From positions 124,001-188,000 of the forward strand of contig NZ_JADQDC010000002.1 of assembly GCF_015694345.1 (NCBI RefSeq): 64,000 nt of DNA, in the 5' to 3' direction. Of the stretch, positions 1 through 64,000 are shown in pieces (position 1 is the first letter of the stretch; every line of letters begins with the position of its first letter). Both the position numbers and the translations under genes were made by a program. The stretch comes from Novosphingobium jiangmenense. Its GTDB lineage: Bacteria > Pseudomonadota > Alphaproteobacteria > Sphingomonadales > Sphingomonadaceae. The notes under the pieces are model-generated. The model did no database searches. It saw nothing but the letters and a program-made list of their open reading frames with translations, and was not told the DNA's origin.

Positions 1-553
1 CGCTGCCCTTGATGATCGCACTGAACGTCACGCGGACATCGCCGATCATGGCCGTGGCGGTTGCGCCCTTGGCAAAGGTATCGGTGGTGCCGATGGTGCG
101 GGCGGCGTCTTCCCAGGTGCAGAGTTCGGCCTGCATCGCGGCCTCGATACCCGCGCGCGCCTTGTCCTTGGGCAGCGGCACGCCGATCACGCCTGTGGAG
201 GAGACGAACACCTGTTCCTTGGCGCAGGAAAGATGCCCTGCCACCTGAGCCATGATCTGCTCCACCGCCTCGCGCCCGCGATAGCCGGTGAAGGCGTTGG
301 AATTGCCGGCGTTGACCACCAGCGCGCGGGCCTTGCCCAGCGCCACGTTCTGCCGCCCGAGCTCGACCTCGGACGAGCAGCAGACATTGCGCGTGAACAC
401 GCCGGCGACCGAAGTGCCTTCGGCGAGTTCGACGTAGGTAAGGTCGCAGCGACCCCAATCCTTGTATCCGGCGCGCGCGACGCGCGGGGCAACCCCTGCG
501 ATTTGCGGCAGGGCGGGGAAGGGCGAGGCGAGCGGGGAAACGGCGTCGGACAT
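1..553 (-). CDS. argJ: ArgJ, bifunctional glutamate N-acetyltransferase / ornithine acetyltransferase (5' part only)
   Basis: Only the first ~184 codons are in the window; the gene runs off the left edge. The reverse-strand product starts MSDAVSPLASPFPALPQIAG and continues with GRCDLTYVELAEGTSVAGVF, then the NAGNSNAFTG stretch typical of ArgJ, which transfers acetyl from N-acetylornithine to glutamate in the cyclic arginine pathway. The autoproteolysis site (ATM-L) that splits ArgJ into alpha and beta chains lies beyond the window. The ATG at 553 is the only sensible start, with the frame open from the edge. It is divergent from the small gene at 678 and secA. Family call is confident; completeness cannot be judged. 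Confidence 0.9.
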   Translation of the reverse strand, partial: MSDAVSPLASPFPALPQIAGVAPRVARAGYKDWGRCDLTYVELAEGTSVAGVFTRNVCCSSEVELGRQNVALGKARALVVNAGNSNAFTGYRGREAVEQIMAQVAGHLSCAKEQVFVSSTGVIGVPLPKDKARAGIEAAMQAELCTWEDAARTIGTTDTFAKGATATAMIGDVRVTFSAIIKGS

Positions 554-677
554 GGCGCAAGCGCCTAGCGCGCCGGGGCCTGCGGTTCAACTGCGCACTG
601 GCTTTGGCACCGCGTGCGGCAAAAGGGTTCGTTTTCAAGATGGACGAACCGCGACGGAATGCCTATCTGTTGCGGCG

Positions 678-944
678 ATGCGCATGCTGCTTGCCCTTCT
701 GGCCCTGATCACGGGGCTTTCCCTGCCCGCGGTGGCGCTTGCCGTCTCGCGCACGGAAGTGGCGGAAGCGGGGATGTCTGCCGGTGCTACGACCTCGGTC
801 GATCAGCGCCAGCAGCGTTGCGCCGCGCGCGGCGGTGCCGTTCCGCAGAAGCGCACGAATGCCCGCCGCAAGACGGTGTGGCTGCCCGCCCCGGCACTGA
901 TCCGGCCCTGCGGCATTGAACTGACTGACCGCGCGCGCGAATAG
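678..944 (+). CDS. Small exported protein of unknown function, upstream of secA
   Basis: Encodes 88 residues beginning MRMLLALLALITGLSLPAVALA, a clear Sec signal peptide with a likely cleavage after the ALA. The mature part (~65 residues) is basic in the middle (KRTNARRKT) and has two cysteines (about positions 48 and 79), so a single disulfide is possible. No domain is recognised. An in-frame open frame extends upstream to 462 but lacks a signal peptide start, so the ATG at 678 is preferred. It lies in the same direction as secA, 102 bases before it. The gap contains a small GGCAAG/CTTGCC hairpin at 969-983. The position recalls secretion-monitoring peptides such as SecM, but no arrest motif is identified. 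Confidence 0.6.
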   Translation: MRMLLALLALITGLSLPAVALAVSRTEVAEAGMSAGATTSVDQRQQRCAARGGAVPQKRTNARRKTVWLPAPALIRPCGIELTDRARE

Positions 945-1046
945 CGCCCGGGCCAGCATACCCTTACCGGCAAGACCCTTGCCCGACGTGGCGCGCCATT
1001 GGCGTGGCCGCTCCCTACATTACAGATTCAACAGGAAAATCCGCCC

Positions 1047-3782
1047 ATGTTCGGCTCAATCGCCAAGGCCCTCTTCGGTTCGTCCAACGACCGTTACGTC
1101 AAGTCGCTCGACAAGATCGTTCGCCAGATCGCGGCATTCGAACCCCATGTTCAGGCCCTTTCGGACGAGGAACTGGCAGCGCAGACGCCGAAGTTCCGGC
1201 AGATGCTGGCCGATGGCAAGACGCTCGACGACATCCTGCCTGAAGCCTTCGCCACGGTTCGTGAAGCCTCGATCCGCACGCTGGGCCTGCGTCACTTCGA
1301 TGTGCAGATGATCGGCGGTATCGTGCTCCACCGCGGCGAGATTGCCGAAATGCGCACGGGCGAAGGCAAGACCCTTGTTGCGACGCTGGCGGTCTATCTC
1401 AATGCGCTCGAAAGCAAGGGCGTTCACGTCGTGACCGTGAACGACTACCTCGCCCGCCGCGACGCCGAGACGATGGGCGTGCTTTACAAGTTCCTCGGGC
1501 TGACCGTGGGCGTGATCGTGCCGAACCTCAACGAGGAGCAGCGCCGCGAGGCCTACAACTCGGACATCACTTACGCGACCAACAACGAGCTTGGCTTCGA
1601 CTATCTGCGCGACAACATGAAGCATGAACGGACGCAGATGGTGCACCGCCCGTTCAACTACGCGATCGTCGACGAAGTGGACTCGATCCTGATCGACGAG
1701 GCGCGCACGCCGCTGATCATCTCCGGGCCGACGGACGACAAGAGCGACCTGTACATCTCGGTCGACGCCATCGTGAAGCAGATCCAGCCCGATCTCTATG
1801 AAGCGGACGAGAAGACCAAGAACATCACGCTGACCGAAGACGGCGTGGAATGGGTCGAGCGCGCATTCGAGGAAGCGGGGCTGCTGGTCGGCTCGAACCT
1901 CTATGACGTCGAGAACACGATGGTGGTCCACCACCTCGACCAGGCGCTCAAGGCGAACGTCATGTTCAAGCGGGACATCGACTACATCGTCAAGGACGAC
2001 AAGGTCGTGATCATCGACGAGTTCACCGGCCGCATGATGGACGGTCGGCGCTGGTCGAATGGCCTGCACCAGGCTGTCGAGGCCAAGGAAGGCGTGCGGA
2101 TCGAGCCCGAGAACCAGACCATGGCCTCGATCACGTTCCAGAACTACTTCCGCATGTATCCGAAGATTTCGGGCATGACCGGCACGGCAGCGACGGAAGC
2201 GCCCGAGTTCTTCGACATCTACAAGATGAACGTGGTCTCGATCCCGACCAACGTGCCGGTGCAGCGCATCGACGACGAGGACGAGTTCTACAAGAACACG
2301 ATGGACAAGTTCGGCGCCATCGCCAAGCTGATCCGCGACAAGTACGAGAACGGGCAGCCGGTGCTGGTCGGCACGGTTTCCATCGAGAAGTCCGAGTTGC
2401 TTTCCGAATTCCTCCAGAAGGAAGGCGTGAAGCACAACGTGCTCAACGCCCGCTTCCACGAGATGGAAGCGCACATCGTGGCACAGGCGGGCCGCCTTGG
2501 CGCGGTGACGATCGCCACCAACATGGCGGGTCGCGGCACCGACATCCAGCTTGGCGGCAACATCGAGTTCCGCATCGAGGACGAGTTGCGCGATCTGCCC
2601 GAGGGGCCGGAGCGTGATGCCGGGATCGCCCGGATCAAGGCCGAAGTGGCCGAGGAAAAGGCCAAGGTGCTTGCTGCCGGTGGCCTCTGCGTGATCGGCA
2701 CCGAGCGCCACGAGAGCCGCCGCATCGACAACCAGCTGCGCGGCCGTTCTGGCCGTCAGGGCGACCCGGGCATGAGCAAGTTCTACCTCTGCCTTGAAGA
2801 CGACCTGCTGCGCATCTTCGGCCCGGACACCCTGTTCGCCAAGATGATGAACAACAACCTTGCCGATGGCGAGGCGATCGGTTCGAAGTGGCTGTCGAAG
2901 GCCATCGAGACCGCGCAGAAGAAGGTCGAGGCGCGCAACTACGACATCCGCAAGCAGGTCGTCGAATACGATGACGTGATGAACGACCAGCGCAAGGTTA
3001 TCTACGAGCAGCGTGCGGACATCATGGATGCCGAGACGGTCGGCGACGTGGTGACCGACATGCGTCACGACACGGTCAACGCGATCGTTGGCGATGCCTG
3101 CCCTCCGGGGTCTTATCCCGAACAGTGGGATGTCGAGAGCCTGAGGGCGCGCGTGCGCGACGTCCTGGGTCTCGAAGTTCCGCTCGAGGAGTGGATGCAG
3201 GAAGAAGCGATCGAGCCGGAGACGATCGAGGAGCGCATCCAGACGCTGGCCGATGAGCACATGGATCGCAAGATCACCGAGATCGACCCGACCGCTTGGC
3301 GCAGCCTCGAAAAGTCCATCCTGCTCGAACGGCTCGACCATCACTGGAAGGAACACCTCGCCACGCTCGACGCGCTGCGCCAGGTCGTGTTCCTGCGCGC
3401 CTATGCGCAGAAGACGCCGATCAACGAGTACAAGCAGGAAGCCTTCGGCCTGTTCGAGAAGATGCTCGATGCGATCCGCGAAGACGTGACGCGCATCCTG
3501 ACGACCAGCGAGATCCGTCTGCGGCCGGCTGACGAATTTCAGCTGCCGGAACTGCCGGACTTCCTGACCAGCCACATCGACCCGTTCACCGGCGAGAACG
3601 ACGCGGCGCCGCTGGCGCCCGCGCCGTCGTTCTTCGGCGCGCTGCCGCCGCAGGCTGGGGGTGCACTGACAGCGGGTGCTGCGGGTACCGATCCCTTTGC
3701 CGGACAGGGAATCAGCCGCAACGCGCCGTGCCCGTGTGGCTCCGGGCAGAAGTACAAACATTGCCACGGTGTTGCTGCGTAA
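1047..3782 (+). CDS. secA: SecA, preprotein translocase ATPase
   Basis: The product has 911 residues, a normal length for proteobacterial SecA, the motor that drives unfolded preproteins through SecYEG. Visible landmarks are the Walker A segment MRTGEGKT near residue 105, the DEVD Walker B box near 210 followed by [15 protein letters not shown], the second motor domain with [20 protein letters not shown], and a C-terminal zinc/SecB-binding tail [16 protein letters not shown] (three Cys and one His). An in-frame extension to 999 exists, but the ATG at 1047 follows an AGGA element and matches the usual [13 protein letters not shown]-terminus. A strong terminator follows at 3799. Confidence 0.98.
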
Positions 3783-3798
3783 CGCTACGTAAACCAAT

Positions 3799-3827
3799 GG
3801 GCGATCCTCGCGGATCGCCCTTTCTTT
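3799..3827 (+). terminator. Rho-independent terminator of secA
   Basis: A perfect 9-bp stem (GGGCGATCC / GGATCGCCC) with a TCGC loop is followed by TTTCTTT. It lies 17 bases after the secA stop codon and separates secA from the two-partner-secretion operon. Confidence 0.85.
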
Positions 3828-3968
3828 CGAATTTGCAAGCACTTGTATGATATGGGTTTGTGCATAACACACGACGGCGCGATTGCAGTGGTAACTTTTG
3901 CTGCTAAGGTGACAAACGCATAAACAGAACAGACCGGGCCGCGTCGTTGAATTTTCCGACGGGGGCTA

Positions 3969-5738
3969 ATGCAGATGATTTCCAGGTTTTCGGGGCGGAG
4001 CGGGCTGCTTTCTGGTGCAGCATGCCTGACGATTCTCGTGCTCGCTTCGACATCCGCGCCTGCCTTGGCTCAGGTCGTACCGAATGGCACTGTCGCTCCA
4101 CCTTCGCGCGATGAACTGCGCGGGCTGACCGGTCAGGCGCCGACAACCGCGCCGCGACTTTCAATCAAGGGCGAAATCGAACGTTCGCCCTGTCCGCTCG
4201 ATGATGCGCAATATGCCGACATCAAGGTCAACCTGAGCGAAGTGACCTTCAACAACCTCAAGGAAATCGCGCCCGAAGAACTGGCCAGCACGTGGAAGCC
4301 GTTGGTCGGCACGCCCCAGCCGATCTCGATGCTGTGCGAAATCCGTGATGCTGCAGGTACTATGCTGCGCAACAAGGGCTATCTTGCTGCGGTCCAGGTG
4401 CCGACCCAGAAGATCGAGGATGGCAAGGTCCGCATGGAAGTAATCTATGCGCGCATCGCCGCCGTGCGTGCCCGGGGCGAAACGCGGGGGGCGGAGAAGA
4501 AGCTTCAGCAGTATCTCGGCGAACTCACCGGGGACGAGGTATTCAACCAGAAGCGGGCGGAGCGCTATCTTCTGCTGGCGCGTGACCTGCCCGGCTACAA
4601 CGTCCAGCTGACCCTGAAGCCGGCCGGGACCGGCGCGGGCGATCTCGTCGCCGAGGTGAGCGTGCTGCGCGAGCCCTACGCGGTGGATTTCACCGTCCAG
4701 AACCTCTCCTCCAAGGCGACGGGGCGGTTTGGCGGGCAGTTGCGCGCGCAGGCGTTCGGCCTGACCGGGATGGGCGACGTGACCACCCTGTCCTACTATG
4801 CCACTTCGGATTTCTCCGAGCAGCACATCCTGCAGGGGAGCCATGAGTTCCGACCCGGATCGCAGGGGCTAGTTGTCGGTGGCCAGCTCACCTACGCCTG
4901 GACCAAGCCCGATGTGGCAGGGCTTCCCGCGAACGTGTCGCTCGATGCCCGGACGCTCTATGCCAGCCTCTATGCGCGCTATCCGCTGGAGCGGTCGCTT
5001 GCCCGCAACATCTGGCTGGGTGGCGGCTTCGATCTCGTCAATCAGGACGTCGACCTGATCGCCCCGCTGACGCGCGACAAGATCCGCGTGGCGTGGGCTC
5101 GTGTCGATCTCGACGCGGTGGATACCGCCCATGCCAGCCCGAGATGGCGGATGTCCTCGGCGCTGGAGGTACGGCAGGGCCTGGCAATCTTCGGCGCCAC
5201 GCGTCCCTGCGCAGGTGCGGCATGTGCTACCGCGGTTCCGGCGAGCCGGGCCGACGCCTCACCCACTGCCACCGTGATCCGCTGGCAAGGGGAATACGAG
5301 CGGGCGATCGGACGTGTGTCGTTCCTGCTTGCGCCGCGCGCGCAGTATGCCTTCAAGCCACTGTTCAGCTTCGAGGAGTTCTCGGCGGGCAACTTCACCG
5401 TTGGCCGCGGCTACGATCCGGGCGAACTGATCGGGGATGACGCCATCGGGACTTCGGCCGAATTGCGCGGGCCGCGCCTGCCATTTGGCAGCAGCCGCAG
5501 CGTCCGCATCCAGCCTTTCGTGTTCGGCGACGTGGCCTGGGTCTGGAACAAGGGCGTGTCCGGTTCGGAACGCCTGACTTCGGCAGGCGGCGGCATCCGC
5601 TCCGAAATCGGCAGCAGGTTCCGCCTCGATGCGACGCTTGCTGTCCCGCTCGAAAAGGTCGGCCTGCAGGCAAGCCGCTCGAAAGCCCGTTTTCTCGTGA
5701 CACTGACCACGCGACTGCTGCCGTGGAGGAACTTCTGA
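3969..5738 (+). CDS. TpsB: ShlB/FhaC-family outer-membrane transporter of a two-partner secretion system
   Basis: The product has 589 residues with a signal peptide (hydrophobic LLSGAACLTILVLAS, cleavage near ALAQ). Two POTRA-like segments (about 70-215) are followed by a transmembrane beta-barrel (about 235-589). The barrel carries the conserved plug/lid motif as GRGYDPGELIGDD near residue 478, and the chain ends in an aromatic residue (RNF), as expected for a BAM substrate. Family members secrete a partner TpsA exoprotein across the outer membrane without ATP. The partner is the adjacent gene: the TGA of this gene shares one base with the ATG at 5738, so the two are translationally coupled. 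First gene of a three-gene operon. The 140-base leader upstream shows no promoter I can assign. Confidence 0.9.
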   Translation: MQMISRFSGRSGLLSGAACLTILVLASTSAPALAQVVPNGTVAPPSRDELRGLTGQAPTTAPRLSIKGEIERSPCPLDDAQYADIKVNLSEVTFNNLKEIAPEELASTWKPLVGTPQPISMLCEIRDAAGTMLRNKGYLAAVQVPTQKIEDGKVRMEVIYARIAAVRARGETRGAEKKLQQYLGELTGDEVFNQKRAERYLLLARDLPGYNVQLTLKPAGTGAGDLVAEVSVLREPYAVDFTVQNLSSKATGRFGGQLRAQAFGLTGMGDVTTLSYYATSDFSEQHILQGSHEFRPGSQGLVVGGQLTYAWTKPDVAGLPANVSLDARTLYASLYARYPLERSLARNIWLGGGFDLVNQDVDLIAPLTRDKIRVAWARVDLDAVDTAHASPRWRMSSALEVRQGLAIFGATRPCAGAACATAVPASRADASPTATVIRWQGEYERAIGRVSFLLAPRAQYAFKPLFSFEEFSAGNFTVGRGYDPGELIGDDAIGTSAELRGPRLPFGSSRSVRIQPFVFGDVAWVWNKGVSGSERLTSAGGGIRSEIGSRFRLDATLAVPLEKVGLQASRSKARFLVTLTTRLLPWRNF

Positions 5739-8700
5739 TGCGCTCGATCCCACTCGCTACCCGCAAGCAGCTGCTGTCGGCGTCCGGCCTTGCTCTGGCC
5801 ACGGCGCTGGTTGCGGCCGGGCCGGCCTTGCGTGCGCAGTCGTTCCAGGCGACGCCGACGTCCACCTTCGGCTCGGTAACGATCAACACCACCCCGACCA
5901 CGACCGCGATCACGGTTTCGAGCCCCAGCGCGGTGATCAACTGGACGCCGACCGATACCGCGACGACCGGCGGCCCGATCATCTTCCAGACTTCGGGCAC
6001 GACCGCGACGTTCACCAACAACCCGGCGGCGAACAGCGACTTCACCGTCCTCAACCGCATCATTCCTTCGGGATCGACGCGCCCGATCCAGTTTGACGGC
6101 ACGGTCGTTTCGCGTCTGCAATCGGCAGCTGGCGGCCAGACTGCGGGGGGTACGGTTTTCTTCTACAGCCCCGGCGGGATCCTGATCGGGGCGTCATCGG
6201 TGTTCGATGTCGGCAATCTGGTGCTGACGACTTCGGACCTCAACTACAACACGACCGACGGCAGCTTCGATACCAGCGGCGCCTACGTGTTCCAGCCCGC
6301 CACCGTTGCGGGTTCGCAGATCGTGGTGAGCGCGGGGGCGCAACTCGGTGCGACGACCGATGGCTCGTACATCGCAATGGTTGCGCCGTCCGTTACCAAC
6401 AACGGCACGATCACCGTAAACGGCTCGGCGGCGCTGGTCGCTGCCGATGCGGCGACGATAACGTTTTCGCCAAGCGGACTGTTCGATATCCAGGTCGATT
6501 CCGGAACCAGCGCGACGGGGACGGTCGCGGTGAACAACGGCACGATCACCGGCCCGGCTGCGTCCGGTTCTTCATTCTTCCATCGCATCTACATGGTCGC
6601 CGTGCCGAAGAACGACGCGATCACGATGGCGATCGGCGCCGGCAGTTCGCTCGGCTTTGACATTGCGGGTGCTGCCGACGTCAGCGGCAACACCATCGTG
6701 CTGTCAGCAGGCAACAACATCATAGGCGGCAGTGCCCAGAATTTTGCGTCGATCGGCGGCGGTTCAGGACTCGCCGAGGTCATCGGCGGCGATGCGGACT
6801 TCACTTCGAACCTCGTGGCTCGCACCACCGGGAATTTCGAGCTCGGCTCCGGGAGCAGCGCCGGCCTGGACTTCGCTTCGAATGTCTTTGCCAGCTCCGC
6901 GCGCGGTAATGCCAGCGTCTTCGCCAATGCCGGTGGACAGGTGAACTTTGCGGCCAATGTCGATTTCCATGCCGACCAAAGCGGGGCAAGCGCAAGTTTT
7001 ACCGCATTCGGCGGGCGGGCGCAGCTCTATGCTACCGATGGCGGCACGATCGCTGTGGCAGGCGATGTACTCCTAAGTGCCAGCGCCTACGGCGCACCGG
7101 CTATCTCGCCAGGTGCGAACGCGGGAGACGCGCAGGCCGGATTTGCCAAGATCCAAGCGAACAACGGGGGGCAGATCAATATTGGCGGCGACGCTCAACT
7201 CGAGGCCATCGGTTTCGGCGGCCAGCCTCAAAGTCCGGGCACTGGTTCTGGCTCCGGAACGGGAGGGACCGCATGGATCCTCTCTACCGGCACAGGCGGA
7301 TCACAAGTCAACATCCTCGGAGCCGCCAATCTCGACGCATCCGGCCGAGGCTATGACGGCAATGGCTGCGTCACGTGTACGCGGGATGGAGGCAGCGCTT
7401 TCGGCGGACTTGCCGCCATCCGGGCGAACGGCGATTCCGCAATAACCATCGGCGGTGCTTCGGTCCTGTCAGCCTACGCAACCGCAGGCCAATCTTCCGC
7501 AGGCGCCGGCGGGAACGCTACCGGCGGTCAAGTCAGCATCTTCACTCTCGATGCTGCTCAGATTTCGATGCAGGGCCTCACCGCCCTTGCCGATGCGAGT
7601 GGCGGCGGTGGCTCCACCAGCGGCGGCTCGGCGCTTGGTGGCCACATCTCCCTGCTGGCCGGGGCGACCTCCGGAACCGGCATCACGATCAACGGAATGG
7701 CCCGTCTCGAGGCTTCTGCCTTGGGCAGCAGCGGCACCGGATCGGCGGGTATTTCGGGATCCGTCAATGGCGGCTCGATCAATCTTCTGGCCGACACCAC
7801 TGACATCACCATCAACGGCTTGCTCAATGCAACGGCGGCGGCGTCCGGCTCGTTCGGGACAGGAGCAACCCAGGCTGCTACCGGCGGTTTCATATCCGTG
7901 GAGGCTCGCAACGGCGGCGTCCTGACGGGTACCGATGGCATTTTGCTGACGGCAAATGCGGTCGGCTCTCCTGCCAGCGGAACAACCCCTGCAGGTGCGG
8001 CGACCGGTGGAACGGTGGACGCATTCGCGAATGGTGGCACCATCCAGACCACTGACCTGTTCATGACCGCCAACGGCAACGGCGGTCCTCAATTCGGCTC
8101 AGCTGCTGCGGGCGCCGGTACCGGCGGCTTGGCGCGGCTGCGTGTCGCTCCTGCAGGTCAGCTGTCAGCTACCGGAGGTATCTCGGTAGCTGCCACCGGG
8201 CGTGGTGGAGATGCCACCGACGGCACCGGCAACGCTGGCAACGGCACGGGCGGTAACGCAGTTATCCAGATGAGCGGCGGAGCCCTCTCGGCAGGAGGCG
8301 CCTTCAGCCTTGTTGCCGAAGGCTACGGCGGCGGTGGTGTGACCGCGGGTTCCGGACAGGGCGGCACGGTGAATGCTGCGATCACCGACGCTTCCTTCAC
8401 GATCAATGGCATATCCTATATCGGCGCAATCGGATCGGGCGGGACCAGCAGCAACTTCTCATCCCCGGGAAGTGCGGGTGCAGCGACGGGCGGGGCGATT
8501 TCGTTCAACGCAACGCGCAGCACGGTGCATCTCAGCCAGACCGGGAACGTCACGTTTGAAGCCACCGGCTATGCGGGTGACGGGCAGACGGCGGCGAATG
8601 GCGAGGGTGGCAGCATAAGCCTGGCCGCTGGCAGCTCGACTGTGGATTCCACCTCGGGCATCAATCTTTTCTCGGAAGGCGTTGGCAGCAACGGCTTCTT

Positions 8701-11700
8701 TGGCGGCAGTGGTGGCAACGGCCTTGGCGGAGGCGTCTCGGTCACTGCCGATGCTGCGTTGACGGCTCCGACCGCGATTTCGACTTCGACAATCTCGATC
8801 AGCACTGTCGGACGCGGTGGCGCAGGCGCCTTCGCTTCGGCGATTGGCGGCGTCGGTGGCAGTGGCGGTATTGGTCAGGGCGGCACGATAACTCTTAATG
8901 CTGCTGTCGATGGCGGTACCATCTCTGTCGGCGACTTGAACGCGAACGCCTCGGGCGTTGGCGGGTTTGGCGCTTCGGGCACCATGAACACTCCTAATGG
9001 CGATCAAGGCGGCAACGGCGGGGCGGCGACTGGCGGCCTGATCAATGTCAACTCGATCGCGGCATCGGGGGGCAGCGGCAGTGGCGGATACGAACTGGGC
9101 GTCGTTCTGTTCAATGCCGGAGCCATAGGCGGCGCTGGCGGCAGCGGCGGCGAAGGTCCGACTCCGGGCGCAGGTGGCAATGGCGGCGCGGCCAACGGCG
9201 GCACGATCAACATGGCGTTCGACCGTGGCGGCAGCAAACTGACCGTCAGTGATGGGCTGAACGTCTCGGCGGATGCGACAGGCGGCAACAGCGGTGATTG
9301 CGGGATCACCTGCACCGCCGCCGGCGGCAATGCGCAGGGTGGCTCGATCAATTTCGGTTCGGGCGGAGCCACCACCGGCAATTCGGTTTCGATCGTCGGC
9401 GGGCTCAACCTGTCGGCCTTCGCAGTCGGCGGGGGGGCCTACGGCGCTCCAGGTGGAAACGGCACCGGTGGTGTGGCAATCATCCACCTCAATTCCGGAC
9501 TGGCATTGACTGCCGACAGCGTGAGCGTGTCTGCCACTGGCGAAGGCGGGGACCAGTTTACCGCGCTTGCAGGCGGCAATGGAACTGGCGGCAATGCATC
9601 GTTCATTGCCTCGGGCACAAGCTCGGCCACGATTTCCGGTACCATCGGCCTCTACTCGGACGGCACGGGCGGCGATGGCCGCGACGTTGGCGCCAATGGC
9701 GGCACCGGCACCGGCGGCATCAGCCGTCTCTACAGCGATGGCGGTACCGTCTCGGTCACCGGCGGTGCTTCAGTGGAAGCCAGCGGCTTCGGTGGCTTCG
9801 GGTATCTGGACGGCGCCAGCGGAACCGGCGGCGCCGGAACGGGCGGCCAGGCCCTGCTTACGGTGGGCACGCCTGACGCGATTGGCAACAATGGCAGCAT
9901 CACTGTCGGTGGTTTCAGCTTTGTCACTGCCGAAGGTACCGGTGGAGACTCCTTCCGGGGCGGAGTCGGCACTGGCGGCTTTGTCGGCATTTCGGCTCGC
10001 CAGGGGACACTCTCGCTCGACCAGACCTTCGCCACCGCCGATGGCTTCGGGGGCTATGGCCAGTTCGGCGGAGCAGGCGGCGTCGCCCAGGGCGGCGGCA
10101 TAGAAGTTTACGCCAACAGCGCCCTTGAAGGTGCCAGCCTTGTCACGATCAACACTCTGACCGCGGATTCGTCGGCGTTTGGCGGGTTTGGTGGCCTTGC
10201 TGCGACGCCGACCGGCAACGGCGGCGTGGGCGGCGATGCAACGGCAGGTACGATCGCGATCTTCGGCACGGCCGGAAACGGGCGGATGCAGATCGGCTCG
10301 GTCCTGGCCAGCGCGAGCGGCCAGGGCGGTGGCGGCGGCGATGGTCTCGCTGGCGGTTTGGGTGGCAACGGCAACGGCGGCTTCGTCCAGATCGGCACCG
10401 CCAGCGGACTCGATACCGGAACCCTGAATACCGGGTCCGGCACCTACGGCAGCATACTGACGATTGCCTCCGGTGTTGGCGGCGATGGTGGCAGCGGTGA
10501 TGCCTCGACCGGGACAGGCGGTGCAGGCGGCAGTGGCAGGGCCGGCGGTTCGCTGCTGCTTGTGCGGGGCAGTTCGACAACCGTTACCGGAACCGGCAGT
10601 TTCAACGCCCATGCGCAAGGCGGCAACGGCGGCAGTGGTGCGACGGTCGGAGCAGGCGGCGACGCTACTGTCGGCGTGAGCACCAATCCGGCGCAGGCGT
10701 CGGGTGCCGGGCTCGTCGTGACGAGCCGTTTCCAGCAGCCCTCCCAGAGCGGCAGCCTGACGGCAGGTGATCTGAATTTCAGCGCGATCGCCGCTGGCGG
10801 TACAGGATCTGTCGCCGGCGTCGGGACGGTCACTGGCGATGCTGTCGATTTCGAGATGCTGAACAGCAGCTTGAGCGGCACAAACCTGTCGTTCTCGGCC
10901 CTTGCCGATGGCGTAACTGCCGGTGCGCTTCCGGACTACATCGCGCTGACCAATTCGACGGCGAACCTTTCCGGCAGCCTGTCGTTCTCGACACCGAACG
11001 CTTTCTCGCTGCAGCTCGACCAGTCGAACCTGACGGCTGCAAGCGTGGCGATCGACGCCGGAAACTGGGTGCTTCCTGCCACCGCCCCCGCAAGCTACGG
11101 CAGCCTGACCGGGACAAGCTCGGTGAGCCTGTCGTCAGGGCAGGACATCATCGCTTACGCGAACCTTTCCACGCAGGGGACGCTGACGCTTCAGGCGGTC
11201 GGGCGCATCTTCCTCGGCTCGTTGTCCGCGCTGGGGGCAGTGGATGTGACGGCGGGCGGATCGCTGACGCTGGGGGATGTTTCCTCAGGGGATTCGATCG
11301 ACCTGACATCGCAGGCCGTGGCCGCACTTGGCAACATGACGGCCGCCACCTCGATCACGGTCCAGTCGGCCAGCAGCGTCACCACCGGCAACCTTGCGGC
11401 CGGAACGGGGACGCCTTCGGGCGCCAACGGCGATCTCAATTCGATCGGGATCACATCGGGCGGCAATGTCCAGACCGGGACGATCTTTGCCGCATCGGAT
11501 GTGGGGATATCGGCTGCGGGCACCCTGACGACCGGGCTTGTCCGCGCCTACGATACGTTGCTCCTCGCCGGTTCGAGCGCGACGATCGACAGTCTCTCGA
11601 TCGTGAACCGCACCCTGATCGCCAATGCTTCAATGGCGGCCCTTGGGCAGACGCCGGCCGGGTTCGACAAGGAACTGGTGTTCGCAGCGGCTCCAGTGGC

Positions 11701-14077
11701 GACGAACGGTCCCATCCAGATTACCAACGCTTCCGGGTCGGGCAGCCTCACCGCTGCTGCGGGAGGCGCATTGACGACTGGCAACATCGCCGTTTCCAAC
11801 TCCCTGCGACTCTCGGCAGGCGGAAGCGCAACTCTGGGGCAACTCACGGCAGGCTCGGGCACACCGACGGCCGGCGGAGCGGGGCTGATCTCGATCGCAT
11901 CGTCGGGCAATGTCAGCACCGGCAACCTGACCTCCAGCGGCGACGTCCGCGTTGCCTCAGGCGGTGGCCTGAGCACCGGGACGGTGGTCGGCTACGACGT
12001 CCTGCTCGGCTCGGTCGGGGACCTTTCGGTCACGAGCATGAACGTGGTCAACCGGGTGCTGATCGCCAACAGTTCGATGCAGGCGCTGGGCCAGACGGCC
12101 AACGGGTTCGACAAGGAACTCGTATTTGCCGCGACGCCGATGGCGCTGACCGGCGCGGTGACGATTTCCAACAACTCCACCGTCGGCACCTTGCGCATTG
12201 CTGCGGGGACCACCGTCACGACGGCCAACGTGTTTGCCGCTGGCCGTATCGGCGTGACAGGCAATGGCGCGATGAACTTCGGTTCGCTGCAGTCGCAGAG
12301 CGACCGGATCGAAGTGATTTCGCGCAACGGGACCGTTACGGCCAGCGCGCTGCTTTCAAGCTCGGACATTCTGGCAAGCGGTGCGGCTGGACTGACGGTC
12401 GGTACTGTCAGGGGCCGCGATCTCGTGCTGCTGTCGAGCGGAAACATCTCGGTACAGACCGCGCTGTCGGGAGCAGTGTTCGATCCGCAGACCAACCAGA
12501 TCACCAATGCCGTCGGCAGAATGCTGATGGCGAACTCGACGATGCTGCCGGTTACCGGCGCCTTGCCGGGAAGCATCAACTATGCTGGCCTGTTCGCGGC
12601 GACGCCGATCAAGACGGACGGCAACATCAATGTCGGCAACGTGGCGGTGGCCGGGCAGATCGTCGGCGCTACTGCCGGGTCGTTCACCGGGGCGGGGATG
12701 GCCGGGTTCAGCCGGATCGAAGTGCTGGCCGATGGCCTCGTGACTGTAGGCCGCCGCTGGGGCGGGCCGCAGGTGCGGATCGTCTCGGGTGACATTGCCA
12801 TCATCGACAACGGCACCGCGACAGGCCCGACCGGACAGCCGATCCTTTCGGGCATCCGCACCAGCGAGACCGGGTTTGTCGATCTCATCTCGACCTCGAC
12901 CGGCACGGCGCTGATCGGTGACGGGCTGACCGGCTCCGGCTATGCCCTGAGCAACGCCGAGATCGGCCTGATCTCCACCAGCGAACTGACCATCGCCGCG
13001 GTTGATCAGCCGAACAACGCCACCGACATGCTGATTGGCAATCTTTCGCTGACCGCGGGCGGAGCAATCGGTTCTTCCAACCTCGCCGGCACGACGGGCC
13101 GGATCATCTTCGCCTCGGGCAACCTGCAGACGCAGACCCCCGGCGGCGCGATCCGGGTGACCGGGGCGATCAATGGCACCGGCTTCGGGCAAGGCAACGT
13201 GATCGAGTTCACGACCGGACGGTTCGAACTTGACGCGGCGACCGGGTCGATCAATCTGACTTCGGCTAGCCAGTCGGGCGCCACGGCGCCTCTCGGCGGG
13301 ACGCTTGAGATCAATGCGGCCAACATCCATGTTGCGGCCGGCAGCATCCTCGACAAGCTGGCCGCCGATCCGTTCTATACCGGACGGATTGCCGAGCTGA
13401 ATGCCCCTGCGGCGGTCCAGCGCCCGGAAGGCGTCATCCGCGCGCTGGGCCTCGACCTTTACCCGACCGGTACGCTCTACATCCAGAACACCGGTACCGT
13501 GCTCAACTCTGCCGGTTTCCTTGCCGATGCCGATTTCACGGACGTGACGGCTCCGACCAACGCCACTCCTGGTTCGATCTCCATCGTGGTCAACGGCGCG
13601 TTCCAGACGCCGACCGGCATCGTTTCAGGCGTGGCTGCACACGATCTTGTCGTGAATGCTCCGGATGCCGACTTCACGCCGTACACCGCAGACAGCCAGA
13701 TCAACGGCTGCCTGTTCACGGCAACGGCCTGTTCATCCGCAATGGAAGGGCCCGATACCATCGGCGCCATTTCCGGGCAGATCGAGATCATCTCGAACGA
13801 GACGCTCGGCAGCACGCCGACCTTTACCGAGAGCCCGGCCGCGCCGACATCGGATGCGGAGAGCGATGATCCGGCGCAGGAAGAGCAGCAACAACAGCAA
13901 CAGGCGAGCGAAGGCGAGGAGGCTGCTTCCAGCCCGATCGCGCCGCCGCCCCAGCTGATCGACAGCAGGCCTCTCGAACCGCAATCGCAAGTCGAGCAGC
14001 CGGTGGCAGGCAGCGGCAATCCCGCCCTGATCGGATCGGTGGTTAACGAGAACAGCGCGGAAGGAGATGACCAGTGA
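5738..14077 (+). CDS. TpsA: giant Gly-rich filamentous-hemagglutinin-like exoprotein
   Basis: The product has about 2,779 residues. The start at 5738 is chosen because GGAGGA at 5725-5730 sits 7 bases before it and it overlaps the transporter stop; a GTG at 5723 is also in frame. Features in order: signal peptide (ending near LRAQ); a TPS secretion domain (about 30-280) with YSPGGILIGASS in the place of the NPNGI motif; a long beta-helix-like region (about 300-1,660) made of Gly-rich segments of 35-45 residues such as GGNGTGGNA; three related modules near residues 1,953, 2,100 and 2,258 (IANxSMxALGQT...FDKELVFAA); and an acidic, poly-Gln C-terminal tail. Cysteines are few. Likely a surface or released adhesin; no enzymatic domain is recognised. 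Confidence 0.88.
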   Translation: MRSIPLATRKQLLSASGLALATALVAAGPALRAQSFQATPTSTFGSVTINTTPTTTAITVSSPSAVINWTPTDTATTGGPIIFQTSGTTATFTNNPAANSDFTVLNRIIPSGSTRPIQFDGTVVSRLQSAAGGQTAGGTVFFYSPGGILIGASSVFDVGNLVLTTSDLNYNTTDGSFDTSGAYVFQPATVAGSQIVVSAGAQLGATTDGSYIAMVAPSVTNNGTITVNGSAALVAADAATITFSPSGLFDIQVDSGTSATGTVAVNNGTITGPAASGSSFFHRIYMVAVPKNDAITMAIGAGSSLGFDIAGAADVSGNTIVLSAGNNIIGGSAQNFASIGGGSGLAEVIGGDADFTSNLVARTTGNFELGSGSSAGLDFASNVFASSARGNASVFANAGGQVNFAANVDFHADQSGASASFTAFGGRAQLYATDGGTIAVAGDVLLSASAYGAPAISPGANAGDAQAGFAKIQANNGGQINIGGDAQLEAIGFGGQPQSPGTGSGSGTGGTAWILSTGTGGSQVNILGAANLDASGRGYDGNGCVTCTRDGGSAFGGLAAIRANGDSAITIGGASVLSAYATAGQSSAGAGGNATGGQVSIFTLDAAQISMQGLTALADASGGGGSTSGGSALGGHISLLAGATSGTGITINGMARLEASALGSSGTGSAGISGSVNGGSINLLADTTDITINGLLNATAAASGSFGTGATQAATGGFISVEARNGGVLTGTDGILLTANAVGSPASGTTPAGAATGGTVDAFANGGTIQTTDLFMTANGNGGPQFGSAAAGAGTGGLARLRVAPAGQLSATGGISVAATGRGGDATDGTGNAGNGTGGNAVIQMSGGALSAGGAFSLVAEGYGGGGVTAGSGQGGTVNAAITDASFTINGISYIGAIGSGGTSSNFSSPGSAGAATGGAISFNATRSTVHLSQTGNVTFEATGYAGDGQTAANGEGGSISLAAGSSTVDSTSGINLFSEGVGSNGFFGGSGGNGLGGGVSVTADAALTAPTAISTSTISISTVGRGGAGAFASAIGGVGGSGGIGQGGTITLNAAVDGGTISVGDLNANASGVGGFGASGTMNTPNGDQGGNGGAATGGLINVNSIAASGGSGSGGYELGVVLFNAGAIGGAGGSGGEGPTPGAGGNGGAANGGTINMAFDRGGSKLTVSDGLNVSADATGGNSGDCGITCTAAGGNAQGGSINFGSGGATTGNSVSIVGGLNLSAFAVGGGAYGAPGGNGTGGVAIIHLNSGLALTADSVSVSATGEGGDQFTALAGGNGTGGNASFIASGTSSATISGTIGLYSDGTGGDGRDVGANGGTGTGGISRLYSDGGTVSVTGGASVEASGFGGFGYLDGASGTGGAGTGGQALLTVGTPDAIGNNGSITVGGFSFVTAEGTGGDSFRGGVGTGGFVGISARQGTLSLDQTFATADGFGGYGQFGGAGGVAQGGGIEVYANSALEGASLVTINTLTADSSAFGGFGGLAATPTGNGGVGGDATAGTIAIFGTAGNGRMQIGSVLASASGQGGGGGDGLAGGLGGNGNGGFVQIGTASGLDTGTLNTGSGTYGSILTIASGVGGDGGSGDASTGTGGAGGSGRAGGSLLLVRGSSTTVTGTGSFNAHAQGGNGGSGATVGAGGDATVGVSTNPAQASGAGLVVTSRFQQPSQSGSLTAGDLNFSAIAAGGTGSVAGVGTVTGDAVDFEMLNSSLSGTNLSFSALADGVTAGALPDYIALTNSTANLSGSLSFSTPNAFSLQLDQSNLTAASVAIDAGNWVLPATAPASYGSLTGTSSVSLSSGQDIIAYANLSTQGTLTLQAVGRIFLGSLSALGAVDVTAGGSLTLGDVSSGDSIDLTSQAVAALGNMTAATSITVQSASSVTTGNLAAGTGTPSGANGDLNSIGITSGGNVQTGTIFAASDVGISAAGTLTTGLVRAYDTLLLAGSSATIDSLSIVNRTLIANASMAALGQTPAGFDKELVFAAAPVATNGPIQITNASGSGSLTAAAGGALTTGNIAVSNSLRLSAGGSATLGQLTAGSGTPTAGGAGLISIASSGNVSTGNLTSSGDVRVASGGGLSTGTVVGYDVLLGSVGDLSVTSMNVVNRVLIANSSMQALGQTANGFDKELVFAATPMALTGAVTISNNSTVGTLRIAAGTTVTTANVFAAGRIGVTGNGAMNFGSLQSQSDRIEVISRNGTVTASALLSSSDILASGAAGLTVGTVRGRDLVLLSSGNISVQTALSGAVFDPQTNQITNAVGRMLMANSTMLPVTGALPGSINYAGLFAATPIKTDGNINVGNVAVAGQIVGATAGSFTGAGMAGFSRIEVLADGLVTVGRRWGGPQVRIVSGDIAIIDNGTATGPTGQPILSGIRTSETGFVDLISTSTGTALIGDGLTGSGYALSNAEIGLISTSELTIAAVDQPNNATDMLIGNLSLTAGGAIGSSNLAGTTGRIIFASGNLQTQTPGGAIRVTGAINGTGFGQGNVIEFTTGRFELDAATGSINLTSASQSGATAPLGGTLEINAANIHVAAGSILDKLAADPFYTGRIAELNAPAAVQRPEGVIRALGLDLYPTGTLYIQNTGTVLNSAGFLADADFTDVTAPTNATPGSISIVVNGAFQTPTGIVSGVAAHDLVVNAPDADFTPYTADSQINGCLFTATACSSAMEGPDTIGAISGQIEIISNETLGSTPTFTESPAAPTSDAESDDPAQEEQQQQQQASEGEEAASSPIAPPPQLIDSRPLEPQSQVEQPVAGSGNPALIGSVVNENSAEGDDQ

Positions 14078-17000
14078 ACGCGCGCATGAAGACACTCCGC
14101 AACGGTTCGATGATCGCAGCGCTGCTGGCATCGACCGTCGCTCCGGCGCTTGCCGCCGAGGCACGGCAACCGCTCTCCATCCGCAACTCGTTCCGCGTCG
14201 GGACCTCTGGCGTGACCTGCACCGCCCAGAACGCGCCGCTGGACAAGCGCCTGGGGGGCATTTTCGACCGCAGCTATCGCCTAAGCTGCCGCGATGCGGC
14301 GGGAGCGGTGGGTAGCCTCATTGCGGTCCGCCGCGATGTGGCAATGGGTGGCGAACCGACGGGTTTGCCGGGCGTCACCTTGGCGTGTGGTGCCGAAGGA
14401 TCGGTGTCGATCGAGACGCTTGGACGGGTGACGGCAGTCAATTGCCGGGACCAGAGCGCAAATGTTGAATACAAGCGCTATGCCGTGAAGCGCGGCGGCA
14501 CGACCTACTTCGTCGAGGGGTTGGCGGGCTACGACCCGGCATTGCGCCTCGCGCTGGCCAGCGTGGTAAACGATGCGCCTGTGGCCGGCGAAATCCGCGT
14601 TGCGACGACCGAGGTGAGCGATCCGGCGGCCTTCGCGCGCGTGCAGGCGGGGCAGCTTGATCGGCTTGGTGCGCGCGATGAGGGGTACTTGCGCAACAAC
14701 GGCGGGCGCTTTGCCGAATCCTCTGAGTTCTTCGAAGCGCTGGCAAACCGGGACCGGGCGTCGGGCGGAACAGGGCTTGCCGAAGCTCTGGCCAACCAGG
14801 GCCTGCAACAGAGCAACCTTGGCAACTTCACGGCAGCCGATCGCCTGCTGACGCAGGCTGCGGCAGCAATGTCGCGCGGGGATGGCGTGACGCAGCGGCT
14901 GATCCGCAACTATCGCGCGATCAACCGGCTGAACCAGCGCAAGCCGGCGGCGGCCTTGAAGGAGCTGGCCAACCCGGTGAACGCGATTGGCGACTCGTTT
15001 GACCGTGGCAGCCTTCAGGCAGGCCTGATCAACATGCCGCTGGCGGAGCAGATCAACCGCGAGAGTTCAGCGTTGAAGCGTCTGGGCGCAGTTGATCCCG
15101 GCCTGTCGGACACCGAACGTGCCGAAATCCTCGACGCTCAGGCCGACGCTTTGAAAGCGACGGCAGCTCGCCTTCAGGGGCGCTTCGATCAGGCCGTGGC
15201 CGGCTTCGAAGGCGCGAGCCGGAGGCTGGAAGCAGTCCGTGGCGGTCGCGTTGCTTCCGCGGGCTGGCTGCGGTCCGAAATCCAGATCGAACTGGCCCTG
15301 CTGGCCGAGGCGCAAGGGCGGAAGGCAGACGCCGGTGCCGCGTTCGACCGTGCCATCGCGCTGATCGGTGCTTCGTTCCCGCAATCGCCCGCCCTGCTGG
15401 CAACACAGGCGCGCAAGGCGGCGTGGCTGGGCCGGTCCGGCGACGAAGCAGGGGCGCTCGCCCTTTATGGCAAGGTCGTCGAGGACAGCCTGGCCGTGCC
15501 AGATGCCGGTACGACCCTGCGCGATCTGCTCGGCCCCTACTTCGGACTGCTCGCCAAGCAGTCCGGCGCAGATGCGGCCAAGGCGACGTTCGCTGCGTCA
15601 CAGGTCCTGCAGCGGCCGGGCGTGGCGCAGACGCAGGCCGTGCTTGCCCGCCAGATGTCGGAGGGCAATGACGAGGCTGCGGCGCTGTTCCGCCTGTCGC
15701 TGGCCCGGACCCGCGACATCGCGCGCACCGAAGCGCTGGTCGAGCAGTTGTCCGCAGTTGCTTCACCCGATCCCAAGCAGGCTGCGGCCTTGCAATCGGC
15801 ACAGGACAATCTGGCTTCGCTGCGCCGCGACCAGACCGCGCTGGTCAGCAAGCTCGCGGCATTCCCGCGCTACAACGTGCTGGCGCCGCGCAGCGTGGAA
15901 CTGGCGGAACTGCAATCGGCGCTGAAGAGCGGGGAGTCCTATTACAAGCTGATGCTTGTGGGCGACCGCGTCTATGGCCTGTTTGCCACCGCGAGCGATG
16001 CCCGCGTCGTCGATCTTGGCATAACCCCTGCCGAAATGGCGAAGCAGGTGCAGGAGATCCGCGATACGATCGTGAAGGTCGAGAACGGGCAGCAGGTCAA
16101 CTATCCGTTCGATCTCGACAAGTCGCGCGCGCTTTACAAGACGCTGTTCGGCCCGGTCGAGGACATGCTGCCGGCAACCCGGCATCTGATCTTCGAGCCG
16201 GACGGTGCGATGCTGCAGTTGCCACCGACTGTGCTGGTCACCGGAGACAAAGGCATTGCCGCCTACAAGAAGCGGATGGAAAGCCCGGATGGCGATCCGT
16301 TCGACTTTACCGGGGTGGAGTGGCTGGGGCGCGGCCGCGAAGTGTCGATCGCGGTCAGTCCGCGCGGCTTCCTCGACATCCGCAAGCTGGCAGCCTCAGG
16401 CGCGCCGCGGAACTACCTGGGGCTTGGCCACAATGCCAAGCCCACCGCCCGCCCGATGGCTGCCGTTGCGGACGAGTGCGATTGGCCGCTGGCGACCTGG
16501 CAGAACCCGATCTCGGCGGACGAGCTGTTCTTCGCGCAGAAGAAGCTGGCTCTGGGCGGGAGTGCGGTGAAGACCGACGCCCAGTTCAGCGACAGCGCGC
16601 TGTTGAGCGAGAGCGACCTCGATCAGTACCGGGTGCTGCACTTTGCCACCCACGGTCTCGTCACCGCGCCGCGCGCCGATTGTCCGGCACGTCCGGCGCT
16701 GGTCACGAGCTTCGGGGACATGGGGTCGGACGGATTGCTGAGCTTCCGCGAGATTTTCGACCTCAAGCTCAACGCCGATCTCGTGATCCTTTCCGCCTGC
16801 GACACGGCGGGGATGGCGACCGTGGCAGCAAGCCGCGAGGCGGGGGTGACCACGGGCGGCAACTATGCCCTCGACGGGCTGGTGCGTGCTTTCGTCGGCG
16901 CGGGCGCGCGCTCGGTCATTGCCAGCCACTGGCCGGTTCCTGACGATTTCGACGCAACAAAGAGGCTGATCGGCGGGGTGATCGATTCCCGCCCCGGACA

Positions 17001-17157
17001 GGAGCTCGCCAATGCGCTGGAGGGCGCGCAGGAGAACCTGATGGACGATCCCAATACGTCGCATCCGTTCTACTGGGCGGCGTTCATCATCGTTGGCGAC
17101 GGAGCCAAGCCGCTTGTCGCCGGGAAGGCCGCAATGACCAGCCAGGCTTCCCGGTAA
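14074..17157 (+). CDS. Exported TPR protein with C-terminal CHAT (caspase-like) protease domain
   Basis: The product has 1,027 residues. The GTG start overlaps the TpsA stop as GTGA, with AAGGAG at 14061-14066, so translation is coupled. A signal peptide (LLASTVAPALAAEA) places it in the periplasm or outside. The region from about 30 to 190 is unrecognised but holds four cysteines. Next come Ala/Leu-rich helical repeats of TPR type (about 220-620), then a CHAT domain (about 640-1,010) with the catalytic pair intact: His860 in HFATHG and Cys909 in LSACDTAG. CHAT enzymes are clan-CD cysteine proteases. The substrate is unknown, but the operon makes the adjacent giant exoprotein the first candidate. 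Last gene of the TPS operon. Confidence 0.9.
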   Translation: MNARMKTLRNGSMIAALLASTVAPALAAEARQPLSIRNSFRVGTSGVTCTAQNAPLDKRLGGIFDRSYRLSCRDAAGAVGSLIAVRRDVAMGGEPTGLPGVTLACGAEGSVSIETLGRVTAVNCRDQSANVEYKRYAVKRGGTTYFVEGLAGYDPALRLALASVVNDAPVAGEIRVATTEVSDPAAFARVQAGQLDRLGARDEGYLRNNGGRFAESSEFFEALANRDRASGGTGLAEALANQGLQQSNLGNFTAADRLLTQAAAAMSRGDGVTQRLIRNYRAINRLNQRKPAAALKELANPVNAIGDSFDRGSLQAGLINMPLAEQINRESSALKRLGAVDPGLSDTERAEILDAQADALKATAARLQGRFDQAVAGFEGASRRLEAVRGGRVASAGWLRSEIQIELALLAEAQGRKADAGAAFDRAIALIGASFPQSPALLATQARKAAWLGRSGDEAGALALYGKVVEDSLAVPDAGTTLRDLLGPYFGLLAKQSGADAAKATFAASQVLQRPGVAQTQAVLARQMSEGNDEAAALFRLSLARTRDIARTEALVEQLSAVASPDPKQAAALQSAQDNLASLRRDQTALVSKLAAFPRYNVLAPRSVELAELQSALKSGESYYKLMLVGDRVYGLFATASDARVVDLGITPAEMAKQVQEIRDTIVKVENGQQVNYPFDLDKSRALYKTLFGPVEDMLPATRHLIFEPDGAMLQLPPTVLVTGDKGIAAYKKRMESPDGDPFDFTGVEWLGRGREVSIAVSPRGFLDIRKLAASGAPRNYLGLGHNAKPTARPMAAVADECDWPLATWQNPISADELFFAQKKLALGGSAVKTDAQFSDSALLSESDLDQYRVLHFATHGLVTAPRADCPARPALVTSFGDMGSDGLLSFREIFDLKLNADLVILSACDTAGMATVAASREAGVTTGGNYALDGLVRAFVGAGARSVIASHWPVPDDFDATKRLIGGVIDSRPGQELANALEGAQENLMDDPNTSHPFYWAAFIIVGDGAKPLVAGKAAMTSQASR

Positions 17158-17185
17158 CGGGTGCTTTCAGGTGCGCTAAGTAGAG

Positions 17186-17215
17186 GCCCGCAGGTGCTGC
17201 CTGCGGGCTGAACTT
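17186..17215 (+). terminator. Hairpin after the TPS/CHAT operon, possible terminator
   Basis: A perfect 9-bp stem, GCCCGCAGG / CCTGCGGGC with a TGCTG loop, begins 28 bases after the CHAT gene stop. Only a short weak T tract (AACTTT) follows, so termination may be partial. Confidence 0.5.
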
Positions 17216-17271
17216 TGCGGTTAACGCGCCGTCCTCCGTCATGTCTGAATGACAGCGATCGGAGATGCGCA

Positions 17272-17595
17272 ATGTGGCTCAACCATGACGGCGTGACAGG
17301 GCAGGGGCCTTGGGTTGCAGGCGTTCCTTCCGGGCCGATCGTTGCAGGGTATCGGCGCGGCGTCTTTCGCGCGAAGGTTAATGCCTGTGAGCTGACCCGC
17401 ACGCATGCGCAGATCGAGTGCCTTGAGAACCCTCCTGCCGGTACGACGGTCTGGCTGAAGCTTCATGGTCTGGAAGCCCGCGCCGCCGTGGTCGAGGACA
17501 GCGCTGCATTCCGGATGCGCGTGCGCTTTGCCGAGCCGTTCCATCCTGCGGTGCTGGACGCGATCCTTGGCGGAACCTTGCTGCGTTTCCACTGA
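17272..17595 (+). CDS. Small PilZ-like protein
   Basis: The product has 107 residues, with ATG at 17272 preceded by GGAG at 17261. The centre reads GYRRGVFRAKV...LTRTHAQIECLENPPAGTTVWLKLHGLEARAAVV and ends FRMRVRFAEPFHPAVLDAIL. This layout (strand, short glycine/proline turn, VWLKL strand, V.FxxPF end) resembles short stand-alone PilZ-type beta-barrels common in sphingomonads. The canonical c-di-GMP signature RxxxR...[DN]xSxxG is not clearly present, so ligand binding is uncertain. It lies in the same direction as the CHAT gene, 114 bases downstream and after a hairpin. It could instead be an unrelated small beta protein. Confidence 0.55.
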   Translation: MWLNHDGVTGQGPWVAGVPSGPIVAGYRRGVFRAKVNACELTRTHAQIECLENPPAGTTVWLKLHGLEARAAVVEDSAAFRMRVRFAEPFHPAVLDAILGGTLLRFH

Positions 17596-17691
17596 TCGCG
17601 GCGCAGGCCTGTTCAGTGATGGTCAAGGCGAAATGGCGGACCTGACGACCGGGGCGTGACCGGACTCCGGTCGATCTGGTAGGGTTCGCCG

Positions 17692-19737
17692 ATGGCACAG
17701 AGGCAAGATCACGCAGACGAGGGCGAGCGCCAAGGCCTGCAATGGAGCCGAAGAGCCGCCCTGTCTGCCCTGCTGGCGAGTGCCGCAGCGCCGGGCGCCA
17801 TGCCCTTGCTGGCTGCGCCCGGGGCACCGAACAAGGTGCGCAATGCGTTCGACGCGATGGAACAGGCAAGCCGCTCCTCCGCCGGAGCGGCGCCTGTCGT
17901 CGTTGCTCCGGGCCAGCGCTGGAACGGGATTGCCGGGAGCGGCTATGCCGAGCCACCGCAAGATCCGGCGAGGATCACGGCAAAGCCCGCGTTGCGGCTG
18001 CTGGTGCCACCGCATCAGGTCTACACCGACAGCCTGATCATTGGCGTGATGGCAGGGGCGAACGATCGCGGGGACTGCCTGACCAACCTTGGCCTCAAAG
18101 CGGTGGAAGCGCACTGCGAAGGGGCTGTGGCAGTGATCGCCGCGCCGACGCTGCGCCGATACATCGACGTCAACGGCCGCGAGCAGACTGCCTTCGGGTG
18201 GTGGGCCGATCTGCGCAACGACGGTCGGCAGCGCGCGGAAAGCCTGCAGGGCGGGGTCGACATCTACTTCAAGGCGATACCGCGCGATCCTTCGATGCAG
18301 GCGAGGGTCATCGGGCCCTATCGCTTCCATCCGCGCAGAACGCTTTACGATGTCGAACTTACCGTGGCGCCGTCGCGCAAGGCGATCCCCGGATCGCGCT
18401 ATGCGTCGCTGCGGGATGCGGCCGACTACATTCGCAAGGGCGGCTATCAGTTCGCCCATATCACGCTGGTCGAGCGTGGTGTGCATGAATGGGCTGCGCT
18501 TGATGCGACGTGCCATACGCTCGGCTACACTGTGGTGGATGCAAGCGTGGCTGCGACCATCGGAAGAGCATCGCTGCCATCCGGTCAGCGCGGATTCGAT
18601 GGGGCGAGCCTGGTCAGGCCGCGCCTTGAGCCGATCTGCTTTCGCGGCGGCAACCTGACGCTGGACCTGCGCAATGTGTTCCAGATCTACCACGAGCGTC
18701 CGGACAACCGGCAGCACTGGCTCGATGGTTGCGTGCTGACCAACAGCGATCCTGCCGGGCGCGGCGCGCTGTGGCGTAAAAGCGTAAGGCCAGTCGCGCA
18801 GGTGGTGCGCGACTGGCCATACTTCACCGAGGTTTCCGCATCGCGCGTTCTCAACGCGATGGTCCAGAGCTCGCTCGCCCGGTGCTGCGTGCTTCAGCAA
18901 GGCGGGTGGGACGTGTTTACCGAAAGCCTGTGCGTCTATGGCAACCGGGTTGACGATTGGGACAGTTCGGAGGACTGGACCCTCTATCGCCCCGCCTTCA
19001 CGGCAAGCTATCGCGGCGCGGGGCGGGCGACGCTGGAGTGCAGCGGGCTCAACATGGCGCGCAAACGGGTGTTCACCGCCAGGATCGACGGCAGCCCGGT
19101 GGGGACATTCGTGACCGGCAATGGCGACGATACGTTTGGAGCGGGGGAGGCTTACAACTTCGCGGGTGTCGTCGCGTGGCTCAACGGGCTGGCCGGCTGG
19201 TCTGCCCGGCTGATCGACGACCGTTACCTTGCGGCATCATGCCAGGCGGAGGGGACGATCGGACCGTGGGGGCCGGTAGCGGTGGGAAGCGCGCCGCTGA
19301 GCGTCTGCTCCTACTTCGACATCCATTCCGATTTCTATCAGAAGAACGACACCGGCGTGCTCAAGGAGAACGTCGTGATCATGGACAATGTCGGCACCGA
19401 CCTTGTGACGCAGGACCTGTTCTTCAAAGGCAGCGGGGGATGTGCGGACTTCTTCGCAGTCAACAACCGGTTCGCGAACAAGGACCGCAGCGGCCGGTCA
19501 AACAATCACCGCCACATTGCCAGCCAGCTGACCAACGGCCAGAGCCACGTCGTGGTCGCCTACAACGTCCTTGTCCGCCAGAGCATCGTCATCAGGGGCG
19601 ATCTGGGCTCGACCGAGCTCGACGACTATTGCCTGATCGCGAACAACCTGACGCGCGGTGTCAGCTGGCGCGGAACCCCGCGGGGGCGGGGAGTGCTGCG
19701 CGACAACGCTCCACCCAAGGCGGACGAGGAGCTTTGA
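17692..19737 (+). CDS. Tat-exported large protein of unknown function (possible beta-helix)
   Basis: The product has 681 residues. The N-terminus contains WSRRAALSALLASAAAPG, a twin-arginine (SRRxxL) signal, which suggests folded export to the periplasm. No catalytic motif is recognised. The second half has repeated short turns with Asn/Asp and hydrophobic strands (for example VVIMDNVGTDLVTQDLFFKG, VVVAYNVLVRQSIVIRGDL), the look of a right-handed parallel beta-helix as in pectate-lyase-like proteins. It has many cysteines and Trp residues for an exported protein. It is monocistronic by appearance: 96 bases after the PilZ-like gene, with a tRNA on the opposite strand after it. Function is not assigned. 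Confidence 0.75.
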   Translation: MAQRQDHADEGERQGLQWSRRAALSALLASAAAPGAMPLLAAPGAPNKVRNAFDAMEQASRSSAGAAPVVVAPGQRWNGIAGSGYAEPPQDPARITAKPALRLLVPPHQVYTDSLIIGVMAGANDRGDCLTNLGLKAVEAHCEGAVAVIAAPTLRRYIDVNGREQTAFGWWADLRNDGRQRAESLQGGVDIYFKAIPRDPSMQARVIGPYRFHPRRTLYDVELTVAPSRKAIPGSRYASLRDAADYIRKGGYQFAHITLVERGVHEWAALDATCHTLGYTVVDASVAATIGRASLPSGQRGFDGASLVRPRLEPICFRGGNLTLDLRNVFQIYHERPDNRQHWLDGCVLTNSDPAGRGALWRKSVRPVAQVVRDWPYFTEVSASRVLNAMVQSSLARCCVLQQGGWDVFTESLCVYGNRVDDWDSSEDWTLYRPAFTASYRGAGRATLECSGLNMARKRVFTARIDGSPVGTFVTGNGDDTFGAGEAYNFAGVVAWLNGLAGWSARLIDDRYLAASCQAEGTIGPWGPVAVGSAPLSVCSYFDIHSDFYQKNDTGVLKENVVIMDNVGTDLVTQDLFFKGSGGCADFFAVNNRFANKDRSGRSNNHRHIASQLTNGQSHVVVAYNVLVRQSIVIRGDLGSTELDDYCLIANNLTRGVSWRGTPRGRGVLRDNAPPKADEEL

Positions 19738-19752
19738 TTTTGTTGGAAGAAG

Positions 19753-19827
19753 TGGCTCCCTGAGTAGGATTCGAACCTACGGCCGCTCGATTAACAGTCG
19801 AGAGCTCTACCGCTGAGCTATCAGGGA
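19753..19827 (-). tRNA. tRNA-Asn (GUU)
   Basis: 75 bases including an encoded CCA. The acceptor arms TCCCTGA / TCAGGGA pair perfectly, the T loop is GGTTCGAATCC, and the anticodon stem-loop CGACTGTTAATCG gives GUU. Reads on the minus strand, opposite to the Tat-exported gene. Confidence 0.97.
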
Positions 19828-19856
19828 GCAGCCCCAGTTCCCCGGGGCAGGAGCGC

Positions 19857-19885
19857 GCTAATAACAGGCGATTCCGGTTTGGCAA
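19857..19885 (-). promoter_or_regulatory. Putative promoter of tRNA-Asn
   Basis: On the minus strand TTGCCA (19885-19880) is followed 17 bases later by ATTAGC (or TATTAG with a 16-base spacer), about 30 bases before the tRNA 5' end. The same TTGCCA box appears before tRNA-Pro. Confidence 0.45.
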
Positions 19886-19907
19886 GCACCTGTTTCGAGA
19901 TTTTTGC

Positions 19908-20687
19908 TCAGACCATGAATTGCTCGGCGAAGATGCGGTCTTCGAGGCTCTGGCCACGGTCGAACATCAGGGTCAGGCGGTGCTCCGGCCAGGCCTTTAC
20001 GCGCACTTCGCGCACGTCGCGGACTTCCTTCTGGTCGGCGACCACGAGGACGGGGCGCTTTACCGATTCGAGCGCCTTGAACACGATCTCGTAGGTGTCG
20101 GGCAGAATCGCCCCACGCCAGCGCCGCGGCCGGAAGGGGCTGATCGGGGTAAGCGCGAGCATGTTGGACGACAGCGGCAGGATCGGGCCGTTCGCGGAGA
20201 GGTTGTAGGCGGTCGATCCGGCGGGGGTTGCCACCAGCACGCCGTCGCAAGCGAGTTCGGGCATGCGCACCTTGCCGTTGACGCTGACCTCGAGCTTCGC
20301 CGTCTGGCGGGTTTCGCGCAGGATGGAGACTTCGTTGATCGCGCAGACCGAGTGTTCCTCGCCGGTGTTGGTCACCGCCGTCATCCGCAGTGGCGAAACC
20401 GAGATCTGCGTCGCCTTGGCAAGCCGCTCCTCGATGCCGCGGCTTGAGCGATACTTGTTCATCAGGAAGCCGACGGTGCCGAGATTGAGGCCGAAGGCAG
20501 GGACCACATGGTCGATATCGAGCATGGTGTGCAGCGTCTGCAGCATGAAGCCATCGCCGCCAATGACCACGGCGGCGTCAGCTTTCTCGAGTGCAACCCA
20601 CTCGCGGCTTTTCAACAGCGTGTCATAGGCGTCCTGCGCACGCTCGCTGGGCGACGCCAGCAGGGCCAGGCGGGTGAAATCCGGCAT
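19908..20687 (-). CDS. nadK: NAD kinase
   Basis: The product has 259 residues, short as in alphaproteobacterial NadK, which phosphorylates NAD+ to NADP+ in the cytoplasm. Diagnostic motifs are VVIGGDGFML (GGDG, about residues 43-46), the NEVSI segment (about 118), and the VATPAGSTAYNLSANGPI loop (normally TPTGSTAY). The last residues run EDRIFAEQFMV. The ATG at 20687 is backed by the conserved N-terminus MPDFTRLALLASPSE. It is divergent from the GGDEF/EAL gene, with about 165 bases between the two starts. Confidence 0.95.
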   Translation of the reverse strand: MPDFTRLALLASPSERAQDAYDTLLKSREWVALEKADAAVVIGGDGFMLQTLHTMLDIDHVVPAFGLNLGTVGFLMNKYRSSRGIEERLAKATQISVSPLRMTAVTNTGEEHSVCAINEVSILRETRQTAKLEVSVNGKVRMPELACDGVLVATPAGSTAYNLSANGPILPLSSNMLALTPISPFRPRRWRGAILPDTYEIVFKALESVKRPVLVVADQKEVRDVREVRVKAWPEHRLTLMFDRGQSLEDRIFAEQFMV

Positions 20688-20851
20688 CGTTGTTCAGGCC
20701 CCCATCGGACGCGGCAAATCGCTTCGCTCCGGAGATATTGGGCAGACCGCAGTGGCGCAATGCACAAAAGCATAGCAGCGGCTGTCGAGCCGACGCGGGT
20801 GAGCCGATACAGGGAACGCTTTGGCAAGGTTCGCGTGCTAGGCGGAAGAGG

Positions 20852-22132
20852 ATGCCCCACCGTTTGACCATGCCGGAAGCCGATCTTGGCCGGGATAGCC
20901 TGACGGGTCTTCCGGGCATGGCAGCGGCAACATCATGGCTGGAGCGCCACGAGCCGGGCTTCATCCACGCCATGCTGGTCGGACTGCACCGGCTGAGTTC
21001 GGTCAATCTCGCTTACGGGCAGGCGGGAGGCGACGTGGCGCTGGCGGAGATCGGGCGGCGGATCGCCGATTTTGCGGTGGAAGAGCTTGGCCCCGATGCG
21101 CTTGTCGCGCGGGTCGGCGGCGGGGAGTTCCTGATTGCCAGCAGTGGTTCGATCAGCCGCGAACGCTGGCAGTGGCTGGCCGAAGCGCTGACGCGTCGGA
21201 TTTCGCGCGCCCTGACGGTGCGGGGCGAGGTGCTGCATCTCGTGCCGCGCACTGCGCTGCTGCGCGGCGTGCCGGACGAGGCCGGGGCGGCGATCATCGA
21301 CAGGCTGGACCAGGCGCTCGGCACTGCGCAGCAGCAGGTGGGTCGGCGGATACTCTGGGCGGATGGTTCGCATCGAGCGCGGGGGCGCAGCGCGGCAAGG
21401 CTTGAAGCCGATCTGATCGGGGCGATGGCGCGTGACGAGATCGAGATCGTGTTCCAACCGCAGTATCGGGTTGCCGACGGAGTGCTGGTCGGCGTCGAAG
21501 CACTGGCGCGCTGGAACCATGCACAGCTTGGACGCATCGGCGCTGAGACCCTGTTCTCCATTGCCGAGCGCGGGGATCATGTGGCGCAACTCTCGCGCCA
21601 TATTGCGCGCAAGGCGCTATCGCTGGCGAAGGATTGGGCCGATCTGTCGCTATCCTTGAACGTTACAGCTCAGGATCTTGCGAGCGATTCCTTTGCGAGC
21701 GAGTTCCGCGAACTGCTGGACGAGATCGGGTTTGCGCCAGACCGGCTGACCCTGGAGGTTACCGAACACGCCCTTGTCGGAGACTTCGGGCGATCTGCAG
21801 CAGCACTGGCCCTGCTGGCTTCAGCGGGCGTGCGCATCGCGCTCGACGATTTCGGCACGGGCTATGCAAACTTCCGCACGCTGAAGGCGCTGCCGCTCGA
21901 TACGATCAAGCTCGACGCTTCGATGATCCGCGACGTGGACAGCGATCCGCGTGACCGGGCGATCCTGACGGCCATCGTGGCGATGGCGCAGGCCCTGGGG
22001 TTGAAGATCGTGTGCGAGGGGGTGGAGCGGGAAAGCCAGCTTGCCGTCCTGCAGGCGGAAGGCTGCGATACGTTTCAGGGCTTTCTCCGATCCGGGCCGA
22101 TCAGCGCGGCAGGGATCGCAGCGCTTCTCTAA
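20852..22132 (+). CDS. GGDEF/EAL protein: probable c-di-GMP phosphodiesterase with degenerate cyclase domain
   Basis: The product has 426 residues from the ATG at 20852 (GGAAGAGG just upstream; an in-frame extension to 20690 looks non-coding). The N-terminal GGDEF-type domain has GGGEF (residues 89-93) instead of GG[DE]EF, and the usual catalytic/metal Asp of the first loop is absent (VNLAYGQAGGD), so cyclase activity is unlikely. The EAL domain looks complete: EALARW (Glu216), LNVTAQDL, EVTEHAL, LDDFGTGYANF, IKLD, CEGVE and FQGFLRSGP. It would hydrolyse c-di-GMP to pGpG. No transmembrane or sensory domain is visible. It is convergent with mfd and overlaps its end by 4 bases. Confidence 0.92.
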   Translation: MPHRLTMPEADLGRDSLTGLPGMAAATSWLERHEPGFIHAMLVGLHRLSSVNLAYGQAGGDVALAEIGRRIADFAVEELGPDALVARVGGGEFLIASSGSISRERWQWLAEALTRRISRALTVRGEVLHLVPRTALLRGVPDEAGAAIIDRLDQALGTAQQQVGRRILWADGSHRARGRSAARLEADLIGAMARDEIEIVFQPQYRVADGVLVGVEALARWNHAQLGRIGAETLFSIAERGDHVAQLSRHIARKALSLAKDWADLSLSLNVTAQDLASDSFASEFRELLDEIGFAPDRLTLEVTEHALVGDFGRSAAALALLASAGVRIALDDFGTGYANFRTLKALPLDTIKLDASMIRDVDSDPRDRAILTAIVAMAQALGLKIVCEGVERESQLAVLQAEGCDTFQGFLRSGPISAAGIAALL

Positions 22133-25100
22133 GCCACTTTCTTCGCCCGCTTGACGATGGCTGCCAAGCCCTTGGTCAGTTGCACCAGACCGTTGAGGCG
22201 CCCTTCTGCAGTACCCCAGGCGCGGGTAATCACGAGCTTGTTGTCGGGGCGCAACTTGGCGACGCCGTTGAGGCGCTCGACATAGCCGATCAGGCCCATC
22301 GGATCGGGGAACTGGTCCTTGTGGAAGCTGACCAGCGCGCCCTTGGGGCCGACGTCGATCTTGGCGATGTTGGCGGCGATGGCCTGCCGCTTGACCTCGA
22401 TCAGGCGCAGCAGGTTCTGCGTCGGACCGGGGAGGGGGCCGAAGCGGTCGATCATCTCGGCGGCCAGTGCTTCCACCGCATCGGGGCCTTCGGCGTCGTT
22501 CATGCGGCGGTAGAGCGCCATGCGCACGGCGAGATCGGGCACGTAATCCTCGGGGATCATGATCGGCGCATCGAGCGTGATCTGCGGGCTCAGCGCCTCG
22601 CGCTCGCGCGCAAGGCCGATGTCCCCAGCCTTGGCCGCGAGAATCGCGTCTTCGAGCATCGACTGGTAGAGTTCGAAGCCGACTTCCTTGATATGGCCGG
22701 ACTGTTCGTCGCCCAGCAGGTTGCCGGCGCCGCGAATGTCGAGATCGTGGCTGGCAAGCTGGAAGCCCGCGCCGAGGCTGTCGAGATCGCCGAGCACCTT
22801 GAGGCGCTTTTCCGCGACTTCGGACAGGGCCATGTCCTCCGGCACGGTGAGATAGGCGTAAGCGCGGATCTTGCCGCGACCGACGCGTCCGCGCAGCTGG
22901 TAGAGCTGGGCCAAGCCGAAGCGGTCGGCGCGGTGGATGACGATGGTGTTGGCCGAGGGAATGTCGATGCCGCTTTCGACGATGGTGGTCGAAAGCAGGA
23001 CCTCGTACTTCTTTTCATAGAACGCGCCCATGCGGTCCTCGACCTCGGTCGGGCTCATCTGGCCGTGCGCGGTGACGAAGCGGACTTCGGGGACGTTGAG
23101 GCGCAGCCATTCCTCGAGATCGGGCATGTCGGCAATGCGGGGGACGACGATGAAGCTCTGCCCGCCGCGCTGGTGTTCGCGCAGCAGCGCCTCGCGCATC
23201 ACCATGTCGTCCCACGGCATGACATAGGTGCGTACGGCGAGGCGGTCGACCGGCGGGGTCTGGATCGTGGACAGCTCGCGCAGGCCCGACATTGCCATCT
23301 GCAGAGTGCGGGGGATCGGCGTGGCGGTGAGGGTGAGGACGTGGACGTCCGCCTTCAGCTCCTTGAGCTTTTCCTTGTGGGTCACGCCAAAGCGCTGTTC
23401 CTCGTCGACGATGACGAGGCCGAGGCGCTTGAACTCCACCGACTTGGACAGGAGGGCGTGGGTGCCGATGACGATATCGACCTTGCCGCTGGCAAGGCCT
23501 GCCTTTGTCTCTGCAGCTTCCTTGGCAGGGACGAGGCGCGAGAGGCGGCCGATTTCGAGCGGGAAACCGTTGAAGCGTTCGACGAAGTTCGCGTAGTGCT
23601 GGCGCGCGAGCAGCGTGGTCGGGGCAATGACGGCAACCTGCACGCCCTGCATGGCCGCGACGAAGGCGGCGCGCAGGGCAACCTCGGTCTTGCCGAAGCC
23701 GACATCGCCGCAGACGAGGCGGTCCATCGGCTTGCCTTCCGACATGTCGCCCAGAACATCATCAATCGCGCGTTCCTGGTCCTCGGTCTCGTCCCATGGG
23801 AAGCGGTCGACGAAGGGGCCGTAGCTGGCGGGGTCCACCGGCAGTACCGTGCCCTGGCGCAAAGCGCGCTGGGCGGCGGTGGCCATGAGATGGCCGGCCA
23901 TTTCCAGAATGCGCTCACGCATGCGCGCCTTGCGGCGCTGCCAGGCTTCACCGCCGAGCTTGTCGAGCGCAACGCCTTCGGCATCGGAGCCATAGCGCGA
24001 AAGGACGTCGAGATTTTCGACCGGGATGTAGAGCTTGTCGCCGCCCGAGTATTCGAGCTGGACGCAATCGTGCGGGGAATCTCCCACGCCGATCGCTTCG
24101 AGGCCGAGGTAGCGGCCGATGCCGTGGTCCATGTGGACGACGAGATCGCCGGGGGTGAGCGCGGAGAGTTCGGCAAGGAACGCGTCGGCGTCCTTGCGCT
24201 TCTTCTTGCGGCGGACAAGGCGGTCGCCAAGGATGTCCTGCTCGGTCAGCAGTTCCAGATCGTCGTTGGCGAAGCCCTGTTCGAGCGGGAGGACGACTGC
24301 GGCGGGTTTGCCGGATGCGGCGAGGCCGAGGGCTTCCTGCCAGGTTTCGGCCATCTGGGGTGTGAATTTGCCCGCCTCGGCCAGCAACGACGCGAGGCGT
24401 GAGCGGGAGCCTGCGGTGTAGGCAGCGATGATCGGCTTCTTGCCGCGCGTGCCCAGTGCCGAAATGTACTTGGCAGCAGCTTCGTAGATGTTGGTGCCGC
24501 CTGAGGTGGCTGCGGCGCGCTCGGGCGTGAAATCGTGGCTGGAGCTGAAGCCGAAGTCCACGACCTGCTTCGATTCCGGCTCGGCGAAGATGGTGGTGCG
24601 GTGGACCGGCCAGCCTGCGAGCGCGCGGTCGAACTCGTCGCGTGACAGGTAAAGCGCGGTTTCGGACAGCGGACGGTAGCTGCCGGGGGCCTTGGACGAG
24701 GAATCGAGGCGCGACTGGTGGTAGTCGGCGATATCGGCGACGCGCTGTTCGGCGGCCTTGATCGCGGTCGTGTCGATCAGGACGAGGTCGTCTTCGGCCA
24801 GATGGTCGAACAGCGTGGCAAGGCGGTCTTCGAACAGCGGCAGCCAATGCTCCATGCCGGCAAGGCGGCGGCCGTCGGTGATCGCCTGATAGAGCGGGTC
24901 GCCGGTGGCGTTGGCGCCGAACAATTCGCGATAGCGGCTGCGGAAGCGCTTGATGCTGTCGTCGTCGAGCAGGGCCTCGCTGGCGGGTAGCAGCAGGTGG
25001 GTCTCGACCGGCTGCACCGAACGCTGCGTGTTCGGATCGAACAGGCGCAGGGTTTCGAGTTCGTCGCCGAAGAAATCGAGGCGCAGGCCGTGATCGAGGC

Positions 25101-25623
25101 CGGAGGGGTAGATGTCGAAGACGGAGCCGCGCACGGCGTATTCACCGGCATCGACCACCGTATCGGTGCGCGAATAGCCCTGTCGCTGCAGGAGCGCGAT
25201 CAGGCTCTCGCGGCCGATCTCGGTGCCGGGAGAGAGCAGGCGGGTGGATTCGCGGATGCGGAAAGGCGTCAGGACGCGCTGGAGCGCGGCGTTGATCGTC
25301 GTGACGAAAAGCTGCGGGCCGGACCGCTTGCGCTGCAGGCGCTGAAGTGCGGCGAGGCGGCGGGCGCTTACTGACAGCGCGGGTGAGGCTCGGTCGAACG
25401 GCAGGCAGTCCCATGCCGGGAAGTCGATGACCTCGAGGTCGGGTGCGAAGAAGGCGGCGCTTTCGACGATCGCGCGCATCGCGGCTTCATCGGGCGCGAT
25501 GAAGATGGCGCGGCCTTTCGCGGCGCGGGCGAGATCGGCCAGCACGAGCGGCTGTGCTCCGCGCGCGACGGAGGACAGGGTGAGCGGTGTCTTGGCCGAG
25601 AGGATGCGAGCGAGATCGGACAT
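22129..25623 (-). CDS. mfd: Mfd, transcription-repair coupling factor
   Basis: The product has 1,164 residues, normal for Mfd, the ATP-dependent translocase that removes RNA polymerase stalled at lesions and recruits UvrA. It has an N-terminal UvrB-like module, an RNAP-interaction domain (GDLVVHMDHGIGRYLG), then RecG-like motor domains with VCGDVGFGKTEVALRAAF (Walker A near residue 635) and DEEQRFGVTHKEKLK (near 740), LTATPIPRTLQMAMSG, and a TRCF C-terminal domain. Gene order sdhE-mfd with divergent recG nearby is common in alphaproteobacteria. Confidence 0.98.
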   Translation of the reverse strand: MSDLARILSAKTPLTLSSVARGAQPLVLADLARAAKGRAIFIAPDEAAMRAIVESAAFFAPDLEVIDFPAWDCLPFDRASPALSVSARRLAALQRLQRKRSGPQLFVTTINAALQRVLTPFRIRESTRLLSPGTEIGRESLIALLQRQGYSRTDTVVDAGEYAVRGSVFDIYPSGLDHGLRLDFFGDELETLRLFDPNTQRSVQPVETHLLLPASEALLDDDSIKRFRSRYRELFGANATGDPLYQAITDGRRLAGMEHWLPLFEDRLATLFDHLAEDDLVLIDTTAIKAAEQRVADIADYHQSRLDSSSKAPGSYRPLSETALYLSRDEFDRALAGWPVHRTTIFAEPESKQVVDFGFSSSHDFTPERAAATSGGTNIYEAAAKYISALGTRGKKPIIAAYTAGSRSRLASLLAEAGKFTPQMAETWQEALGLAASGKPAAVVLPLEQGFANDDLELLTEQDILGDRLVRRKKKRKDADAFLAELSALTPGDLVVHMDHGIGRYLGLEAIGVGDSPHDCVQLEYSGGDKLYIPVENLDVLSRYGSDAEGVALDKLGGEAWQRRKARMRERILEMAGHLMATAAQRALRQGTVLPVDPASYGPFVDRFPWDETEDQERAIDDVLGDMSEGKPMDRLVCGDVGFGKTEVALRAAFVAAMQGVQVAVIAPTTLLARQHYANFVERFNGFPLEIGRLSRLVPAKEAAETKAGLASGKVDIVIGTHALLSKSVEFKRLGLVIVDEEQRFGVTHKEKLKELKADVHVLTLTATPIPRTLQMAMSGLRELSTIQTPPVDRLAVRTYVMPWDDMVMREALLREHQRGGQSFIVVPRIADMPDLEEWLRLNVPEVRFVTAHGQMSPTEVEDRMGAFYEKKYEVLLSTTIVESGIDIPSANTIVIHRADRFGLAQLYQLRGRVGRGKIRAYAYLTVPEDMALSEVAEKRLKVLGDLDSLGAGFQLASHDLDIRGAGNLLGDEQSGHIKEVGFELYQSMLEDAILAAKAGDIGLAREREALSPQITLDAPIMIPEDYVPDLAVRMALYRRMNDAEGPDAVEALAAEMIDRFGPLPGPTQNLLRLIEVKRQAIAANIAKIDVGPKGALVSFHKDQFPDPMGLIGYVERLNGVAKLRPDNKLVITRAWGTAEGRLNGLVQLTKGLAAIVKRAKKVA

Positions 25624-25650
25624 GGCAGGCTTAACGCGCGAAGCTCGAAA

Positions 25651-25932
25651 TCAGCGCGGGATTTCGACGTAATCGAGCTTGCGCATGGCGTCCATCATCG
25701 GCCCCTCGTACTTCGCAGGGACAGGCTGGGTGCCGAGAGCCCACGCCATGATCTCGACATCGTCTTCCTCGATCAGCTCTTCGAACCAGGCGACTTGCTC
25801 GGGCGTCCACGACGCGTGATAGCGGTCGAAGTAGCAGCCGATCATGTAATCGGCCTCGCGCGTGCCGCGATGCCAGGCGCGGAAGTGGATGCGGCGGAGG
25901 CTTTCAGGCGTGGCGGGGGCGGGCTCGGTCAT
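25651..25932 (-). CDS. sdhE: SdhE, FAD assembly factor for succinate dehydrogenase
   Basis: The product has 93 residues of the DUF339/SdhE family. It contains the family signature as RAWHRGTREADYMIGCYFD (RGxxE motif, flavinylation helper) and the helical WFEELIEEDDVEIMAW segment. It promotes covalent FAD attachment to SdhA in the cytoplasm. It ends 28 bases before the mfd start on the same strand, so the two are likely cotranscribed. Confidence 0.95.
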   Translation of the reverse strand: MTEPAPATPESLRRIHFRAWHRGTREADYMIGCYFDRYHASWTPEQVAWFEELIEEDDVEIMAWALGTQPVPAKYEGPMMDAMRKLDYVEIPR

Positions 25933-26047
25933 GGCTTGCCGTTAGGCTGATCGGCCCGGCGAAACAAGGGTGCAGGCCCCATGCCAAAGGGCATCCCGGC
26001 GCCGTCCTTCCCCCGCGCCGGAATGCCCCATCGCTTGACCGCGCGCG

Positions 26048-26434
26048 TTACTTGCCCCGCAGCGCCGCGATGATGTCGTTCGGTTGACGACCGACCATGT
26101 CCTTGGCCAGTTCCTTGATCATGGCGTGCTGGGTCGCCTTGCTGAGCGCGTGGCGCAGTTCGCCCAGTGCGCGGGGCGGGGCGATCAGCACGATCTGGGC
26201 GATCTTGTGCGCCTGCACCTGCCGGTTGAGCCAATCGGCCACGGCAGCGCAATGGGCGGTCTCGTCCTGCTGGTGAGGCGATGCGTGGCTGCCGCCGCTG
26301 GAATGGTTGTGTTCGACGAGCGCGGGGGTTTCCATCACCGCCAGTTCGGGCGCGGCTTCGGTCCCGGCGTTGCGGTAGAGTTCCCATGCCTTGCCATCGA
26401 CGACGGCAATGACGGTTCCGTGTGGGATCAGCAT
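26048..26434 (-). CDS. Host-attachment (AtsE-like) family protein
   Basis: The product has 128 residues from the ATG at 26434, which has CAGGAG 8-9 bases upstream. The sequence MLIPHGTVIAVVDGKAWELYRN, a His-rich middle (HNHSSGGSHASPHQQ), then FVADWLNR-like and IVLIAPPRALGELRHALS...MIKELAKDM matches the family named protein required for attachment to host cells (PF10116), related in fold to release-factor-like eRF1 domains. The biochemical role is unknown. It is divergent from recG. The family call rests on overall pattern, not a single motif. Confidence 0.8.
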   Translation of the reverse strand: MLIPHGTVIAVVDGKAWELYRNAGTEAAPELAVMETPALVEHNHSSGGSHASPHQQDETAHCAAVADWLNRQVQAHKIAQIVLIAPPRALGELRHALSKATQHAMIKELAKDMVGRQPNDIIAALRGK

Positions 26435-26577
26435 CTGAGGCTCCTGTTCTCGTTGACTGCGAGAGGACTCAAGCACCGGGAAGCAGGTGCAACCATGCGC
26501 TGGGTCAAAATTGGCCGTGAATTTCGCAGGGCGTGGCATTGGCGAAAGCCGGCCTTGCAGCCTATGTCGGGCAGACC

Positions 26578-28635
26578 ATGCGTCCCGACCTGCTCAATCC
26601 CCTCTTTGCCGAAAGTTCGAGCCTGAAAGGCGTCGGGCCGGGACTGGCGCGCCCGCTCGACAAGCTCGGCCTGACGCGGGTCAAGGACATTGCCTATCAT
26701 CTGCCGGATCGCTGGGTGTTGCGGCGGGCGGTTGCCAATCTCGATGAGGCAGGCCTTGGTGAGCAGATCGTCCTGCCGCTGACGGTGCGCGATTACCGGC
26801 AGTCGGCCGGGCGTGGGCCGTTCCGGGTGATGGCCGAGGATGCCGTGGGCAATTACGTGGCGCTGACCTACTTCGGGCGGGCGGCCTATACGGCGAAGAA
26901 GCAGCTACCGCTGGGCGAGAAGCGCTGGGTTGCGGGCAGGCTCGACCAATTCGGGCAGACCTGGCAGATCGTCCATCCGGATCATGTCAGCGAAGACAGC
27001 GCCGGTATGCTCGGACAGTTGAACGAGCCGGTCTATCCGCTGTCGGAGGGACTGACGCAGGGGCGGGTGCAGGCGCTGGTGGCGCAATCGCTGGCGCATC
27101 TGCCGAAGCTGCCGGAGTGGATCGAGCCGGGACTGCTGGCGCGGATGGACTGGCCTGCCTGGCACCATGCCTTACCGGCTGCGCACAAGGCTGCGAACAA
27201 GTTGGCCAAGGACCGGCTCGCATATGACGAACTGCTGGCCAACAGCCTTGCACTGATGCTGGTGCGCGAAAGCAACCGCGCCAAGAAGGGCACGCCGCTG
27301 CATGGCGATGGACGGCTGCGAGCCAAGCTCAACCTCCCGTTCGAGCTGACAGGGGCGCAGAAGCGATCAATTGCCGAAATCGAGAGCGACATGGCGCAGG
27401 GCGCGCCGATGCTGCGGCTGCTGCAGGGCGATGTCGGCTCGGGCAAGACGGCGGTGGCGCTCAACGCGATGCTGATCGCGGTGGAGGCTGGCGGGCAGGC
27501 GGCCTTGCTGGCGCCGACCGAAATCCTGGCGCGCCAGCACTTCGAGACGCTGAACAAGATGGCCGCTGGCACCGGCGTGACCATCGCGCTGCTGACCGGG
27601 CGGGACAAGGGCAAGGCGCGCGAATCGATCCTGATGGGCTTGCTCGATGGATCGATCGACATTTGCGTCGGGACACATGCGATCTTTCAGGAGGCTGTGG
27701 CCTATCGCAATCTCGCACTGGTGGTGATCGACGAACAGCACCGCTTCGGCGTGGGACAGCGTCTGATGCTGACGCAGAAGGCGCGGCGGACGCCGCACTG
27801 CCTTGCGATGACGGCAACGCCGATCCCGCGCACGCTGACCCTGGCGCAGTATGGCGAGATGGACGTCTCGCGGCTCGACGAGATGCCGCCCGGGCGTCAG
27901 GCCATCGACACGCGGGTGATCTCGACCGAGCGTATCGCCGATGTTGTGGAAGGGGTGGCGCGGCACATTGCCAAGGGGGCGCAGGCCTATTGGGTCTGCC
28001 CGATGGTGCGCGAACTGGAGACCGAGGACATTGCCGCGGCCGAGGCGCGTTACGCAGCGCTGAAAGAGCGGTTTGGCGATACCGTGGTCATGGTCCACGG
28101 CCAGTTGCGGCCCGAGGTCAAGGACGCAGGCATGGAGCGCTTTGCCCGGGGCGAGGCGCAACTGCTGGTGGCGACGACGGTGATCGAAGTCGGCGTCGAC
28201 GTGCCGAACGCGACGCTGATGGTGATCGAGCAGGCCGAGCGCTTCGGTCTGGCCCAGCTGCACCAGTTGCGCGGGCGTGTGGGGCGGGGAAGCCAGCAAT
28301 CGACTTGCCTGCTGCTGCGCGGCGAGGCGCTGTCCGAGACCGGGCGCGAACGTCTGGCGCTGATGCGCGAGACGCAGGATGGGTTCAGGCTGGCGGAAGA
28401 GGACTTGCGCTTGCGCGGCGGCGGAGAACTGCTGGGCACGCGGCAGTCCGGCGACACCCCGTTCAAGGTTGCGGACTTCGAGCAGATCGCGCGGTTGCTA
28501 CCTCTTGCGCATGATGATGCGCGGTTGCTGATGGAGCGTGACGGCGGACTGTCTTCGCCGCGGGGCGAGGCAGCGCGAGTCCTGCTCTATCTGTTCGAGC
28601 GCGATTGGGGCGTGCAGCTACTCAGAGGCGGATAG
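26578..28635 (+). CDS. recG: RecG, ATP-dependent branched-DNA helicase
   Basis: The product has 685 residues from the ATG at 26578; an in-frame ATG at 26533 would add 15. RecG regresses stalled forks and migrates Holliday junctions. The N-terminal wedge OB domain (about 50-160) is followed by the motor: LLQGDVGSGKTAVALNAM (Walker A, about residue 290), DEQHRFGVGQR (motif II, about 384), AMTATPIPRTL, VIEVGVDVPNA, and QLHQLRGRVGRG. The C-terminal TRG-like segment contains LRLRGGGELLGTRQSG. Length and motifs are normal. Confidence 0.98.
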   Translation: MRPDLLNPLFAESSSLKGVGPGLARPLDKLGLTRVKDIAYHLPDRWVLRRAVANLDEAGLGEQIVLPLTVRDYRQSAGRGPFRVMAEDAVGNYVALTYFGRAAYTAKKQLPLGEKRWVAGRLDQFGQTWQIVHPDHVSEDSAGMLGQLNEPVYPLSEGLTQGRVQALVAQSLAHLPKLPEWIEPGLLARMDWPAWHHALPAAHKAANKLAKDRLAYDELLANSLALMLVRESNRAKKGTPLHGDGRLRAKLNLPFELTGAQKRSIAEIESDMAQGAPMLRLLQGDVGSGKTAVALNAMLIAVEAGGQAALLAPTEILARQHFETLNKMAAGTGVTIALLTGRDKGKARESILMGLLDGSIDICVGTHAIFQEAVAYRNLALVVIDEQHRFGVGQRLMLTQKARRTPHCLAMTATPIPRTLTLAQYGEMDVSRLDEMPPGRQAIDTRVISTERIADVVEGVARHIAKGAQAYWVCPMVRELETEDIAAAEARYAALKERFGDTVVMVHGQLRPEVKDAGMERFARGEAQLLVATTVIEVGVDVPNATLMVIEQAERFGLAQLHQLRGRVGRGSQQSTCLLLRGEALSETGRERLALMRETQDGFRLAEEDLRLRGGGELLGTRQSGDTPFKVADFEQIARLLPLAHDDARLLMERDGGLSSPRGEAARVLLYLFERDWGVQLLRGG

Positions 28636-28645
28636 GCTGGACGGG

Positions 28646-28680
28646 TTGGGGCGGCGCAAAAAGGGGGAAAAGCGCCGCCC
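28646..28680. terminator. GC-rich hairpin between convergent recG and the PRC-like gene
   Basis: GGGCGGCGC and GCGCCGCCC form a 9-bp stem around an A/G-rich loop, between two convergent stops. There is no T tract directly after it on either strand, so its action as a terminator is only likely by position. Confidence 0.4.
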
Positions 28681-28694
28681 GCTCCCTGAATGGC

Positions 28695-29291
28695 TTACTT
28701 GCCGGCAGGCTTTGCGGCGCCCGCACTGGCGCTCTTTTCAGCGCTCTTGGTGGCGTCGGCAAAGCCTTGGGCGGTCATGCCGATCATCAGGCCCGAAGCA
28801 CCCTTGGCGACCGAGGTCTTCGGCAGCTTCACTCGGACGGCTCCGGCATCGAGCACGAATTCGGTGTCGGTCACTTCGGCAACCTTGCCGAGCTGGGTAG
28901 TGCCGTCGGAGGCATAGACCGGCGCATCGGCGACGATGGCAGCGGCAGTTTCGGCCTTGGCCGCAGCGGCAGCCTTTTCGGCAGCAGCATCAAGTTCGAC
29001 CTTGGTCATGCCGAGAACCGGGCCCTTGGGACCTGTGCCAAGCGCCGTCAGTGCGAGGGTGGCGGTGTTCTTGCCGGTGTCGATGACGAAGTTGGGCGCG
29101 TTCACGCTCTTGATCTTGCCGACTTCGGCGCCGCTGGCATCGTAGACGGTAGCACCGACAGACGGGGTCGCAGCGGTGGCTGTAGCGGTTGCGGTGGTAT
29201 CGGTGCCGGCAGCCGCCTCTTGTGCGTTTGCTGCGGTTGCAAAGGGGATGGAAGCGACGAGAAGGGCAACGGTGAGATTGCGGATTTTCAC
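28695..29291 (-). CDS. Exported protein with two PRC-barrel-like repeats
   Basis: The product has 198 residues. The GTG at 29291 (AGGA upstream) begins a signal peptide, KIRNLTVALLVASIPFATAANA. The mature protein has an Ala/Thr-rich linker and two related halves: GATVYDASGAEVGKIKSVN...FVIDTG...LALTALG and APVYASDGTTQLGKVAEVT...FVLDAG...VKLPKTS. The pattern V[YA].DG..[LV]GK[IV]..V...FV.D.G is that of PRC-barrel domains. An Ala/Lys-rich helix joins them and another ends the chain (KSAEKSASAGAAKPAGK). Periplasmic or surface location; function unknown. The frame stays open upstream across thyA, but that part is antisense shadow. Confidence 0.8.
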   Translation of the reverse strand: MKIRNLTVALLVASIPFATAANAQEAAAGTDTTATATATAATPSVGATVYDASGAEVGKIKSVNAPNFVIDTGKNTATLALTALGTGPKGPVLGMTKVELDAAAEKAAAAAKAETAAAIVADAPVYASDGTTQLGKVAEVTDTEFVLDAGAVRVKLPKTSVAKGASGLMIGMTAQGFADATKSAEKSASAGAAKPAGK

Positions 29292-29440
29292 AATGGGTAT
29301 CCTGTCCAGTTGCAGAGAATGCCCGCACAAGGTCGGGGCAACTGTTCCGATGCGAAAGCCCGTTTGCGATTTCCGGAGCGGTATTTCCCGCCAGAATGAG
29401 GCACTTGTGCAGCAGCGGCGACGAACTGTGTGCGTCGGGC

Positions 29441-29475
29441 AAACGAAAAGGGCGACCCGAAGGCCGCCCTTTCGA
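29441..29475 (-). terminator. Terminator of tRNA-Pro
   Basis: On the minus strand AAGGGCG and CGCCCTT pair around a short loop, and the 3' side continues TTTTCGTTT. It lies 18 bases after the encoded CCA of tRNA-Pro. Confidence 0.7.
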
Positions 29476-29493
29476 TCATCCTTGAGGATGAAA

Positions 29494-29570
29494 TGGTCGG
29501 GGAAAGAGGATTCGAACCTCCGGCCCCTGCCTCCCGAAGACAGTGCTCTACCAGGCTGAGCTATTCCCCG
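29494..29570 (-). tRNA. tRNA-Pro (CGG)
   Basis: 77 bases with an encoded CCA. The acceptor CGGGGAA pairs with TTCCCCG, the anticodon arm CTGTC-TTCGGGA-GGCAG gives CGG, and the T loop is GGTTCGAATCC. Reads on the minus strand. Confidence 0.97.
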
Positions 29571-29612
29571 ACCGATCCGCCAACCGGTGACCCGGCTGCG
29601 AGGCAGGGGCGC

Positions 29613-29641
29613 CCTATACGAGGCAGTTCCGAGACTGGCAA
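29613..29641 (-). promoter_or_regulatory. Promoter of tRNA-Pro
   Basis: On the minus strand TTGCCA (29641-29636) and TATAGG (29618-29613) are separated by exactly 17 bases, about 43 bases upstream of the tRNA 5' end. This is a good sigma-70-type match. Confidence 0.65.
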
Positions 29642-29711
29642 GCGGGAAGGAACAAGTTTTTTCCGTTGCGCTCTTTTGCTCGATTGTGGGCCGCGCGATA
29701 GAAGCAGCGCC

Positions 29712-30656
29712 ATGTCGAAACACGCCGATTCCGCTCGCCACTACGAATGCCAGTATCTCGATCTCATGCGTGAGATCTGGGAAGGCGGGGACACGCGCGT
29801 GGATCGGACCGGTGTTGGTACGCGCTCCGTATTTGGGGCGCAGTTGCGGTTCGACCTGTCCGACGGGCGGGTGCCGCTGCTGACCACCAAGCGGGTCTAC
29901 TGGAAAACTGCCACGCGCGAGTTCCTGTGGTTTCTTACCGGGGATACCAACATCCGCGCGCTCTGTGCGCAGGGCGTGGAGATCTGGACCGACTGGCCGC
30001 TCGACCGCTACCGCAAGGCGACAGGCTCGGACATTTCCCGGGCCGACTTCTCGGCGCGGATCGTGGCGGACGAGGCCTTTGCCCGGGAGTGGGGCGATCT
30101 GGGGCCGGTCTACGGCAAGCAGTGGGTGGACTGGCCTGTTTACGAGCCTGCAGGGGAAGGGCTCTTCCGACAGCGCCCTCAAGGCGTGAACCAGGTTGCC
30201 GATCTGGTGCATTCGTTGCGTAGCAATCCCGGGAGCAGGCGCCACATCGTCGAGGGTTGGAACGTGGCGGAGCTGGACGCGATGGCTCTGCCGCCGTGCC
30301 ACAAGACCTACCAGTTCCACGTGAGCGGGAATCGCTTGAACGGGTTGCTCTACCAGCGCAGTTGCGACGTGGCGCTGGGGCTGCCATTCAACCTGTGGGG
30401 CGCGGCGCTGTTTCTGCGGCTGCTTGCCCAGCAATGCGATCTGGAGCCGGGCGAGCTGGTGTGGACGGGCGGCGACACGCATCTCTATCTCAATCACGCG
30501 GAACTGGTCGAAGCGCAGCTTTCCCGGGAACCGGAGGGCGATCCGCGCCTTGCCATCCTGCGCCGACCGGATACGATCTTCGGATACCGGATCGAGGATT
30601 TCGAAGTGTCCGGATACGCGCCGCAGGGTCATCTTTCTGCTCCTGTTGCCGTCTAG
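29712..30656 (+). CDS. thyA: Thymidylate synthase
   Basis: The product has 314 residues. It methylates dUMP using methylene-THF. The nucleophile is Cys196 in LPPCHKTYQF, preceded by the SLRSNPGSRRHIVEGWN arginine pair. RSCDVALGLPFN and GDTHLYLNH complete the active site. It is about 50 residues longer than the E. coli enzyme because of an insertion around residues 90-135 (DRYRKATGSD...EWGDLGPVYG), as in the longer Lactobacillus-type enzyme. The ATG at 29712 is the start; the frame is open further upstream across tRNA-Pro on the other strand, which is not coding. Confidence 0.97.
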   Translation: MSKHADSARHYECQYLDLMREIWEGGDTRVDRTGVGTRSVFGAQLRFDLSDGRVPLLTTKRVYWKTATREFLWFLTGDTNIRALCAQGVEIWTDWPLDRYRKATGSDISRADFSARIVADEAFAREWGDLGPVYGKQWVDWPVYEPAGEGLFRQRPQGVNQVADLVHSLRSNPGSRRHIVEGWNVAELDAMALPPCHKTYQFHVSGNRLNGLLYQRSCDVALGLPFNLWGAALFLRLLAQQCDLEPGELVWTGGDTHLYLNHAELVEAQLSREPEGDPRLAILRRPDTIFGYRIEDFEVSGYAPQGHLSAPVAV

Positions 30657-30678
30657 GCCTGCGATTGACTCGAAAAGG

Positions 30679-30740
30679 CGTGTGAAATAAAATAACACGC
30701 GTCTATAACTTTGCATCTGTAACACTTTTGCATGTGCAAA
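30679..30740 (+). promoter_or_regulatory. AT-rich leader with inverted repeats before the bkd operon
   Basis: The 128-base gap is unusually AT-rich for this genome. It holds GCGTGT-N11-ACACGC (starting near 30678) and TTTGCA-TG-TGCAAA at 30727-30740. A further TTTGCA half lies at 30710 and a TATAAC box at 30704. These look like operator sites for a regulator of branched-chain amino acid catabolism; the regulator is unknown. Confidence 0.4.
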
Positions 30741-30784
30741 GAGTGATTCGGTGCGGGAGAGTCGAAAATGCAGGCGTTCGCAGG

Positions 30785-32080
30785 ATGAGCGGCGGAACGA
30801 ATGGCGGCATGCGCAGCAACATGCCTGCGCTCTCGCTCCACGTGCCCGAACCGAAGTTCCGGCCCGGAGACGCGGTCGATTATTCGCATCTCGAGATTCC
30901 GACTGCAGGGGCGCAGGCTCGGCCGGACGAGCAGTGCGCAGCTTCGGAAACGCAGGGCCTCTGCTTCGATCTGGTCCGCGTGCTGGGCGATGATCATCGC
31001 GCGGTGGGGCCATGGGATCCCAAGCTGGAGGCCGAAACCCTGCGCCGCATGCTGCGCACCATGGCGCTTACGCGGGCGTTCGACGACCGCATGTATCGGG
31101 GGCAGCGACAGGGCAAGACCAGCTTCTACATGAAGTGCACCGGCGAGGAGGCGACTTCGGTTGCTCCTGCCATGGCCCTGGCTACGGACGACATGGTGTT
31201 TCCGAGCTACCGGCAGCAGGGCATCCTGATTTCGCGCGGATACCCGATCGTCGAGATGATCAACCAGATCTATTCGAACCGGGCGGACAAGCTGAAGGGG
31301 CGGCAGTTGCCGATCATGTATTCGGCGCGCGAGGCATCGTTCTTCACGATCAGCGGAAATCTCGCCACGCAGTACCCGCAGGCGGTGGGTTGGGCGATGG
31401 CCAGCGCGATCAAGGGCGATACCCGGATTGCGGCGACCTGGATCGGCGAAGGATCGACGGCGGAAGGAGACTTCCATTCGGCAATGACCTTCGCCACCGT
31501 CTACAACGCGCCGGTGATCTTCAACGTCGTCAACAATCAGTGGGCGATCTCGAGCTTTTCGGGTTTCGCCGGGGCTGAGCGGACGACCTTTGCGGCGCGT
31601 GCCATCGGCTATGGCATGGCCGGGTTGCGGGTGGACGGCAACGATCCGCTGGCGGTCTATGCCGCGACAAAGTGGGCGGCTGACCGCGCACGTTCGAATG
31701 CCGGTCCGACCTTGATCGAGCACTTTACCTATCGTGCCGAGGGGCATTCCACTTCGGACGATCCCGGACAGTACCGTTCGGCGCACGAACGCGAGGAGTG
31801 GCCCTTGGGCGATCCGATCAACCGGCTGAAGCAGCATCTGATCACGCTGGGCGAATGGTCCGAGGAGCAGCATGCCGCGATGGACCGCGAACTGATGGAG
31901 ATGGTCAAGGCGGCGACCAAGGAGGCCGAGAAGAACGGCATCCTGGGTCATGGCTTGCACCATCCCTTCCACACCATGTTCGAGGACGTGTTCGAGGACT
32001 TGCCCTGGCACCTTCAGGAACAGAGCGAGCAGGCCATCCACGAGCGTCGGGTCAAGTGGCCAGAGTGGAAAGAAGCATGA
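30785..32080 (+). CDS. bkdA1: Branched-chain 2-oxoacid dehydrogenase E1 alpha subunit
   Basis: The product has 431 residues from the ATG at 30785; other in-frame ATGs lie at 30728 and further in, so the exact N-terminus is unsure. This is the TPP-binding half of E1, which decarboxylates the 2-oxo acids from Val, Leu and Ile. The TPP/Mg motif is GEGSTAEGDFH...NNQWAISS. EHFTYRAEGHSTSDDPGQYR is the conserved loop that in mitochondrial BCKDH carries the phosphorylated serine. The long N-terminal extension (about 60 residues) is typical of BCKDH rather than PDH E1. It overlaps the next gene by ATGA. Confidence 0.95.
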   Translation: MSGGTNGGMRSNMPALSLHVPEPKFRPGDAVDYSHLEIPTAGAQARPDEQCAASETQGLCFDLVRVLGDDHRAVGPWDPKLEAETLRRMLRTMALTRAFDDRMYRGQRQGKTSFYMKCTGEEATSVAPAMALATDDMVFPSYRQQGILISRGYPIVEMINQIYSNRADKLKGRQLPIMYSAREASFFTISGNLATQYPQAVGWAMASAIKGDTRIAATWIGEGSTAEGDFHSAMTFATVYNAPVIFNVVNNQWAISSFSGFAGAERTTFAARAIGYGMAGLRVDGNDPLAVYAATKWAADRARSNAGPTLIEHFTYRAEGHSTSDDPGQYRSAHEREEWPLGDPINRLKQHLITLGEWSEEQHAAMDRELMEMVKAATKEAEKNGILGHGLHHPFHTMFEDVFEDLPWHLQEQSEQAIHERRVKWPEWKEA

Positions 32081-33132
32081 CCTACGAAGAATCCCCGGTC
32101 AGCCTCGCCGAGGCTCCGACCCGCCGCCTGAACATGATCGAGGCGATCAACGATGCACTCGACATTATGATGGAGCGCGATCCCAATGTCGTCGTGATGG
32201 GCGAGGACGTCGGCTACTTCGGCGGCGTGTTCCGTGCGACGGCAGGGCTGCAGAAGAAGTACGGCAAGACCCGCGTGTTCGACACGCCGATCAGCGAATG
32301 CGGGATTATCGGCGTGGCCGTTGGCATGGGCGCCTATGGCCTGCGTCCGGTGCCGGAAATCCAGTTTGCGGACTACATCTATCCGGGGCTGGACCAGCTC
32401 GTTTCGGAGGCGGCGCGGCTGCGTTATCGCTCAGCGGGCGAGTTCGTCGCGCCGATGACGGTGCGTTCGCCGTTCGGTGGCGGCATTTTCGGCGGGCAGA
32501 CGCACAGCCAGAGCCCGGAGGCACTGTTCACGCATGTTGCCGGCCTCAAGACGGTCGTGCCGAGCAATCCCCACGACGCCAAGGGCCTGCTGATTGCCGC
32601 GATCGAGGACAACGATCCGGTGATCTTCTTCGAGCCGAAGCGCATCTACAATGGCCCGTTCAACGGCTACTATGACAAGCCGGTCGAGCCGTGGAGCAAG
32701 CACGCGGACAGCGCGGTGCCGGAGGGGTATTATTCGATCCCGTTGGGCAAAGCGCGCATTGTCCGTCCGGGCAATGCCTTCACTGTGCTGGCCTATGGCA
32801 CGATGGTCCACGTGGCTGCAGCGGTCTGTGCGGAGAAGGGCGTCGACGCCGAGATCATCGACCTTCGCACGCTGGTTCCGCTCGACATCGAGACGGTGGA
32901 AAAGTCGGTGGAAAAGACCGGGAAATGCCTGATCGTCCACGAAGCGACACGCACCTCCGGCTACGGCGCCGAACTCTCGGCGTTGGTGCAGGAGCGCTGC
33001 TTCTATCACCTCGAAGCCCCTATCGAGCGCGTGACCGGCTTCGACACCCCCTATCCCCACAGCCTCGAATGGGCCTACTTCCCCGGCCCGGTCCGCATCG
33101 GCGAGGCCATCGACCGCCTGACGAAAGCCTGA
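32077..33132 (+). CDS. bkdA2: Branched-chain 2-oxoacid dehydrogenase E1 beta subunit
   Basis: The product has 351 residues; its ATG overlaps the E1 alpha stop (ATGA, 32077-32080). Hallmarks are NMIEAINDALDIMMERDPNV, VVMGEDVGYFGGVFRAT, VFDTPISECGIIGVAVGMG, EIQFADYIYPGLDQLVSEAA and the C-terminal transketolase-like domain with LIVHEATRTSGYGAELSALV. It forms the alpha2beta2 E1 with the previous gene product. Length is normal. Confidence 0.96.
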   Translation: MTYEESPVSLAEAPTRRLNMIEAINDALDIMMERDPNVVVMGEDVGYFGGVFRATAGLQKKYGKTRVFDTPISECGIIGVAVGMGAYGLRPVPEIQFADYIYPGLDQLVSEAARLRYRSAGEFVAPMTVRSPFGGGIFGGQTHSQSPEALFTHVAGLKTVVPSNPHDAKGLLIAAIEDNDPVIFFEPKRIYNGPFNGYYDKPVEPWSKHADSAVPEGYYSIPLGKARIVRPGNAFTVLAYGTMVHVAAAVCAEKGVDAEIIDLRTLVPLDIETVEKSVEKTGKCLIVHEATRTSGYGAELSALVQERCFYHLEAPIERVTGFDTPYPHSLEWAYFPGPVRIGEAIDRLTKA

Positions 33133-33136
33133 AGCC

Positions 33137-34462
33137 ATGGGAACCTACACATTCCGCCTGCCCGACATCGGCGAAGGCATCGCCGAGGCCGAGATTGTCG
33201 CATGGCACGTTGCCGTGGGCGACATGGTCGAGGAAGATGGCCGCCTGGCCGACATGATGACCGACAAGGCCACGGTCGAGATGGAAAGCCCGGTAGCGGG
33301 CAAGGTCGTCTCGATCGCCGGTGAAGTCGGCGATGTGGTGGCGATCGGATCGGCGCTGGTCGTGATCGAGACCGAGGGGGAAGGGGAGGCGCAAGCACCC
33401 GCTGCCGCTCCCGCCCCGAAGTCCGAAGTCGTCGAAGAGCGCTTAGAGGTGGAAACACCAGATGCAGGGGACGTGACGCGAGTTGAAGCAGTTGCACCGC
33501 CGCCACCACCGGCACCTCCTCCGTCACCCCCAGCGGCGCCCAAGGCTGCTCCCGCGCAGGCAGTGGAGCCGGTCCGGCGTGGCTACGATGCCAAGGTTCT
33601 GGCAAGCCCCGCCGTGCGCCAGCGGGCGCGTGATCTCGGCATCGACCTTTCCGAGGTCCGTCCGTCCGAGGAAGGGCGCGTGCGCCATGCCGACCTCGAC
33701 CAGTTCCTCGCCTACAACGCGACGGGCGGCTACCGCTCGGCGGGGGCGGAACGCGGCGACGAGGTGATCAAGGTCATCGGCATGCGCCGCCGCATCGCCG
33801 AGAACATGGCCGCATCCAAACGCCACATCCCGCACTTCTCGTATGTCGAGGAATGCGACGTGACCATGCTGGAAGTGATGCGCGAGCAGCTGAACGCCAG
33901 CCGTGGCGACAAGCCCAAGCTCACGATGTTGCCCCTGCTGATCACCGCGATCTGCCGCACGCTGCCGAAATTTCCGATGATCAACGCGCGCTATGATGAC
34001 GAAGCCGGTGTTGTGACCCGTTATGGTGCAGTGCATCTCGGCATGGCCGCGCAGACGCCCGCCGGCCTGATGGTACCGGTTATCCGCAACGCGCAGAGCC
34101 TGAACCTGTGGCAGCTTGCGCGCGAGATTGGCCGACTTGCCGAATCCGCGCGCAGCGGCAGCGCCAAGTCTGAAGAATTGTCGGGCTCGACCCTCACGGT
34201 CACCTCGCTCGGGCCGCTCGGCGGCGTTGCGACGACGCCGGTGATCAACCGTCCGGAAGTCGCCATCATCGGCCCCAACAGGATCATCGAGCGGCCGATG
34301 TTCGTGCCTGACGGCATGGGCGGCGAGCGGATCGAGAAGCGCAAGCTGATGAACATCTCGATCAGTTGCGACCATCGCGTCGTCGACGGGCATGATGCCG
34401 CCAGCTTCGTCCAGGCGATCAAGAAGCTGATCGAAACGCCGGTACTGCTGCTGGCCGACTGA
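33137..34462 (+). CDS. bkdB: Branched-chain 2-oxoacid dehydrogenase E2 (dihydrolipoamide acyltransferase)
   Basis: The product has 441 residues. It has a single lipoyl domain (1-80) with the lipoylated Lys44 in MMTDKATVEM, a Pro/Ala-rich linker containing a run of prolines, an E1/E3-binding domain (about 150-190, VLASPAVRQRARDLGIDL), and a catalytic domain (about 210-441) with the active-site DHRVVDGHDAA near the C-terminus. It is 4 bases after E1 beta, so it belongs to the same operon. No E3 (dihydrolipoamide dehydrogenase) gene follows; it must be supplied from elsewhere. Confidence 0.96.
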   Translation: MGTYTFRLPDIGEGIAEAEIVAWHVAVGDMVEEDGRLADMMTDKATVEMESPVAGKVVSIAGEVGDVVAIGSALVVIETEGEGEAQAPAAAPAPKSEVVEERLEVETPDAGDVTRVEAVAPPPPPAPPPSPPAAPKAAPAQAVEPVRRGYDAKVLASPAVRQRARDLGIDLSEVRPSEEGRVRHADLDQFLAYNATGGYRSAGAERGDEVIKVIGMRRRIAENMAASKRHIPHFSYVEECDVTMLEVMREQLNASRGDKPKLTMLPLLITAICRTLPKFPMINARYDDEAGVVTRYGAVHLGMAAQTPAGLMVPVIRNAQSLNLWQLAREIGRLAESARSGSAKSEELSGSTLTVTSLGPLGGVATTPVINRPEVAIIGPNRIIERPMFVPDGMGGERIEKRKLMNISISCDHRVVDGHDAASFVQAIKKLIETPVLLLAD

Positions 34463-34491
34463 TGTGGTAGATGTGCGGATCGGAGGTGCCC

Positions 34492-35064
34492 ATGCCGACT
34501 ACCGATCCGCGCATCGATCAGCATATCGCAAACGCTGGCGAATTTGCCCGTCCGATCCTCGAGCGCTTCCGGGCGCTCGTTCATCGCGAAGTGCCGGACT
34601 GCGTTGAAGCGATCAAATGGGGCATGCCGCACTTCACGCTGGGCGGAAAGAACCTGGCGGGCATGGCGGCGTTCAAAGCGCATGTCTCGATTTTCTTCCA
34701 CAACGACGAGCAATCGGGTGGTACCGGACCGTTTCGCAAGATCGCTTCGCCAGATGATTTTCCGGAAGAGACGGTCGTCGTTGAGCGGCTGACCTCCGCT
34801 GTTGCCCGACTTGCCGCGCCGAAGCCCAAGGTGCCGCGTGCTGCTATCAAGCCGGTCCCCGAACTGCCGGAGGCCTTCAGCGTTGCCTTGACGGGCGCAG
34901 GACATGCCGAGCGCTTCGCGGCCATGCCGCCCGGCCAGCGGCGGGAATACATCGAGTGGATTGTCGAGGCAAAGACCGACCCTACGCGGGACAAGCGGAT
35001 TGCGCAGGCGGTGGAATGGATCGGCGAGGGCAAGAGCCGTAACTGGAAGTACCAGAACTGCTGA
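34492..35064 (+). CDS. DUF1801 / YdeI-OmdA domain protein
   Basis: The product has 190 residues from the ATG at 34492, chosen for the GGAGG 5 bases upstream; an in-frame ATG lies at 34471. The N-terminal half (HREVPDCVEAIKWGMPHFTLGGKNLAGMAAFKAHVSIFF) matches the DUF1801 fold. The C-terminal part (FAAMPPGQRREYIEWIVEAKTDPTRDKRIAQAVEWI...KSRNWKYQ) is the OmdA/YdeI bacteriocin-protection-type helix pair. The biochemical function is not established. It lies 29 bases after the bkd E2 gene and could be read through from it. Confidence 0.85.
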   Translation: MPTTDPRIDQHIANAGEFARPILERFRALVHREVPDCVEAIKWGMPHFTLGGKNLAGMAAFKAHVSIFFHNDEQSGGTGPFRKIASPDDFPEETVVVERLTSAVARLAAPKPKVPRAAIKPVPELPEAFSVALTGAGHAERFAAMPPGQRREYIEWIVEAKTDPTRDKRIAQAVEWIGEGKSRNWKYQNC

Positions 35065-35120
35065 AGCTTCGTGCTTTCGGAAGAAATTGCTGGTCGGGCC
35101 GGATTGCCTGTCGTTGAGCG

Positions 35121-35147
35121 TTGACAGCCTGCAAACTCTGCCATAGA
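35121..35147 (+). promoter_or_regulatory. Promoter of the first tRNA-Asp
   Basis: TTGACA (35121-35126) is followed by CATAGAGG (from 35142). The second copy of the tRNA has almost the same arrangement (TTGACA at 35335, CATAGAGG at 35356), so these shared boxes, 20 bases before the tRNA, are likely its promoter. Confidence 0.65.
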
Positions 35148-35167
35148 GGCGGCGCTCCCAACGGCGA

Positions 35168-35244
35168 GCGGGTGTAGCTCAGTTGGTTAGAGTGCCGGCC
35201 TGTCACGCCGGAGGTCGCGGGTTCGAGCCCCGTCACTCGCGCCA
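35168..35244 (+). tRNA. tRNA-Asp (GUC), copy 1
   Basis: 77 bases including CCA. The acceptor GCGGGTG pairs with CACTCGC, and the anticodon loop CTGTCAC gives GUC. It is identical to the next two copies. Confidence 0.97.
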
Positions 35245-35254
35245 TTGGGATGAT

Positions 35255-35285
35255 GAAAAGGGCGCCTCCGGGCGCCTTTTTCTTT
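35255..35285 (+). terminator. Terminator after tRNA-Asp copy 1
   Basis: AAAAGGGCGCC / GGCGCCTTTTT stem-loop with a TCCG loop, then TTTTTCTTT. It isolates copy 1 from copy 2, which has its own promoter. Confidence 0.8.
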
Positions 35286-35334
35286 GCGTGCGGGGCGGCG
35301 CTCCGTTGTGGAAAAATTCCCGCTTTCAAGCCCG

Positions 35335-35361
35335 TTGACAGCCCAGACCGCCTGCCATAGA
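35335..35361 (+). promoter_or_regulatory. Promoter of the second tRNA-Asp
   Basis: TTGACA at 35335-35340 and CATAGA at 35356-35361, matching the layout before copy 1. Confidence 0.6.
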
Positions 35362-35382
35362 GGCGCGGCTTCCAAGAGGTAC

Positions 35383-35459
35383 GCGGGTGTAGCTCAGTTG
35401 GTTAGAGTGCCGGCCTGTCACGCCGGAGGTCGCGGGTTCGAGCCCCGTCACTCGCGCCA
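35383..35459 (+). tRNA. tRNA-Asp (GUC), copy 2
   Basis: 77 bases, same sequence as copy 1 including CCA. It is followed only 41 bases later by copy 3, so copies 2 and 3 probably share one transcript. Confidence 0.97.
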
Positions 35460-35500
35460 CCACTTGGGGCGGTGCCTGATCGGCATCTTGCTGACGTTAC

Positions 35501-35577
35501 GCGGGTGTAGCTCAGTTGGTTAGAGTGCCGGCCTGTCACGCCGGAGGTCGCGGGTTCGAGCCCCGTCACTCGCGCCA
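35501..35577 (+). tRNA. tRNA-Asp (GUC), copy 3
   Basis: 77 bases, identical to copies 1 and 2. No separate promoter boxes are seen in the 41 bases before it. Confidence 0.97.
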
Positions 35578-35592
35578 CGTCAGATGCGATGC

Positions 35593-35616
35593 AAAGGGCG
35601 CCTTCGGGCGCCCTTT
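35593..35616. terminator. Bidirectional terminator after the tRNA-Asp array
   Basis: A perfect 10-bp stem AAAGGGCGCC / GGCGCCCTTT closes a TTCG tetraloop. The A and T ends make it usable in both directions, ending the tRNA transcript and the convergent minus-strand gene. Confidence 0.8.
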
Positions 35617-35632
35617 CGCGTTCTGAGCCGGA

Positions 35633-36010
35633 TCACTGCTTGAATGGCGCAGTGTCGAAGTAATCCCGCCACTTCACGATCTTGCCATCCTGCAATTCGA
35701 AGATGCCCATGAGCCGCAAGGACGCGAAAGTCTCGCCAGCGGCGTTGATCATGTGGTCCACGCGTTCGGTCAGGACCGTATTGCCGTTGGCCGCAACCGC
35801 CAGCATGTCGACCTTGATGCGTGCGATACCCATGTCGTTCTCGAAGCCTGCTACCAGCGCAAGCCCTTGGTCGGTCCCGATGGTGTGGGACATGCCCACG
35901 TTCTCGTAATCGGTCTGCTCCGTGAAGTATTCGCGGATGGATGCTGCAAACCCGCCGGGTTGGTCCCACATTGCGCAGAAGGTTGCGACGGTTTCGACTG
36001 GTCCAGACAT
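35633..36010 (-). CDS. Limonene-1,2-epoxide hydrolase-like protein
   Basis: The product has 125 residues from the ATG at 36010 (GGAGAA upstream). The chain ETVATFCAMWDQPGGF...IREYFTEQTDYENVGMSHTIGTDQG...GNTVLTERVDHMINAAGE...LMGIFELQDGKIVKWRDYFD fits the limonene-epoxide-hydrolase branch of the NTF2-like fold. The catalytic Asp-Arg-Asp set seems present: Arg and Asp in TERVDH and Asp in WRDYFD. In the known enzyme these open an epoxide with water. The natural substrate here is unknown. It is slightly shorter at the N-terminus than the Rhodococcus enzyme. Confidence 0.78.
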   Translation of the reverse strand: MSGPVETVATFCAMWDQPGGFAASIREYFTEQTDYENVGMSHTIGTDQGLALVAGFENDMGIARIKVDMLAVAANGNTVLTERVDHMINAAGETFASLRLMGIFELQDGKIVKWRDYFDTAPFKQ

Positions 36011-36078
36011 GGCATTCTCCCCTTTGCTTTGTGCAAAGGGGTAAGCAATCGCGTGGCGCTGTCCAGCAGCGTTTGCGA

Positions 36079-36297
36079 TCAGCCCCAGCGGCCGGTTTCC
36101 ATCCAGATCAGGAAGCGCCGCAGGGGCAGGAGCCAGATCGTCCCGAGGACGATGTAGGCGATCGTCTGAAGCAGGACGTGCCATTGCCCGATCACATCGG
36201 ACAGCGCGGCAACGCCAAAGGCGTAGATCATCAGCGCAAGGACCAGCGCGAGAATGCCGACCGGCTTGCGCCACGTGGGCTGGTAGTCCTGCTTCAT
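36079..36297 (-). CDS. DUF2842 small membrane protein
   Basis: The product has 72 residues from the ATG at 36297, which overlaps the 5-FCL stop as ATGA. It has two transmembrane helices (VGILALVLALMIYAFGVAAL and LLQTIAYIVLGTIWLLPLRR) and the conserved TWRKPVG start and LIWMETG end of the alphaproteobacterial DUF2842 family. Function unknown. Translationally coupled to the cyclo-ligase gene. Confidence 0.85.
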   Translation of the reverse strand: MKQDYQPTWRKPVGILALVLALMIYAFGVAALSDVIGQWHVLLQTIAYIVLGTIWLLPLRRFLIWMETGRWG

Positions 36298-36881
36298 GCC
36301 TGTCGCTCCCACGGTCCGTAGATTCGCGTCGGCGTTACCACGGCGTGAAGCGGAACGTCATGCGCCTCGCGGGGCAGGTGCTCGACGAGTTGGCAGTCCC
36401 AAGAAAGGCCGATGGGAAGCGTGGAGGGGTGGGCTTCCAGCCAGCGGTCGTAATGACCGCCACCTTGGCCCAGTCGCCCACCATCGGCGCTGAAACCGAC
36501 CAGGGGGACGAAGAGCACTTCCGGAACGACCTCGGAAGCGTCTGAAGCTGGCTGGACGATGCCCTTCCAGGGTCCCGGTTCCAGCAGATCGTCGACCCAT
36601 GGCGAGGTCCATTCGCGGAAGACCATGGGCGAGGCGCGATCGGCAAACCATGGCAATGCGACCTTGTGCCCTGCTTCATGCAGGACTTGTGCGTAAGCCG
36701 TGGCTGGCGCTTCCGAAGGCCCTGCGAGATAGACTCCGACAGTCGCCCCTTCGGGCACCATCGCCATGACGGGCGAGGGCGGGCGGCGGAACATCAGCGC
36801 CTTCACGCGCGGATCGAGCGATGCAACGTGAGCGTTGCGCCGCGCTCTCAATTCAGTGCGCAGCGCAGTCTTGGCTTCCAC
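36294..36881 (-). CDS. ygfA: 5-formyltetrahydrofolate cyclo-ligase
   Basis: The product has 195 residues. It converts 5-formyl-THF to 5,10-methenyl-THF using ATP. The diagnostic ATP/Mg loop is DGGRLGQGGGHYDRWL. The N-terminus has KTALRTELRARRNAH, the usual basic helix. The gene lies directly downstream of 6S RNA on the same strand, the arrangement known from many proteobacteria. Confidence 0.94.
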   Translation of the reverse strand: MEAKTALRTELRARRNAHVASLDPRVKALMFRRPPSPVMAMVPEGATVGVYLAGPSEAPATAYAQVLHEAGHKVALPWFADRASPMVFREWTSPWVDDLLEPGPWKGIVQPASDASEVVPEVLFVPLVGFSADGGRLGQGGGHYDRWLEAHPSTLPIGLSWDCQLVEHLPREAHDVPLHAVVTPTRIYGPWERQA

Positions 36882-36902
36882 GAGGTGCTCCGGTATCAGG
36901 AA

Positions 36903-37025
36903 AGAGAAGGGGGTGACGGGCCCACCATGGGTCGGTTGCTCGGAAAATCCTCTGACGCCTCGACGTCAGGTGGGGACCGCTTACCCGGGACCAGGATCCC
37001 AGACAGGGGCAGCCCCCTTGGATTG
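36903..37025 (-). ncRNA. ssrS: 6S RNA
   Basis: The 202-base gap between zapA and the 5-FCL gene is the conserved site of 6S RNA, the sigma-70 RNA polymerase-binding regulator. On the minus strand a TATAAG box (near 37034-37029) precedes AAGGGGG, which pairs with CCCCCTT about 110 bases later to give the closing stem. The interior contains CCCGGGTAAGCGGTCCCCACCTGACGTC, an alphaproteobacterial 6S-like core. The ends are estimated from the closing stem and may be off by 10-30 bases. Confidence 0.75.
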
Positions 37026-37083
37026 CTTATAGCCTCAGGGATGTTCATGCGGCTCGTGCCGGGCAGATCCCGTCACGGCCTAG

Positions 37084-37434
37084 TTAGGCGCTGACCGGCC
37101 CTTGCTCAAGGGCAACGGCGAGTTTTTCGATGCGCTCCGCCAATGTGTTGACGCGGTCGACCACAGCGGGGTCGATTTCGGCGGGAGCGGGAGCGGGAGC
37201 GGGAGGCGGGGTTGGCACGGCGACAGGCGCAGGTGACGCTCTATGCGCTTCGTGCAGTTCGTCGGCCATCATCAGCGCCGCGAACAGCAGCATCCGCGTT
37301 TCGCTTTGCTGGCCGCCGATCTTCCGTGCACGCTCGTCGATCATGCGGCCGAGCATTTCGATATGCGCTTCCTCGCCATCGGCGCAGGAGACGGCGAAAT
37401 TGCGACCGCCGATCGGCAGGCTGACGTTGCTCAT
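37084..37434 (-). CDS. zapA: ZapA, FtsZ-associated cell division protein
   Basis: The product has 116 residues from the ATG at 37434. The N-terminal globular head reads VSLPIGGRNFAVSCADGEEAHIEMLGRMIDERARKIG, followed by LLFAALMMADELHEA and a Pro/Ala-rich linker before a C-terminal coiled coil (VVDRVNTLAERIEKLAVALEQ). ZapA crosslinks FtsZ filaments in the cytoplasm. The Pro-rich linker is longer than in E. coli. It is 10 bases after the small coiled-coil gene and upstream of 6S RNA. Confidence 0.93.
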   Translation of the reverse strand: MSNVSLPIGGRNFAVSCADGEEAHIEMLGRMIDERARKIGGQQSETRMLLFAALMMADELHEAHRASPAPVAVPTPPPAPAPAPAEIDPAVVDRVNTLAERIEKLAVALEQGPVSA

Positions 37435-37444
37435 GACCTGGGGC

Positions 37445-37651
37445 TCATTTCGGCAGACCTGCAAGCAGGAGATCGAGCTGGCGCAACTCCTGCGCGACCG
37501 TATCCTTGAGGCGGCGATGACGGACCTTTAGCAGCGCCAGCTCCTCGCCCGCTGCAGCCCCTTGGGTTCCCTGTTGCGCGACCGCTCCTTCAACCCGCGC
37601 GAGCGCTTGCTCGAGCCTGTCAAGAGCGGCGCCGAGTGCTTCCGTCGCCAT
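37445..37651 (-). CDS. Small coiled-coil protein upstream of zapA
   Basis: The product has 68 residues: MATEALGAALDRLEQALARVEGAV...ELALLKVRHRRLKDTVAQELRQLDLLLAGL. It shows almost continuous heptad-type Leu/Ala spacing, so it is predicted to be all coiled coil. It resembles the short DUF4164-like or ZapB-like proteins found in front of zapA in alphaproteobacteria, but identity is not certain. It is in the same operon as zapA (10-base gap). A divisome role is inferred from context only. Confidence 0.7.
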   Translation of the reverse strand: MATEALGAALDRLEQALARVEGAVAQQGTQGAAAGEELALLKVRHRRLKDTVAQELRQLDLLLAGLPK

Positions 37652-37871
37652 GGCCCGGCACGCTAGCACAATGGCGCAGAGGCGCAACACTCTGGCAGGA
37701 AAGGGGCGGGGATAGCGGCACGGAAAAGCCTGCTTTGTGCACCTGCAACAAAGAACCCGCCCCGCCAGCCTTGACCCTTGGCCCCATGGTGACCAAAGAG
37801 ACCCCGCTCCGAATCACCGGATTCATGCGGCCCATGCCGTTCGGCCGCTCGCAGGGAAGGGCTTTTTCAGC

Positions 37872-39839
37872 ATGACACGCGATTCCACCGCGCTGGCTCC
37901 CATGGCCAACGCGATCCGTGCGCTTGCCATGGACGCGGTTCAGGCAGCCAATTCCGGCCACCCCGGCATGCCGATGGGCATGGCCGACGTGGCGACGGTG
38001 CTGTGGACCCAGTTCCTGAAGCATGATCCCGCCGCGCCACAGTGGTCGGACCGTGACCGCTTCATCCTCTCGGCCGGCCACGGCTCGATGCTGATCTACG
38101 CGCTGCTTCACCTGACGGGCTACGAAAGCCCGACGATGGAAGACATCCGCAAGTTCCGCCAGATCGACAGCGTTTGCGCAGGGCATCCCGAGAATTTCCT
38201 GATCCCGGGTGTCGAATGCACTACCGGCCCGCTGGGGCAGGGTCTTGCCATGGCCGTCGGCTTTGCCATGGCCGAGCGTCATCTCAACGCGCAGTTCGGC
38301 GATGACCTGGTCGATCACCACACCTGGGTCGTGGCCGGTGACGGGTGCCTCATGGAAGGCATCAACCATGAGGCCGTGGGCCTTGCCGGTACGCTGAAAC
38401 TCGGTCGCCTGAATGTTCTGTGGGACGACAACAAGATCACGATCGACGGCGATACCTCGCTTTCGACCACCGAGGACATCCTCGGGCGTTATACCGCGTC
38501 GGGCTGGCACGTGACCTCGTGCGACGGTCATGACTTTGCCGACATCGCCCGCGCACTGGCCGAAGCCAAGGCGGATCCGCGTCCATCACTCGTTGCCTGC
38601 CGCACCGTGATCGGCAAGGGTGCGCCCAACAAGCAGGGCGGCCACAACGTCCATGGCGCGCCGCTTGGTGCTGACGAAATCGCTGCGGCCCGCGAATATC
38701 TGGGCTGGACTTCGGCTCCGTTCGAAATTCCCGCAGATATCCTCGGCAACTGGCGTTCGTCGGCAGAGGCAGGCAAGGCCGCTCGCGCCGCGTGGGAGCA
38801 GCGTGCCGCTGCCAACCCGCGGGCGGCCGAACTCGCCCGCCGCATGGCAGGGGATCTTCCGGCCGAAACCGGTCTCGATGCCTATGTGCAGTCGCTGATC
38901 GCCAATCCGCCCAAGGTTGCGACCCGCAAGTCGAGCGAAATGGCGCTCGAGGCCTTCACCGCCAACGTGCCGGAAATGGTCGGCGGTTCGGCTGACCTTA
39001 CCGGTTCGAACAACACCAAGACCAAGTCGACCGCACCGTTCACGCCGGACAGCTACGACGGCCGCTATGTCTACTACGGCATTCGCGAATTCGGCATGGC
39101 CGCGGCAATGAACGGCATGGCTCTGCATGGCGGGATCATCCCTTACGGCGGCACCTTCCTGGTGTTCTCCGACTATTGCCGCAATGCCGTGCGCATGTCG
39201 GCCCTGCAGCATGTCCGCTCGATCTACGTGTTCACGCACGATTCGATCGGTCTTGGCGAAGACGGCCCGACCCATCAGCCGGTCGAGCATGTCATGAGCT
39301 TGCGCATGATTCCCAACCTGCTGGTGTTCCGCCCGGCCGACGCGATCGAGACGGCGGAAGCTTGGGCGATCGCTCTGGCCAACAAGGACCGTCCGTCTGT
39401 CCTCGCTTTGACCCGCCAGAACCTGCCGCCGGTGCGTTTCGATGCCGGTATGAAGAGCGCCAAGGGTGCTTACCGGCTCGTCTCGGCGACGGCTGCGCGC
39501 AAGGTCGTGCTGCTCGCTTCGGGTTCCGAAGTCGAGATCGCGATGAAGGCCGCTGCTGCGCTGGAAGAGCAGGGCATCGGCGCCGATGTCGTCTCGTTCC
39601 CGTGCTGGGAACTGTTCGACGAGCAGGACGCCGCCTACAAGGCTGACGTGCTTCCCGCCGACGCGCTCAAGGTCTCGATCGAGGCCGGCGTGACTCTGGG
39701 CTGGCAGAAGTATGTCGGCGATGGCCTGTCGATCGGCATCGACACGTTCGGCGCCTCGGCTCCGATCGACGTGCTCTATGATCACTTCGGCCTCACCGCC
39801 GAAAAGATTGTCCCGCAGATCCTTTCGCGGGTTTCGTAA
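37872..39839 (+). CDS. tkt: Transketolase
   Basis: The product has 655 residues, normal for Tkt, which moves two-carbon units between sugar phosphates in the pentose phosphate pathway with TPP. The TPP motif is GDGCLMEGINHEAVGLAGTLKLGRLNVLWDDN. FILSAGHGSMLIYALLHLTGY, HNVHGAPLG and EDGPTHQPVEHVMSLR are family hallmarks. The start at 37872 is chosen because the N-terminus MTRDSTALAPMANAIRALAMDAV matches the family; the in-frame upstream stretch does not. First gene of the tkt-gap-MOSC-pgk cluster. Confidence 0.97.
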   Translation: MTRDSTALAPMANAIRALAMDAVQAANSGHPGMPMGMADVATVLWTQFLKHDPAAPQWSDRDRFILSAGHGSMLIYALLHLTGYESPTMEDIRKFRQIDSVCAGHPENFLIPGVECTTGPLGQGLAMAVGFAMAERHLNAQFGDDLVDHHTWVVAGDGCLMEGINHEAVGLAGTLKLGRLNVLWDDNKITIDGDTSLSTTEDILGRYTASGWHVTSCDGHDFADIARALAEAKADPRPSLVACRTVIGKGAPNKQGGHNVHGAPLGADEIAAAREYLGWTSAPFEIPADILGNWRSSAEAGKAARAAWEQRAAANPRAAELARRMAGDLPAETGLDAYVQSLIANPPKVATRKSSEMALEAFTANVPEMVGGSADLTGSNNTKTKSTAPFTPDSYDGRYVYYGIREFGMAAAMNGMALHGGIIPYGGTFLVFSDYCRNAVRMSALQHVRSIYVFTHDSIGLGEDGPTHQPVEHVMSLRMIPNLLVFRPADAIETAEAWAIALANKDRPSVLALTRQNLPPVRFDAGMKSAKGAYRLVSATAARKVVLLASGSEVEIAMKAAAALEEQGIGADVVSFPCWELFDEQDAAYKADVLPADALKVSIEAGVTLGWQKYVGDGLSIGIDTFGASAPIDVLYDHFGLTAEKIVPQILSRVS

Positions 39840-39860
39840 TTCAAACAGGAGATAGCTGAC

Positions 39861-40868
39861 ATGGCGATCAAGGTTGCGATCAACGGTTTCGGACGCATCG
39901 GGCGCAACGTGGCCCGCGCCATCCTCGAACGGCCCGATTGCGGCCTTGAGCTGGTCTCGATCAACGACCTGGCCGATGCCAAGGCCAACGCCCTGCTGTT
40001 CAAGCGCGACAGCGTACACGGCGCATTCGCGGGCGAAGTCTCGGTCGACGGCAATGACCTGATCGTCGATGGCAAGCGCATCCAGGTGACTGCCGAGAAG
40101 GACCCGGCCAACCTGCCTCACGCCGCCAATGGCATCGACATCGCGCTGGAGTGCACCGGCTTCTTCACCGATCGCGCCGGTGGCCAGAAGCACCTCGATG
40201 CGGGCGCCAAGCGTGTGCTCATCTCGGCTCCGGCCAAGGGCGTGGACCTCACGGTCGTCTACGGGGTGAACCACGACAAGCTGACCGGCGATCACCTGAT
40301 CGTCTCGAACGCATCGTGCACCACCAACTGCCTCGCGCCGATGGCCAAGGTTCTGCATGAATCGATCGGTATCGAGCGTGGCCTGATGACCACGATCCAC
40401 TCGTACACCAACGACCAGAAGATCCTCGACCAGATCCACAAGGATCCGCGCCGCGCCCGCGCTGCCGCGATGAACATGATCCCGACCAGCACCGGCGCTG
40501 CCGTTGCCGTCGGCGAAGTGCTGCCCGACCTCAAGGGCAAGCTCGATGGTTCGTCGATCCGCGTGCCGACCCCGAACGTCTCGGTTGTCGACCTGACCTT
40601 CACGCCGAAGCGCGACACCACCGTTGAAGAAGTCAACGGCCTGCTCAAGGCTGCAGCCGAAGGCGCGCTCAAGGGCGTGCTCGGCTACACCGAGGAGCCG
40701 CTGGTCTCGATCGACTTCAACCACGATCCGCACTCGTCGACCATCGACAGCCTCGAGACGGCCGTGCTCGAAGGCAAGCTGGTTCGCGTGCTGTCGTGGT
40801 ACGACAACGAATGGGGCTTCTCCAACCGCATGCTCGACACCGCGGGCGCGATGGCGAAGTTCCTCTGA
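39861..40868 (+). CDS. gap: Glyceraldehyde-3-phosphate dehydrogenase, type I
   Basis: The product has 335 residues. NAD-binding [16 protein letters not shown] opens the Rossmann domain. The catalytic Cys153 is in [15 protein letters not shown] and the base His follows in [10 protein letters not shown]. The [13 protein letters not shown] motif closes it. It oxidises G3P with NAD to 1,3-bisphosphoglycerate. It starts 21 bases after tkt, with AGGAGA in the gap, so it is in the same operon. Confidence 0.97.
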
Positions 40869-40880
40869 GGAAATGGTAAA

Positions 40881-41351
40881 ATGAGCGGGCGTCTCGGTGG
40901 CATTGCACGGCATGACCGGCCGCGCGGGCCTATCGAGACGCTCGATCACGTTTCCGTCACACGCGAGCTTGGCGTTCGCGGTGACCTGCGCGGGGCGATC
41001 CGCCCCGGCAAATCCGGACGCAGGCAGATTTCGCTGATCGAAGCCGAAAGCTGGGATGCGGCGCTGGCCGAGCTCAAGGTGTCGGCGGATCAACTGCTTC
41101 CCTGGCATGTGCGCCGCGCCAACCTGCTGGTTCATGGCATCCGCTTGCCCCGCGAGGCTGGCAAGATCATTGCCATCGGCAAGAGCTTGCGGATCGAGAC
41201 GACCTGCGAATGCGACCCATGCAGCCGCATGGACGAAATCCTGCCCGGCCTGAAACTCGCGCTGATGCCTGACTGGCGCGGCGGGGTACTCGGCCGGGTG
41301 CTGACCGATGGCGAAATCGCGATCGGCGACGAAGTGAGGATCGAGGAATGA
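40881..41351 (+). CDS. MOSC-domain protein
   Basis: The product has 156 residues. [41 protein letters not shown], then [59 protein letters not shown], is the MOSC beta-barrel pattern. MOSC domains bind molybdenum cofactor sulfur; the usual single conserved Cys lies here in a CECDPC cluster. Many MOSC proteins detoxify N-hydroxylated bases, but the substrate is unknown. It sits between gap and pgk, 12 bases after gap, and its stop overlaps the pgk ATG, so it is expressed with glycolytic genes. Confidence 0.88.
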
Positions 41352-42535
41352 GCTTCAAGACTCTGGACGATATCGGCGACCTGACCGGCAAGACCGTGCT
41401 TGTGCGCGAGGACCTCAACGTGCCGATGGCCGACGGCGCCGTCACCGATGACACCCGTCTCCGCGCTACCGTCGCGACGCTGAACGAACTGTCGGACAAG
41501 GGCGCGAAGGTGCTGGTCCTGGCACACTTCGGGCGCCCCAAGGGCCAGCCTTCGGAAGAGTTCTCCCTGAAGAAGCTCGCCGCGCCGCTCTCGCACGTGC
41601 TTGGCCGTCCGGTAAGCTACATCGACTGGGAAGGCGACAAGGCTGCTGTTGCAGCACTCGCGCCGGGAGCCATCGCGGTTCTGGAGAACACCCGCTTTTT
41701 CGGTGGCGAGGAGAAGAACGATCCTGCCGTGATCGAGCGCTTCGCCAGCCTCGGCGACATCTACGTCAACGATGCCTTCTCCGCCGCGCACCGGGCCCAC
41801 GCCTCGACCGAGGGCCTCGCCCATGTGCTGCCAGCCTACGCAGGTCGCGCCATGGAGGCCGAACTCAAGGCTCTCCAGAAGGCCCTTGGTGAACCGGAAC
41901 GTCCGGTCGCGGCCGTTGTTGGCGGCGCGAAGGTCTCGACCAAGCTCGACGTGCTCAAGCACCTTGTCAGCAAGGTCGATCACCTGATCATCGGTGGCGG
42001 CATGGCCAACACGTTCCTCGCGGCGCGCGGCGTGAATGTCGGCAAGTCGCTGTGCGAGCATGACCTCAAGGCAACCGCCGAGGAAATCCTCGACAACGCC
42101 GACAAGGCGGGTTGCACGGTGCATCTGCCTTACGACGTGGTGGTTTCGAAGGAATTCGCGGCCAATCCGCCGAGCCTGCGCACATGCAACGTGCATGAGG
42201 TCGCCGAGGACGAGATGATCCTCGACGTGGGGCCGGCAGCGGTCGAAGCCCTTGGCGATGCCCTGAAGACCTGCCGCACGCTGGTTTGGAACGGCCCGAT
42301 GGGCGCGTTCGAGACCGAGCCGTTCGATGCGGCCACGGTTGCACTGGCGAAGACGGCTGCGGCACTGACCAAGGAAGGCTCGCTGGTTTCGGTCGCTGGT
42401 GGCGGTGATACCGTCGCCGCGCTCAACCACGCCGGCGTTGCGGCTGATTTCACCTACATTTCGACGGCGGGCGGCGCTTTCCTCGAATGGATGGAAGGCA
42501 AGGAACTGCCGGGCGTCGCCGCGCTCGAACGCTAA
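41348..42535 (+). CDS. pgk: Phosphoglycerate kinase
   Basis: The product has 395 residues. It catalyses 1,3-bisphosphoglycerate + ADP to 3-phosphoglycerate + [76 protein letters not shown] and [15 protein letters not shown] are all in place. The start overlaps the MOSC stop as ATGA. A terminator follows at once. Confidence 0.98.
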
Positions 42536-42543
42536 AAAATTCA

Positions 42544-42578
42544 GGAGCGCGTGTTGCACTGCGGCACGCGCTCCTTTA
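42544..42578 (+). terminator. Terminator of the tkt-gap-pgk transcript
   Basis: A perfect 10-bp stem GGAGCGCGTG / CACGCGCTCC with an 11-base loop is followed by TTTAT, beginning 9 bases after the pgk stop. Confidence 0.75.
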
Positions 42579-42607
42579 TGGCGCATATCCGCATAGGTAT
42601 GCGCCAT
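42578..42607. promoter_or_regulatory. Palindromic site 1 upstream of fda
   Basis: The 14-mer CGCATAGGTATGCG (42590-42603) has perfect arms CGCATA / TATGCG around GG. The surrounding bases form a larger inverted repeat: ATGGCGCATA (42578-42587) and TATGCGCCAT (42598-42607). The same 14-mer recurs 65 bases downstream. It is probably a DNA-binding site for a dimeric regulator. Confidence 0.6.
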
Positions 42608-42610
42608 TCC

Positions 42611-42640
42611 AGACGCTCTTCGAACTTGGGGAGCGTCTTT
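42611..42640 (+). terminator. Second hairpin between pgk and fda
   Basis: AGACGCTC and GAGCGTCT form an 8-bp stem with a 12-base loop, followed by TT then CAAAA. The T tract is short. It could be a back-up terminator or an attenuator between the two palindromic sites. Confidence 0.4.
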
Positions 42641-42641
42641 C

Positions 42642-42653
42642 AAAAGCGCTTTT
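42642..42653. promoter_or_regulatory. LacI-type operator-like palindrome upstream of fda
   Basis: AAAAGCGCTTTT is a perfect 12-bp palindrome with the central CG of LacI/CcpA/CceR-family operators. It lies immediately before palindromic site 2. No regulator gene of this family is in the window. Confidence 0.4.
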
Positions 42654-42654
42654 A

Positions 42655-42668
42655 CGCATAGGTATGCG
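42655..42668. promoter_or_regulatory. Palindromic site 2 upstream of fda
   Basis: A second exact copy of the 14-mer CGCATAGGTATGCG, 42 bases before the fda ATG. The 65-base spacing to site 1 is close to six helical turns, so two dimers could sit on the same face of the DNA. Confidence 0.6.
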
Positions 42669-42710
42669 GAGACGGAATTCCGCCGTTTCTGCGAAGAACA
42701 GGACCCGCAG

Positions 42711-43616
42711 ATGAACACGACCGAAATGACCGCGAAGATGGCCTCCGGCAACGGCTTCATTGCCGCACTCGACCAGTCGGGCGGTTCGACTCCGAAGGCT
42801 CTCAAGGGCTACGGCATCGAAGAAGGCGCGTGGAACTCGGAAGAGGAAATGTTCGGCCTGATCCACGAGATGCGCGCTCGCATCATCCGTTCGGACGCGT
42901 TCTCGGGCGAGAAGGTCATCGGCGCGATCCTGTTCGAGCGTACGATGGACGGCACGGTTGATGGCAAGCCTGTGCCGCAGGCGCTGATCGAGAAGGGCGT
43001 GGTCCCGTTCATCAAGATCGACAAGGGCCTCGAGGACGAAGCCAACGGCGTGCAGCTCATGAAGCCGATGCCGGCGCTGGACGACCTCCTGACCCGCTCG
43101 AAGGCGCTGGGCGTCTATGGCACCAAGGAGCGCTCGGTCATCAACAGCGCCAACCGCGAAGGCATTGCCGCCGTGGTCGCGCAGCAGTTCGAAGTCGGCA
43201 AGCAGGTGCTGAACCACGGCATGATGCCGATCATCGAGCCTGAAGTGAACATCAAGAGCGAGACCCGCGCCGAGTGCGACGCAATCCTGCTCGACGAGAT
43301 CCTCAAGAACCTCGATGCACTGCCGGAAGGCACGCAGGTGATGCTCAAGCTTTCGCTGCCGATCGTGCCGTGCACTTTCGACCCGCTCGTGTCGCACCCC
43401 AAGGTGCTGCGCGTGGTGGCACTCTCGGGCGGCTACAAGCGTCCCGAGGCTTGCGTCGAACTCGCCAAGAACACCGGCATCATCGCCAGCTTCAGCCGCG
43501 CCCTGCTCGAAGACCTGCGCCATCAGATGACTGACGCGGAATTCGATGCCTCGCTCGCCGCCGCAATCGACGAGATCTACACCGGCTCGACGCAGAAGAC
43601 GCTCGTCGCCGCCTGA
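42711..43616 (+). CDS. fda: Class I fructose-bisphosphate aldolase
   Basis: The product has 301 residues of the metal-independent class I family (Staphylococcus-type Fda). The Schiff-base lysine is Lys213 in QVMLKLSLP. NGFIAALDQSGGSTPKALK, GAILFERTMDG, FIKIDKGLEDEANGVQLMKP, PIIEPEVNI and VALSGGYKRPEA match the family well. It splits fructose-1,6-bisphosphate to DHAP and G3P. It stands as its own unit behind pgk with a heavily structured 175-base leader, so it is probably regulated separately from tkt-gap-pgk. Confidence 0.96.
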   Translation: MNTTEMTAKMASGNGFIAALDQSGGSTPKALKGYGIEEGAWNSEEEMFGLIHEMRARIIRSDAFSGEKVIGAILFERTMDGTVDGKPVPQALIEKGVVPFIKIDKGLEDEANGVQLMKPMPALDDLLTRSKALGVYGTKERSVINSANREGIAAVVAQQFEVGKQVLNHGMMPIIEPEVNIKSETRAECDAILLDEILKNLDALPEGTQVMLKLSLPIVPCTFDPLVSHPKVLRVVALSGGYKRPEACVELAKNTGIIASFSRALLEDLRHQMTDAEFDASLAAAIDEIYTGSTQKTLVAA

Positions 43617-43639
43617 TTGCCGTTTGAGAGGACGGAAAG

Positions 43640-43677
43640 GCCGCCCCGCCACCGGCACAGCCGGGGCGGGGCGTTTT
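43640..43677 (+). terminator. Terminator after fda
   Basis: CCGCCCCG / CGGGGCGG stem with a loop of about 13 bases and GCGTTTT after it, 24 bases past the fda stop. The minus-strand lipoprotein gene ends just beyond. Confidence 0.75.
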
Positions 43678-43680
43678 GCG

Positions 43681-44043
43681 TCAGGGCGCGACGCTGAAGT
43701 GGGAGCGGTAGTCGGACGGCTTGAGCTGTGTATCGGTCATTCGGCCGGGTTCGACGGTATCGAGCATCAGGCCATCAACAGCTTCGCCCAGCGTGAAGCG
43801 CCTCGTCTCGAACCCTCCGCCGCGCATCACCGTTGCTTCGATAATGACGCGTCCGGCCCAGACGCACCGCGCGTTCATCGGGCAGCGGCTGTCTTCGATC
43901 AGCGAATCCGGGCGGATTTTGGCGCTTCCGACAAGCGTCGTTTCGCCGATGCTGGCGAATCCGTCGGTGCGCTCCACTTTGGGAATGACGGCGCAGGAAG
44001 CGAGTGCGATTGCGGGTAGCAAGGCAAGAATGGCTTTGGTCAT
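43681..44043 (-). CDS. Small predicted lipoprotein
   Basis: The product has 120 residues from the ATG at 44043. The signal ends with lipobox ALASC (Cys17), so it is probably lipidated and anchored in the periplasm. The mature region contains DSRCPMNARCVWAGRVIIEATV, a two-Cys motif seen in small uncharacterised lipoproteins, and SDYRSHFSVAP at the end. Function unknown. It is convergent with fda and divergent from thiE. Confidence 0.8.
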   Translation of the reverse strand: MTKAILALLPAIALASCAVIPKVERTDGFASIGETTLVGSAKIRPDSLIEDSRCPMNARCVWAGRVIIEATVMRGGGFETRRFTLGEAVDGLMLDTVEPGRMTDTQLKPSDYRSHFSVAP

Positions 44044-44122
44044 GGGCGGACAATGCTCCCGCCGGATGAACCGTTCCGGAACCGACGTTGCAGCATCGCC
44101 AGCGAACCGATAAGGGCGCCGC

Positions 44123-44767
44123 ATGGCCAAGCTTTCATCCGAACTCTACCTCATCTCGCCGCTCGATGTTGCGGGCACCTTTCCGGACAGGCTCGCGCGG
44201 GCGCTCGATGCCGGGCCGGTGGCGGCATTTCAGTTCCGGGTAAAGGGCGTGGACGAGCACGAGGCGGCACGGCTCGCCGAACCGCTCCAGCGCATCTGCG
44301 CGGATCGCGAAGTGGCGTTCATCGTCAACGATTCGATCAGTCTGGCAAAGCGCCTCGGCGCCGATGGCGTCCACCTCGGTCAGGATGATGGTGACGTGAA
44401 GGACGCCCGGGACCGCCTCGGCCGCAATGCCCAGATCGGCGTGACCTGTCACGACAGCCGCCACCTTGCCATGGACGCTGGCGAGGCCGGGGCCGATTAC
44501 GTCGCCTTTGGCGCATTCTTCCCGTCCAGCACCAAGGACACCAAGCATGTCGCGGGGCTGGATCTGCTGGAATGGTGGCAGTCGATCTTCGAACTGCCCT
44601 GCGTTGCTATTGGCGGGATCACGGCCGCCAATTGTGGGCCGCTGGTGCAGGCAGGGGCAGACTTCCTTGCCGTGAGCAATGCCGTGTGGGGCGGGGATGA
44701 AGCTGCCAACGTGGCGGCGTTTTTCGACGCCATCCGCGCAAATCCTCGCATCACTGACGCAGACTGA
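44123..44767 (+). CDS. thiE: Thiamine-phosphate synthase
   Basis: The product has 214 residues. It is a TIM-barrel enzyme joining HMP-PP and thiazole phosphate. AFQFRVKG (beta strand 2), FIVNDSISLAKRLGADGVHLGQDD (phosphate/Mg loop), IGVTCHDSRH, YVAFGAFFPSSTKDTK, PCVAIGGITAANCGPLVQAGADFLAVSNAVW all fit ThiE, slightly divergent as in sphingomonads. No TPP riboswitch is seen upstream: the 79-base gap to the divergent lipoprotein gene is too short. Confidence 0.92.
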   Translation: MAKLSSELYLISPLDVAGTFPDRLARALDAGPVAAFQFRVKGVDEHEAARLAEPLQRICADREVAFIVNDSISLAKRLGADGVHLGQDDGDVKDARDRLGRNAQIGVTCHDSRHLAMDAGEAGADYVAFGAFFPSSTKDTKHVAGLDLLEWWQSIFELPCVAIGGITAANCGPLVQAGADFLAVSNAVWGGDEAANVAAFFDAIRANPRITDAD

Positions 44768-44822
44768 CGGAACGGCGGCGGAAGGTGGGGGTTCTGGAGA
44801 GGCAATCTCTTTCGGAGCACCG

Positions 44823-45995
44823 ATGCCTCGCTTCCAACTCGCCGCCCCGTCTCTCCTGGTCCTTGCCGCCCTTGGGCTTTCGGCCTGCAACTCGAACAAG
44901 CCCGAACCCGAACCCAGCGAAAGCGTCGCCAGCGCGCCTGCCTTCTCGGTGCCAATGGCTTCCGACGATCCTGCGCCAGGTGCGCCCGCGCAACAGGATG
45001 ACGCTGCGCGCCCGGTGATGCAGGCGCAAGTTGTGCTCGAGCGGCTTGGCTTTGCGCCCGGCATCATCGACGGCAAGACCGGACTTTCCACCACGAACGC
45101 CGTAAGCGGCTTCCAGAAGGCGAACGGCCTGCCTGTAACGGGCAAGTTCGATGAGGCGACGATGAAGGCGCTTTCGCGCTGGTCGAATATTGCGGCCACT
45201 CGTGTCGTTACCATTCCCGATGACTTCGCGGCCGGACGGTACGAGCCACTGCCCAAGGACCCGGCGCAGCAGGCCAAGCTTTCGGAAATCGGATATACGT
45301 CGCTGGAGGAGAAGCTGGCGGAGCGCTTCCACACCACGGCGGAAGTCCTGCGCGGCCTCAACCCGGCGATTGCCCGACAGGCAGCTGCGCATGCGGCCGC
45401 AATGCAACAGCGCAAGGCGCAGAACCCGCCGACCGCCAATCCGCTCCCACCCGAGCCTTACCGTGCCGGTCTGCAACTGCGCGTGCCCAACACCGGCGGT
45501 GATCGCATCGATCCGTCGAAGGTCGACAACAAGGGCTGGCTTGCCACGCTGGCAACCTTGGGCGTCAGCAATGCACAACCCGAAGCCTCGCGCATCGTCG
45601 TCAGCAAATCGAAGGGTACGCTCGAGGCCTACGACAAGGCTGACAAACTTGTCGCCGTGTTCACCGTGACGACCGGGTCCAGCCATGACCCGCTGCCGCT
45701 CGGCGACTGGAAAATCAACGGCACGTCCTACAACCCGGAGTTCTCCTACGACGCCAGCCTGTTCTGGGATGTGCCGGACAGCAAGGGCGAACACCTGCTA
45801 CCCCCCGGTCCGAACGGCCCGGTTGGCGTGGCATGGATCGATCTGTCCAAGGAGCATTACGGCATTCACGGCACGCCCGAGCCCCAGACCATCGGCCGCG
45901 CCGAAAGCCATGGCTGCGTACGCCTGACCAACTGGGATGCGGCGCGCCTCGCACAGATGGTGACGGGCTCAACGAAGGTTTCGTTTGTAAGCTGA
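44823..45995 (+). CDS. L,D-transpeptidase (YkuD) lipoprotein with peptidoglycan-binding domain
   Basis: The product has 390 residues from the ATG at 44823. Its signal ends in lipobox LSAC (Cys22), so it is likely a lipoprotein. A PG_binding_1 domain (about 60-120: VVLERLGFAPGIIDGKTG...FQKANGLPVTGKFDEATM) precedes a linker. The YkuD domain (about 255-390) has its catalytic set IHGTPEP...SHGCVRLTNWDA, Cys365 being the nucleophile. It makes 3-3 peptidoglycan crosslinks or attaches proteins to the wall in the periplasm. Domain order is normal. Confidence 0.94.
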   Translation: MPRFQLAAPSLLVLAALGLSACNSNKPEPEPSESVASAPAFSVPMASDDPAPGAPAQQDDAARPVMQAQVVLERLGFAPGIIDGKTGLSTTNAVSGFQKANGLPVTGKFDEATMKALSRWSNIAATRVVTIPDDFAAGRYEPLPKDPAQQAKLSEIGYTSLEEKLAERFHTTAEVLRGLNPAIARQAAAHAAAMQQRKAQNPPTANPLPPEPYRAGLQLRVPNTGGDRIDPSKVDNKGWLATLATLGVSNAQPEASRIVVSKSKGTLEAYDKADKLVAVFTVTTGSSHDPLPLGDWKINGTSYNPEFSYDASLFWDVPDSKGEHLLPPGPNGPVGVAWIDLSKEHYGIHGTPEPQTIGRAESHGCVRLTNWDAARLAQMVTGSTKVSFVS

Positions 45996-46059
45996 TGCCG
46001 CTTCCCAAGTCCGCCCTGTCATGCAAGACAGGCAGCCTTTCAAAGTGGATGGAGCACGA

Positions 46060-48012
46060 ATGAGCGGCATGGCCCCAAGGGAACTGACACTTCGCGGCGT
46101 GGTATTGGGCGCGATCCTGACGATCGTGTTCACCGCCGCCAACGTCTATCTCGGCCTGCGCATCGGCCTGACCTTTGCCACCTCGATCCCTGCGGCAGTC
46201 ATTTCCATGGCCGTCCTGCGCGCGTTTTCCGGCGCGACGATCCAGGAAAACAACATCGTCCAGACAATCGCGAGTTCGGCAGGTACGCTCTCGGCCATCG
46301 TGTTCGTGCTGCCTGGCCTTGTCATGGTCGGATGGTGGGCAGACTTCCCCTATTGGGAGTCGGTCGCAGTCATCGCCGTCGGCGGCATCCTCGGCGTGAT
46401 GTATTCCGTGCCGCTGCGCCGGGCCCTGGTTACCGGATCGGACTTGCCCTATCCTGAAGGCGTTGCTGCTGCTGAAGTGCTCAAAGTTGGTGCAGGCGTA
46501 GGTGGCGCGGAGGAAAACAAAAAGGGCCTGGCCGCAGTGACCGCAGGCGGCCTGCTCGCCGCACTCTACCCTCTGCTCGCCAAGATGAAACTGGCGGTCG
46601 AGGAAGTGGGCGGCGCATTCAAGGTTGGCGCTGGCGGCTCGATGCTGACCGGCGGACTTTCCCTCGCACTCGTCGGTGTAGGCCATCTCGTTGGTCTCGC
46701 CGTGGGCATTGCCATGCTCGTCGGCATCGTGATCAGCTTCGGCGTTCTGCTTCCGCAGCTCACAGCGGGCGGGGTGCCCTCCGGCACCGAACTCGCCGAC
46801 TTCGTCGGCACGGTTTTCCGCCAGAAGATCCGCTTCATCGGTGCAGGCACGATCGGGGTTGCTGCGATCTGGACCTTGCTGCGCGTGATTGGCCCCATCG
46901 TGAAGGGCGTCACCGCAGCCATCGCCGCCAACCGCGCCCGGAGTGGTGCCGGGATGGGCAGCCTCGACCTCACCGAGCGCGATATTCCGATCGGCATCGT
47001 CGGCGGTACGATTCTGGCCTCCATGATACCGATAGCCCTGCTGTTGGCCGACTTCGCCGCCGGAGGCCCGGTCGCCAACGCCCTCGGCCTCTCGCTCATT
47101 GCCTCTGTCGTCTACGTCCTCGTCGCCGGGATCATCATTGCCTCCGTTTGCGGCTACATGGCGGGGCTTATCGGCGCATCGAACAGCCCGATCTCGGGCG
47201 TCGGCATCCTCGCCGCACTCGGCATCTCGCTCCTCCTCCTCGGCCTGTTCGGTCGAGGGCTGGGCGAGGACGATACCAAGGCGCTGGTCGCCTTCGCTTT
47301 GTTCGTCACATCCATCGTCTTCGGCGTCGCGACGATCTCGAACGACAACCTGCAGGACCTCAAGACCGGCCAGCTTGTCGGCGCCACGCCATGGCGACAG
47401 CAGGTGGCGCTGGTCCTCGGCGTACTGTTCGGTGCCTTGGTCATACCGCCAATTCTCGATCTGCTGAACTCGACATTCGGCTTCCAGGGCGCGCCGGGGG
47501 CAGGGGAGAACGCCCTGTCCGCACCGCAGGCCTCGCTGATCTCAGCCATCGCTCAAGGCGTGCTCGGTGGCAATCTCGACTGGAACCTCGTCGGCCTCGG
47601 CGCAGCAATCGGCGCCGGAGTGATTTTCGTCGATGAAATGCTCAAGCGCACCGGCAACCGTTCGTTGCCGCCGCTCGCCGTCGGCATGGGCATGTACCTG
47701 CCGACCTCGGTGACGATCATGGTGATCGTCGGCGCAGTGCTTGGCCACCTATACAATGGCTGGGCCGCACGCCAGTCCGCACCGGAATTCGCCGAGCGCA
47801 TGGGCGTGCTGACCGCCACCGGCCTGATCGTCGGCGACAGCCTGTTCAACATTGCCTATGCCGCAATCGTTGCTGCAACCGACAATCCCGATGCGCTTGC
47901 CGTCGTCGAGACCTTCCCCGCCGCGCTGCCTTTCGGCGTGATCGCATTCGGCGGCATCATCACCTACGCCTACTGGCGCATGCGGCGTGACAGCGCGGTG
48001 GGCCTAGCCTGA
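46060..48012 (+). CDS. OPT-family oligopeptide transporter
   Basis: The product has 650 residues from the ATG at 46060 (GGAG upstream); an in-frame ATG at 46021 is less likely. It is almost entirely transmembrane, with about 14-16 helices. ELTLRGVVLGAILTIVFTAANVYLGLRIGLTFATSIPAAV is the family N-terminus, and NDNLQDLKTGQLVGATPWRQQ with the later GMYLPTSVTIMVIVGAV are hallmarks. Bacterial OPT proteins import small peptides or metal chelates by proton symport. Substrate unknown. Its 3' end overlaps the convergent small gene by 9 bases. Confidence 0.94.
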   Translation: MSGMAPRELTLRGVVLGAILTIVFTAANVYLGLRIGLTFATSIPAAVISMAVLRAFSGATIQENNIVQTIASSAGTLSAIVFVLPGLVMVGWWADFPYWESVAVIAVGGILGVMYSVPLRRALVTGSDLPYPEGVAAAEVLKVGAGVGGAEENKKGLAAVTAGGLLAALYPLLAKMKLAVEEVGGAFKVGAGGSMLTGGLSLALVGVGHLVGLAVGIAMLVGIVISFGVLLPQLTAGGVPSGTELADFVGTVFRQKIRFIGAGTIGVAAIWTLLRVIGPIVKGVTAAIAANRARSGAGMGSLDLTERDIPIGIVGGTILASMIPIALLLADFAAGGPVANALGLSLIASVVYVLVAGIIIASVCGYMAGLIGASNSPISGVGILAALGISLLLLGLFGRGLGEDDTKALVAFALFVTSIVFGVATISNDNLQDLKTGQLVGATPWRQQVALVLGVLFGALVIPPILDLLNSTFGFQGAPGAGENALSAPQASLISAIAQGVLGGNLDWNLVGLGAAIGAGVIFVDEMLKRTGNRSLPPLAVGMGMYLPTSVTIMVIVGAVLGHLYNGWAARQSAPEFAERMGVLTATGLIVGDSLFNIAYAAIVAATDNPDALAVVETFPAALPFGVIAFGGIITYAYWRMRRDSAVGLA

Positions 48013-48381
48013 GGTCGGGAGGCTGACCGGCCCGGCGTGAACGCAGCGCAGGTTCAACTGCTTGTCGTCTGGCGCCAGCTCGCGCAGGATTTCCTCGCCG
48101 TCCATCTGGAACCGGCGGCCCGCAAACACACCGCTGGTGAACGTCACCTTGTCAGCCAGACGCAGGTACGTGCCGCGCGAGCCATCGGGCGCGACGTAGC
48201 TCGAATCCGGAATAGTCTCGAAACCCAGCTCCGGCCTTGCCACCGGCATGATCGTTGCATCGCCCGGCACTTCGCAGGTCCATCCGCCCTTGATCAGGAC
48301 CATCAGCTTGCCACCCGGCACCGCCTGCGCAGTGCCTGCGAGACCGAGAACTCCAGCGGCGAGAACAACCATGCGCTTCAT
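48004..48381 (-). CDS. Small exported protein of unknown function
   Basis: The product has 125 residues from the ATG at 48381, beginning with the signal peptide MKRMVVLAAGVLGLAGTAQA. The mature part holds two cysteines (GGWTCEVPGD and LNLRCVHAG), a likely disulfide, and small beta-rich segments (GTYLRLADKVTFTSGVFAG). The frame runs open far upstream antisense to efp and the phosphatase gene, but that part is shadow. Family not recognised. Confidence 0.72.
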   Translation of the reverse strand: MKRMVVLAAGVLGLAGTAQAVPGGKLMVLIKGGWTCEVPGDATIMPVARPELGFETIPDSSYVAPDGSRGTYLRLADKVTFTSGVFAGRRFQMDGEEILRELAPDDKQLNLRCVHAGPVSLPTSG

Positions 48382-48489
48382 GCCCTTTGAGCTAGCACGC
48401 CGCCCCCGCATCAGGCAATCGCGCTTGAAGCTTCGCCCCCGAACCGCTAAGGGCCGCGCTTCCCTACTCACGGTAAGGCTCTTTCCATC

Positions 48490-49053
48490 ATGAAGATCAG
48501 CGGCGTGGACATCCGTCCGGGCAATATCCTGGAATACGAAAAGGGCATCTGGAAGGTCGCCAAGACCCAGCATACCCAGCCCGGCAAGGGCGGCGCCTTC
48601 ATGCAGGTCGAGATGAAGAACCTCATCGACGGCCGCAAGACCAACGTCCGCTTCCGCAGCGCCGACACTGTCGAGCGCGTCCGTCTCGACACCAAGGACT
48701 TCCAGTTCCTCTATGCCGAGGGCGAGGACCTGGTGTTCATGGACGTCGAAACCTACGACCAGATCACGCTGCCGTCCGATCTTCTCGGCGATGCCGCAGC
48801 CTTCCTGCAGGATGGCATGACCGTCCTTCTCGAAATGTATGACGAGCGCCCGATCTCGGTTCAGCTGCCCGATCAGGTCGAAGCCACCATCGTCGAAGCC
48901 GACGCCGTGGTGAAGGGGCAAACCGCTTCTTCGAGCTACAAGCCTGCGATCCTCGACAACGGCGTGCGCGTGATGGTTCCGCCGCACATCGAAAGCGGCA
49001 CGCGTATCGTGGTCGACGTTTACGAACGCGCTTACGTCGGCAAGGCGAACTGA
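48490..49053 (+). CDS. efp: Elongation factor P
   Basis: The product has 187 residues, the standard length. EF-P relieves ribosome stalling at polyproline. The tip loop TQPGKGGAF carries Lys33 at the modified position, so it is a lysine-type EF-P (possibly lysylated by EpmA-like enzymes, none of which is in the window) rather than the arginine/rhamnose type. [26 protein letters not shown] is the third OB domain signature. The Pro-rich linker of the bkd E2 in this window is the kind of substrate EF-P helps. Confidence 0.97.
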
Positions 49054-49056
49054 TCG

Positions 49057-49881
49057 ATGGCAGCCATTTCCGGCCTGATGCGCGTGATGGAGCGCGCGGC
49101 GCGCAAGGCGGGTGGCCGCCTGCGCCGCGACTTCGGCGAAATCGAGCATCTTCAGGTCAGCAAGAAGGGCCCGGCAGACTTCGTCTCGAAGGCTGATCAG
49201 CACGCCGAACGCACGCTGTGGGACGAACTCCGCGCCGCGCGTCCGGGCTGGGGCTTCCTGATGGAAGAAGGCGGCGAGATCGCAGGGGAACCGGGCAAGC
49301 CCCGCTTCATCATCGATCCGCTCGACGGTACCAGCAACTTCCTCCACGGCATCCCGCACTTTGCGATCTCGATCGCGGTGCAGGAACCGACGCTGGACGG
49401 AAAGGGCTGGGGCGAAGTCACCGCCGCGCTGGTCTATCAGCCGATCACCGACGAAAGCTTCTGGGCCGAAAAGTCGCAGGGCGCCTGGCTGCAAGACCGT
49501 CGCCTTCGCGTCTCGGCACGTCGCCATCTCGACGAAGCGCTGATCGCCACCGGCATCCCGTTCTCGGGGCGCGGCGACATGGGCGAATGGATTCGCATCT
49601 ACAGCGAACTCGGCCCGCGTATCGCCGGCATTCGCCGTTTCGGCGTTGCCTCGCTCGACCTCGCATGGGTTGCCGCAGGCCGCTTCGACGGGTTCTGGGA
49701 ATCCGGCCTCTACCCTTGGGATACGGCAGCCGGTTGCCTGCTCGTGCGCGAGGCCGGTGGCTTCGTGTCCGACTACAAGGGCCGTTCGCAGCCGATCTGC
49801 GACGAGACGATCCTCGCCGGCAACGATGCGCTGCACTCGAAGCTCCACAAGCTTCTTGCCGGCGCGCTGCGTAACGCTTGA
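49057..49881 (+). CDS. suhB: Inositol-1-monophosphatase family protein
   Basis: The product has 274 residues, 3 bases after efp. The metal-binding motifs of the family are present: FLMEEGGEI (Glu), IIDPLDGTSNFLHGIPHF (the DPLDGT metal-binding loop) and GLYPWDTAAGCLLVREAGG (WDxAAG). Besides dephosphorylating inositol-1-phosphate, SuhB-type proteins act in rRNA antitermination; which role applies here cannot be told from sequence. Cotranscription with efp is likely. Confidence 0.93.
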   Translation: MAAISGLMRVMERAARKAGGRLRRDFGEIEHLQVSKKGPADFVSKADQHAERTLWDELRAARPGWGFLMEEGGEIAGEPGKPRFIIDPLDGTSNFLHGIPHFAISIAVQEPTLDGKGWGEVTAALVYQPITDESFWAEKSQGAWLQDRRLRVSARRHLDEALIATGIPFSGRGDMGEWIRIYSELGPRIAGIRRFGVASLDLAWVAAGRFDGFWESGLYPWDTAAGCLLVREAGGFVSDYKGRSQPICDETILAGNDALHSKLHKLLAGALRNA

Positions 49882-49906
49882 CCTTTCAGGACGGCGCTGG
49901 CTAAGG
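49878..49906 (+). promoter_or_regulatory. Promoter of tRNA-Leu, overlapping the suhB stop
   Basis: TTGACC (49878-49883), a 17-base spacer and CTAAGG (49901-49906) lie 16 bases before the tRNA. The -35 box overlaps the suhB TGA. Confidence 0.5.
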
Positions 49907-49921
49907 CCGGTGCCGTCCAGT

Positions 49922-50005
49922 GCCCCAGTGGCGGAATGGTAGACGCGAACGACTCAAAATCGTTTGTAGAAATACGTGCCCGTTCGAGTCGGGCCTGGGG
50001 CACCA
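49922..50005 (+). tRNA. tRNA-Leu (CAA)
   Basis: 84 bases with an encoded CCA. The acceptor GCCCCAG pairs with CTGGGGC, the anticodon arm AACGA-CTCAAAA-TCGTT gives CAA, and a short variable arm follows. The T loop is GTTCGAGTC. Confidence 0.96.
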
Positions 50006-50009
50006 TTCC

Positions 50010-50528
50010 CTAGTCGATTTCATCCGAACCTGAGCGCGCCGCAGATTGCGCGGCCAACGCGCTGACCTGTTCGGGCGTCGGCATCACCGGCCCTTGCTCC
50101 ATGCGGCGCTGGCGTTCTTCCTCCAGTTTGCGGAGATAGGCCGCGCGCTGCTCGGGCGTCATTCGGGCCAGCGCCTTCTGGTCGACTTCGATGATGATCT
50201 GGGCAGGCGCCACCGCCATGCCCACCGGGATGACGCTGCTGTTCCCGCTCGCCGCAGCGCCGCCATCCATCGGTGCACCGAAACGACCGGTGTAGCCGCC
50301 GGACCCGCCGGATCTGCGCGAATCCGAACGCTTGTCGACAAGTTTGGCCTTGTTCGTCCGGGCCTTTGCCGCCTGATGCTCGGCATGTTGCTGGCTCTGG
50401 GCCATTGCTTCCTGCGCATCGCCGTTGGCGAAGAGGGCGACCACGGTGGACAGCCCAACCGTGATGACCGCGAAATGGCGGTACATCTTGGGATCGATGC
50501 CCAGAAAGAAACTGTTCGGCGCGGCCAT
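50010..50528 (-). CDS. Single-pass membrane protein of unknown function
   Basis: The product has 172 residues. A short cytoplasmic N-terminus (MAAPNSFFLGIDPKMYR) precedes one hydrophobic helix (HFAVITVGLSTVVALFANG), then a charged, low-complexity exported region: Gln/Ala/Lys-rich, Gly/Ser-rich (RRSGGSGGYTGRFG), a short hydrophobic strand (IIIEVDQKALARMTPEQR) and an acidic end. No domain recognised. It is convergent with tRNA-Leu and divergent from radA. Confidence 0.7.
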   Translation of the reverse strand: MAAPNSFFLGIDPKMYRHFAVITVGLSTVVALFANGDAQEAMAQSQQHAEHQAAKARTNKAKLVDKRSDSRRSGGSGGYTGRFGAPMDGGAAASGNSSVIPVGMAVAPAQIIIEVDQKALARMTPEQRAAYLRKLEEERQRRMEQGPVMPTPEQVSALAAQSAARSGSDEID

Positions 50529-50647
50529 GGCTAAGGTGTTTACCTGATCGCGCGTTAAGGATGATCCCGCAGACCGTGGTTAGCAAACTGCTACCGATAC
50601 GGCGGGAAGCGGCTTGCGTTCCATCTATGTTCTGATAATCGCAAGCC

Positions 50648-52015
50648 ATGGCCAAACCCAAACGTCGCTTCGTCTGCCAGGCCTGTGGCAGCGTCACCAC
50701 CCGCTGGCAGGGCCAATGCGCCGATTGCAGCGAATGGAACACGCTGGCCGAGGAAGCGCCCGAAACGATCTTCTCGGCCAAGCATGATCTCTCCAGTGGC
50801 GGACGACGCGTGGCTTTCGTGCCGCTGGATGCGCCGGTAGCGCTTCCCGTCCGCCGTTCGACGGGAATCGCAGAGTTTGACCGCGCACTTGGGGGCGGGC
50901 TTGTTCCGGGATGTGCCGTGCTGATGGGCGGCGATCCCGGCATCGGCAAGTCCACCTTGCTGCTGCAGGCAGCGGCCAAGGTTGCATCGACTGGCGGAGA
51001 TGCCGTCTATATCAGCGGTGAGGAAGCCTCGGACCAGATACGCCTCAGGGCGGATCGCCTCGGGCTTGGCAAGGCGCCGATCCAGTTGGCGTCTACCACC
51101 TCGGTGCGCGATATCCTGACTACGCTCGGTTCGATGAATCCGCCGTCGCTGCTGGTCATCGACTCGATCCAGACCATGCATTCCGATCAGATCGAAGGCG
51201 CGCCCGGCACCGTGAGCCAGGTCCGCGGCTGCGCGTTCGAGCTGATCCGTTATGCCAAGGAAAACGGCGTCTCGCTCGTTCTGGTCGGCCATGTCACGAA
51301 GGACGGCTCGATTGCCGGGCCCCGCGTGCTCGAACACATGGTCGACGTGGTGATGAGCTTCGAGGGAGAGCGCAGCCACCAGTACCGCATCCTGCGCGCA
51401 ATCAAGAACCGCTTCGGCGCCGTGGACGAGATCGGCGTCTTCGCCATGGCCGGGGCGGGGCTCGAGGAAGTCGGCAATCCATCGATGCTCTTCCTCTCGG
51501 GGCGCGAGGATCAGGTTGCGGGAAGTGCCGTGTTTCCGGCGCTCGAAGGAACGCGACCGGTGCTGGTCGAAATTCAGGCGCTCACCGTCCGTCTCGCCAG
51601 TGGAGCCACGCCCCGCCGCGCCGTGGTCGGATGGGACAGCGGGCGCCTCGCCATGCTGCTTGCCGTCTTGGAAGCACGCTGCGGGCTCAGTTTCTCCACG
51701 GCGGAAGTCTATCTGAATGTCGCCGGTGGCTACCGCCTGACCGACCCTGCGGCCGACCTTGCCGTAGCCGCCGCGCTGATCTCCGCCCTGTCTGACCGAC
51801 CGCTGCCCCAGGCCTCCATCTGGTTCGGTGAGGTGTCTCTGGCAGGGGAAGTCCGGCCGGTGGCGCACACGCCTGTCCGGCTGCGCGAGGCGGCAAAGCT
51901 GGGTTTCCGCCTCGGTTGCGGGCCTGAGGCCGGAGCCGAGAAGGTCGATGGCCTGCGCTATTCCCCGCTCAAGCTGCTGCCAAATCTCATTGACCGCATA
52001 ATGGGCGGCTCATAG
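50648..52015 (+). CDS. radA: RadA (Sms), DNA repair ATPase
   Basis: The product has 455 residues, standard. It has an N-terminal C4 zinc finger (Cys10, 13, 24, 27: FVCQACG...CADCSEW), a RecA-like ATPase with MGGDPGIGKSTLLLQ (Walker A, about 96) and the RadA-specific KNRFG motif (AIKNRFGAVDEIG), and a C-terminal Lon-protease-like domain (about 310-455). It promotes branch migration in recombinational repair. It lies 13 bases before cvpA. Confidence 0.97.
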   Translation: MAKPKRRFVCQACGSVTTRWQGQCADCSEWNTLAEEAPETIFSAKHDLSSGGRRVAFVPLDAPVALPVRRSTGIAEFDRALGGGLVPGCAVLMGGDPGIGKSTLLLQAAAKVASTGGDAVYISGEEASDQIRLRADRLGLGKAPIQLASTTSVRDILTTLGSMNPPSLLVIDSIQTMHSDQIEGAPGTVSQVRGCAFELIRYAKENGVSLVLVGHVTKDGSIAGPRVLEHMVDVVMSFEGERSHQYRILRAIKNRFGAVDEIGVFAMAGAGLEEVGNPSMLFLSGREDQVAGSAVFPALEGTRPVLVEIQALTVRLASGATPRRAVVGWDSGRLAMLLAVLEARCGLSFSTAEVYLNVAGGYRLTDPAADLAVAAALISALSDRPLPQASIWFGEVSLAGEVRPVAHTPVRLREAAKLGFRLGCGPEAGAEKVDGLRYSPLKLLPNLIDRIMGGS

Positions 52016-52028
52016 GTTCCCGCAGGCA

Positions 52029-52583
52029 ATGACCGGTCTTGATTACGTCGTCCTCATCTTCCTTGGCATCGGAGCCGTCGGCGGCTTCATGCGTGGCTTT
52101 ATCGAGGAAGTCCTTTCGCTCGCTTCGTGGTGCCTTGCGCTGCTGGCGGTGCATTACTTCCACGCTCCGTTGACGCTGTGGCTGGCCGGCCACTTGCCGA
52201 CCGAGACCGGGGCAGGGGTTCTGGCCTTCTTCCTGCTGCTGCTGATCCCCTATATCGCCACACGAATGATCGCCCGGCGCATGGGCTCGGCCAGCAGGGG
52301 TTCGGCAATCGGCCCGATTGACCGCGTGCTCGGCTTCGGTTTCGGCGCGGTGAAGGGCTTCATCATCGTCGTTCTGGGGTACTCCCTTGTGGTCTTTGCC
52401 TACGATCTCGTCTGGGGTGAGGATGGGCGGCCGCAGTGGATTGTCGAATCGCGGGCCTACCCCTTCCTCAATGCCGCGAGCGAGGAACTGCTGACTCTCA
52501 TCTCTGAGCGGCGCGAGGCTGCGGCCGATCAGGCTCGCGAAGTGGCCAAGCGCAAGGCTCGCAAGCAGCTCCTGGGCGATTAA
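52029..52583 (+). CDS. cvpA: CvpA-family inner-membrane protein
   Basis: The product has 184 residues. Four hydrophobic helices occur in the first 120 residues (LDYVVLIFLGIGAVGGFMRG, LASWCLALLAVHYF, GAGVLAFFLLLLIPYIATRM, GFGFGAVKGFIIVVLGYSLVV), with GPIDRVLGFGFGAVKGF between them, the family hallmark. A charged cytoplasmic tail ends the chain. CvpA is linked to colicin V production and envelope homeostasis. The radA-cvpA pair is frequent in alphaproteobacteria. Confidence 0.92.
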   Translation: MTGLDYVVLIFLGIGAVGGFMRGFIEEVLSLASWCLALLAVHYFHAPLTLWLAGHLPTETGAGVLAFFLLLLIPYIATRMIARRMGSASRGSAIGPIDRVLGFGFGAVKGFIIVVLGYSLVVFAYDLVWGEDGRPQWIVESRAYPFLNAASEELLTLISERREAAADQAREVAKRKARKQLLGD

Positions 52584-52584
52584 C

Positions 52585-53013
52585 GTGTCCGCACGCGGCC
52601 TCTATACGGCTGAAATTCTGGCGAAAGCGATGGAGCTTGCCAAGTACCCGTGGTCGGGCGAAGCGCCGCTCCATGGGTCAGCACGTTCGCGAAGCTGTGG
52701 CAGCGCGATCGAGCTTTCGATCGAAACGGACCAGACCGAGCGCATTGCGGCGGTGGGCGTTCGCCCCCACGCTTGCGCGGTCGGGCAGGCTGCGGCAGCG
52801 GTCTTTGTCGCCAATGCCATCGGACGTCACAGTCGGGAGATCGCGCTGGCACGGACTGCAATCGCGGAGTGGCTGTCCGGCGCTGGCCCCACGCCAGACT
52901 GGCCGGACATCGAAGTGCTCAGCCCTGCGCTGGCCTATCCTGCCCGTCATGCTGCAATCCTGCTGGCCTGGGATGCCGCGCTCTCTGCGCTTGCCGAACC
53001 TGCCGCTTCCTGA
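52585..53013 (+). CDS. IscU/NifU-N-like protein, possibly degenerate
   Basis: The product has 142 residues from a GTG one base after the cvpA stop. It matches the iron-sulfur scaffold fold: helix YTAEILAKAMELAKYPW, SARSRSCGSAIELSIE (Cys38), VGVRPHACAVGQAAAAVFV (Cys64), and the C-terminal helix PARHAAILLAWDAAL. The third ligand cysteine of IscU, expected in that last helix (RxxCxxLxW), is replaced by Ala, so classical cluster assembly is doubtful. It could serve as a chaperone, a transfer protein, or be unrelated in function. Confidence 0.75.
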   Translation: MSARGLYTAEILAKAMELAKYPWSGEAPLHGSARSRSCGSAIELSIETDQTERIAAVGVRPHACAVGQAAAAVFVANAIGRHSREIALARTAIAEWLSGAGPTPDWPDIEVLSPALAYPARHAAILLAWDAALSALAEPAAS

Positions 53014-53090
53014 CCGATTGCAGGGCTTGCCCCGGGCAACCTCGCTTCGCTAGAGCGTCGGACGAAAGAAAATGACGCGGGGGAATTCGA

Positions 53091-54719
53091 GTGCCAGCTG
53101 AAACCAACCACGGGACTGCCCCGGAGCCGAGCGCGTCCGACATCAGGCTTGTCATTGCCGCAAGTTCGGCCGGCACCGTGTTCGAATGGTACGATTTTTT
53201 CATCTACGGCACGCTCGCTGCGATCATCGGCAAGACCTTCTTCCCGTCAGACAATGCCACGCTGCAACTGTTGCTGGTGTGGGCTGGCTTTGCCGTCGGT
53301 TTCGGCTTCCGTCCCTTGGGCGCAGTTCTCTTCGGCTTTCTGGGCGACAGGCTGGGGCGCAAGTACACGTTCCTGGTCACGGTAACCCTGATGGGCATCG
53401 CGACCGCGGGCGTCGGCCTGATCCCCTCGGCTGACAGCATCGGCCTTGCCGCTCCCGCCATCGTCATTTTCCTGCGGGTTCTTCAAGGACTTGCGCTTGG
53501 TGGTGAATACGGTGGCGCGGCGGTTTACGTTGCCGAGCATGCACCGGGTGGACGGCGCGGCTACTACACCAGCTATATCCAGGCGAGCGTTGTGGGCGGG
53601 TTCGTGCTCAGCCTGGTCGTGGTGCTGACCAGCAAGGGTCTGATGAGCGAGGCGGTGTGGAATTCGTGGGGCTGGCGCGTCCCGTTCCTGGTGAGCCTTG
53701 CACTGCTCGCGGTGTCGCTGTGGATGCGCCTGAAGCTTTCGGAAAGCCCGGTTTTCAAGGCGATGAAGGAGCAGGGCGAGCTTGCCGGCAATCCCTTCGT
53801 CGAAAGCTTCACTTACCCCGGCAACAAGCGCCGTATCTTCATTGCGCTGTTCGGTATCGCGGCCGGTTTGACCGTGATCTGGTATACCGCGATGTTCTCG
53901 AGCCTCGCATTCCTCAAGTCCGCCATGCGCCTGGACGACACCTGGGCCGAGATCATCGTTGGCATTGGCGGCGCGATCGGCATGCTGTTCTATCTGATTT
54001 CAGGAGCTTTATCGGACCGTATCGGCCGCAAGAAGCCCATCGTGATCGGCTATGCCGTGACCCTGCTGCTGCTGTTCCCGACCTTCTGGCTGCTCGGCTC
54101 CGCTGCCAACCCGGAACTTGCTGCCGCAGCCGAACGGAACCCGGTGGTGGTTTCCGGCGCGGACTGCGATTACAGCCCGTTCAAGGGCGAACAGTCCAGC
54201 AACTGCGGCAAACTGCTCTCGGATCTGTCCGCGTCGGGCATTTCCTACTCTCTGAGGCAGACGGGCAACTTCACCGCAACTGTCGGGGGCGAACAGCTAA
54301 CTCTCGCGAACTATCCATGGACCGAGAAGGCCGCAGTGCGGGCCAAGGCGCTCCAGTCGGAGCTCACCGTCCATGGCTATGATTTCGCCAAGGTGAAACC
54401 GTCGCCAGCGCGCCTTGCACTTATCCTCGTCGGACTTCTCCTGCTCATGGCAATGTCGGGCGCGACCTACGGGCCGGTCGCCGCGCTGTTGTCCGAGATG
54501 TTCCCGCCGCGCATCCGCTACAGCTCGATGTCGATCCCCTATCACCTTGGCACCGGGTATTTCGGGGGTTTCCTACCGCTGATTTCCAGCTACATCGTCG
54601 CCCGGACCGGCGATCCCTATTCCGGCCTCTGGTACACCTGGGTCATTGTTCTTGTGGCATTTCTCGTCTCGCTTTGGGGCCTGAAGCCCGGGCTGCCCGC
54701 CGATTTCACGGACGACTGA
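53091..54719 (+). CDS. MFS transporter, metabolite:H+ symporter (MHS) type, with large extracytoplasmic insert
   Basis: The product has 542 residues from the GTG at 53091. TVFEWYDFFIYGTLAAIIGKTFFP, GDRLGRKYTFLVTVTLMG (MFS loop 2-3), RVLQGLALGGEYGGAAVYVAEHAP and SGALSDRIGRKKP are hallmarks of the MHS family (shikimate, citrate, alpha-ketoglutarate and proline/betaine carriers). About 12 helices. Between helices 8 and 9 there is an unusual soluble stretch of roughly 100 residues (about 337-440) with two cysteines (GADCDYSP, SSNCGKL). Substrate unknown. Confidence 0.92.
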   Translation: MPAETNHGTAPEPSASDIRLVIAASSAGTVFEWYDFFIYGTLAAIIGKTFFPSDNATLQLLLVWAGFAVGFGFRPLGAVLFGFLGDRLGRKYTFLVTVTLMGIATAGVGLIPSADSIGLAAPAIVIFLRVLQGLALGGEYGGAAVYVAEHAPGGRRGYYTSYIQASVVGGFVLSLVVVLTSKGLMSEAVWNSWGWRVPFLVSLALLAVSLWMRLKLSESPVFKAMKEQGELAGNPFVESFTYPGNKRRIFIALFGIAAGLTVIWYTAMFSSLAFLKSAMRLDDTWAEIIVGIGGAIGMLFYLISGALSDRIGRKKPIVIGYAVTLLLLFPTFWLLGSAANPELAAAAERNPVVVSGADCDYSPFKGEQSSNCGKLLSDLSASGISYSLRQTGNFTATVGGEQLTLANYPWTEKAAVRAKALQSELTVHGYDFAKVKPSPARLALILVGLLLLMAMSGATYGPVAALLSEMFPPRIRYSSMSIPYHLGTGYFGGFLPLISSYIVARTGDPYSGLWYTWVIVLVAFLVSLWGLKPGLPADFTDD

Positions 54720-54720
54720 C

Positions 54721-55767
54721 ATCTCTTCCTCGCCCCTGCCTCCGCCGACCCTCCGTCTGGGCTTCGATGCCGAAGCGCTTGCCGCAAACTGGCGCGCGCT
54801 TGATCTTCTGTCGGGCAAGGCGGCTGCGGGCGCTGCGGTGAAGGCAGATGCCTACGGCGTGGGCGCCGCTCGGGTGGTGCCGGTGCTGGCGGCGGCGGGG
54901 TGCCGGATGTTCTTCGTTGCCCACTGGCGCGAAGTTCCCGCGCTGCTCCCGCATGTTGCGCCCGAGTCCATCGCCGTCCTGCATGGTCCGGCTTCAGCCG
55001 AGGAGGTGGCCTATGCCCGGGCGACGGGCGTGTGGCCGGTCATCAACAGCGTGGCTCAGGCGAGGGCATGGAGCGCGGGCGGGGGCGGGACGTGTCACCT
55101 GATGGTCGATACCGGGATGAATCGCCTCGGCGTTTCGCTCGAGGACCTCGGCGACCCGGCGATCGCCGCGCTCGAGATCGACATCTGCCTCAGCCACCTT
55201 GCCTCGGCAGACGAGGACGTCAGCCAGAACGAGGCGCAGCGCAGGGCGTTCGTCTCGGTGCAGGGCGCTGTGAGAGCACGGCGCTACAGCCTTGCCAACA
55301 GTGCCGGGATTGCGCTGGGTAGCGCCTATCATGCTGACCTGACCCGTCCCGGCCTTGCGCTCTATGGTGGAATTGCCCGGGCAGAGCTGGCCGGGCAGAT
55401 CCGGCAGGTCGTTCATCCAGAAGCTGTGCTGCTGCAGGTGCGCAAGCTCAAGGCTGGCGACAAGGTGGGGTACAATGCGCTCTTCACCGCCGCCGGAGAC
55501 ATGCGAGTCGGAGTGCTTTCGCTGGGCTACGCCGATGGCTACCTGCGCTGCTGGTCCGGCATCGGAAGCTTCCGGTGGCAAGGGCGCAAGGCGCCGGTCC
55601 TCGGGCGAGTCTCGATGGACCTGACCATCGTCGATCTTGGCGAAATGCCCGATTGCGGGGAAGGCGAATGGTTAACGGCAGACTACGACCTGCCGTGTGC
55701 AGCAGCGGCCAGCGGCCTTTCGCAGTATGAACTTCTGACGTTGATGGGCCAGAGATTTGGGCGCTAG
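54721..55767 (+). CDS. alr: Alanine racemase (start codon non-canonical)
   Basis: The product has 348 residues if translated from 54721. This PLP enzyme makes D-alanine for peptidoglycan. The Schiff-base lysine is in AAVKADAYGVGA (codon 54841-54843) and the second base Tyr is in KVGYNALFTA. GYADGYLRCWSG and GRVSMDLTIVDLG are conserved. The homologous N-terminus (PPPTLRLGFDAEALAANWRALDLLSG) precedes any ATG, GTG or TTG in this frame, so initiation must use a rare codon (ATC at 54721 right after the MFS stop, ATT at 54703, or CTG at 54736). A GTG at 54838 would remove the fold's first strand. Confidence 0.85.
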   Translation: MSSSPLPPPTLRLGFDAEALAANWRALDLLSGKAAAGAAVKADAYGVGAARVVPVLAAAGCRMFFVAHWREVPALLPHVAPESIAVLHGPASAEEVAYARATGVWPVINSVAQARAWSAGGGGTCHLMVDTGMNRLGVSLEDLGDPAIAALEIDICLSHLASADEDVSQNEAQRRAFVSVQGAVRARRYSLANSAGIALGSAYHADLTRPGLALYGGIARAELAGQIRQVVHPEAVLLQVRKLKAGDKVGYNALFTAAGDMRVGVLSLGYADGYLRCWSGIGSFRWQGRKAPVLGRVSMDLTIVDLGEMPDCGEGEWLTADYDLPCAAAASGLSQYELLTLMGQRFGR

Positions 55768-55798
55768 ACTGGTTTATGAACGCGGTCGTTAAGTTTTG

Positions 55799-55823
55799 TT
55801 GCGCCGCACATGCTGCACATGCT
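55799..55823. promoter_or_regulatory. TGC-rich candidate PhaR operator upstream of phaR
   Basis: TTGCGCCGCA is followed by a direct repeat GCACATGC-T-GCACATGC (55806-55822), ending 36 bases before the phaR start. PhaR of other alphaproteobacteria binds TGC/GCA-rich sequences and represses itself, so this is a plausible autoregulatory site. Confidence 0.45.
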
Positions 55824-55858
55824 AAAAGGCGAAAAGTCGCATCGGGGGGCCCATCGCC

Positions 55859-56410
55859 ATGGCCAGTGAATCTAAATCGGGCGGCACGGTTATAATCAAG
55901 AAGTACGCAAACCGTCGCCTCTACAATACCAGCACTTCCAGCTACATCACGCTCGACCATCTCGCACAGATGGTTAAGGACAATGTCGATTTTCAGGTGA
56001 TCGACGCGAAGACGGGTGCTGATCTTACGCACGCGATCCTCACGCAGATCATCATGGAAGAAGAATCGGCGGGCGAGCAGATGCTGCCCACCAACTTCCT
56101 GCGCCAGCTGATCTCGATGTACGGCAACTCGATGCAGGCGTTCCTGCCGGGCTATCTTGAAGCATCGATGGAACACTTCCGCGAGAACCAGGCCAAAATG
56201 CGCAAGGCGATCGAGGAAAGCATCGGTGCCAACCCGCTCGCCCAGATTGCCCAGCGCAACATGGAAATGTTCAAGGCCGCTGCCGCTGCCTTTGTTCCCG
56301 GCGCGGCGGCCAAGGACGAGGCTGCTCCTGCCGCCGAGACCGACGATCTCGACGGCCTGCGCAAGCAGATGGCCGAGATGCAGAAGAAGCTCGACCAGCT
56401 TTCCAAGTAA
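55859..56410 (+). CDS. phaR: PhaR, polyhydroxyalkanoate synthesis repressor
   Basis: The product has 183 residues. The N-terminal DNA-binding domain (about 10-75) reads VIIKKYANRRLYNTSTSSYITLDHLAQMVKDNVDFQVIDAKTG, near-identical in pattern to PhaR/PhbF family proteins, followed by a central PHB-accumulation domain (LTQIIMEEES...PTNFLRQLISMYG) and an Ala-rich tail with a C-terminal coiled coil (LRKQMAEMQKKLDQLSK). It senses PHB granules and represses phasin genes. No pha biosynthesis gene is in the window. Confidence 0.95.
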   Translation: MASESKSGGTVIIKKYANRRLYNTSTSSYITLDHLAQMVKDNVDFQVIDAKTGADLTHAILTQIIMEEESAGEQMLPTNFLRQLISMYGNSMQAFLPGYLEASMEHFRENQAKMRKAIEESIGANPLAQIAQRNMEMFKAAAAAFVPGAAAKDEAAPAAETDDLDGLRKQMAEMQKKLDQLSK

Positions 56411-56418
56411 GCGGATTT

Positions 56419-56460
56419 CCTTCCCGCAATGCTCCTGACGGCATTGCGGGAAGCGTTTTT
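56419..56460 (+). terminator. Terminator of phaR
   Basis: A perfect 13-bp stem CTTCCCGCAATGC / GCATTGCGGGAAG (56420-56432 with 56441-56453), an 8-base loop, then CGTTTTT. One of the strongest terminators in the window. Confidence 0.92.
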
Positions 56461-56480
56461 GCGCTTTAACGCGCAACCCC

Positions 56481-58028
56481 ATGAACAAGCCCGCAATCAA
56501 GCACGCGCTCAACGTCAAGCGCGCCGACGACTTCGCCCAGTGGTATCAGGCCGTGATTTCCGAGGCCGAGCTTGCCGAGGAATCCGGCGTGCGCGGCTGC
56601 ATGGTGATCCGCCCATGGGGATATGGCATCTGGGAACGCATCCAGAAGCTCATGGACGCCGAGATCAAGGAAGCCGGCGTCGAGAACTGCTACTTCCCGC
56701 TGTTCATCCCGCTGTCCTACTTCGCCAAGGAAGCCGAGCACGTCGAAGGCTTTGCCAAGGAAATGGCGGTTGTCACCCATCATCGCCTGATCGGCGACGG
56801 CAAGGGCGGACTGGTGCCGGACCCCGAGGCCAAGCTGGAAGAGTCGCTGGTCGTGCGTCCGACGTCCGAAACCGTGATCGGTGCGGCAATGGCGCGCTGG
56901 GTGCAGTCGTGGCGCGACCTGCCGTTGATGGTAAACCAGTGGGCCAACGTCGTGCGCTGGGAAATGCGCACGCGCATGTTCCTGCGCACCAGCGAGTTCC
57001 TCTGGCAGGAAGGCCACACCGCGCACGCTGACGAAGCGGACGCGATGAAGGAGACGCTGCGCGCGCTCGAGATGTATCGCACGTTCGCAGAAGGTCCGCT
57101 CGCCATGCCGGTGATCGCAGGCCCGAAGCCCGAGAACGAGCGCTTCCCCGGCGCGGTAGAGACCTTCTCGATCGAGGCGATGATGCAGGATGGCAAGGCG
57201 CTTCAGGCCGGCACCTCGCATTACCTTGGCACGACGTTCGCGCAGGCGGCAGGCATCCGCTATCAGGACAAGGAAGGCCAGCAGGCGCTGGCGCACACCA
57301 CCTCGTGGGGCGTCTCGACGCGCCTGATCGGTGGCGTGATCATGACGCATGGTGACGACGACGGCTTGCGCGTCCCGCCGCAGATCGCGCCGCAGCAGAT
57401 CGTGATCCTGCCCATGTTGCGCGACAACGATGGTGACGAGGCGCTGCTCGCCTATTGCGAGGATATCCGCAAGGCGCTGGCCAAGCAGAGCGCTTTCGGT
57501 GAACGCGTGCGCGTGCTGCTCGACAAGCGTCCGGGCAAGGCCACGCAGAAGCGCTGGGCGTGGGTCAAGCGCGGCGTGCCGCTGATCCTCGAGATTGGCG
57601 GGCGCGATGCCGAAGGTGGCATGGTTTCGGCGCTGCGCCGTGACCAGCTGTGGCGCGAGGACGCCAAGCCCAACTTCGTCGGGCAGGCCAAGGACGACTT
57701 CATCGCTTCGGCTGCAGCGGAACTCGAGGCGATCCAGACCTCGCTCTATGAGGAGGCCCGCGAGCGCCGGGATGCGCAGATCGTCCGTGACGTGACCGAT
57801 CTCGATGGCCTCAAGGCATTCTTCGCCGAGGGCAACAAGTACCCCGGCTGGGTCGAGATGGGCTGGAGCAAGCCTACCGGCGAGGCCTTGGACAAGGTGG
57901 TCGAGCAGTTGAAGGCGCTGAAACTCACGATCCGCAACACACCGCTGGATGCAGGCAAGCCGGATGGCACCTGCCCATTCACGGGCGAGCCGGCGGTCGA
58001 GAAGATCCTGATCGCGCGGGCATATTGA
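56481..58028 (+). CDS. proS: Prolyl-tRNA synthetase, archaeal/eukaryotic-like type
   Basis: The product has 515 residues. Class II motifs: WGYGIWERIQKLMDAEIKEAGVENCYFP (motif 1), VVRWEMRTRMFLRTSEFLWQEGHTAHA (motif 2), and TTSWGVSTRLIGGVIMTHGDDDGLRVPPQIAP (motif 3). There is no bacterial editing insertion between motifs 2 and 3. The chain has a C-terminal zinc-domain-like extension (FFAEGNKYPGWVEMGW...GTCPFTGEPA) and ends in Tyr (IARAY). These features define the archaeal/eukaryotic form also found in Thermus, rather than the short alphaproteobacterial type. Confidence 0.95.
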   Translation: MNKPAIKHALNVKRADDFAQWYQAVISEAELAEESGVRGCMVIRPWGYGIWERIQKLMDAEIKEAGVENCYFPLFIPLSYFAKEAEHVEGFAKEMAVVTHHRLIGDGKGGLVPDPEAKLEESLVVRPTSETVIGAAMARWVQSWRDLPLMVNQWANVVRWEMRTRMFLRTSEFLWQEGHTAHADEADAMKETLRALEMYRTFAEGPLAMPVIAGPKPENERFPGAVETFSIEAMMQDGKALQAGTSHYLGTTFAQAAGIRYQDKEGQQALAHTTSWGVSTRLIGGVIMTHGDDDGLRVPPQIAPQQIVILPMLRDNDGDEALLAYCEDIRKALAKQSAFGERVRVLLDKRPGKATQKRWAWVKRGVPLILEIGGRDAEGGMVSALRRDQLWREDAKPNFVGQAKDDFIASAAAELEAIQTSLYEEARERRDAQIVRDVTDLDGLKAFFAEGNKYPGWVEMGWSKPTGEALDKVVEQLKALKLTIRNTPLDAGKPDGTCPFTGEPAVEKILIARAY

Positions 58029-58030
58029 GC

Positions 58031-58223
58031 TAGGGTCAGGACCTATTACTCACGCCTTCGAGGCGCCGGAATGGCGAACATATCGGGCGGAAATGCGCGC
58101 CGGGAAGGCTCGTTGCCTTTCCAAGCGGATTTCCGTTCGAGATGGAAGCCATTCCGGCGTCCCTTCGGGATTTGACCAAAATGGCCCAAACCTCGAAGGC
58201 GTGAGTAATAGGTCCTGACCCTA
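58031..58223. repeat. 193-bp element with 33-bp perfect terminal inverted repeats (MITE/REP-like)
   Basis: The left arm 58031-58063 and the right arm 58191-58223 are exact reverse complements over 33 bases, starting TAGGGTCAGGACC. Inner inverted pairs add to it: 58064-58075 with 58148-58159 (CGCCGGAATGGC), and CGGAAAT with ATTTCCG. No open frame of note lies inside and no clear target-site duplication is seen. It looks like a non-autonomous mobile element or a REP-type palindromic unit. Its mobiliser is not in the window. Confidence 0.8.
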
Positions 58224-58224
58224 A

Positions 58225-58253
58225 GGGGGTGGCGGGAAACTGCCACCCTTTTT
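58225..58253 (+). terminator. Original proS terminator, displaced
   Basis: GGGTGGC / GCCACCC with an 8-base loop and TTTTT, beginning 2 bases after the inverted-repeat element and about 195 bases after the proS stop. Confidence 0.85.
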
Positions 58254-58300
58254 GACAGGAGCCCTTGGCGCGGGCTTCGTGGACGCTAGTCTCTGCGGTT

Positions 58301-59620
58301 ATGAGACAAGCGCTGTTCCTGATCCCGCTCGTGGCCTCTACTGCGGCTGTTGCTGCGCCTGAGAATGCCATTTCCGAGGCCCGGCTTCGTGCCGACGTTG
58401 AAAAGCTTGTCAGCTTCGGTACCCGCCATACGCTCTCTTCGCAGACCGACCCGAAGCGGGGGATCGGCGCGGCGCGGAAATGGGCGGAGGCGGAGTTTCG
58501 CAAGACGGGGGCTGCTTGCGGCGGTTGCCTTGAGATCGTGCTGCCGGAGACGGTGGTGAGCGGCGATCGGGTGCCTTTGCCGACGCGGCTCGTCGACGTG
58601 GTCGCCATCCAGCGCGGGACCGAACGACCGAACGAGGTCGTCATCGTGCAGGGGCATATCGACAGCCGCGTGTCCGATGTTCTCGACGCGGTGAAGGACG
58701 CGCCGGGAGCGAACGACGACGGTTCGGGCACGGCACTGGTGCTGGAAGCGGCGCGGGTGCTTTCGAAGGAGAAGTTCGCGGGCACGATCGTCTATGCCGC
58801 GCTTTCCGGTGAAGAACAGGGGCTTTTGGGCGGCAAGTTGCTCGCCGACTATGCCACACAGCAGGGCTGGACCGTGAAGGCCGTGCTCAACAACGATATC
58901 GTCGGGGGCTCGCGCGGGTCGGACGGCTACAAGGACGATGCGCACGTTCGCGTCCTCTCCGAAGGGCCGCGTGCCGATGCGACCGATGCCCTGCGCGCGC
59001 AGATGCGGCGCTATGGCGGGGAAAATGACAGTCCATCGCGCAATATCTCGCGCTGGGTTGCCAAGCTGGCGGAGAAGGATGGCGCGGGGCTTGCCGTGCG
59101 GCAGATCTGGCGGGCGGACCGGCTCGGCCGGGGCGGGGACCAGTTGCCGTTCTCGGACAAGGGCTATCCCGCGATCCGCTTCACCGTGGCGGTAGAGGAC
59201 TATGAGCATCAGCATCAGGACCTGCGAACCGAGGGCGGCGTGAAGTTCGGCGATACGGTGGACGAGATGGACTTTCCCTATCTCGCCAAGGTGACGCGAC
59301 TGAACGTGCGTGCTTTGGCCAGGCTGGCACGGACGCCGATGCCGCCTGCGCCGGTGGTCAAAGGCGCGGTGCAACCGAGCACGGATGTGGAATGGCAGGC
59401 GGTGCCGGGGGCGACGCGCTATGTCCTGTGGCAACGCCGTACCGATGCGCCGATGTGGGAGACACGGCTGCTTGAAACCGATGAGACCAAAGCCAGCCTG
59501 CCGGGCGTTCGCGCCGACGACTGGCTGTTCGGCGTAAGTGCGGTGGCGGCCGATGGCAGTGAAAGCCCGATCGCCTCGGCTGTTCCGGGCGGTCAGTTCG
59601 GCCCGCTTCCCAAGTCTTAA
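58301..59620 (+). CDS. M28-family zinc aminopeptidase, exported
   Basis: The product has 439 residues from the ATG at 58301, beginning with the signal peptide MRQALFLIPLVASTAAVAA. The two-zinc site is visible: GHIDSR (normally GHxDS/T), PGANDDGSGT (bridging Asp), SGEEQGLLG (catalytic Glu pair), NNDIVG (Asp), and a late His (EDYEHQHQD). A small C-terminal fibronectin-III-like module follows (about 355-430, VEWQAVPGATRYVLWQRR). It acts in the periplasm or outside on peptides. Substrate specificity unknown. Confidence 0.93.
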   Translation: MRQALFLIPLVASTAAVAAPENAISEARLRADVEKLVSFGTRHTLSSQTDPKRGIGAARKWAEAEFRKTGAACGGCLEIVLPETVVSGDRVPLPTRLVDVVAIQRGTERPNEVVIVQGHIDSRVSDVLDAVKDAPGANDDGSGTALVLEAARVLSKEKFAGTIVYAALSGEEQGLLGGKLLADYATQQGWTVKAVLNNDIVGGSRGSDGYKDDAHVRVLSEGPRADATDALRAQMRRYGGENDSPSRNISRWVAKLAEKDGAGLAVRQIWRADRLGRGGDQLPFSDKGYPAIRFTVAVEDYEHQHQDLRTEGGVKFGDTVDEMDFPYLAKVTRLNVRALARLARTPMPPAPVVKGAVQPSTDVEWQAVPGATRYVLWQRRTDAPMWETRLLETDETKASLPGVRADDWLFGVSAVAADGSESPIASAVPGGQFGPLPKS

Positions 59621-59650
59621 CCGCTTGCCATCCGGGGGCATAGCGACCAC

Positions 59651-61945
59651 ATGCCGCCAATGGCCAAGAACAAGTTTCCGCAAGGGCTCCCGACGCGCCA
59701 GCAGGTGCTCGATTTCATTGCTCAGTCTGACGAGCCTGCGGGCAAGCGCGAGATTGCCAAGGCTTTCGGCCTGAAGGGCACCGAGAAGATCGCGCTCAAG
59801 GCGCTGCTCAGGGACATGGCCGAGGAAGGCCTGATCGACGGCAACCGCAGCGCGTTCCACGCCATGGGCGGCGTGCCCAAGGTGACGGTGCTGCGCATTG
59901 TCGAGATCGACGAAGGCGAGCCGGTGGCGATTCCGGATAGCTGGCATCCGGAAGACGCCAGTCCGCCGCCGCGCCTGCGCGTGGTTGAGCCGCGCGGCAA
60001 GGCAAGGGAGCGCGGCCCGGCGCTGCGGGTGGGTGATCGCATTCTGGCGCGCACCGAGGAAGCGGGGAAGGGCTGGCTCGCCCATCCGATGAAGAAGCTC
60101 CAGGGCGGCGAAGAGCAGCTGATGGGCGTTGTCGAACTGGACGGCGCGGGCAAGGGCTGGCTGGCGCCGGTCGACAAGCGCGTGCGCAATGCCGTGCCGA
60201 TCTCCGATCTTGGTGGCGCCGAGGTGGGTCAACTGGTGCTGGCCGAGCCGGCAGGCCGTTCGCCGCGCTCGGGCATGAAGGTTGTGGCGGTGCTGGGCGA
60301 TCCCCTCGCACCACGCGCGTTCAGCCTGATCGCGATCCACAAGCATGGCATTCCCTTCGTCTTCCCCGATGCCGCGATCCGCGAGGCCGAGGAAGCAGCA
60401 AAGCTGCCGCTCAGCGAAGACAAGCGCGAGGACCTGCGGCACCTGCCCATCGTCGCGATCGACCCGGCCGATGCGCGCGATCACGACGATGCGATCTGGG
60501 CCGAGCCCGACGGGCAGGGCGGGTTCAATGCGGTCGTCGCGATTGCCGATGTCAGCTTCTACGTGCGTCCCGGCGGGCAGACCGACCGGGAGGCGCGCAA
60601 GCGCGGCAATTCGGTCTATTTCCCTGACCGCGTCGTACCGATGTTGCCGGAGGTGCTGTCGGCAGATGTCTGTTCGCTGAAATCGGGTGCGGACCGTGCG
60701 GCGATGGCCTGCCACATGTCGATCGACAGCGAGGGGCGGATCAAGGACTGGCGCTTTACCCGCGCGATCGTGCGGATCGCCGAAGTCATCGCTTACGAGG
60801 AGGCGCAGCGGCGCATCGATTCAGGCGAAGCCGAGGCGCACCTCGTCAACCTGTGGGACGCCTGGCGCTTGCTGGAGAAGGCGCGGAACGCACGTGATCC
60901 GCTGAACCTAGAACTGCCCGAGCGCCGGGTGGTGCTGGACGAGCAAGGCAAGATTGCCGAGATCGCCATCCGTGAGCGGCTCGATGCGCACCGCGTGGTC
61001 GAGGACTTCATGATTGCGGCGAACGTTGCTGCGGCCAAGGCGCTCGAGGCCAAGGTTGCTCCGGTGGTCTATCGTATCCACGAACCGCCGAGCCGCGAGA
61101 AGCTGGTGGCGCTGAAGGACTATCTGGCGACGTTTGATCGGAAGCTGTCGCTGGGGCAGGTGATCACGCCTTCGCTGTTCAACCGCATGCTCAAGGACAT
61201 CGCCGACGAGGCGGAAAAGGCGCTGATCATGGAGGCGGTGCTGCGCAGCCAGACGCAGGCCTATTACGGGCCGCGCAATGCCGGGCACTTCGGATTGTCG
61301 CTGGGGTCCTATGCCCACTTCACTTCGCCGATTCGCCGCTATTCGGACTTGCTGGTCCATCGCGCGCTGGTCGATGCCTACGGGCTGGAGCAGCCGCGGC
61401 CCAAGGCCGATCTGCCGCCGACGTCAGGCCTGTCGGATCGCGACCGCGGCGATCTGGCGCGGGTTTCCGAAGCCATCAGCAATGCCGAGCGCCGCGCGAT
61501 GGACGCCGAGCGCGATACCATCGACCGCTATGTTGCGGCGTGGCTCTCGGGCAAGGTCGGCGAGGTGTTCGACACGCGCATCACCGGCGTGCAGAAGTTC
61601 GGCCTCTTCGCCACGATCATCGGGCTGGGCGGGGACGGGCTGGTGCCTGTGTCCACGCTTGGGGCCGAACGCTTCAACTACGATGAGAAGGCGCAGCGCC
61701 TTATCGGGGAGCTGAGCGGCGAGGAATTCGCCATGGGCCAGATCCTCAAGCTGCGGCTGGCCGAGGCCAATCCGCTGACCGGGGCGCTCAAGTTCGAGCC
61801 GGTGGATGTGGCCGAGGGCGTGCAGCGGATCGAGCGGCGCGGCGGCAAGATGGAGCACAAGCCCAGGCGGCAGGGCAACTACATTGCGGGCAAGCGCGGG
61901 CGGCCTTCCAACATCCGCCATCAGGGCAAGGGCAAGCGCAAGTGA
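59651..61945 (+). CDS. rnr: Ribonuclease R
   Basis: The product has 764 residues. This 3'-5' exoribonuclease degrades structured RNA. It has an N-terminal helix-turn-helix-like domain (GKREIAKAFGLKGTEKIALKALLRDMAEEGLI), cold-shock domains, the RNB catalytic domain with IDPADARDHDDAIWAEPD (metal-binding Asp residues) and GLSLGSYAHFTSPIRRYSDLLVHR, then an S1 domain (GEVFDTRITGVQKFGLFATI) and a Lys/Arg-rich tail (KPRRQGNYIAGKRGRPSN). It starts 30 bases after the M28 peptidase. Confidence 0.96.
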   Translation: MPPMAKNKFPQGLPTRQQVLDFIAQSDEPAGKREIAKAFGLKGTEKIALKALLRDMAEEGLIDGNRSAFHAMGGVPKVTVLRIVEIDEGEPVAIPDSWHPEDASPPPRLRVVEPRGKARERGPALRVGDRILARTEEAGKGWLAHPMKKLQGGEEQLMGVVELDGAGKGWLAPVDKRVRNAVPISDLGGAEVGQLVLAEPAGRSPRSGMKVVAVLGDPLAPRAFSLIAIHKHGIPFVFPDAAIREAEEAAKLPLSEDKREDLRHLPIVAIDPADARDHDDAIWAEPDGQGGFNAVVAIADVSFYVRPGGQTDREARKRGNSVYFPDRVVPMLPEVLSADVCSLKSGADRAAMACHMSIDSEGRIKDWRFTRAIVRIAEVIAYEEAQRRIDSGEAEAHLVNLWDAWRLLEKARNARDPLNLELPERRVVLDEQGKIAEIAIRERLDAHRVVEDFMIAANVAAAKALEAKVAPVVYRIHEPPSREKLVALKDYLATFDRKLSLGQVITPSLFNRMLKDIADEAEKALIMEAVLRSQTQAYYGPRNAGHFGLSLGSYAHFTSPIRRYSDLLVHRALVDAYGLEQPRPKADLPPTSGLSDRDRGDLARVSEAISNAERRAMDAERDTIDRYVAAWLSGKVGEVFDTRITGVQKFGLFATIIGLGGDGLVPVSTLGAERFNYDEKAQRLIGELSGEEFAMGQILKLRLAEANPLTGALKFEPVDVAEGVQRIERRGGKMEHKPRRQGNYIAGKRGRPSNIRHQGKGKRK

Positions 61946-62404
61946 TCAGCTGAAGCGGTCGATCTTCTCGTCGGAGATCGCGCCCGGCACGATCATCAGC
62001 GGGCAGGGGAGCTGCCCTGCGGTTCCGGCGAAGTGAGTTACCAGCGGGCCGGGATTGCTGCCCCCGGCTGCGCCCAGAACCAGCGCCGAAACCTCCGGGT
62101 GCTCGCCCAGGTATTCACGCACCACCTTGGGCCCGTCACCCATGCGCACCGAGATCTGGGGAGCGAGGCCGGATTCGCTGGCGAGGCTGCCCGCCGCGGT
62201 CATCGCCAGAACCTCGGCCCGGTCGCGCGCCTCTTCCTCGATCGTCGCCTGCACGCCGCCGAAGGCGACGAACTGCTGTTGCGGGACAAGGGCGAGGATG
62301 TGGACCGCGCCGTCGGTGCGAACCGCGCGCCTCGCGGCAAAGCGCAATGCGCCCTTGGCCTCGTCGGTCTCGTCCATGATGACCAGGTAGATGCGCTGCG
62401 ACAT
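61946..62404 (-). CDS. Universal stress protein UspA family
   Basis: The product has 152 residues. [23 protein letters not shown] begins the alpha/beta fold, and [37 protein letters not shown] is the ATP-binding-type loop, here [12 protein letters not shown] in place of the usual G2xG9xG(S/T). Convergent with rnr: the coding regions abut. Divergent from the PDH E2 gene. Role: stress adaptation, not further specified. Confidence 0.9.
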
Positions 62405-62575
62405 GGCGGTTCGTCCTCTCGTCCCTCACGTATCGGCAAATTCGTATGCGGCGCAAGCGGCAAGCCACTTGACCCGACGCGCCAGACTGGTGAAATGGGC
62501 CTGACAAAAGATGCAGGGGTGGTTTCCGCTACGACCCCTTTGCTTTCTTGCCATCAGGACACGGAAAACACGCCC

Positions 62576-63853
62576 ATGCCCATCGCCATCAAGATGCCCG
62601 CTCTCTCGCCGACAATGGAAGAGGGGACGCTCTCCAAGTGGCTGGTGAAGGTGGGCGACAAGGTTTCCTCGGGCGACATCATGGCCGAGATCGAGACCGA
62701 CAAGGCGACAATGGAATTCGAAGCCGTGGACGAAGGCACGATCGTCTCGATCGACGTGGCCGAGGGTTCGGAGGGCGTGAAGGTCGGCACCGTGATCGCG
62801 ATGATCGCCGGTGAAGATGAAGACGCCAGCGCGCCCGCTCCTGCAGCCAAGGCGGCAGAGCCTGCTCCTGCGCCGAAGGCGGCACCAGCGCCGGCAGCGG
62901 CGCCCACTCCCGCGCCGGTCGCCGCAGCAGCGCCCGCTCCCAAGGGTGATCGCGTGATCGCCAGCCCGCTCGCCAAGCGCATTGCTGCCGACAAGGGCAT
63001 CGATCTTGCCGGTGTGGCCGGTTCCGGTCCGAACGGCCGCATTGTGCGGGCCGACGTTGAGGGTGCGAAGCCCGCCGCTGCCGCAGCCGTGGCTTCGGCT
63101 CCTGCCGCTGCAGCCCCTGCACCAGCCGCCGCTCCTGCACCGGTTGCGGTTCCCGACTTCGGCATCCCGTACGAAGCCACCAAGCTCAACAATGTGCGCA
63201 AGACCATCGCCCGCCGCCTGACCGAGGCGAAGCAGACGATCCCGCACATCTACCTGACGGTCGACATCCAGCTCGATGCCCTGCTCAAGCTGCGCGGCCA
63301 GCTCAACAAGGCGCTCGAGGCGCAGGGCGTGAAGCTTTCGGTCAATGACCTGATCATCAAGGCGCTGGCCAAGGCGCTGGTGCAGGTGCCCAAGTGCAAC
63401 GTCAGCTTCGCGGGCGACGAACTGCGCAGCTTCAAGCGTGCCGATATCTCGGTCGCCGTTGCGGCGCCTTCGGGCCTGATCACGCCGATCATCGTCGACG
63501 CCGGCAACAAGTCGGTCTCGGCCATCGCCACGGAGATGAAGGCACTGGCGAACAAGGCTCGCGAAGGCAAGCTGCAGCCGCACGAGTATCAGGGCGGCAC
63601 GGCCTCGCTTTCCAACCTCGGCATGTTCGGGATCAAGAGCTTCGATGCCGTGATCAACCCGCCGCAAGCGATGATCATGGCGGTCGGTGCGGGCGAGCAG
63701 CGCCCCTATGTGATCGATGGTGCGCTTGGCATCGCCACGGTCATGTCGGCCACCGGCAGCTTCGACCACCGTGCCATCGATGGCGCCGACGGTGCCGAAC
63801 TGATGCAGGCGTTCAAGAACCTCATCGAGAACCCGCTGGGTCTGGTCGCCTGA
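62576..63853 (+). CDS. pdhC: Pyruvate dehydrogenase E2 (dihydrolipoamide acetyltransferase)
   Basis: The product has 425 residues from the ATG at 62576. It has one lipoyl domain (1-80) with Lys43 in [12 protein letters not shown], a long Ala/Pro linker, an E1/E3-binding domain (about 122-160, [36 protein letters not shown]), a second Ala/Pro linker, and a catalytic domain ending [19 protein letters not shown]. Compared with the bkd E2 in this window, the [15 protein letters not shown] lipoyl site and the GSGPNGRI motif are the PDH type. E1 and E3 are not adjacent. The in-frame upstream region is antisense to the UspA gene and not coding. Confidence 0.96.
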
Positions 63854-63889
63854 TCAAGACCGCCTGAAACAAGTCGCAGGGGTGCAACG

Positions 63890-64000
63890 ATGGCCGATCC
63901 GCTACCACAAGGCGAACCGGCCATCCGCATCACGGCGATGCCAGCAGATGCGAACCCGGCGGGCGATATCTTTGGCGGATGGTTGATGGCGCAGATGGAC
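63890..64000 (+). CDS. Acyl-CoA thioesterase, YciA-like (5' part only)
   Basis: The first 37 codons are in the window: MADPLPQGEPAIRITAMPADANPAGDIFGGWLMAQMD. The NPAGDIFGGWLMAQMD stretch is the hotdog-fold signature of YciA/acyl-CoA hydrolase proteins, with the catalytic Asp in ...DIFGGW. It begins 36 bases after the PDH E2 stop and runs off the right edge. Confidence 0.85.
   Translation, partial: MADPLPQGEPAIRITAMPADANPAGDIFGGWLMAQMD

What the first reader, a model, noticed from the sequence alone, without database searches (positions are those of the whole stretch)
3969..17157. Coupled TpsB - giant TpsA - exported CHAT protease operon
Three genes with overlapping stops and starts encode a two-partner secretion transporter, a ~2,780-residue Gly-rich exoprotein and a signal-peptide-bearing TPR-CHAT protein with an intact His860/Cys909 dyad. 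CHAT domains are clan-CD proteases known mostly from intracellular defence or death pathways (for example TPR-CHAT/Csx29 in Craspase, separase-like systems). An exported one fixed to an adhesin operon suggests proteolytic release, maturation or quality control of the exoprotein at the envelope, analogous in logic to LapG acting on LapA but with an unrelated protease. Coupled translation implies fixed stoichiometry. Co-occurrence of FHA-like and CHAT genes has been seen in other genomes, but a mechanism is to my knowledge not described.
Basis: partly seen in the sequence, partly recalled or inferred. Interest (0 to 1): 0.75.

Follow-up and report, generated by a model that had tools for sequence, protein, structure and literature searches.

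The report
Protease-linked tail tag on giant exoprotein
In Novosphingobium and its relatives a giant, predicted secreted protein is encoded beside its predicted export pore and a caspase-like protein, and nearly every such giant protein ends in a short shared tag that is almost never found in sampled genomes lacking a close version of that partner, so the caspase-like protein is predicted to grip the tag and likely cut the giant protein at the cell envelope.

Summary
The three genes are real: TpsB (3969-5738), a 2,779-residue TpsA (likely start ATG 5738) and a TPR-CHAT protein (14074-17157) with predicted signal peptide and intact His860/Cys909. Linkage is not sporadic: of 78 close CHAT homologues in 199 family genomes, 76 sit in a TPS locus, one does not, one lies at a contig end. 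It recurs in 12 other alphaproteobacterial families, often with a CHASE2-cyclase and a small exported protein. Gene order was rearranged, yet the genes stayed together; the window's genome holds a second such operon.

New here: CHAT-linked TpsAs carry a tag, [IV][DE][DE]PV[TSA][GS]xGNxxL[WIM], in a disordered tail, mostly 18-47 residues from the C-terminus. 112 of 114 complete tails have it (duplicate strains included; the other two look frameshifted); 0 of 18 TpsAs without CHAT do. Among the 199 genomes it tracks close CHAT (63 of 67 with, 2 of 132 without). Against: some weaker, TPS-linked CHATs occur in genomes where no tag was detected, and distant families keep only a GNxxLW-like end (15 of 21). 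CHAT models as a Csx29/separase-like fold. Best reading: a dedicated periplasmic protease docking on its exoprotein's tail. Cleavage is untested.

The parts
3969..5738 (+). TpsB: two-partner secretion outer-membrane transporter, 589 aa, POTRA + ShlB barrel, predicted signal peptide
   Evidence: Pfam PF03865 53.6 bits, PF08479 36.6 bits; sequence
5738..14077 (+). TpsA: giant exoprotein, 2,779 aa from ATG 5738; frame open upstream to GTG 5723
   Evidence: SD GGAGG 5725-5729 and TGATG junction; length; weak TPS domain PF05860, 31.1 bits, E 3e-7, cut-off 33.5
6146..6190 (+). TPS-domain segment GGTVFFYSPGGILIG of TpsA (variant of the NPNG region)
   Evidence: position; lies in the PF05860 match
13709..13732 (+). 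TpsA Cys pair Cys2658-x6-Cys2665 at the end of the folded part
   Evidence: pair in 87 of 92 tagged relatives; model border
13733..14074 (+). TpsA disordered C-terminal tail (about 114 residues)
   Evidence: AlphaFold2 pLDDT mostly 43-65 after local residue about 220
13991..14035 (+). TpsA C-terminal tag VEQPVAGSGNPALIG (residues 2752-2766)
14074..17157 (+). TPR-CHAT protein, 1,027 aa, predicted signal peptide, GTG start overlapping the TpsA stop (GTGA)
   Evidence: AlphaFold2 model pLDDT 80.3, pTM 0.78
14179..14523 (+). CHAT protein: N-terminal beta domain with four conserved Cys (49, 72, 105, 124)
14623..15873 (+). CHAT protein: TPR superhelix (about residues 184-600)
   Evidence: model; kinesin-light-chain-like by profile
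16120..17100 (+). CHAT caspase-fold domain (residues 683-1009); His860 codon at 16651, Cys909 codon at 16798
   Evidence: PF12770 206.7 bits; positions; Csx29/separase-like fold

Best explanation
The window encodes a conserved two-partner secretion operon whose giant exoprotein carries a conserved tag in its C-terminal tail, and whose third product, a TPR-CHAT protein with an intact His860/Cys909 dyad, likely works in the periplasm as the dedicated protease that would capture this tag and cut the exoprotein's tail. Shown: the genes, the linkage, the dyad, the tag and its tracking of close CHAT homologues. Predicted from sequence and models: Sec export of all three; a beta-rich exoprotein end closed by a Cys pair and followed by a tail of about 114 disordered residues; a Csx29/separase-like protease with a TPR superhelix. 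Inferred: TpsA threads out through TpsB N-terminus first, its disulphide-closed end stalls at the pore and the tail stays in the periplasm, as described for CdrA; the TPR groove binds the GNxxL[W] tag and places the tail in the CHAT active site; one cut in the tail or at the Cys-loop junction matures the exoprotein and sets whether it stays on the cell or is shed. Because in two distant families only one residue follows the tag, it is more likely a docking signal than the scissile site. Where a CHASE2-cyclase is present, docking may also be reported to the cytoplasm.
Against: No cleavage or binding was measured. The tag could belong to TpsA/TpsB and merely be co-inherited with CHAT; no complete genome with this TpsA clade but without CHAT was in hand to separate them (G018 has a tagged TpsA and no CHAT match, but is an 85% complete assembly). 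The 199 genomes are related, so counts are not independent. Six of 21 distant TpsAs show no tag by pattern. G127 keeps CHAT, cyclase and small protein without TPS genes (L090). In L047, L061 and L178 a long Gly-rich extension follows the tag.
Confidence: 0.52

Rival explanations
1. CHAT is mainly a sensor: it binds the tag of stalled or completed TpsA in the periplasm and, by cutting or contacting the small exported protein and the CHASE2 sensor, controls a class III nucleotide cyclase.
Against: The window operon and a whole subclade lack the cyclase, yet keep CHAT, dyad and tag.
Confidence: 0.2
2. The tag serves TpsA-TpsB (a C-terminal anchor or stop signal for this transporter clade) and CHAT does something else in the same envelope process.
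For: Tag, TpsA and TpsB clade are co-inherited; the 18 control TpsAs belong to other, more distant TpsB types; the tag lies behind a Cys pair that resembles known anchors (recalled).
Against: CHAT is nearly always present with the tag, and an exported peptidase beside a disordered tagged tail is most simply its reader.
Confidence: 0.16
3. CHAT is a sortase-like transpeptidase that cuts at the tag (for example after Asn) and attaches the exoprotein to an envelope component.
For: Clan CD enzymes with sorting roles exist (PorU of type IX secretion; recalled); G-N/D in the tag is nearly invariant, and some clan CD enzymes cut after Asx (recalled).
Against: In L228 and L234 one residue follows the tag, which would leave a trivial leaving group; no acceptor is known.
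Confidence: 0.05
4. The neighbourhood is accidental: an ordinary CHAT gene happens to lie beside a TPS operon.
For: Weaker CHAT relatives are mostly not TPS-linked: 14 of 18 with E above 1e-59 have no listed TpsB nearby; 54 of 77 class-level places likewise.
Against: 76 of 78 close homologues linked on the same strand or with tagged TpsA; overlapping junctions.
Confidence: 0.02

Closest known systems
LapG-CdrA (Pseudomonas aeruginosa)
   Same: A TPS exoprotein whose periplasmic C-terminal tail is cut by a periplasmic cysteine protease, releasing it (PMC5422565, PMC6156197, passages).
   Different: CHAT is a caspase-fold protein (PF12770; no LapG-type domain) encoded in the TPS operon itself; the tag differs; no c-di-GMP control shown.
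Csx29 TPR-CHAT of Craspase (type III-E CRISPR)
   Different: Csx29 works inside the cell with Cas7-11 and RNA; here the protein is predicted exported and linked to TpsB/TpsA.
Separase
   Different: Eukaryotic, cytoplasmic/nuclear, cuts cohesin; no export.
SphB1/CtpA processing of Bordetella FHA
   Same: Proteases mature and release a TpsA; FHA is released by SphB1 (PMC5422565, passage).
   Different: SphB1 is a subtilisin autotransporter whose gene is not in the fha locus (same passage); CtpA recalled only.
PorU / gingipain-type C-terminal sorting in type IX secretion (recalled)
   Same: A clan CD cysteine peptidase reads a C-terminal signal of exported cargo.
   Different: Other secretion system, folded C-terminal domain instead of a short tag; no transpeptidation evidence here.
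Kinesin light chain TPR with aromatic-acidic peptides
   Same: The CHAT TPR profile matches KLC best in the PDB (E 2.4e-20); KLC TPRs bind short peptides (PMC6214655, abstract start in listing).
   Different: Eukaryotic cargo receptor; binding of the TpsA tag is only inferred.

Membership tests
Two-partner secretion (type Vb) | TpsB with POTRA domain and ShlB/FhaC barrel | tested here: met
   PF08479 36.6 bits, PF03865 53.6 bits, both above cut-off
Two-partner secretion (type Vb) | TpsA with an N-terminal TPS secretion domain | tested here: inconclusive
   Window: PF05860 31.1 bits, E 3e-7, just under the 33.5 cut-off; relatives L247 64.1 and L235 75.6 bits are above it
Two-partner secretion (type Vb) | beta-helical exoprotein | tested here: inconclusive
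   Only the last 330 residues were modelled: beta-rich, pLDDT above 90 over most of the first 210; the helix geometry was not checked
CHAT (clan CD caspase-fold) proteins | CHAT domain with His/Cys dyad | tested here: met
   PF12770 206.7 bits; H860/C909 invariant in readable relatives
CHAT (clan CD caspase-fold) proteins | caspase/separase-like fold with TPR repeats | tested here: met
CHAT (clan CD caspase-fold) proteins | peptidase activity | not testable with these tools
   Needs purified protein
Craspase Csx29 | encoded with Cas7-11 (type III-E CRISPR) and cytoplasmic | tested here: not met
   Neighbours are TpsB, TpsA, secA; predicted signal peptide. CRISPR genes elsewhere in the genome were not searched
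LapG (bacterial transglutaminase-like cysteine protease) | LapG-type peptidase domain | tested here: not met
   Pfam scan of the CHAT protein shows only CHAT and a sub-cut-off TPR
Anti-phage defence CHAT systems | match to a described defence protein model | tested here: not met
   PADLOC: only JAB at E 0.0033 for the window CHAT and nothing for the paralogue; the paralogous cyclase matches Pycsar cyclase models as a class III cyclase

The most novel reading that the evidence does not exclude
A caspase-fold protease has been recruited to the Gram-negative envelope as the dedicated reader and cutter of a C-terminal tag on giant exoproteins: a tail-tag protease system of two-partner secretion, in many alphaproteobacteria coupled to a CHASE2-cyclase so that the cell senses the state of its own exoprotein.
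Probability: 0.4. Interest if true: 0.88.

Novelty: new variant of a known kind. Interest (0 to 1): 0.77.

Why it matters
CHAT proteins with a known job are best known from cytoplasmic immunity and cell death. An envelope member with a nameable substrate and a short tag would be a directly testable protease-substrate pair, and I found no description of one (open-library searches; review; subscription papers not searchable). It would also say, for a large group of alphaproteobacteria, what matures or releases a TpsA exoprotein; a review notes that the proteases maturing several TpsA proteins are unidentified (PMC5422565, passage). The tag makes giant genes that are annotated as hypothetical recognisable by their tail.

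Tried and rejected
Sporadic linkage: rejected. A frozen accident of gene order: rejected, the order changed and the linkage stayed. A Crp/Fnr regulator as part of the module: beside CHAT on plasmid pMSHV, but no hit at E 1e-10 in the ORFs of the other CHAT loci searched (in many loci only 1.5 kb upstream of CHAT was in hand). Defence system: no support in PADLOC. NCBIfam: no model for TpsB, TpsA, CHAT or the small proteins, one distant cyclase match. PDB by sequence: no significant match for the single CHAT protein; profiles match only through TPRs. Tag hits in small ORFs (109, 261 and 387 aa): the 387-aa one is internal in another protein (PhzF-like by recalled motif) and is taken as chance; the other two were not read. 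L219, an orphan TpsB of this clade, has no TpsA or CHAT beside it and was not informative. The idea that the tag itself is the scissile site was set back because one residue follows it in L228 and L234. In one search the printed class-level list also holds three CHAT ORFs caught by the filter (L225|4, L228|45, L231|44); they are not counted anywhere. The 18 controls are the giant ORFs with a complete C-terminus in 40 fetched stretches around unlinked TpsBs plus L133|10; many of those TpsBs have no giant ORF at all. One search uses 21 hand-picked TpsAs (L242 left out: no TpsA beside CHAT on its strand) and a pattern written after looking at them. L040-L099 and L120-L199 share strains, so the 114 tails hold duplicates; 50 remain after removing those alike upstream of the tag. 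Rows of class-level loci in the tree were mostly chosen for having TpsB, so 89 of 92 linked rows is not a rate.
Full report
Observation. The three genes exist and are open throughout. TpsB (3969-5738) has POTRA and ShlB domains. TpsA is open from GTG 5723, but the ribosome-binding site and the TGATG junction place its likely start at ATG 5738, giving 2,779 residues. The CHAT gene starts at GTG 14074, overlapping the TpsA stop by four bases behind AAGGAG. Upstream on the same strand lies secA (999-3782).

Second copy in the same genome. The genome has three CHAT matches and two ShlB matches. One CHAT, on contig C3, is a TPR-CHAT gene with no TPS gene seen in the 20 kb around it. One, on contig C30, belongs to a larger operon in the order CHAT, CHASE2-class III cyclase, two small exported proteins, TpsB, giant TpsA. 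That TpsA runs off the contig; a piece with the same repeats and a tagged C-terminus is on contig C14. Both ShlB genes are thus CHAT-linked.

Linkage in the family. A search of 199 family genomes with the window CHAT protein found matches (E at most 1e-20) in 77; the same genomes were searched for ShlB, found in 120. Of 87 CHAT places with E at most 1e-59, 58 have a listed TpsB within 25 kb, all on the same strand, 23 upstream and 35 downstream (the TpsB table was cut near E 1e-11, the window's own TpsB was added, and two CHATs listed in two pieces each were merged). Of the 78 closest (E at most 1e-180, in 67 genomes), 56 have a listed TpsB. Twenty of the other 22 were fetched: 18 have TpsB and/or a giant TpsA beside CHAT, one (G127, L090) has only cyclase and small protein, one (G176, L098) ends at the contig edge. 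The last two (G147, G020) carry a tagged giant ORF within 30 kb on the same strand. So 76 of 78 are linked. Of 18 weaker places, 14 have no listed TpsB nearby; four have one 3.4 kb downstream.

Beyond the family. In 337 genomes of the class a CHAT profile matched in 57 and ShlB in 98. Of 77 CHAT places, 22 have TpsB within 25 kb on the same strand and one on the opposite strand; 18 of the 22 are outside the window's family, in ten families by the handles' labels. L244 (giant ORF beside CHAT at a contig end) and L256 (TpsB-TpsA-CHAT) add two families. A named example with the same record length as one of these contigs is Niveispirillum cyanobacteriorum, Azospirillaceae. At phylum level 82 of 349 genomes had a CHAT-profile match; 32 genomes were checked for ShlB, and by comparing the two tables only G761 (an alphaproteobacterium) has TpsB near a full-length match. 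The TPS-linked form therefore looks alphaproteobacterial in this sample.

Gene order. In a tree of 92 CHAT proteins, 89 rows have TPS genes beside CHAT on the same strand (rows outside the family were mostly chosen for having TpsB). TPS-upstream orders, with or without the cyclase, occupy the other families and much of the window's family; one clade (support 93) has CHAT first, and inside it a subclade lacks the cyclase. The window belongs to the TpsB-TpsA-CHAT group.

The tag. Reading TpsA C-termini showed a short conserved block near the end. A score matrix built from 14 tails of one set of loci scored 89 of 94 tails from other loci above the highest of 1,880 shuffled tails; none of 18 giant ORFs from TPS loci without CHAT did (best 8.6 against 12.0). 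Of the five misses, L061 and L178 carry the tag before a long Gly-rich extension, L085 and L165 look frameshifted, and L133|10 belongs to a second TPS without its own CHAT. With the 21 tails of the first set, all of which show the block by eye, 112 of 114 CHAT-linked tails have it; these include duplicate strains. On 50 tails sharing under 40% identity just upstream, conservation peaks at the tag and is low in the flanks, with a weaker patch 9-22 residues before it. Consensus: [IV][DE][DE]P[VI][TAS][GS]xG[ND]xxL[WIM]. A 29-residue profile found two significant places in the window's whole genome, both CHAT-linked TpsAs; the next has E 0.37. In the 199 genomes it found 74 places in 65 genomes, 71 of them in ORFs of at least 1,000 aa; 64 places lie within 30 kb of a CHAT on the same strand and most of the rest on short contigs. 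63 of 67 genomes with a close CHAT have it against 2 of 132 without, and none of 47 genomes with a listed TpsB but no close CHAT. The genomes are related, so the Fisher value of 2.8e-44 overstates independence.

Limits of the tag. Genomes whose only TPS-linked CHATs are mid-range or weak (G038, G103, G012, G050, G106) gave no hit with the profile; of these only G103 (L225) was read, and it ends in a divergent GNEGLI form. In distant families the end keeps a GNxxLW-like form in 15 of 21 TpsAs against 3.6% of shuffles and 1 of 18 controls (pattern written after looking). So the tag in its full form belongs to the close CHAT clade.

Anatomy of TpsA's end. An AlphaFold2 model of the last 330 residues (mean pLDDT 80.4) shows a confident beta-rich part to about local residue 215 and then a tail of about 114 residues, mostly pLDDT 43-65. 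The Cys2658-x6-Cys2665 pair sits at that border; such a pair is in 87 of 92 tagged TpsAs, while 7 of 18 controls have any C-x4-16-C in their last 250 residues. This resembles the cysteine anchors of HMW1 and CdrA (recalled) and would hold the end of the exoprotein at the pore.

How it most likely works. TpsA is exported through TpsB, stalls at its disulphide-closed end and leaves its tail in the periplasm; the TPR domain of CHAT captures the tag; CHAT cuts the tail or the hook region and so matures or frees the exoprotein. The layout is that of CdrA and LapG (PMC5422565 and PMC6156197, passages); capture and cutting by CHAT are inferred. The rival that CHAT is chiefly a sensor for the CHASE2-cyclase stays at 0.2, because the cyclase is absent from the window operon and from a whole subclade.

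Known or new. No paper in the held open library has 'CHAT domain' together with 'two-partner secretion', with 'hemagglutin' and 'secret', with 'haemagglutinin' or with 'CHASE2'; eight have it with 'filamentous', and by title and abstract start none is about TPS. The TPS review has no 'CHAT' in its main text. One annotated operon of this kind calls the exoprotein and the small protein hypothetical; in another the exoprotein is named filamentous hemagglutinin N-terminal domain-containing protein. Subscription journals were not searchable, so this is weak evidence of absence. I file it as a new variant of a known kind.

Noticed in passing
L006:7454-16358 (contig C30) and L253:9076-13233 (contig C14): The window's genome has a second, larger operon: CHAT, CHASE2-class III cyclase, two small exported proteins, TpsB, giant TpsA split over two contigs and followed by a cysS-like gene.
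   Followed up: yes
L007:7174-10131: A third CHAT gene of the genome (985 aa, strong TPRs) with no TPS gene in the surrounding 20 kb.
   Followed up: partly
L047, L061, L178 TpsA C-termini: A Gly-rich extension, up to more than 200 residues, follows the tag in a few TpsAs.
   Followed up: no
L133:13289-21501: Directly after a CHAT gene lies a second giant ORF with its own TpsB in the opposite gene order and without the tag: a natural control.
   Followed up: partly
L245 (Sphingobium herbicidovorans pMSHV) and other Sphingobium megaplasmids: The CHAT/TPS module also sits on large plasmids; on pMSHV a Crp/Fnr gene lies just upstream.
   Followed up: partly
L229:11947-13704, L233:7780-9480, L235:8891-10591: TpsB proteins of some distant families appear to start with a lipobox instead of a plain signal peptide (by eye).
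   Followed up: no
L106, L107, L109, L111, L112, L115, L116, L119: Many ShlB-family genes of the family stand without a giant exoprotein; several have a ORF of about 780 aa nearby whose C-terminus looks like an EAL domain by eye.
   Followed up: no
window 20690-22132 (+): A GGDEF-EAL protein lies a few kilobases downstream of the operon, next to an NAD kinase gene (19908-20687, -) and an Mfd-like gene (22129-25623, -).
   Followed up: no
L254:1459-2610: An unrelated protein (PhzF-like by recalled motif) contains EDPVCGSGN internally and mimics the tag profile at E 6e-4.
   Followed up: partly
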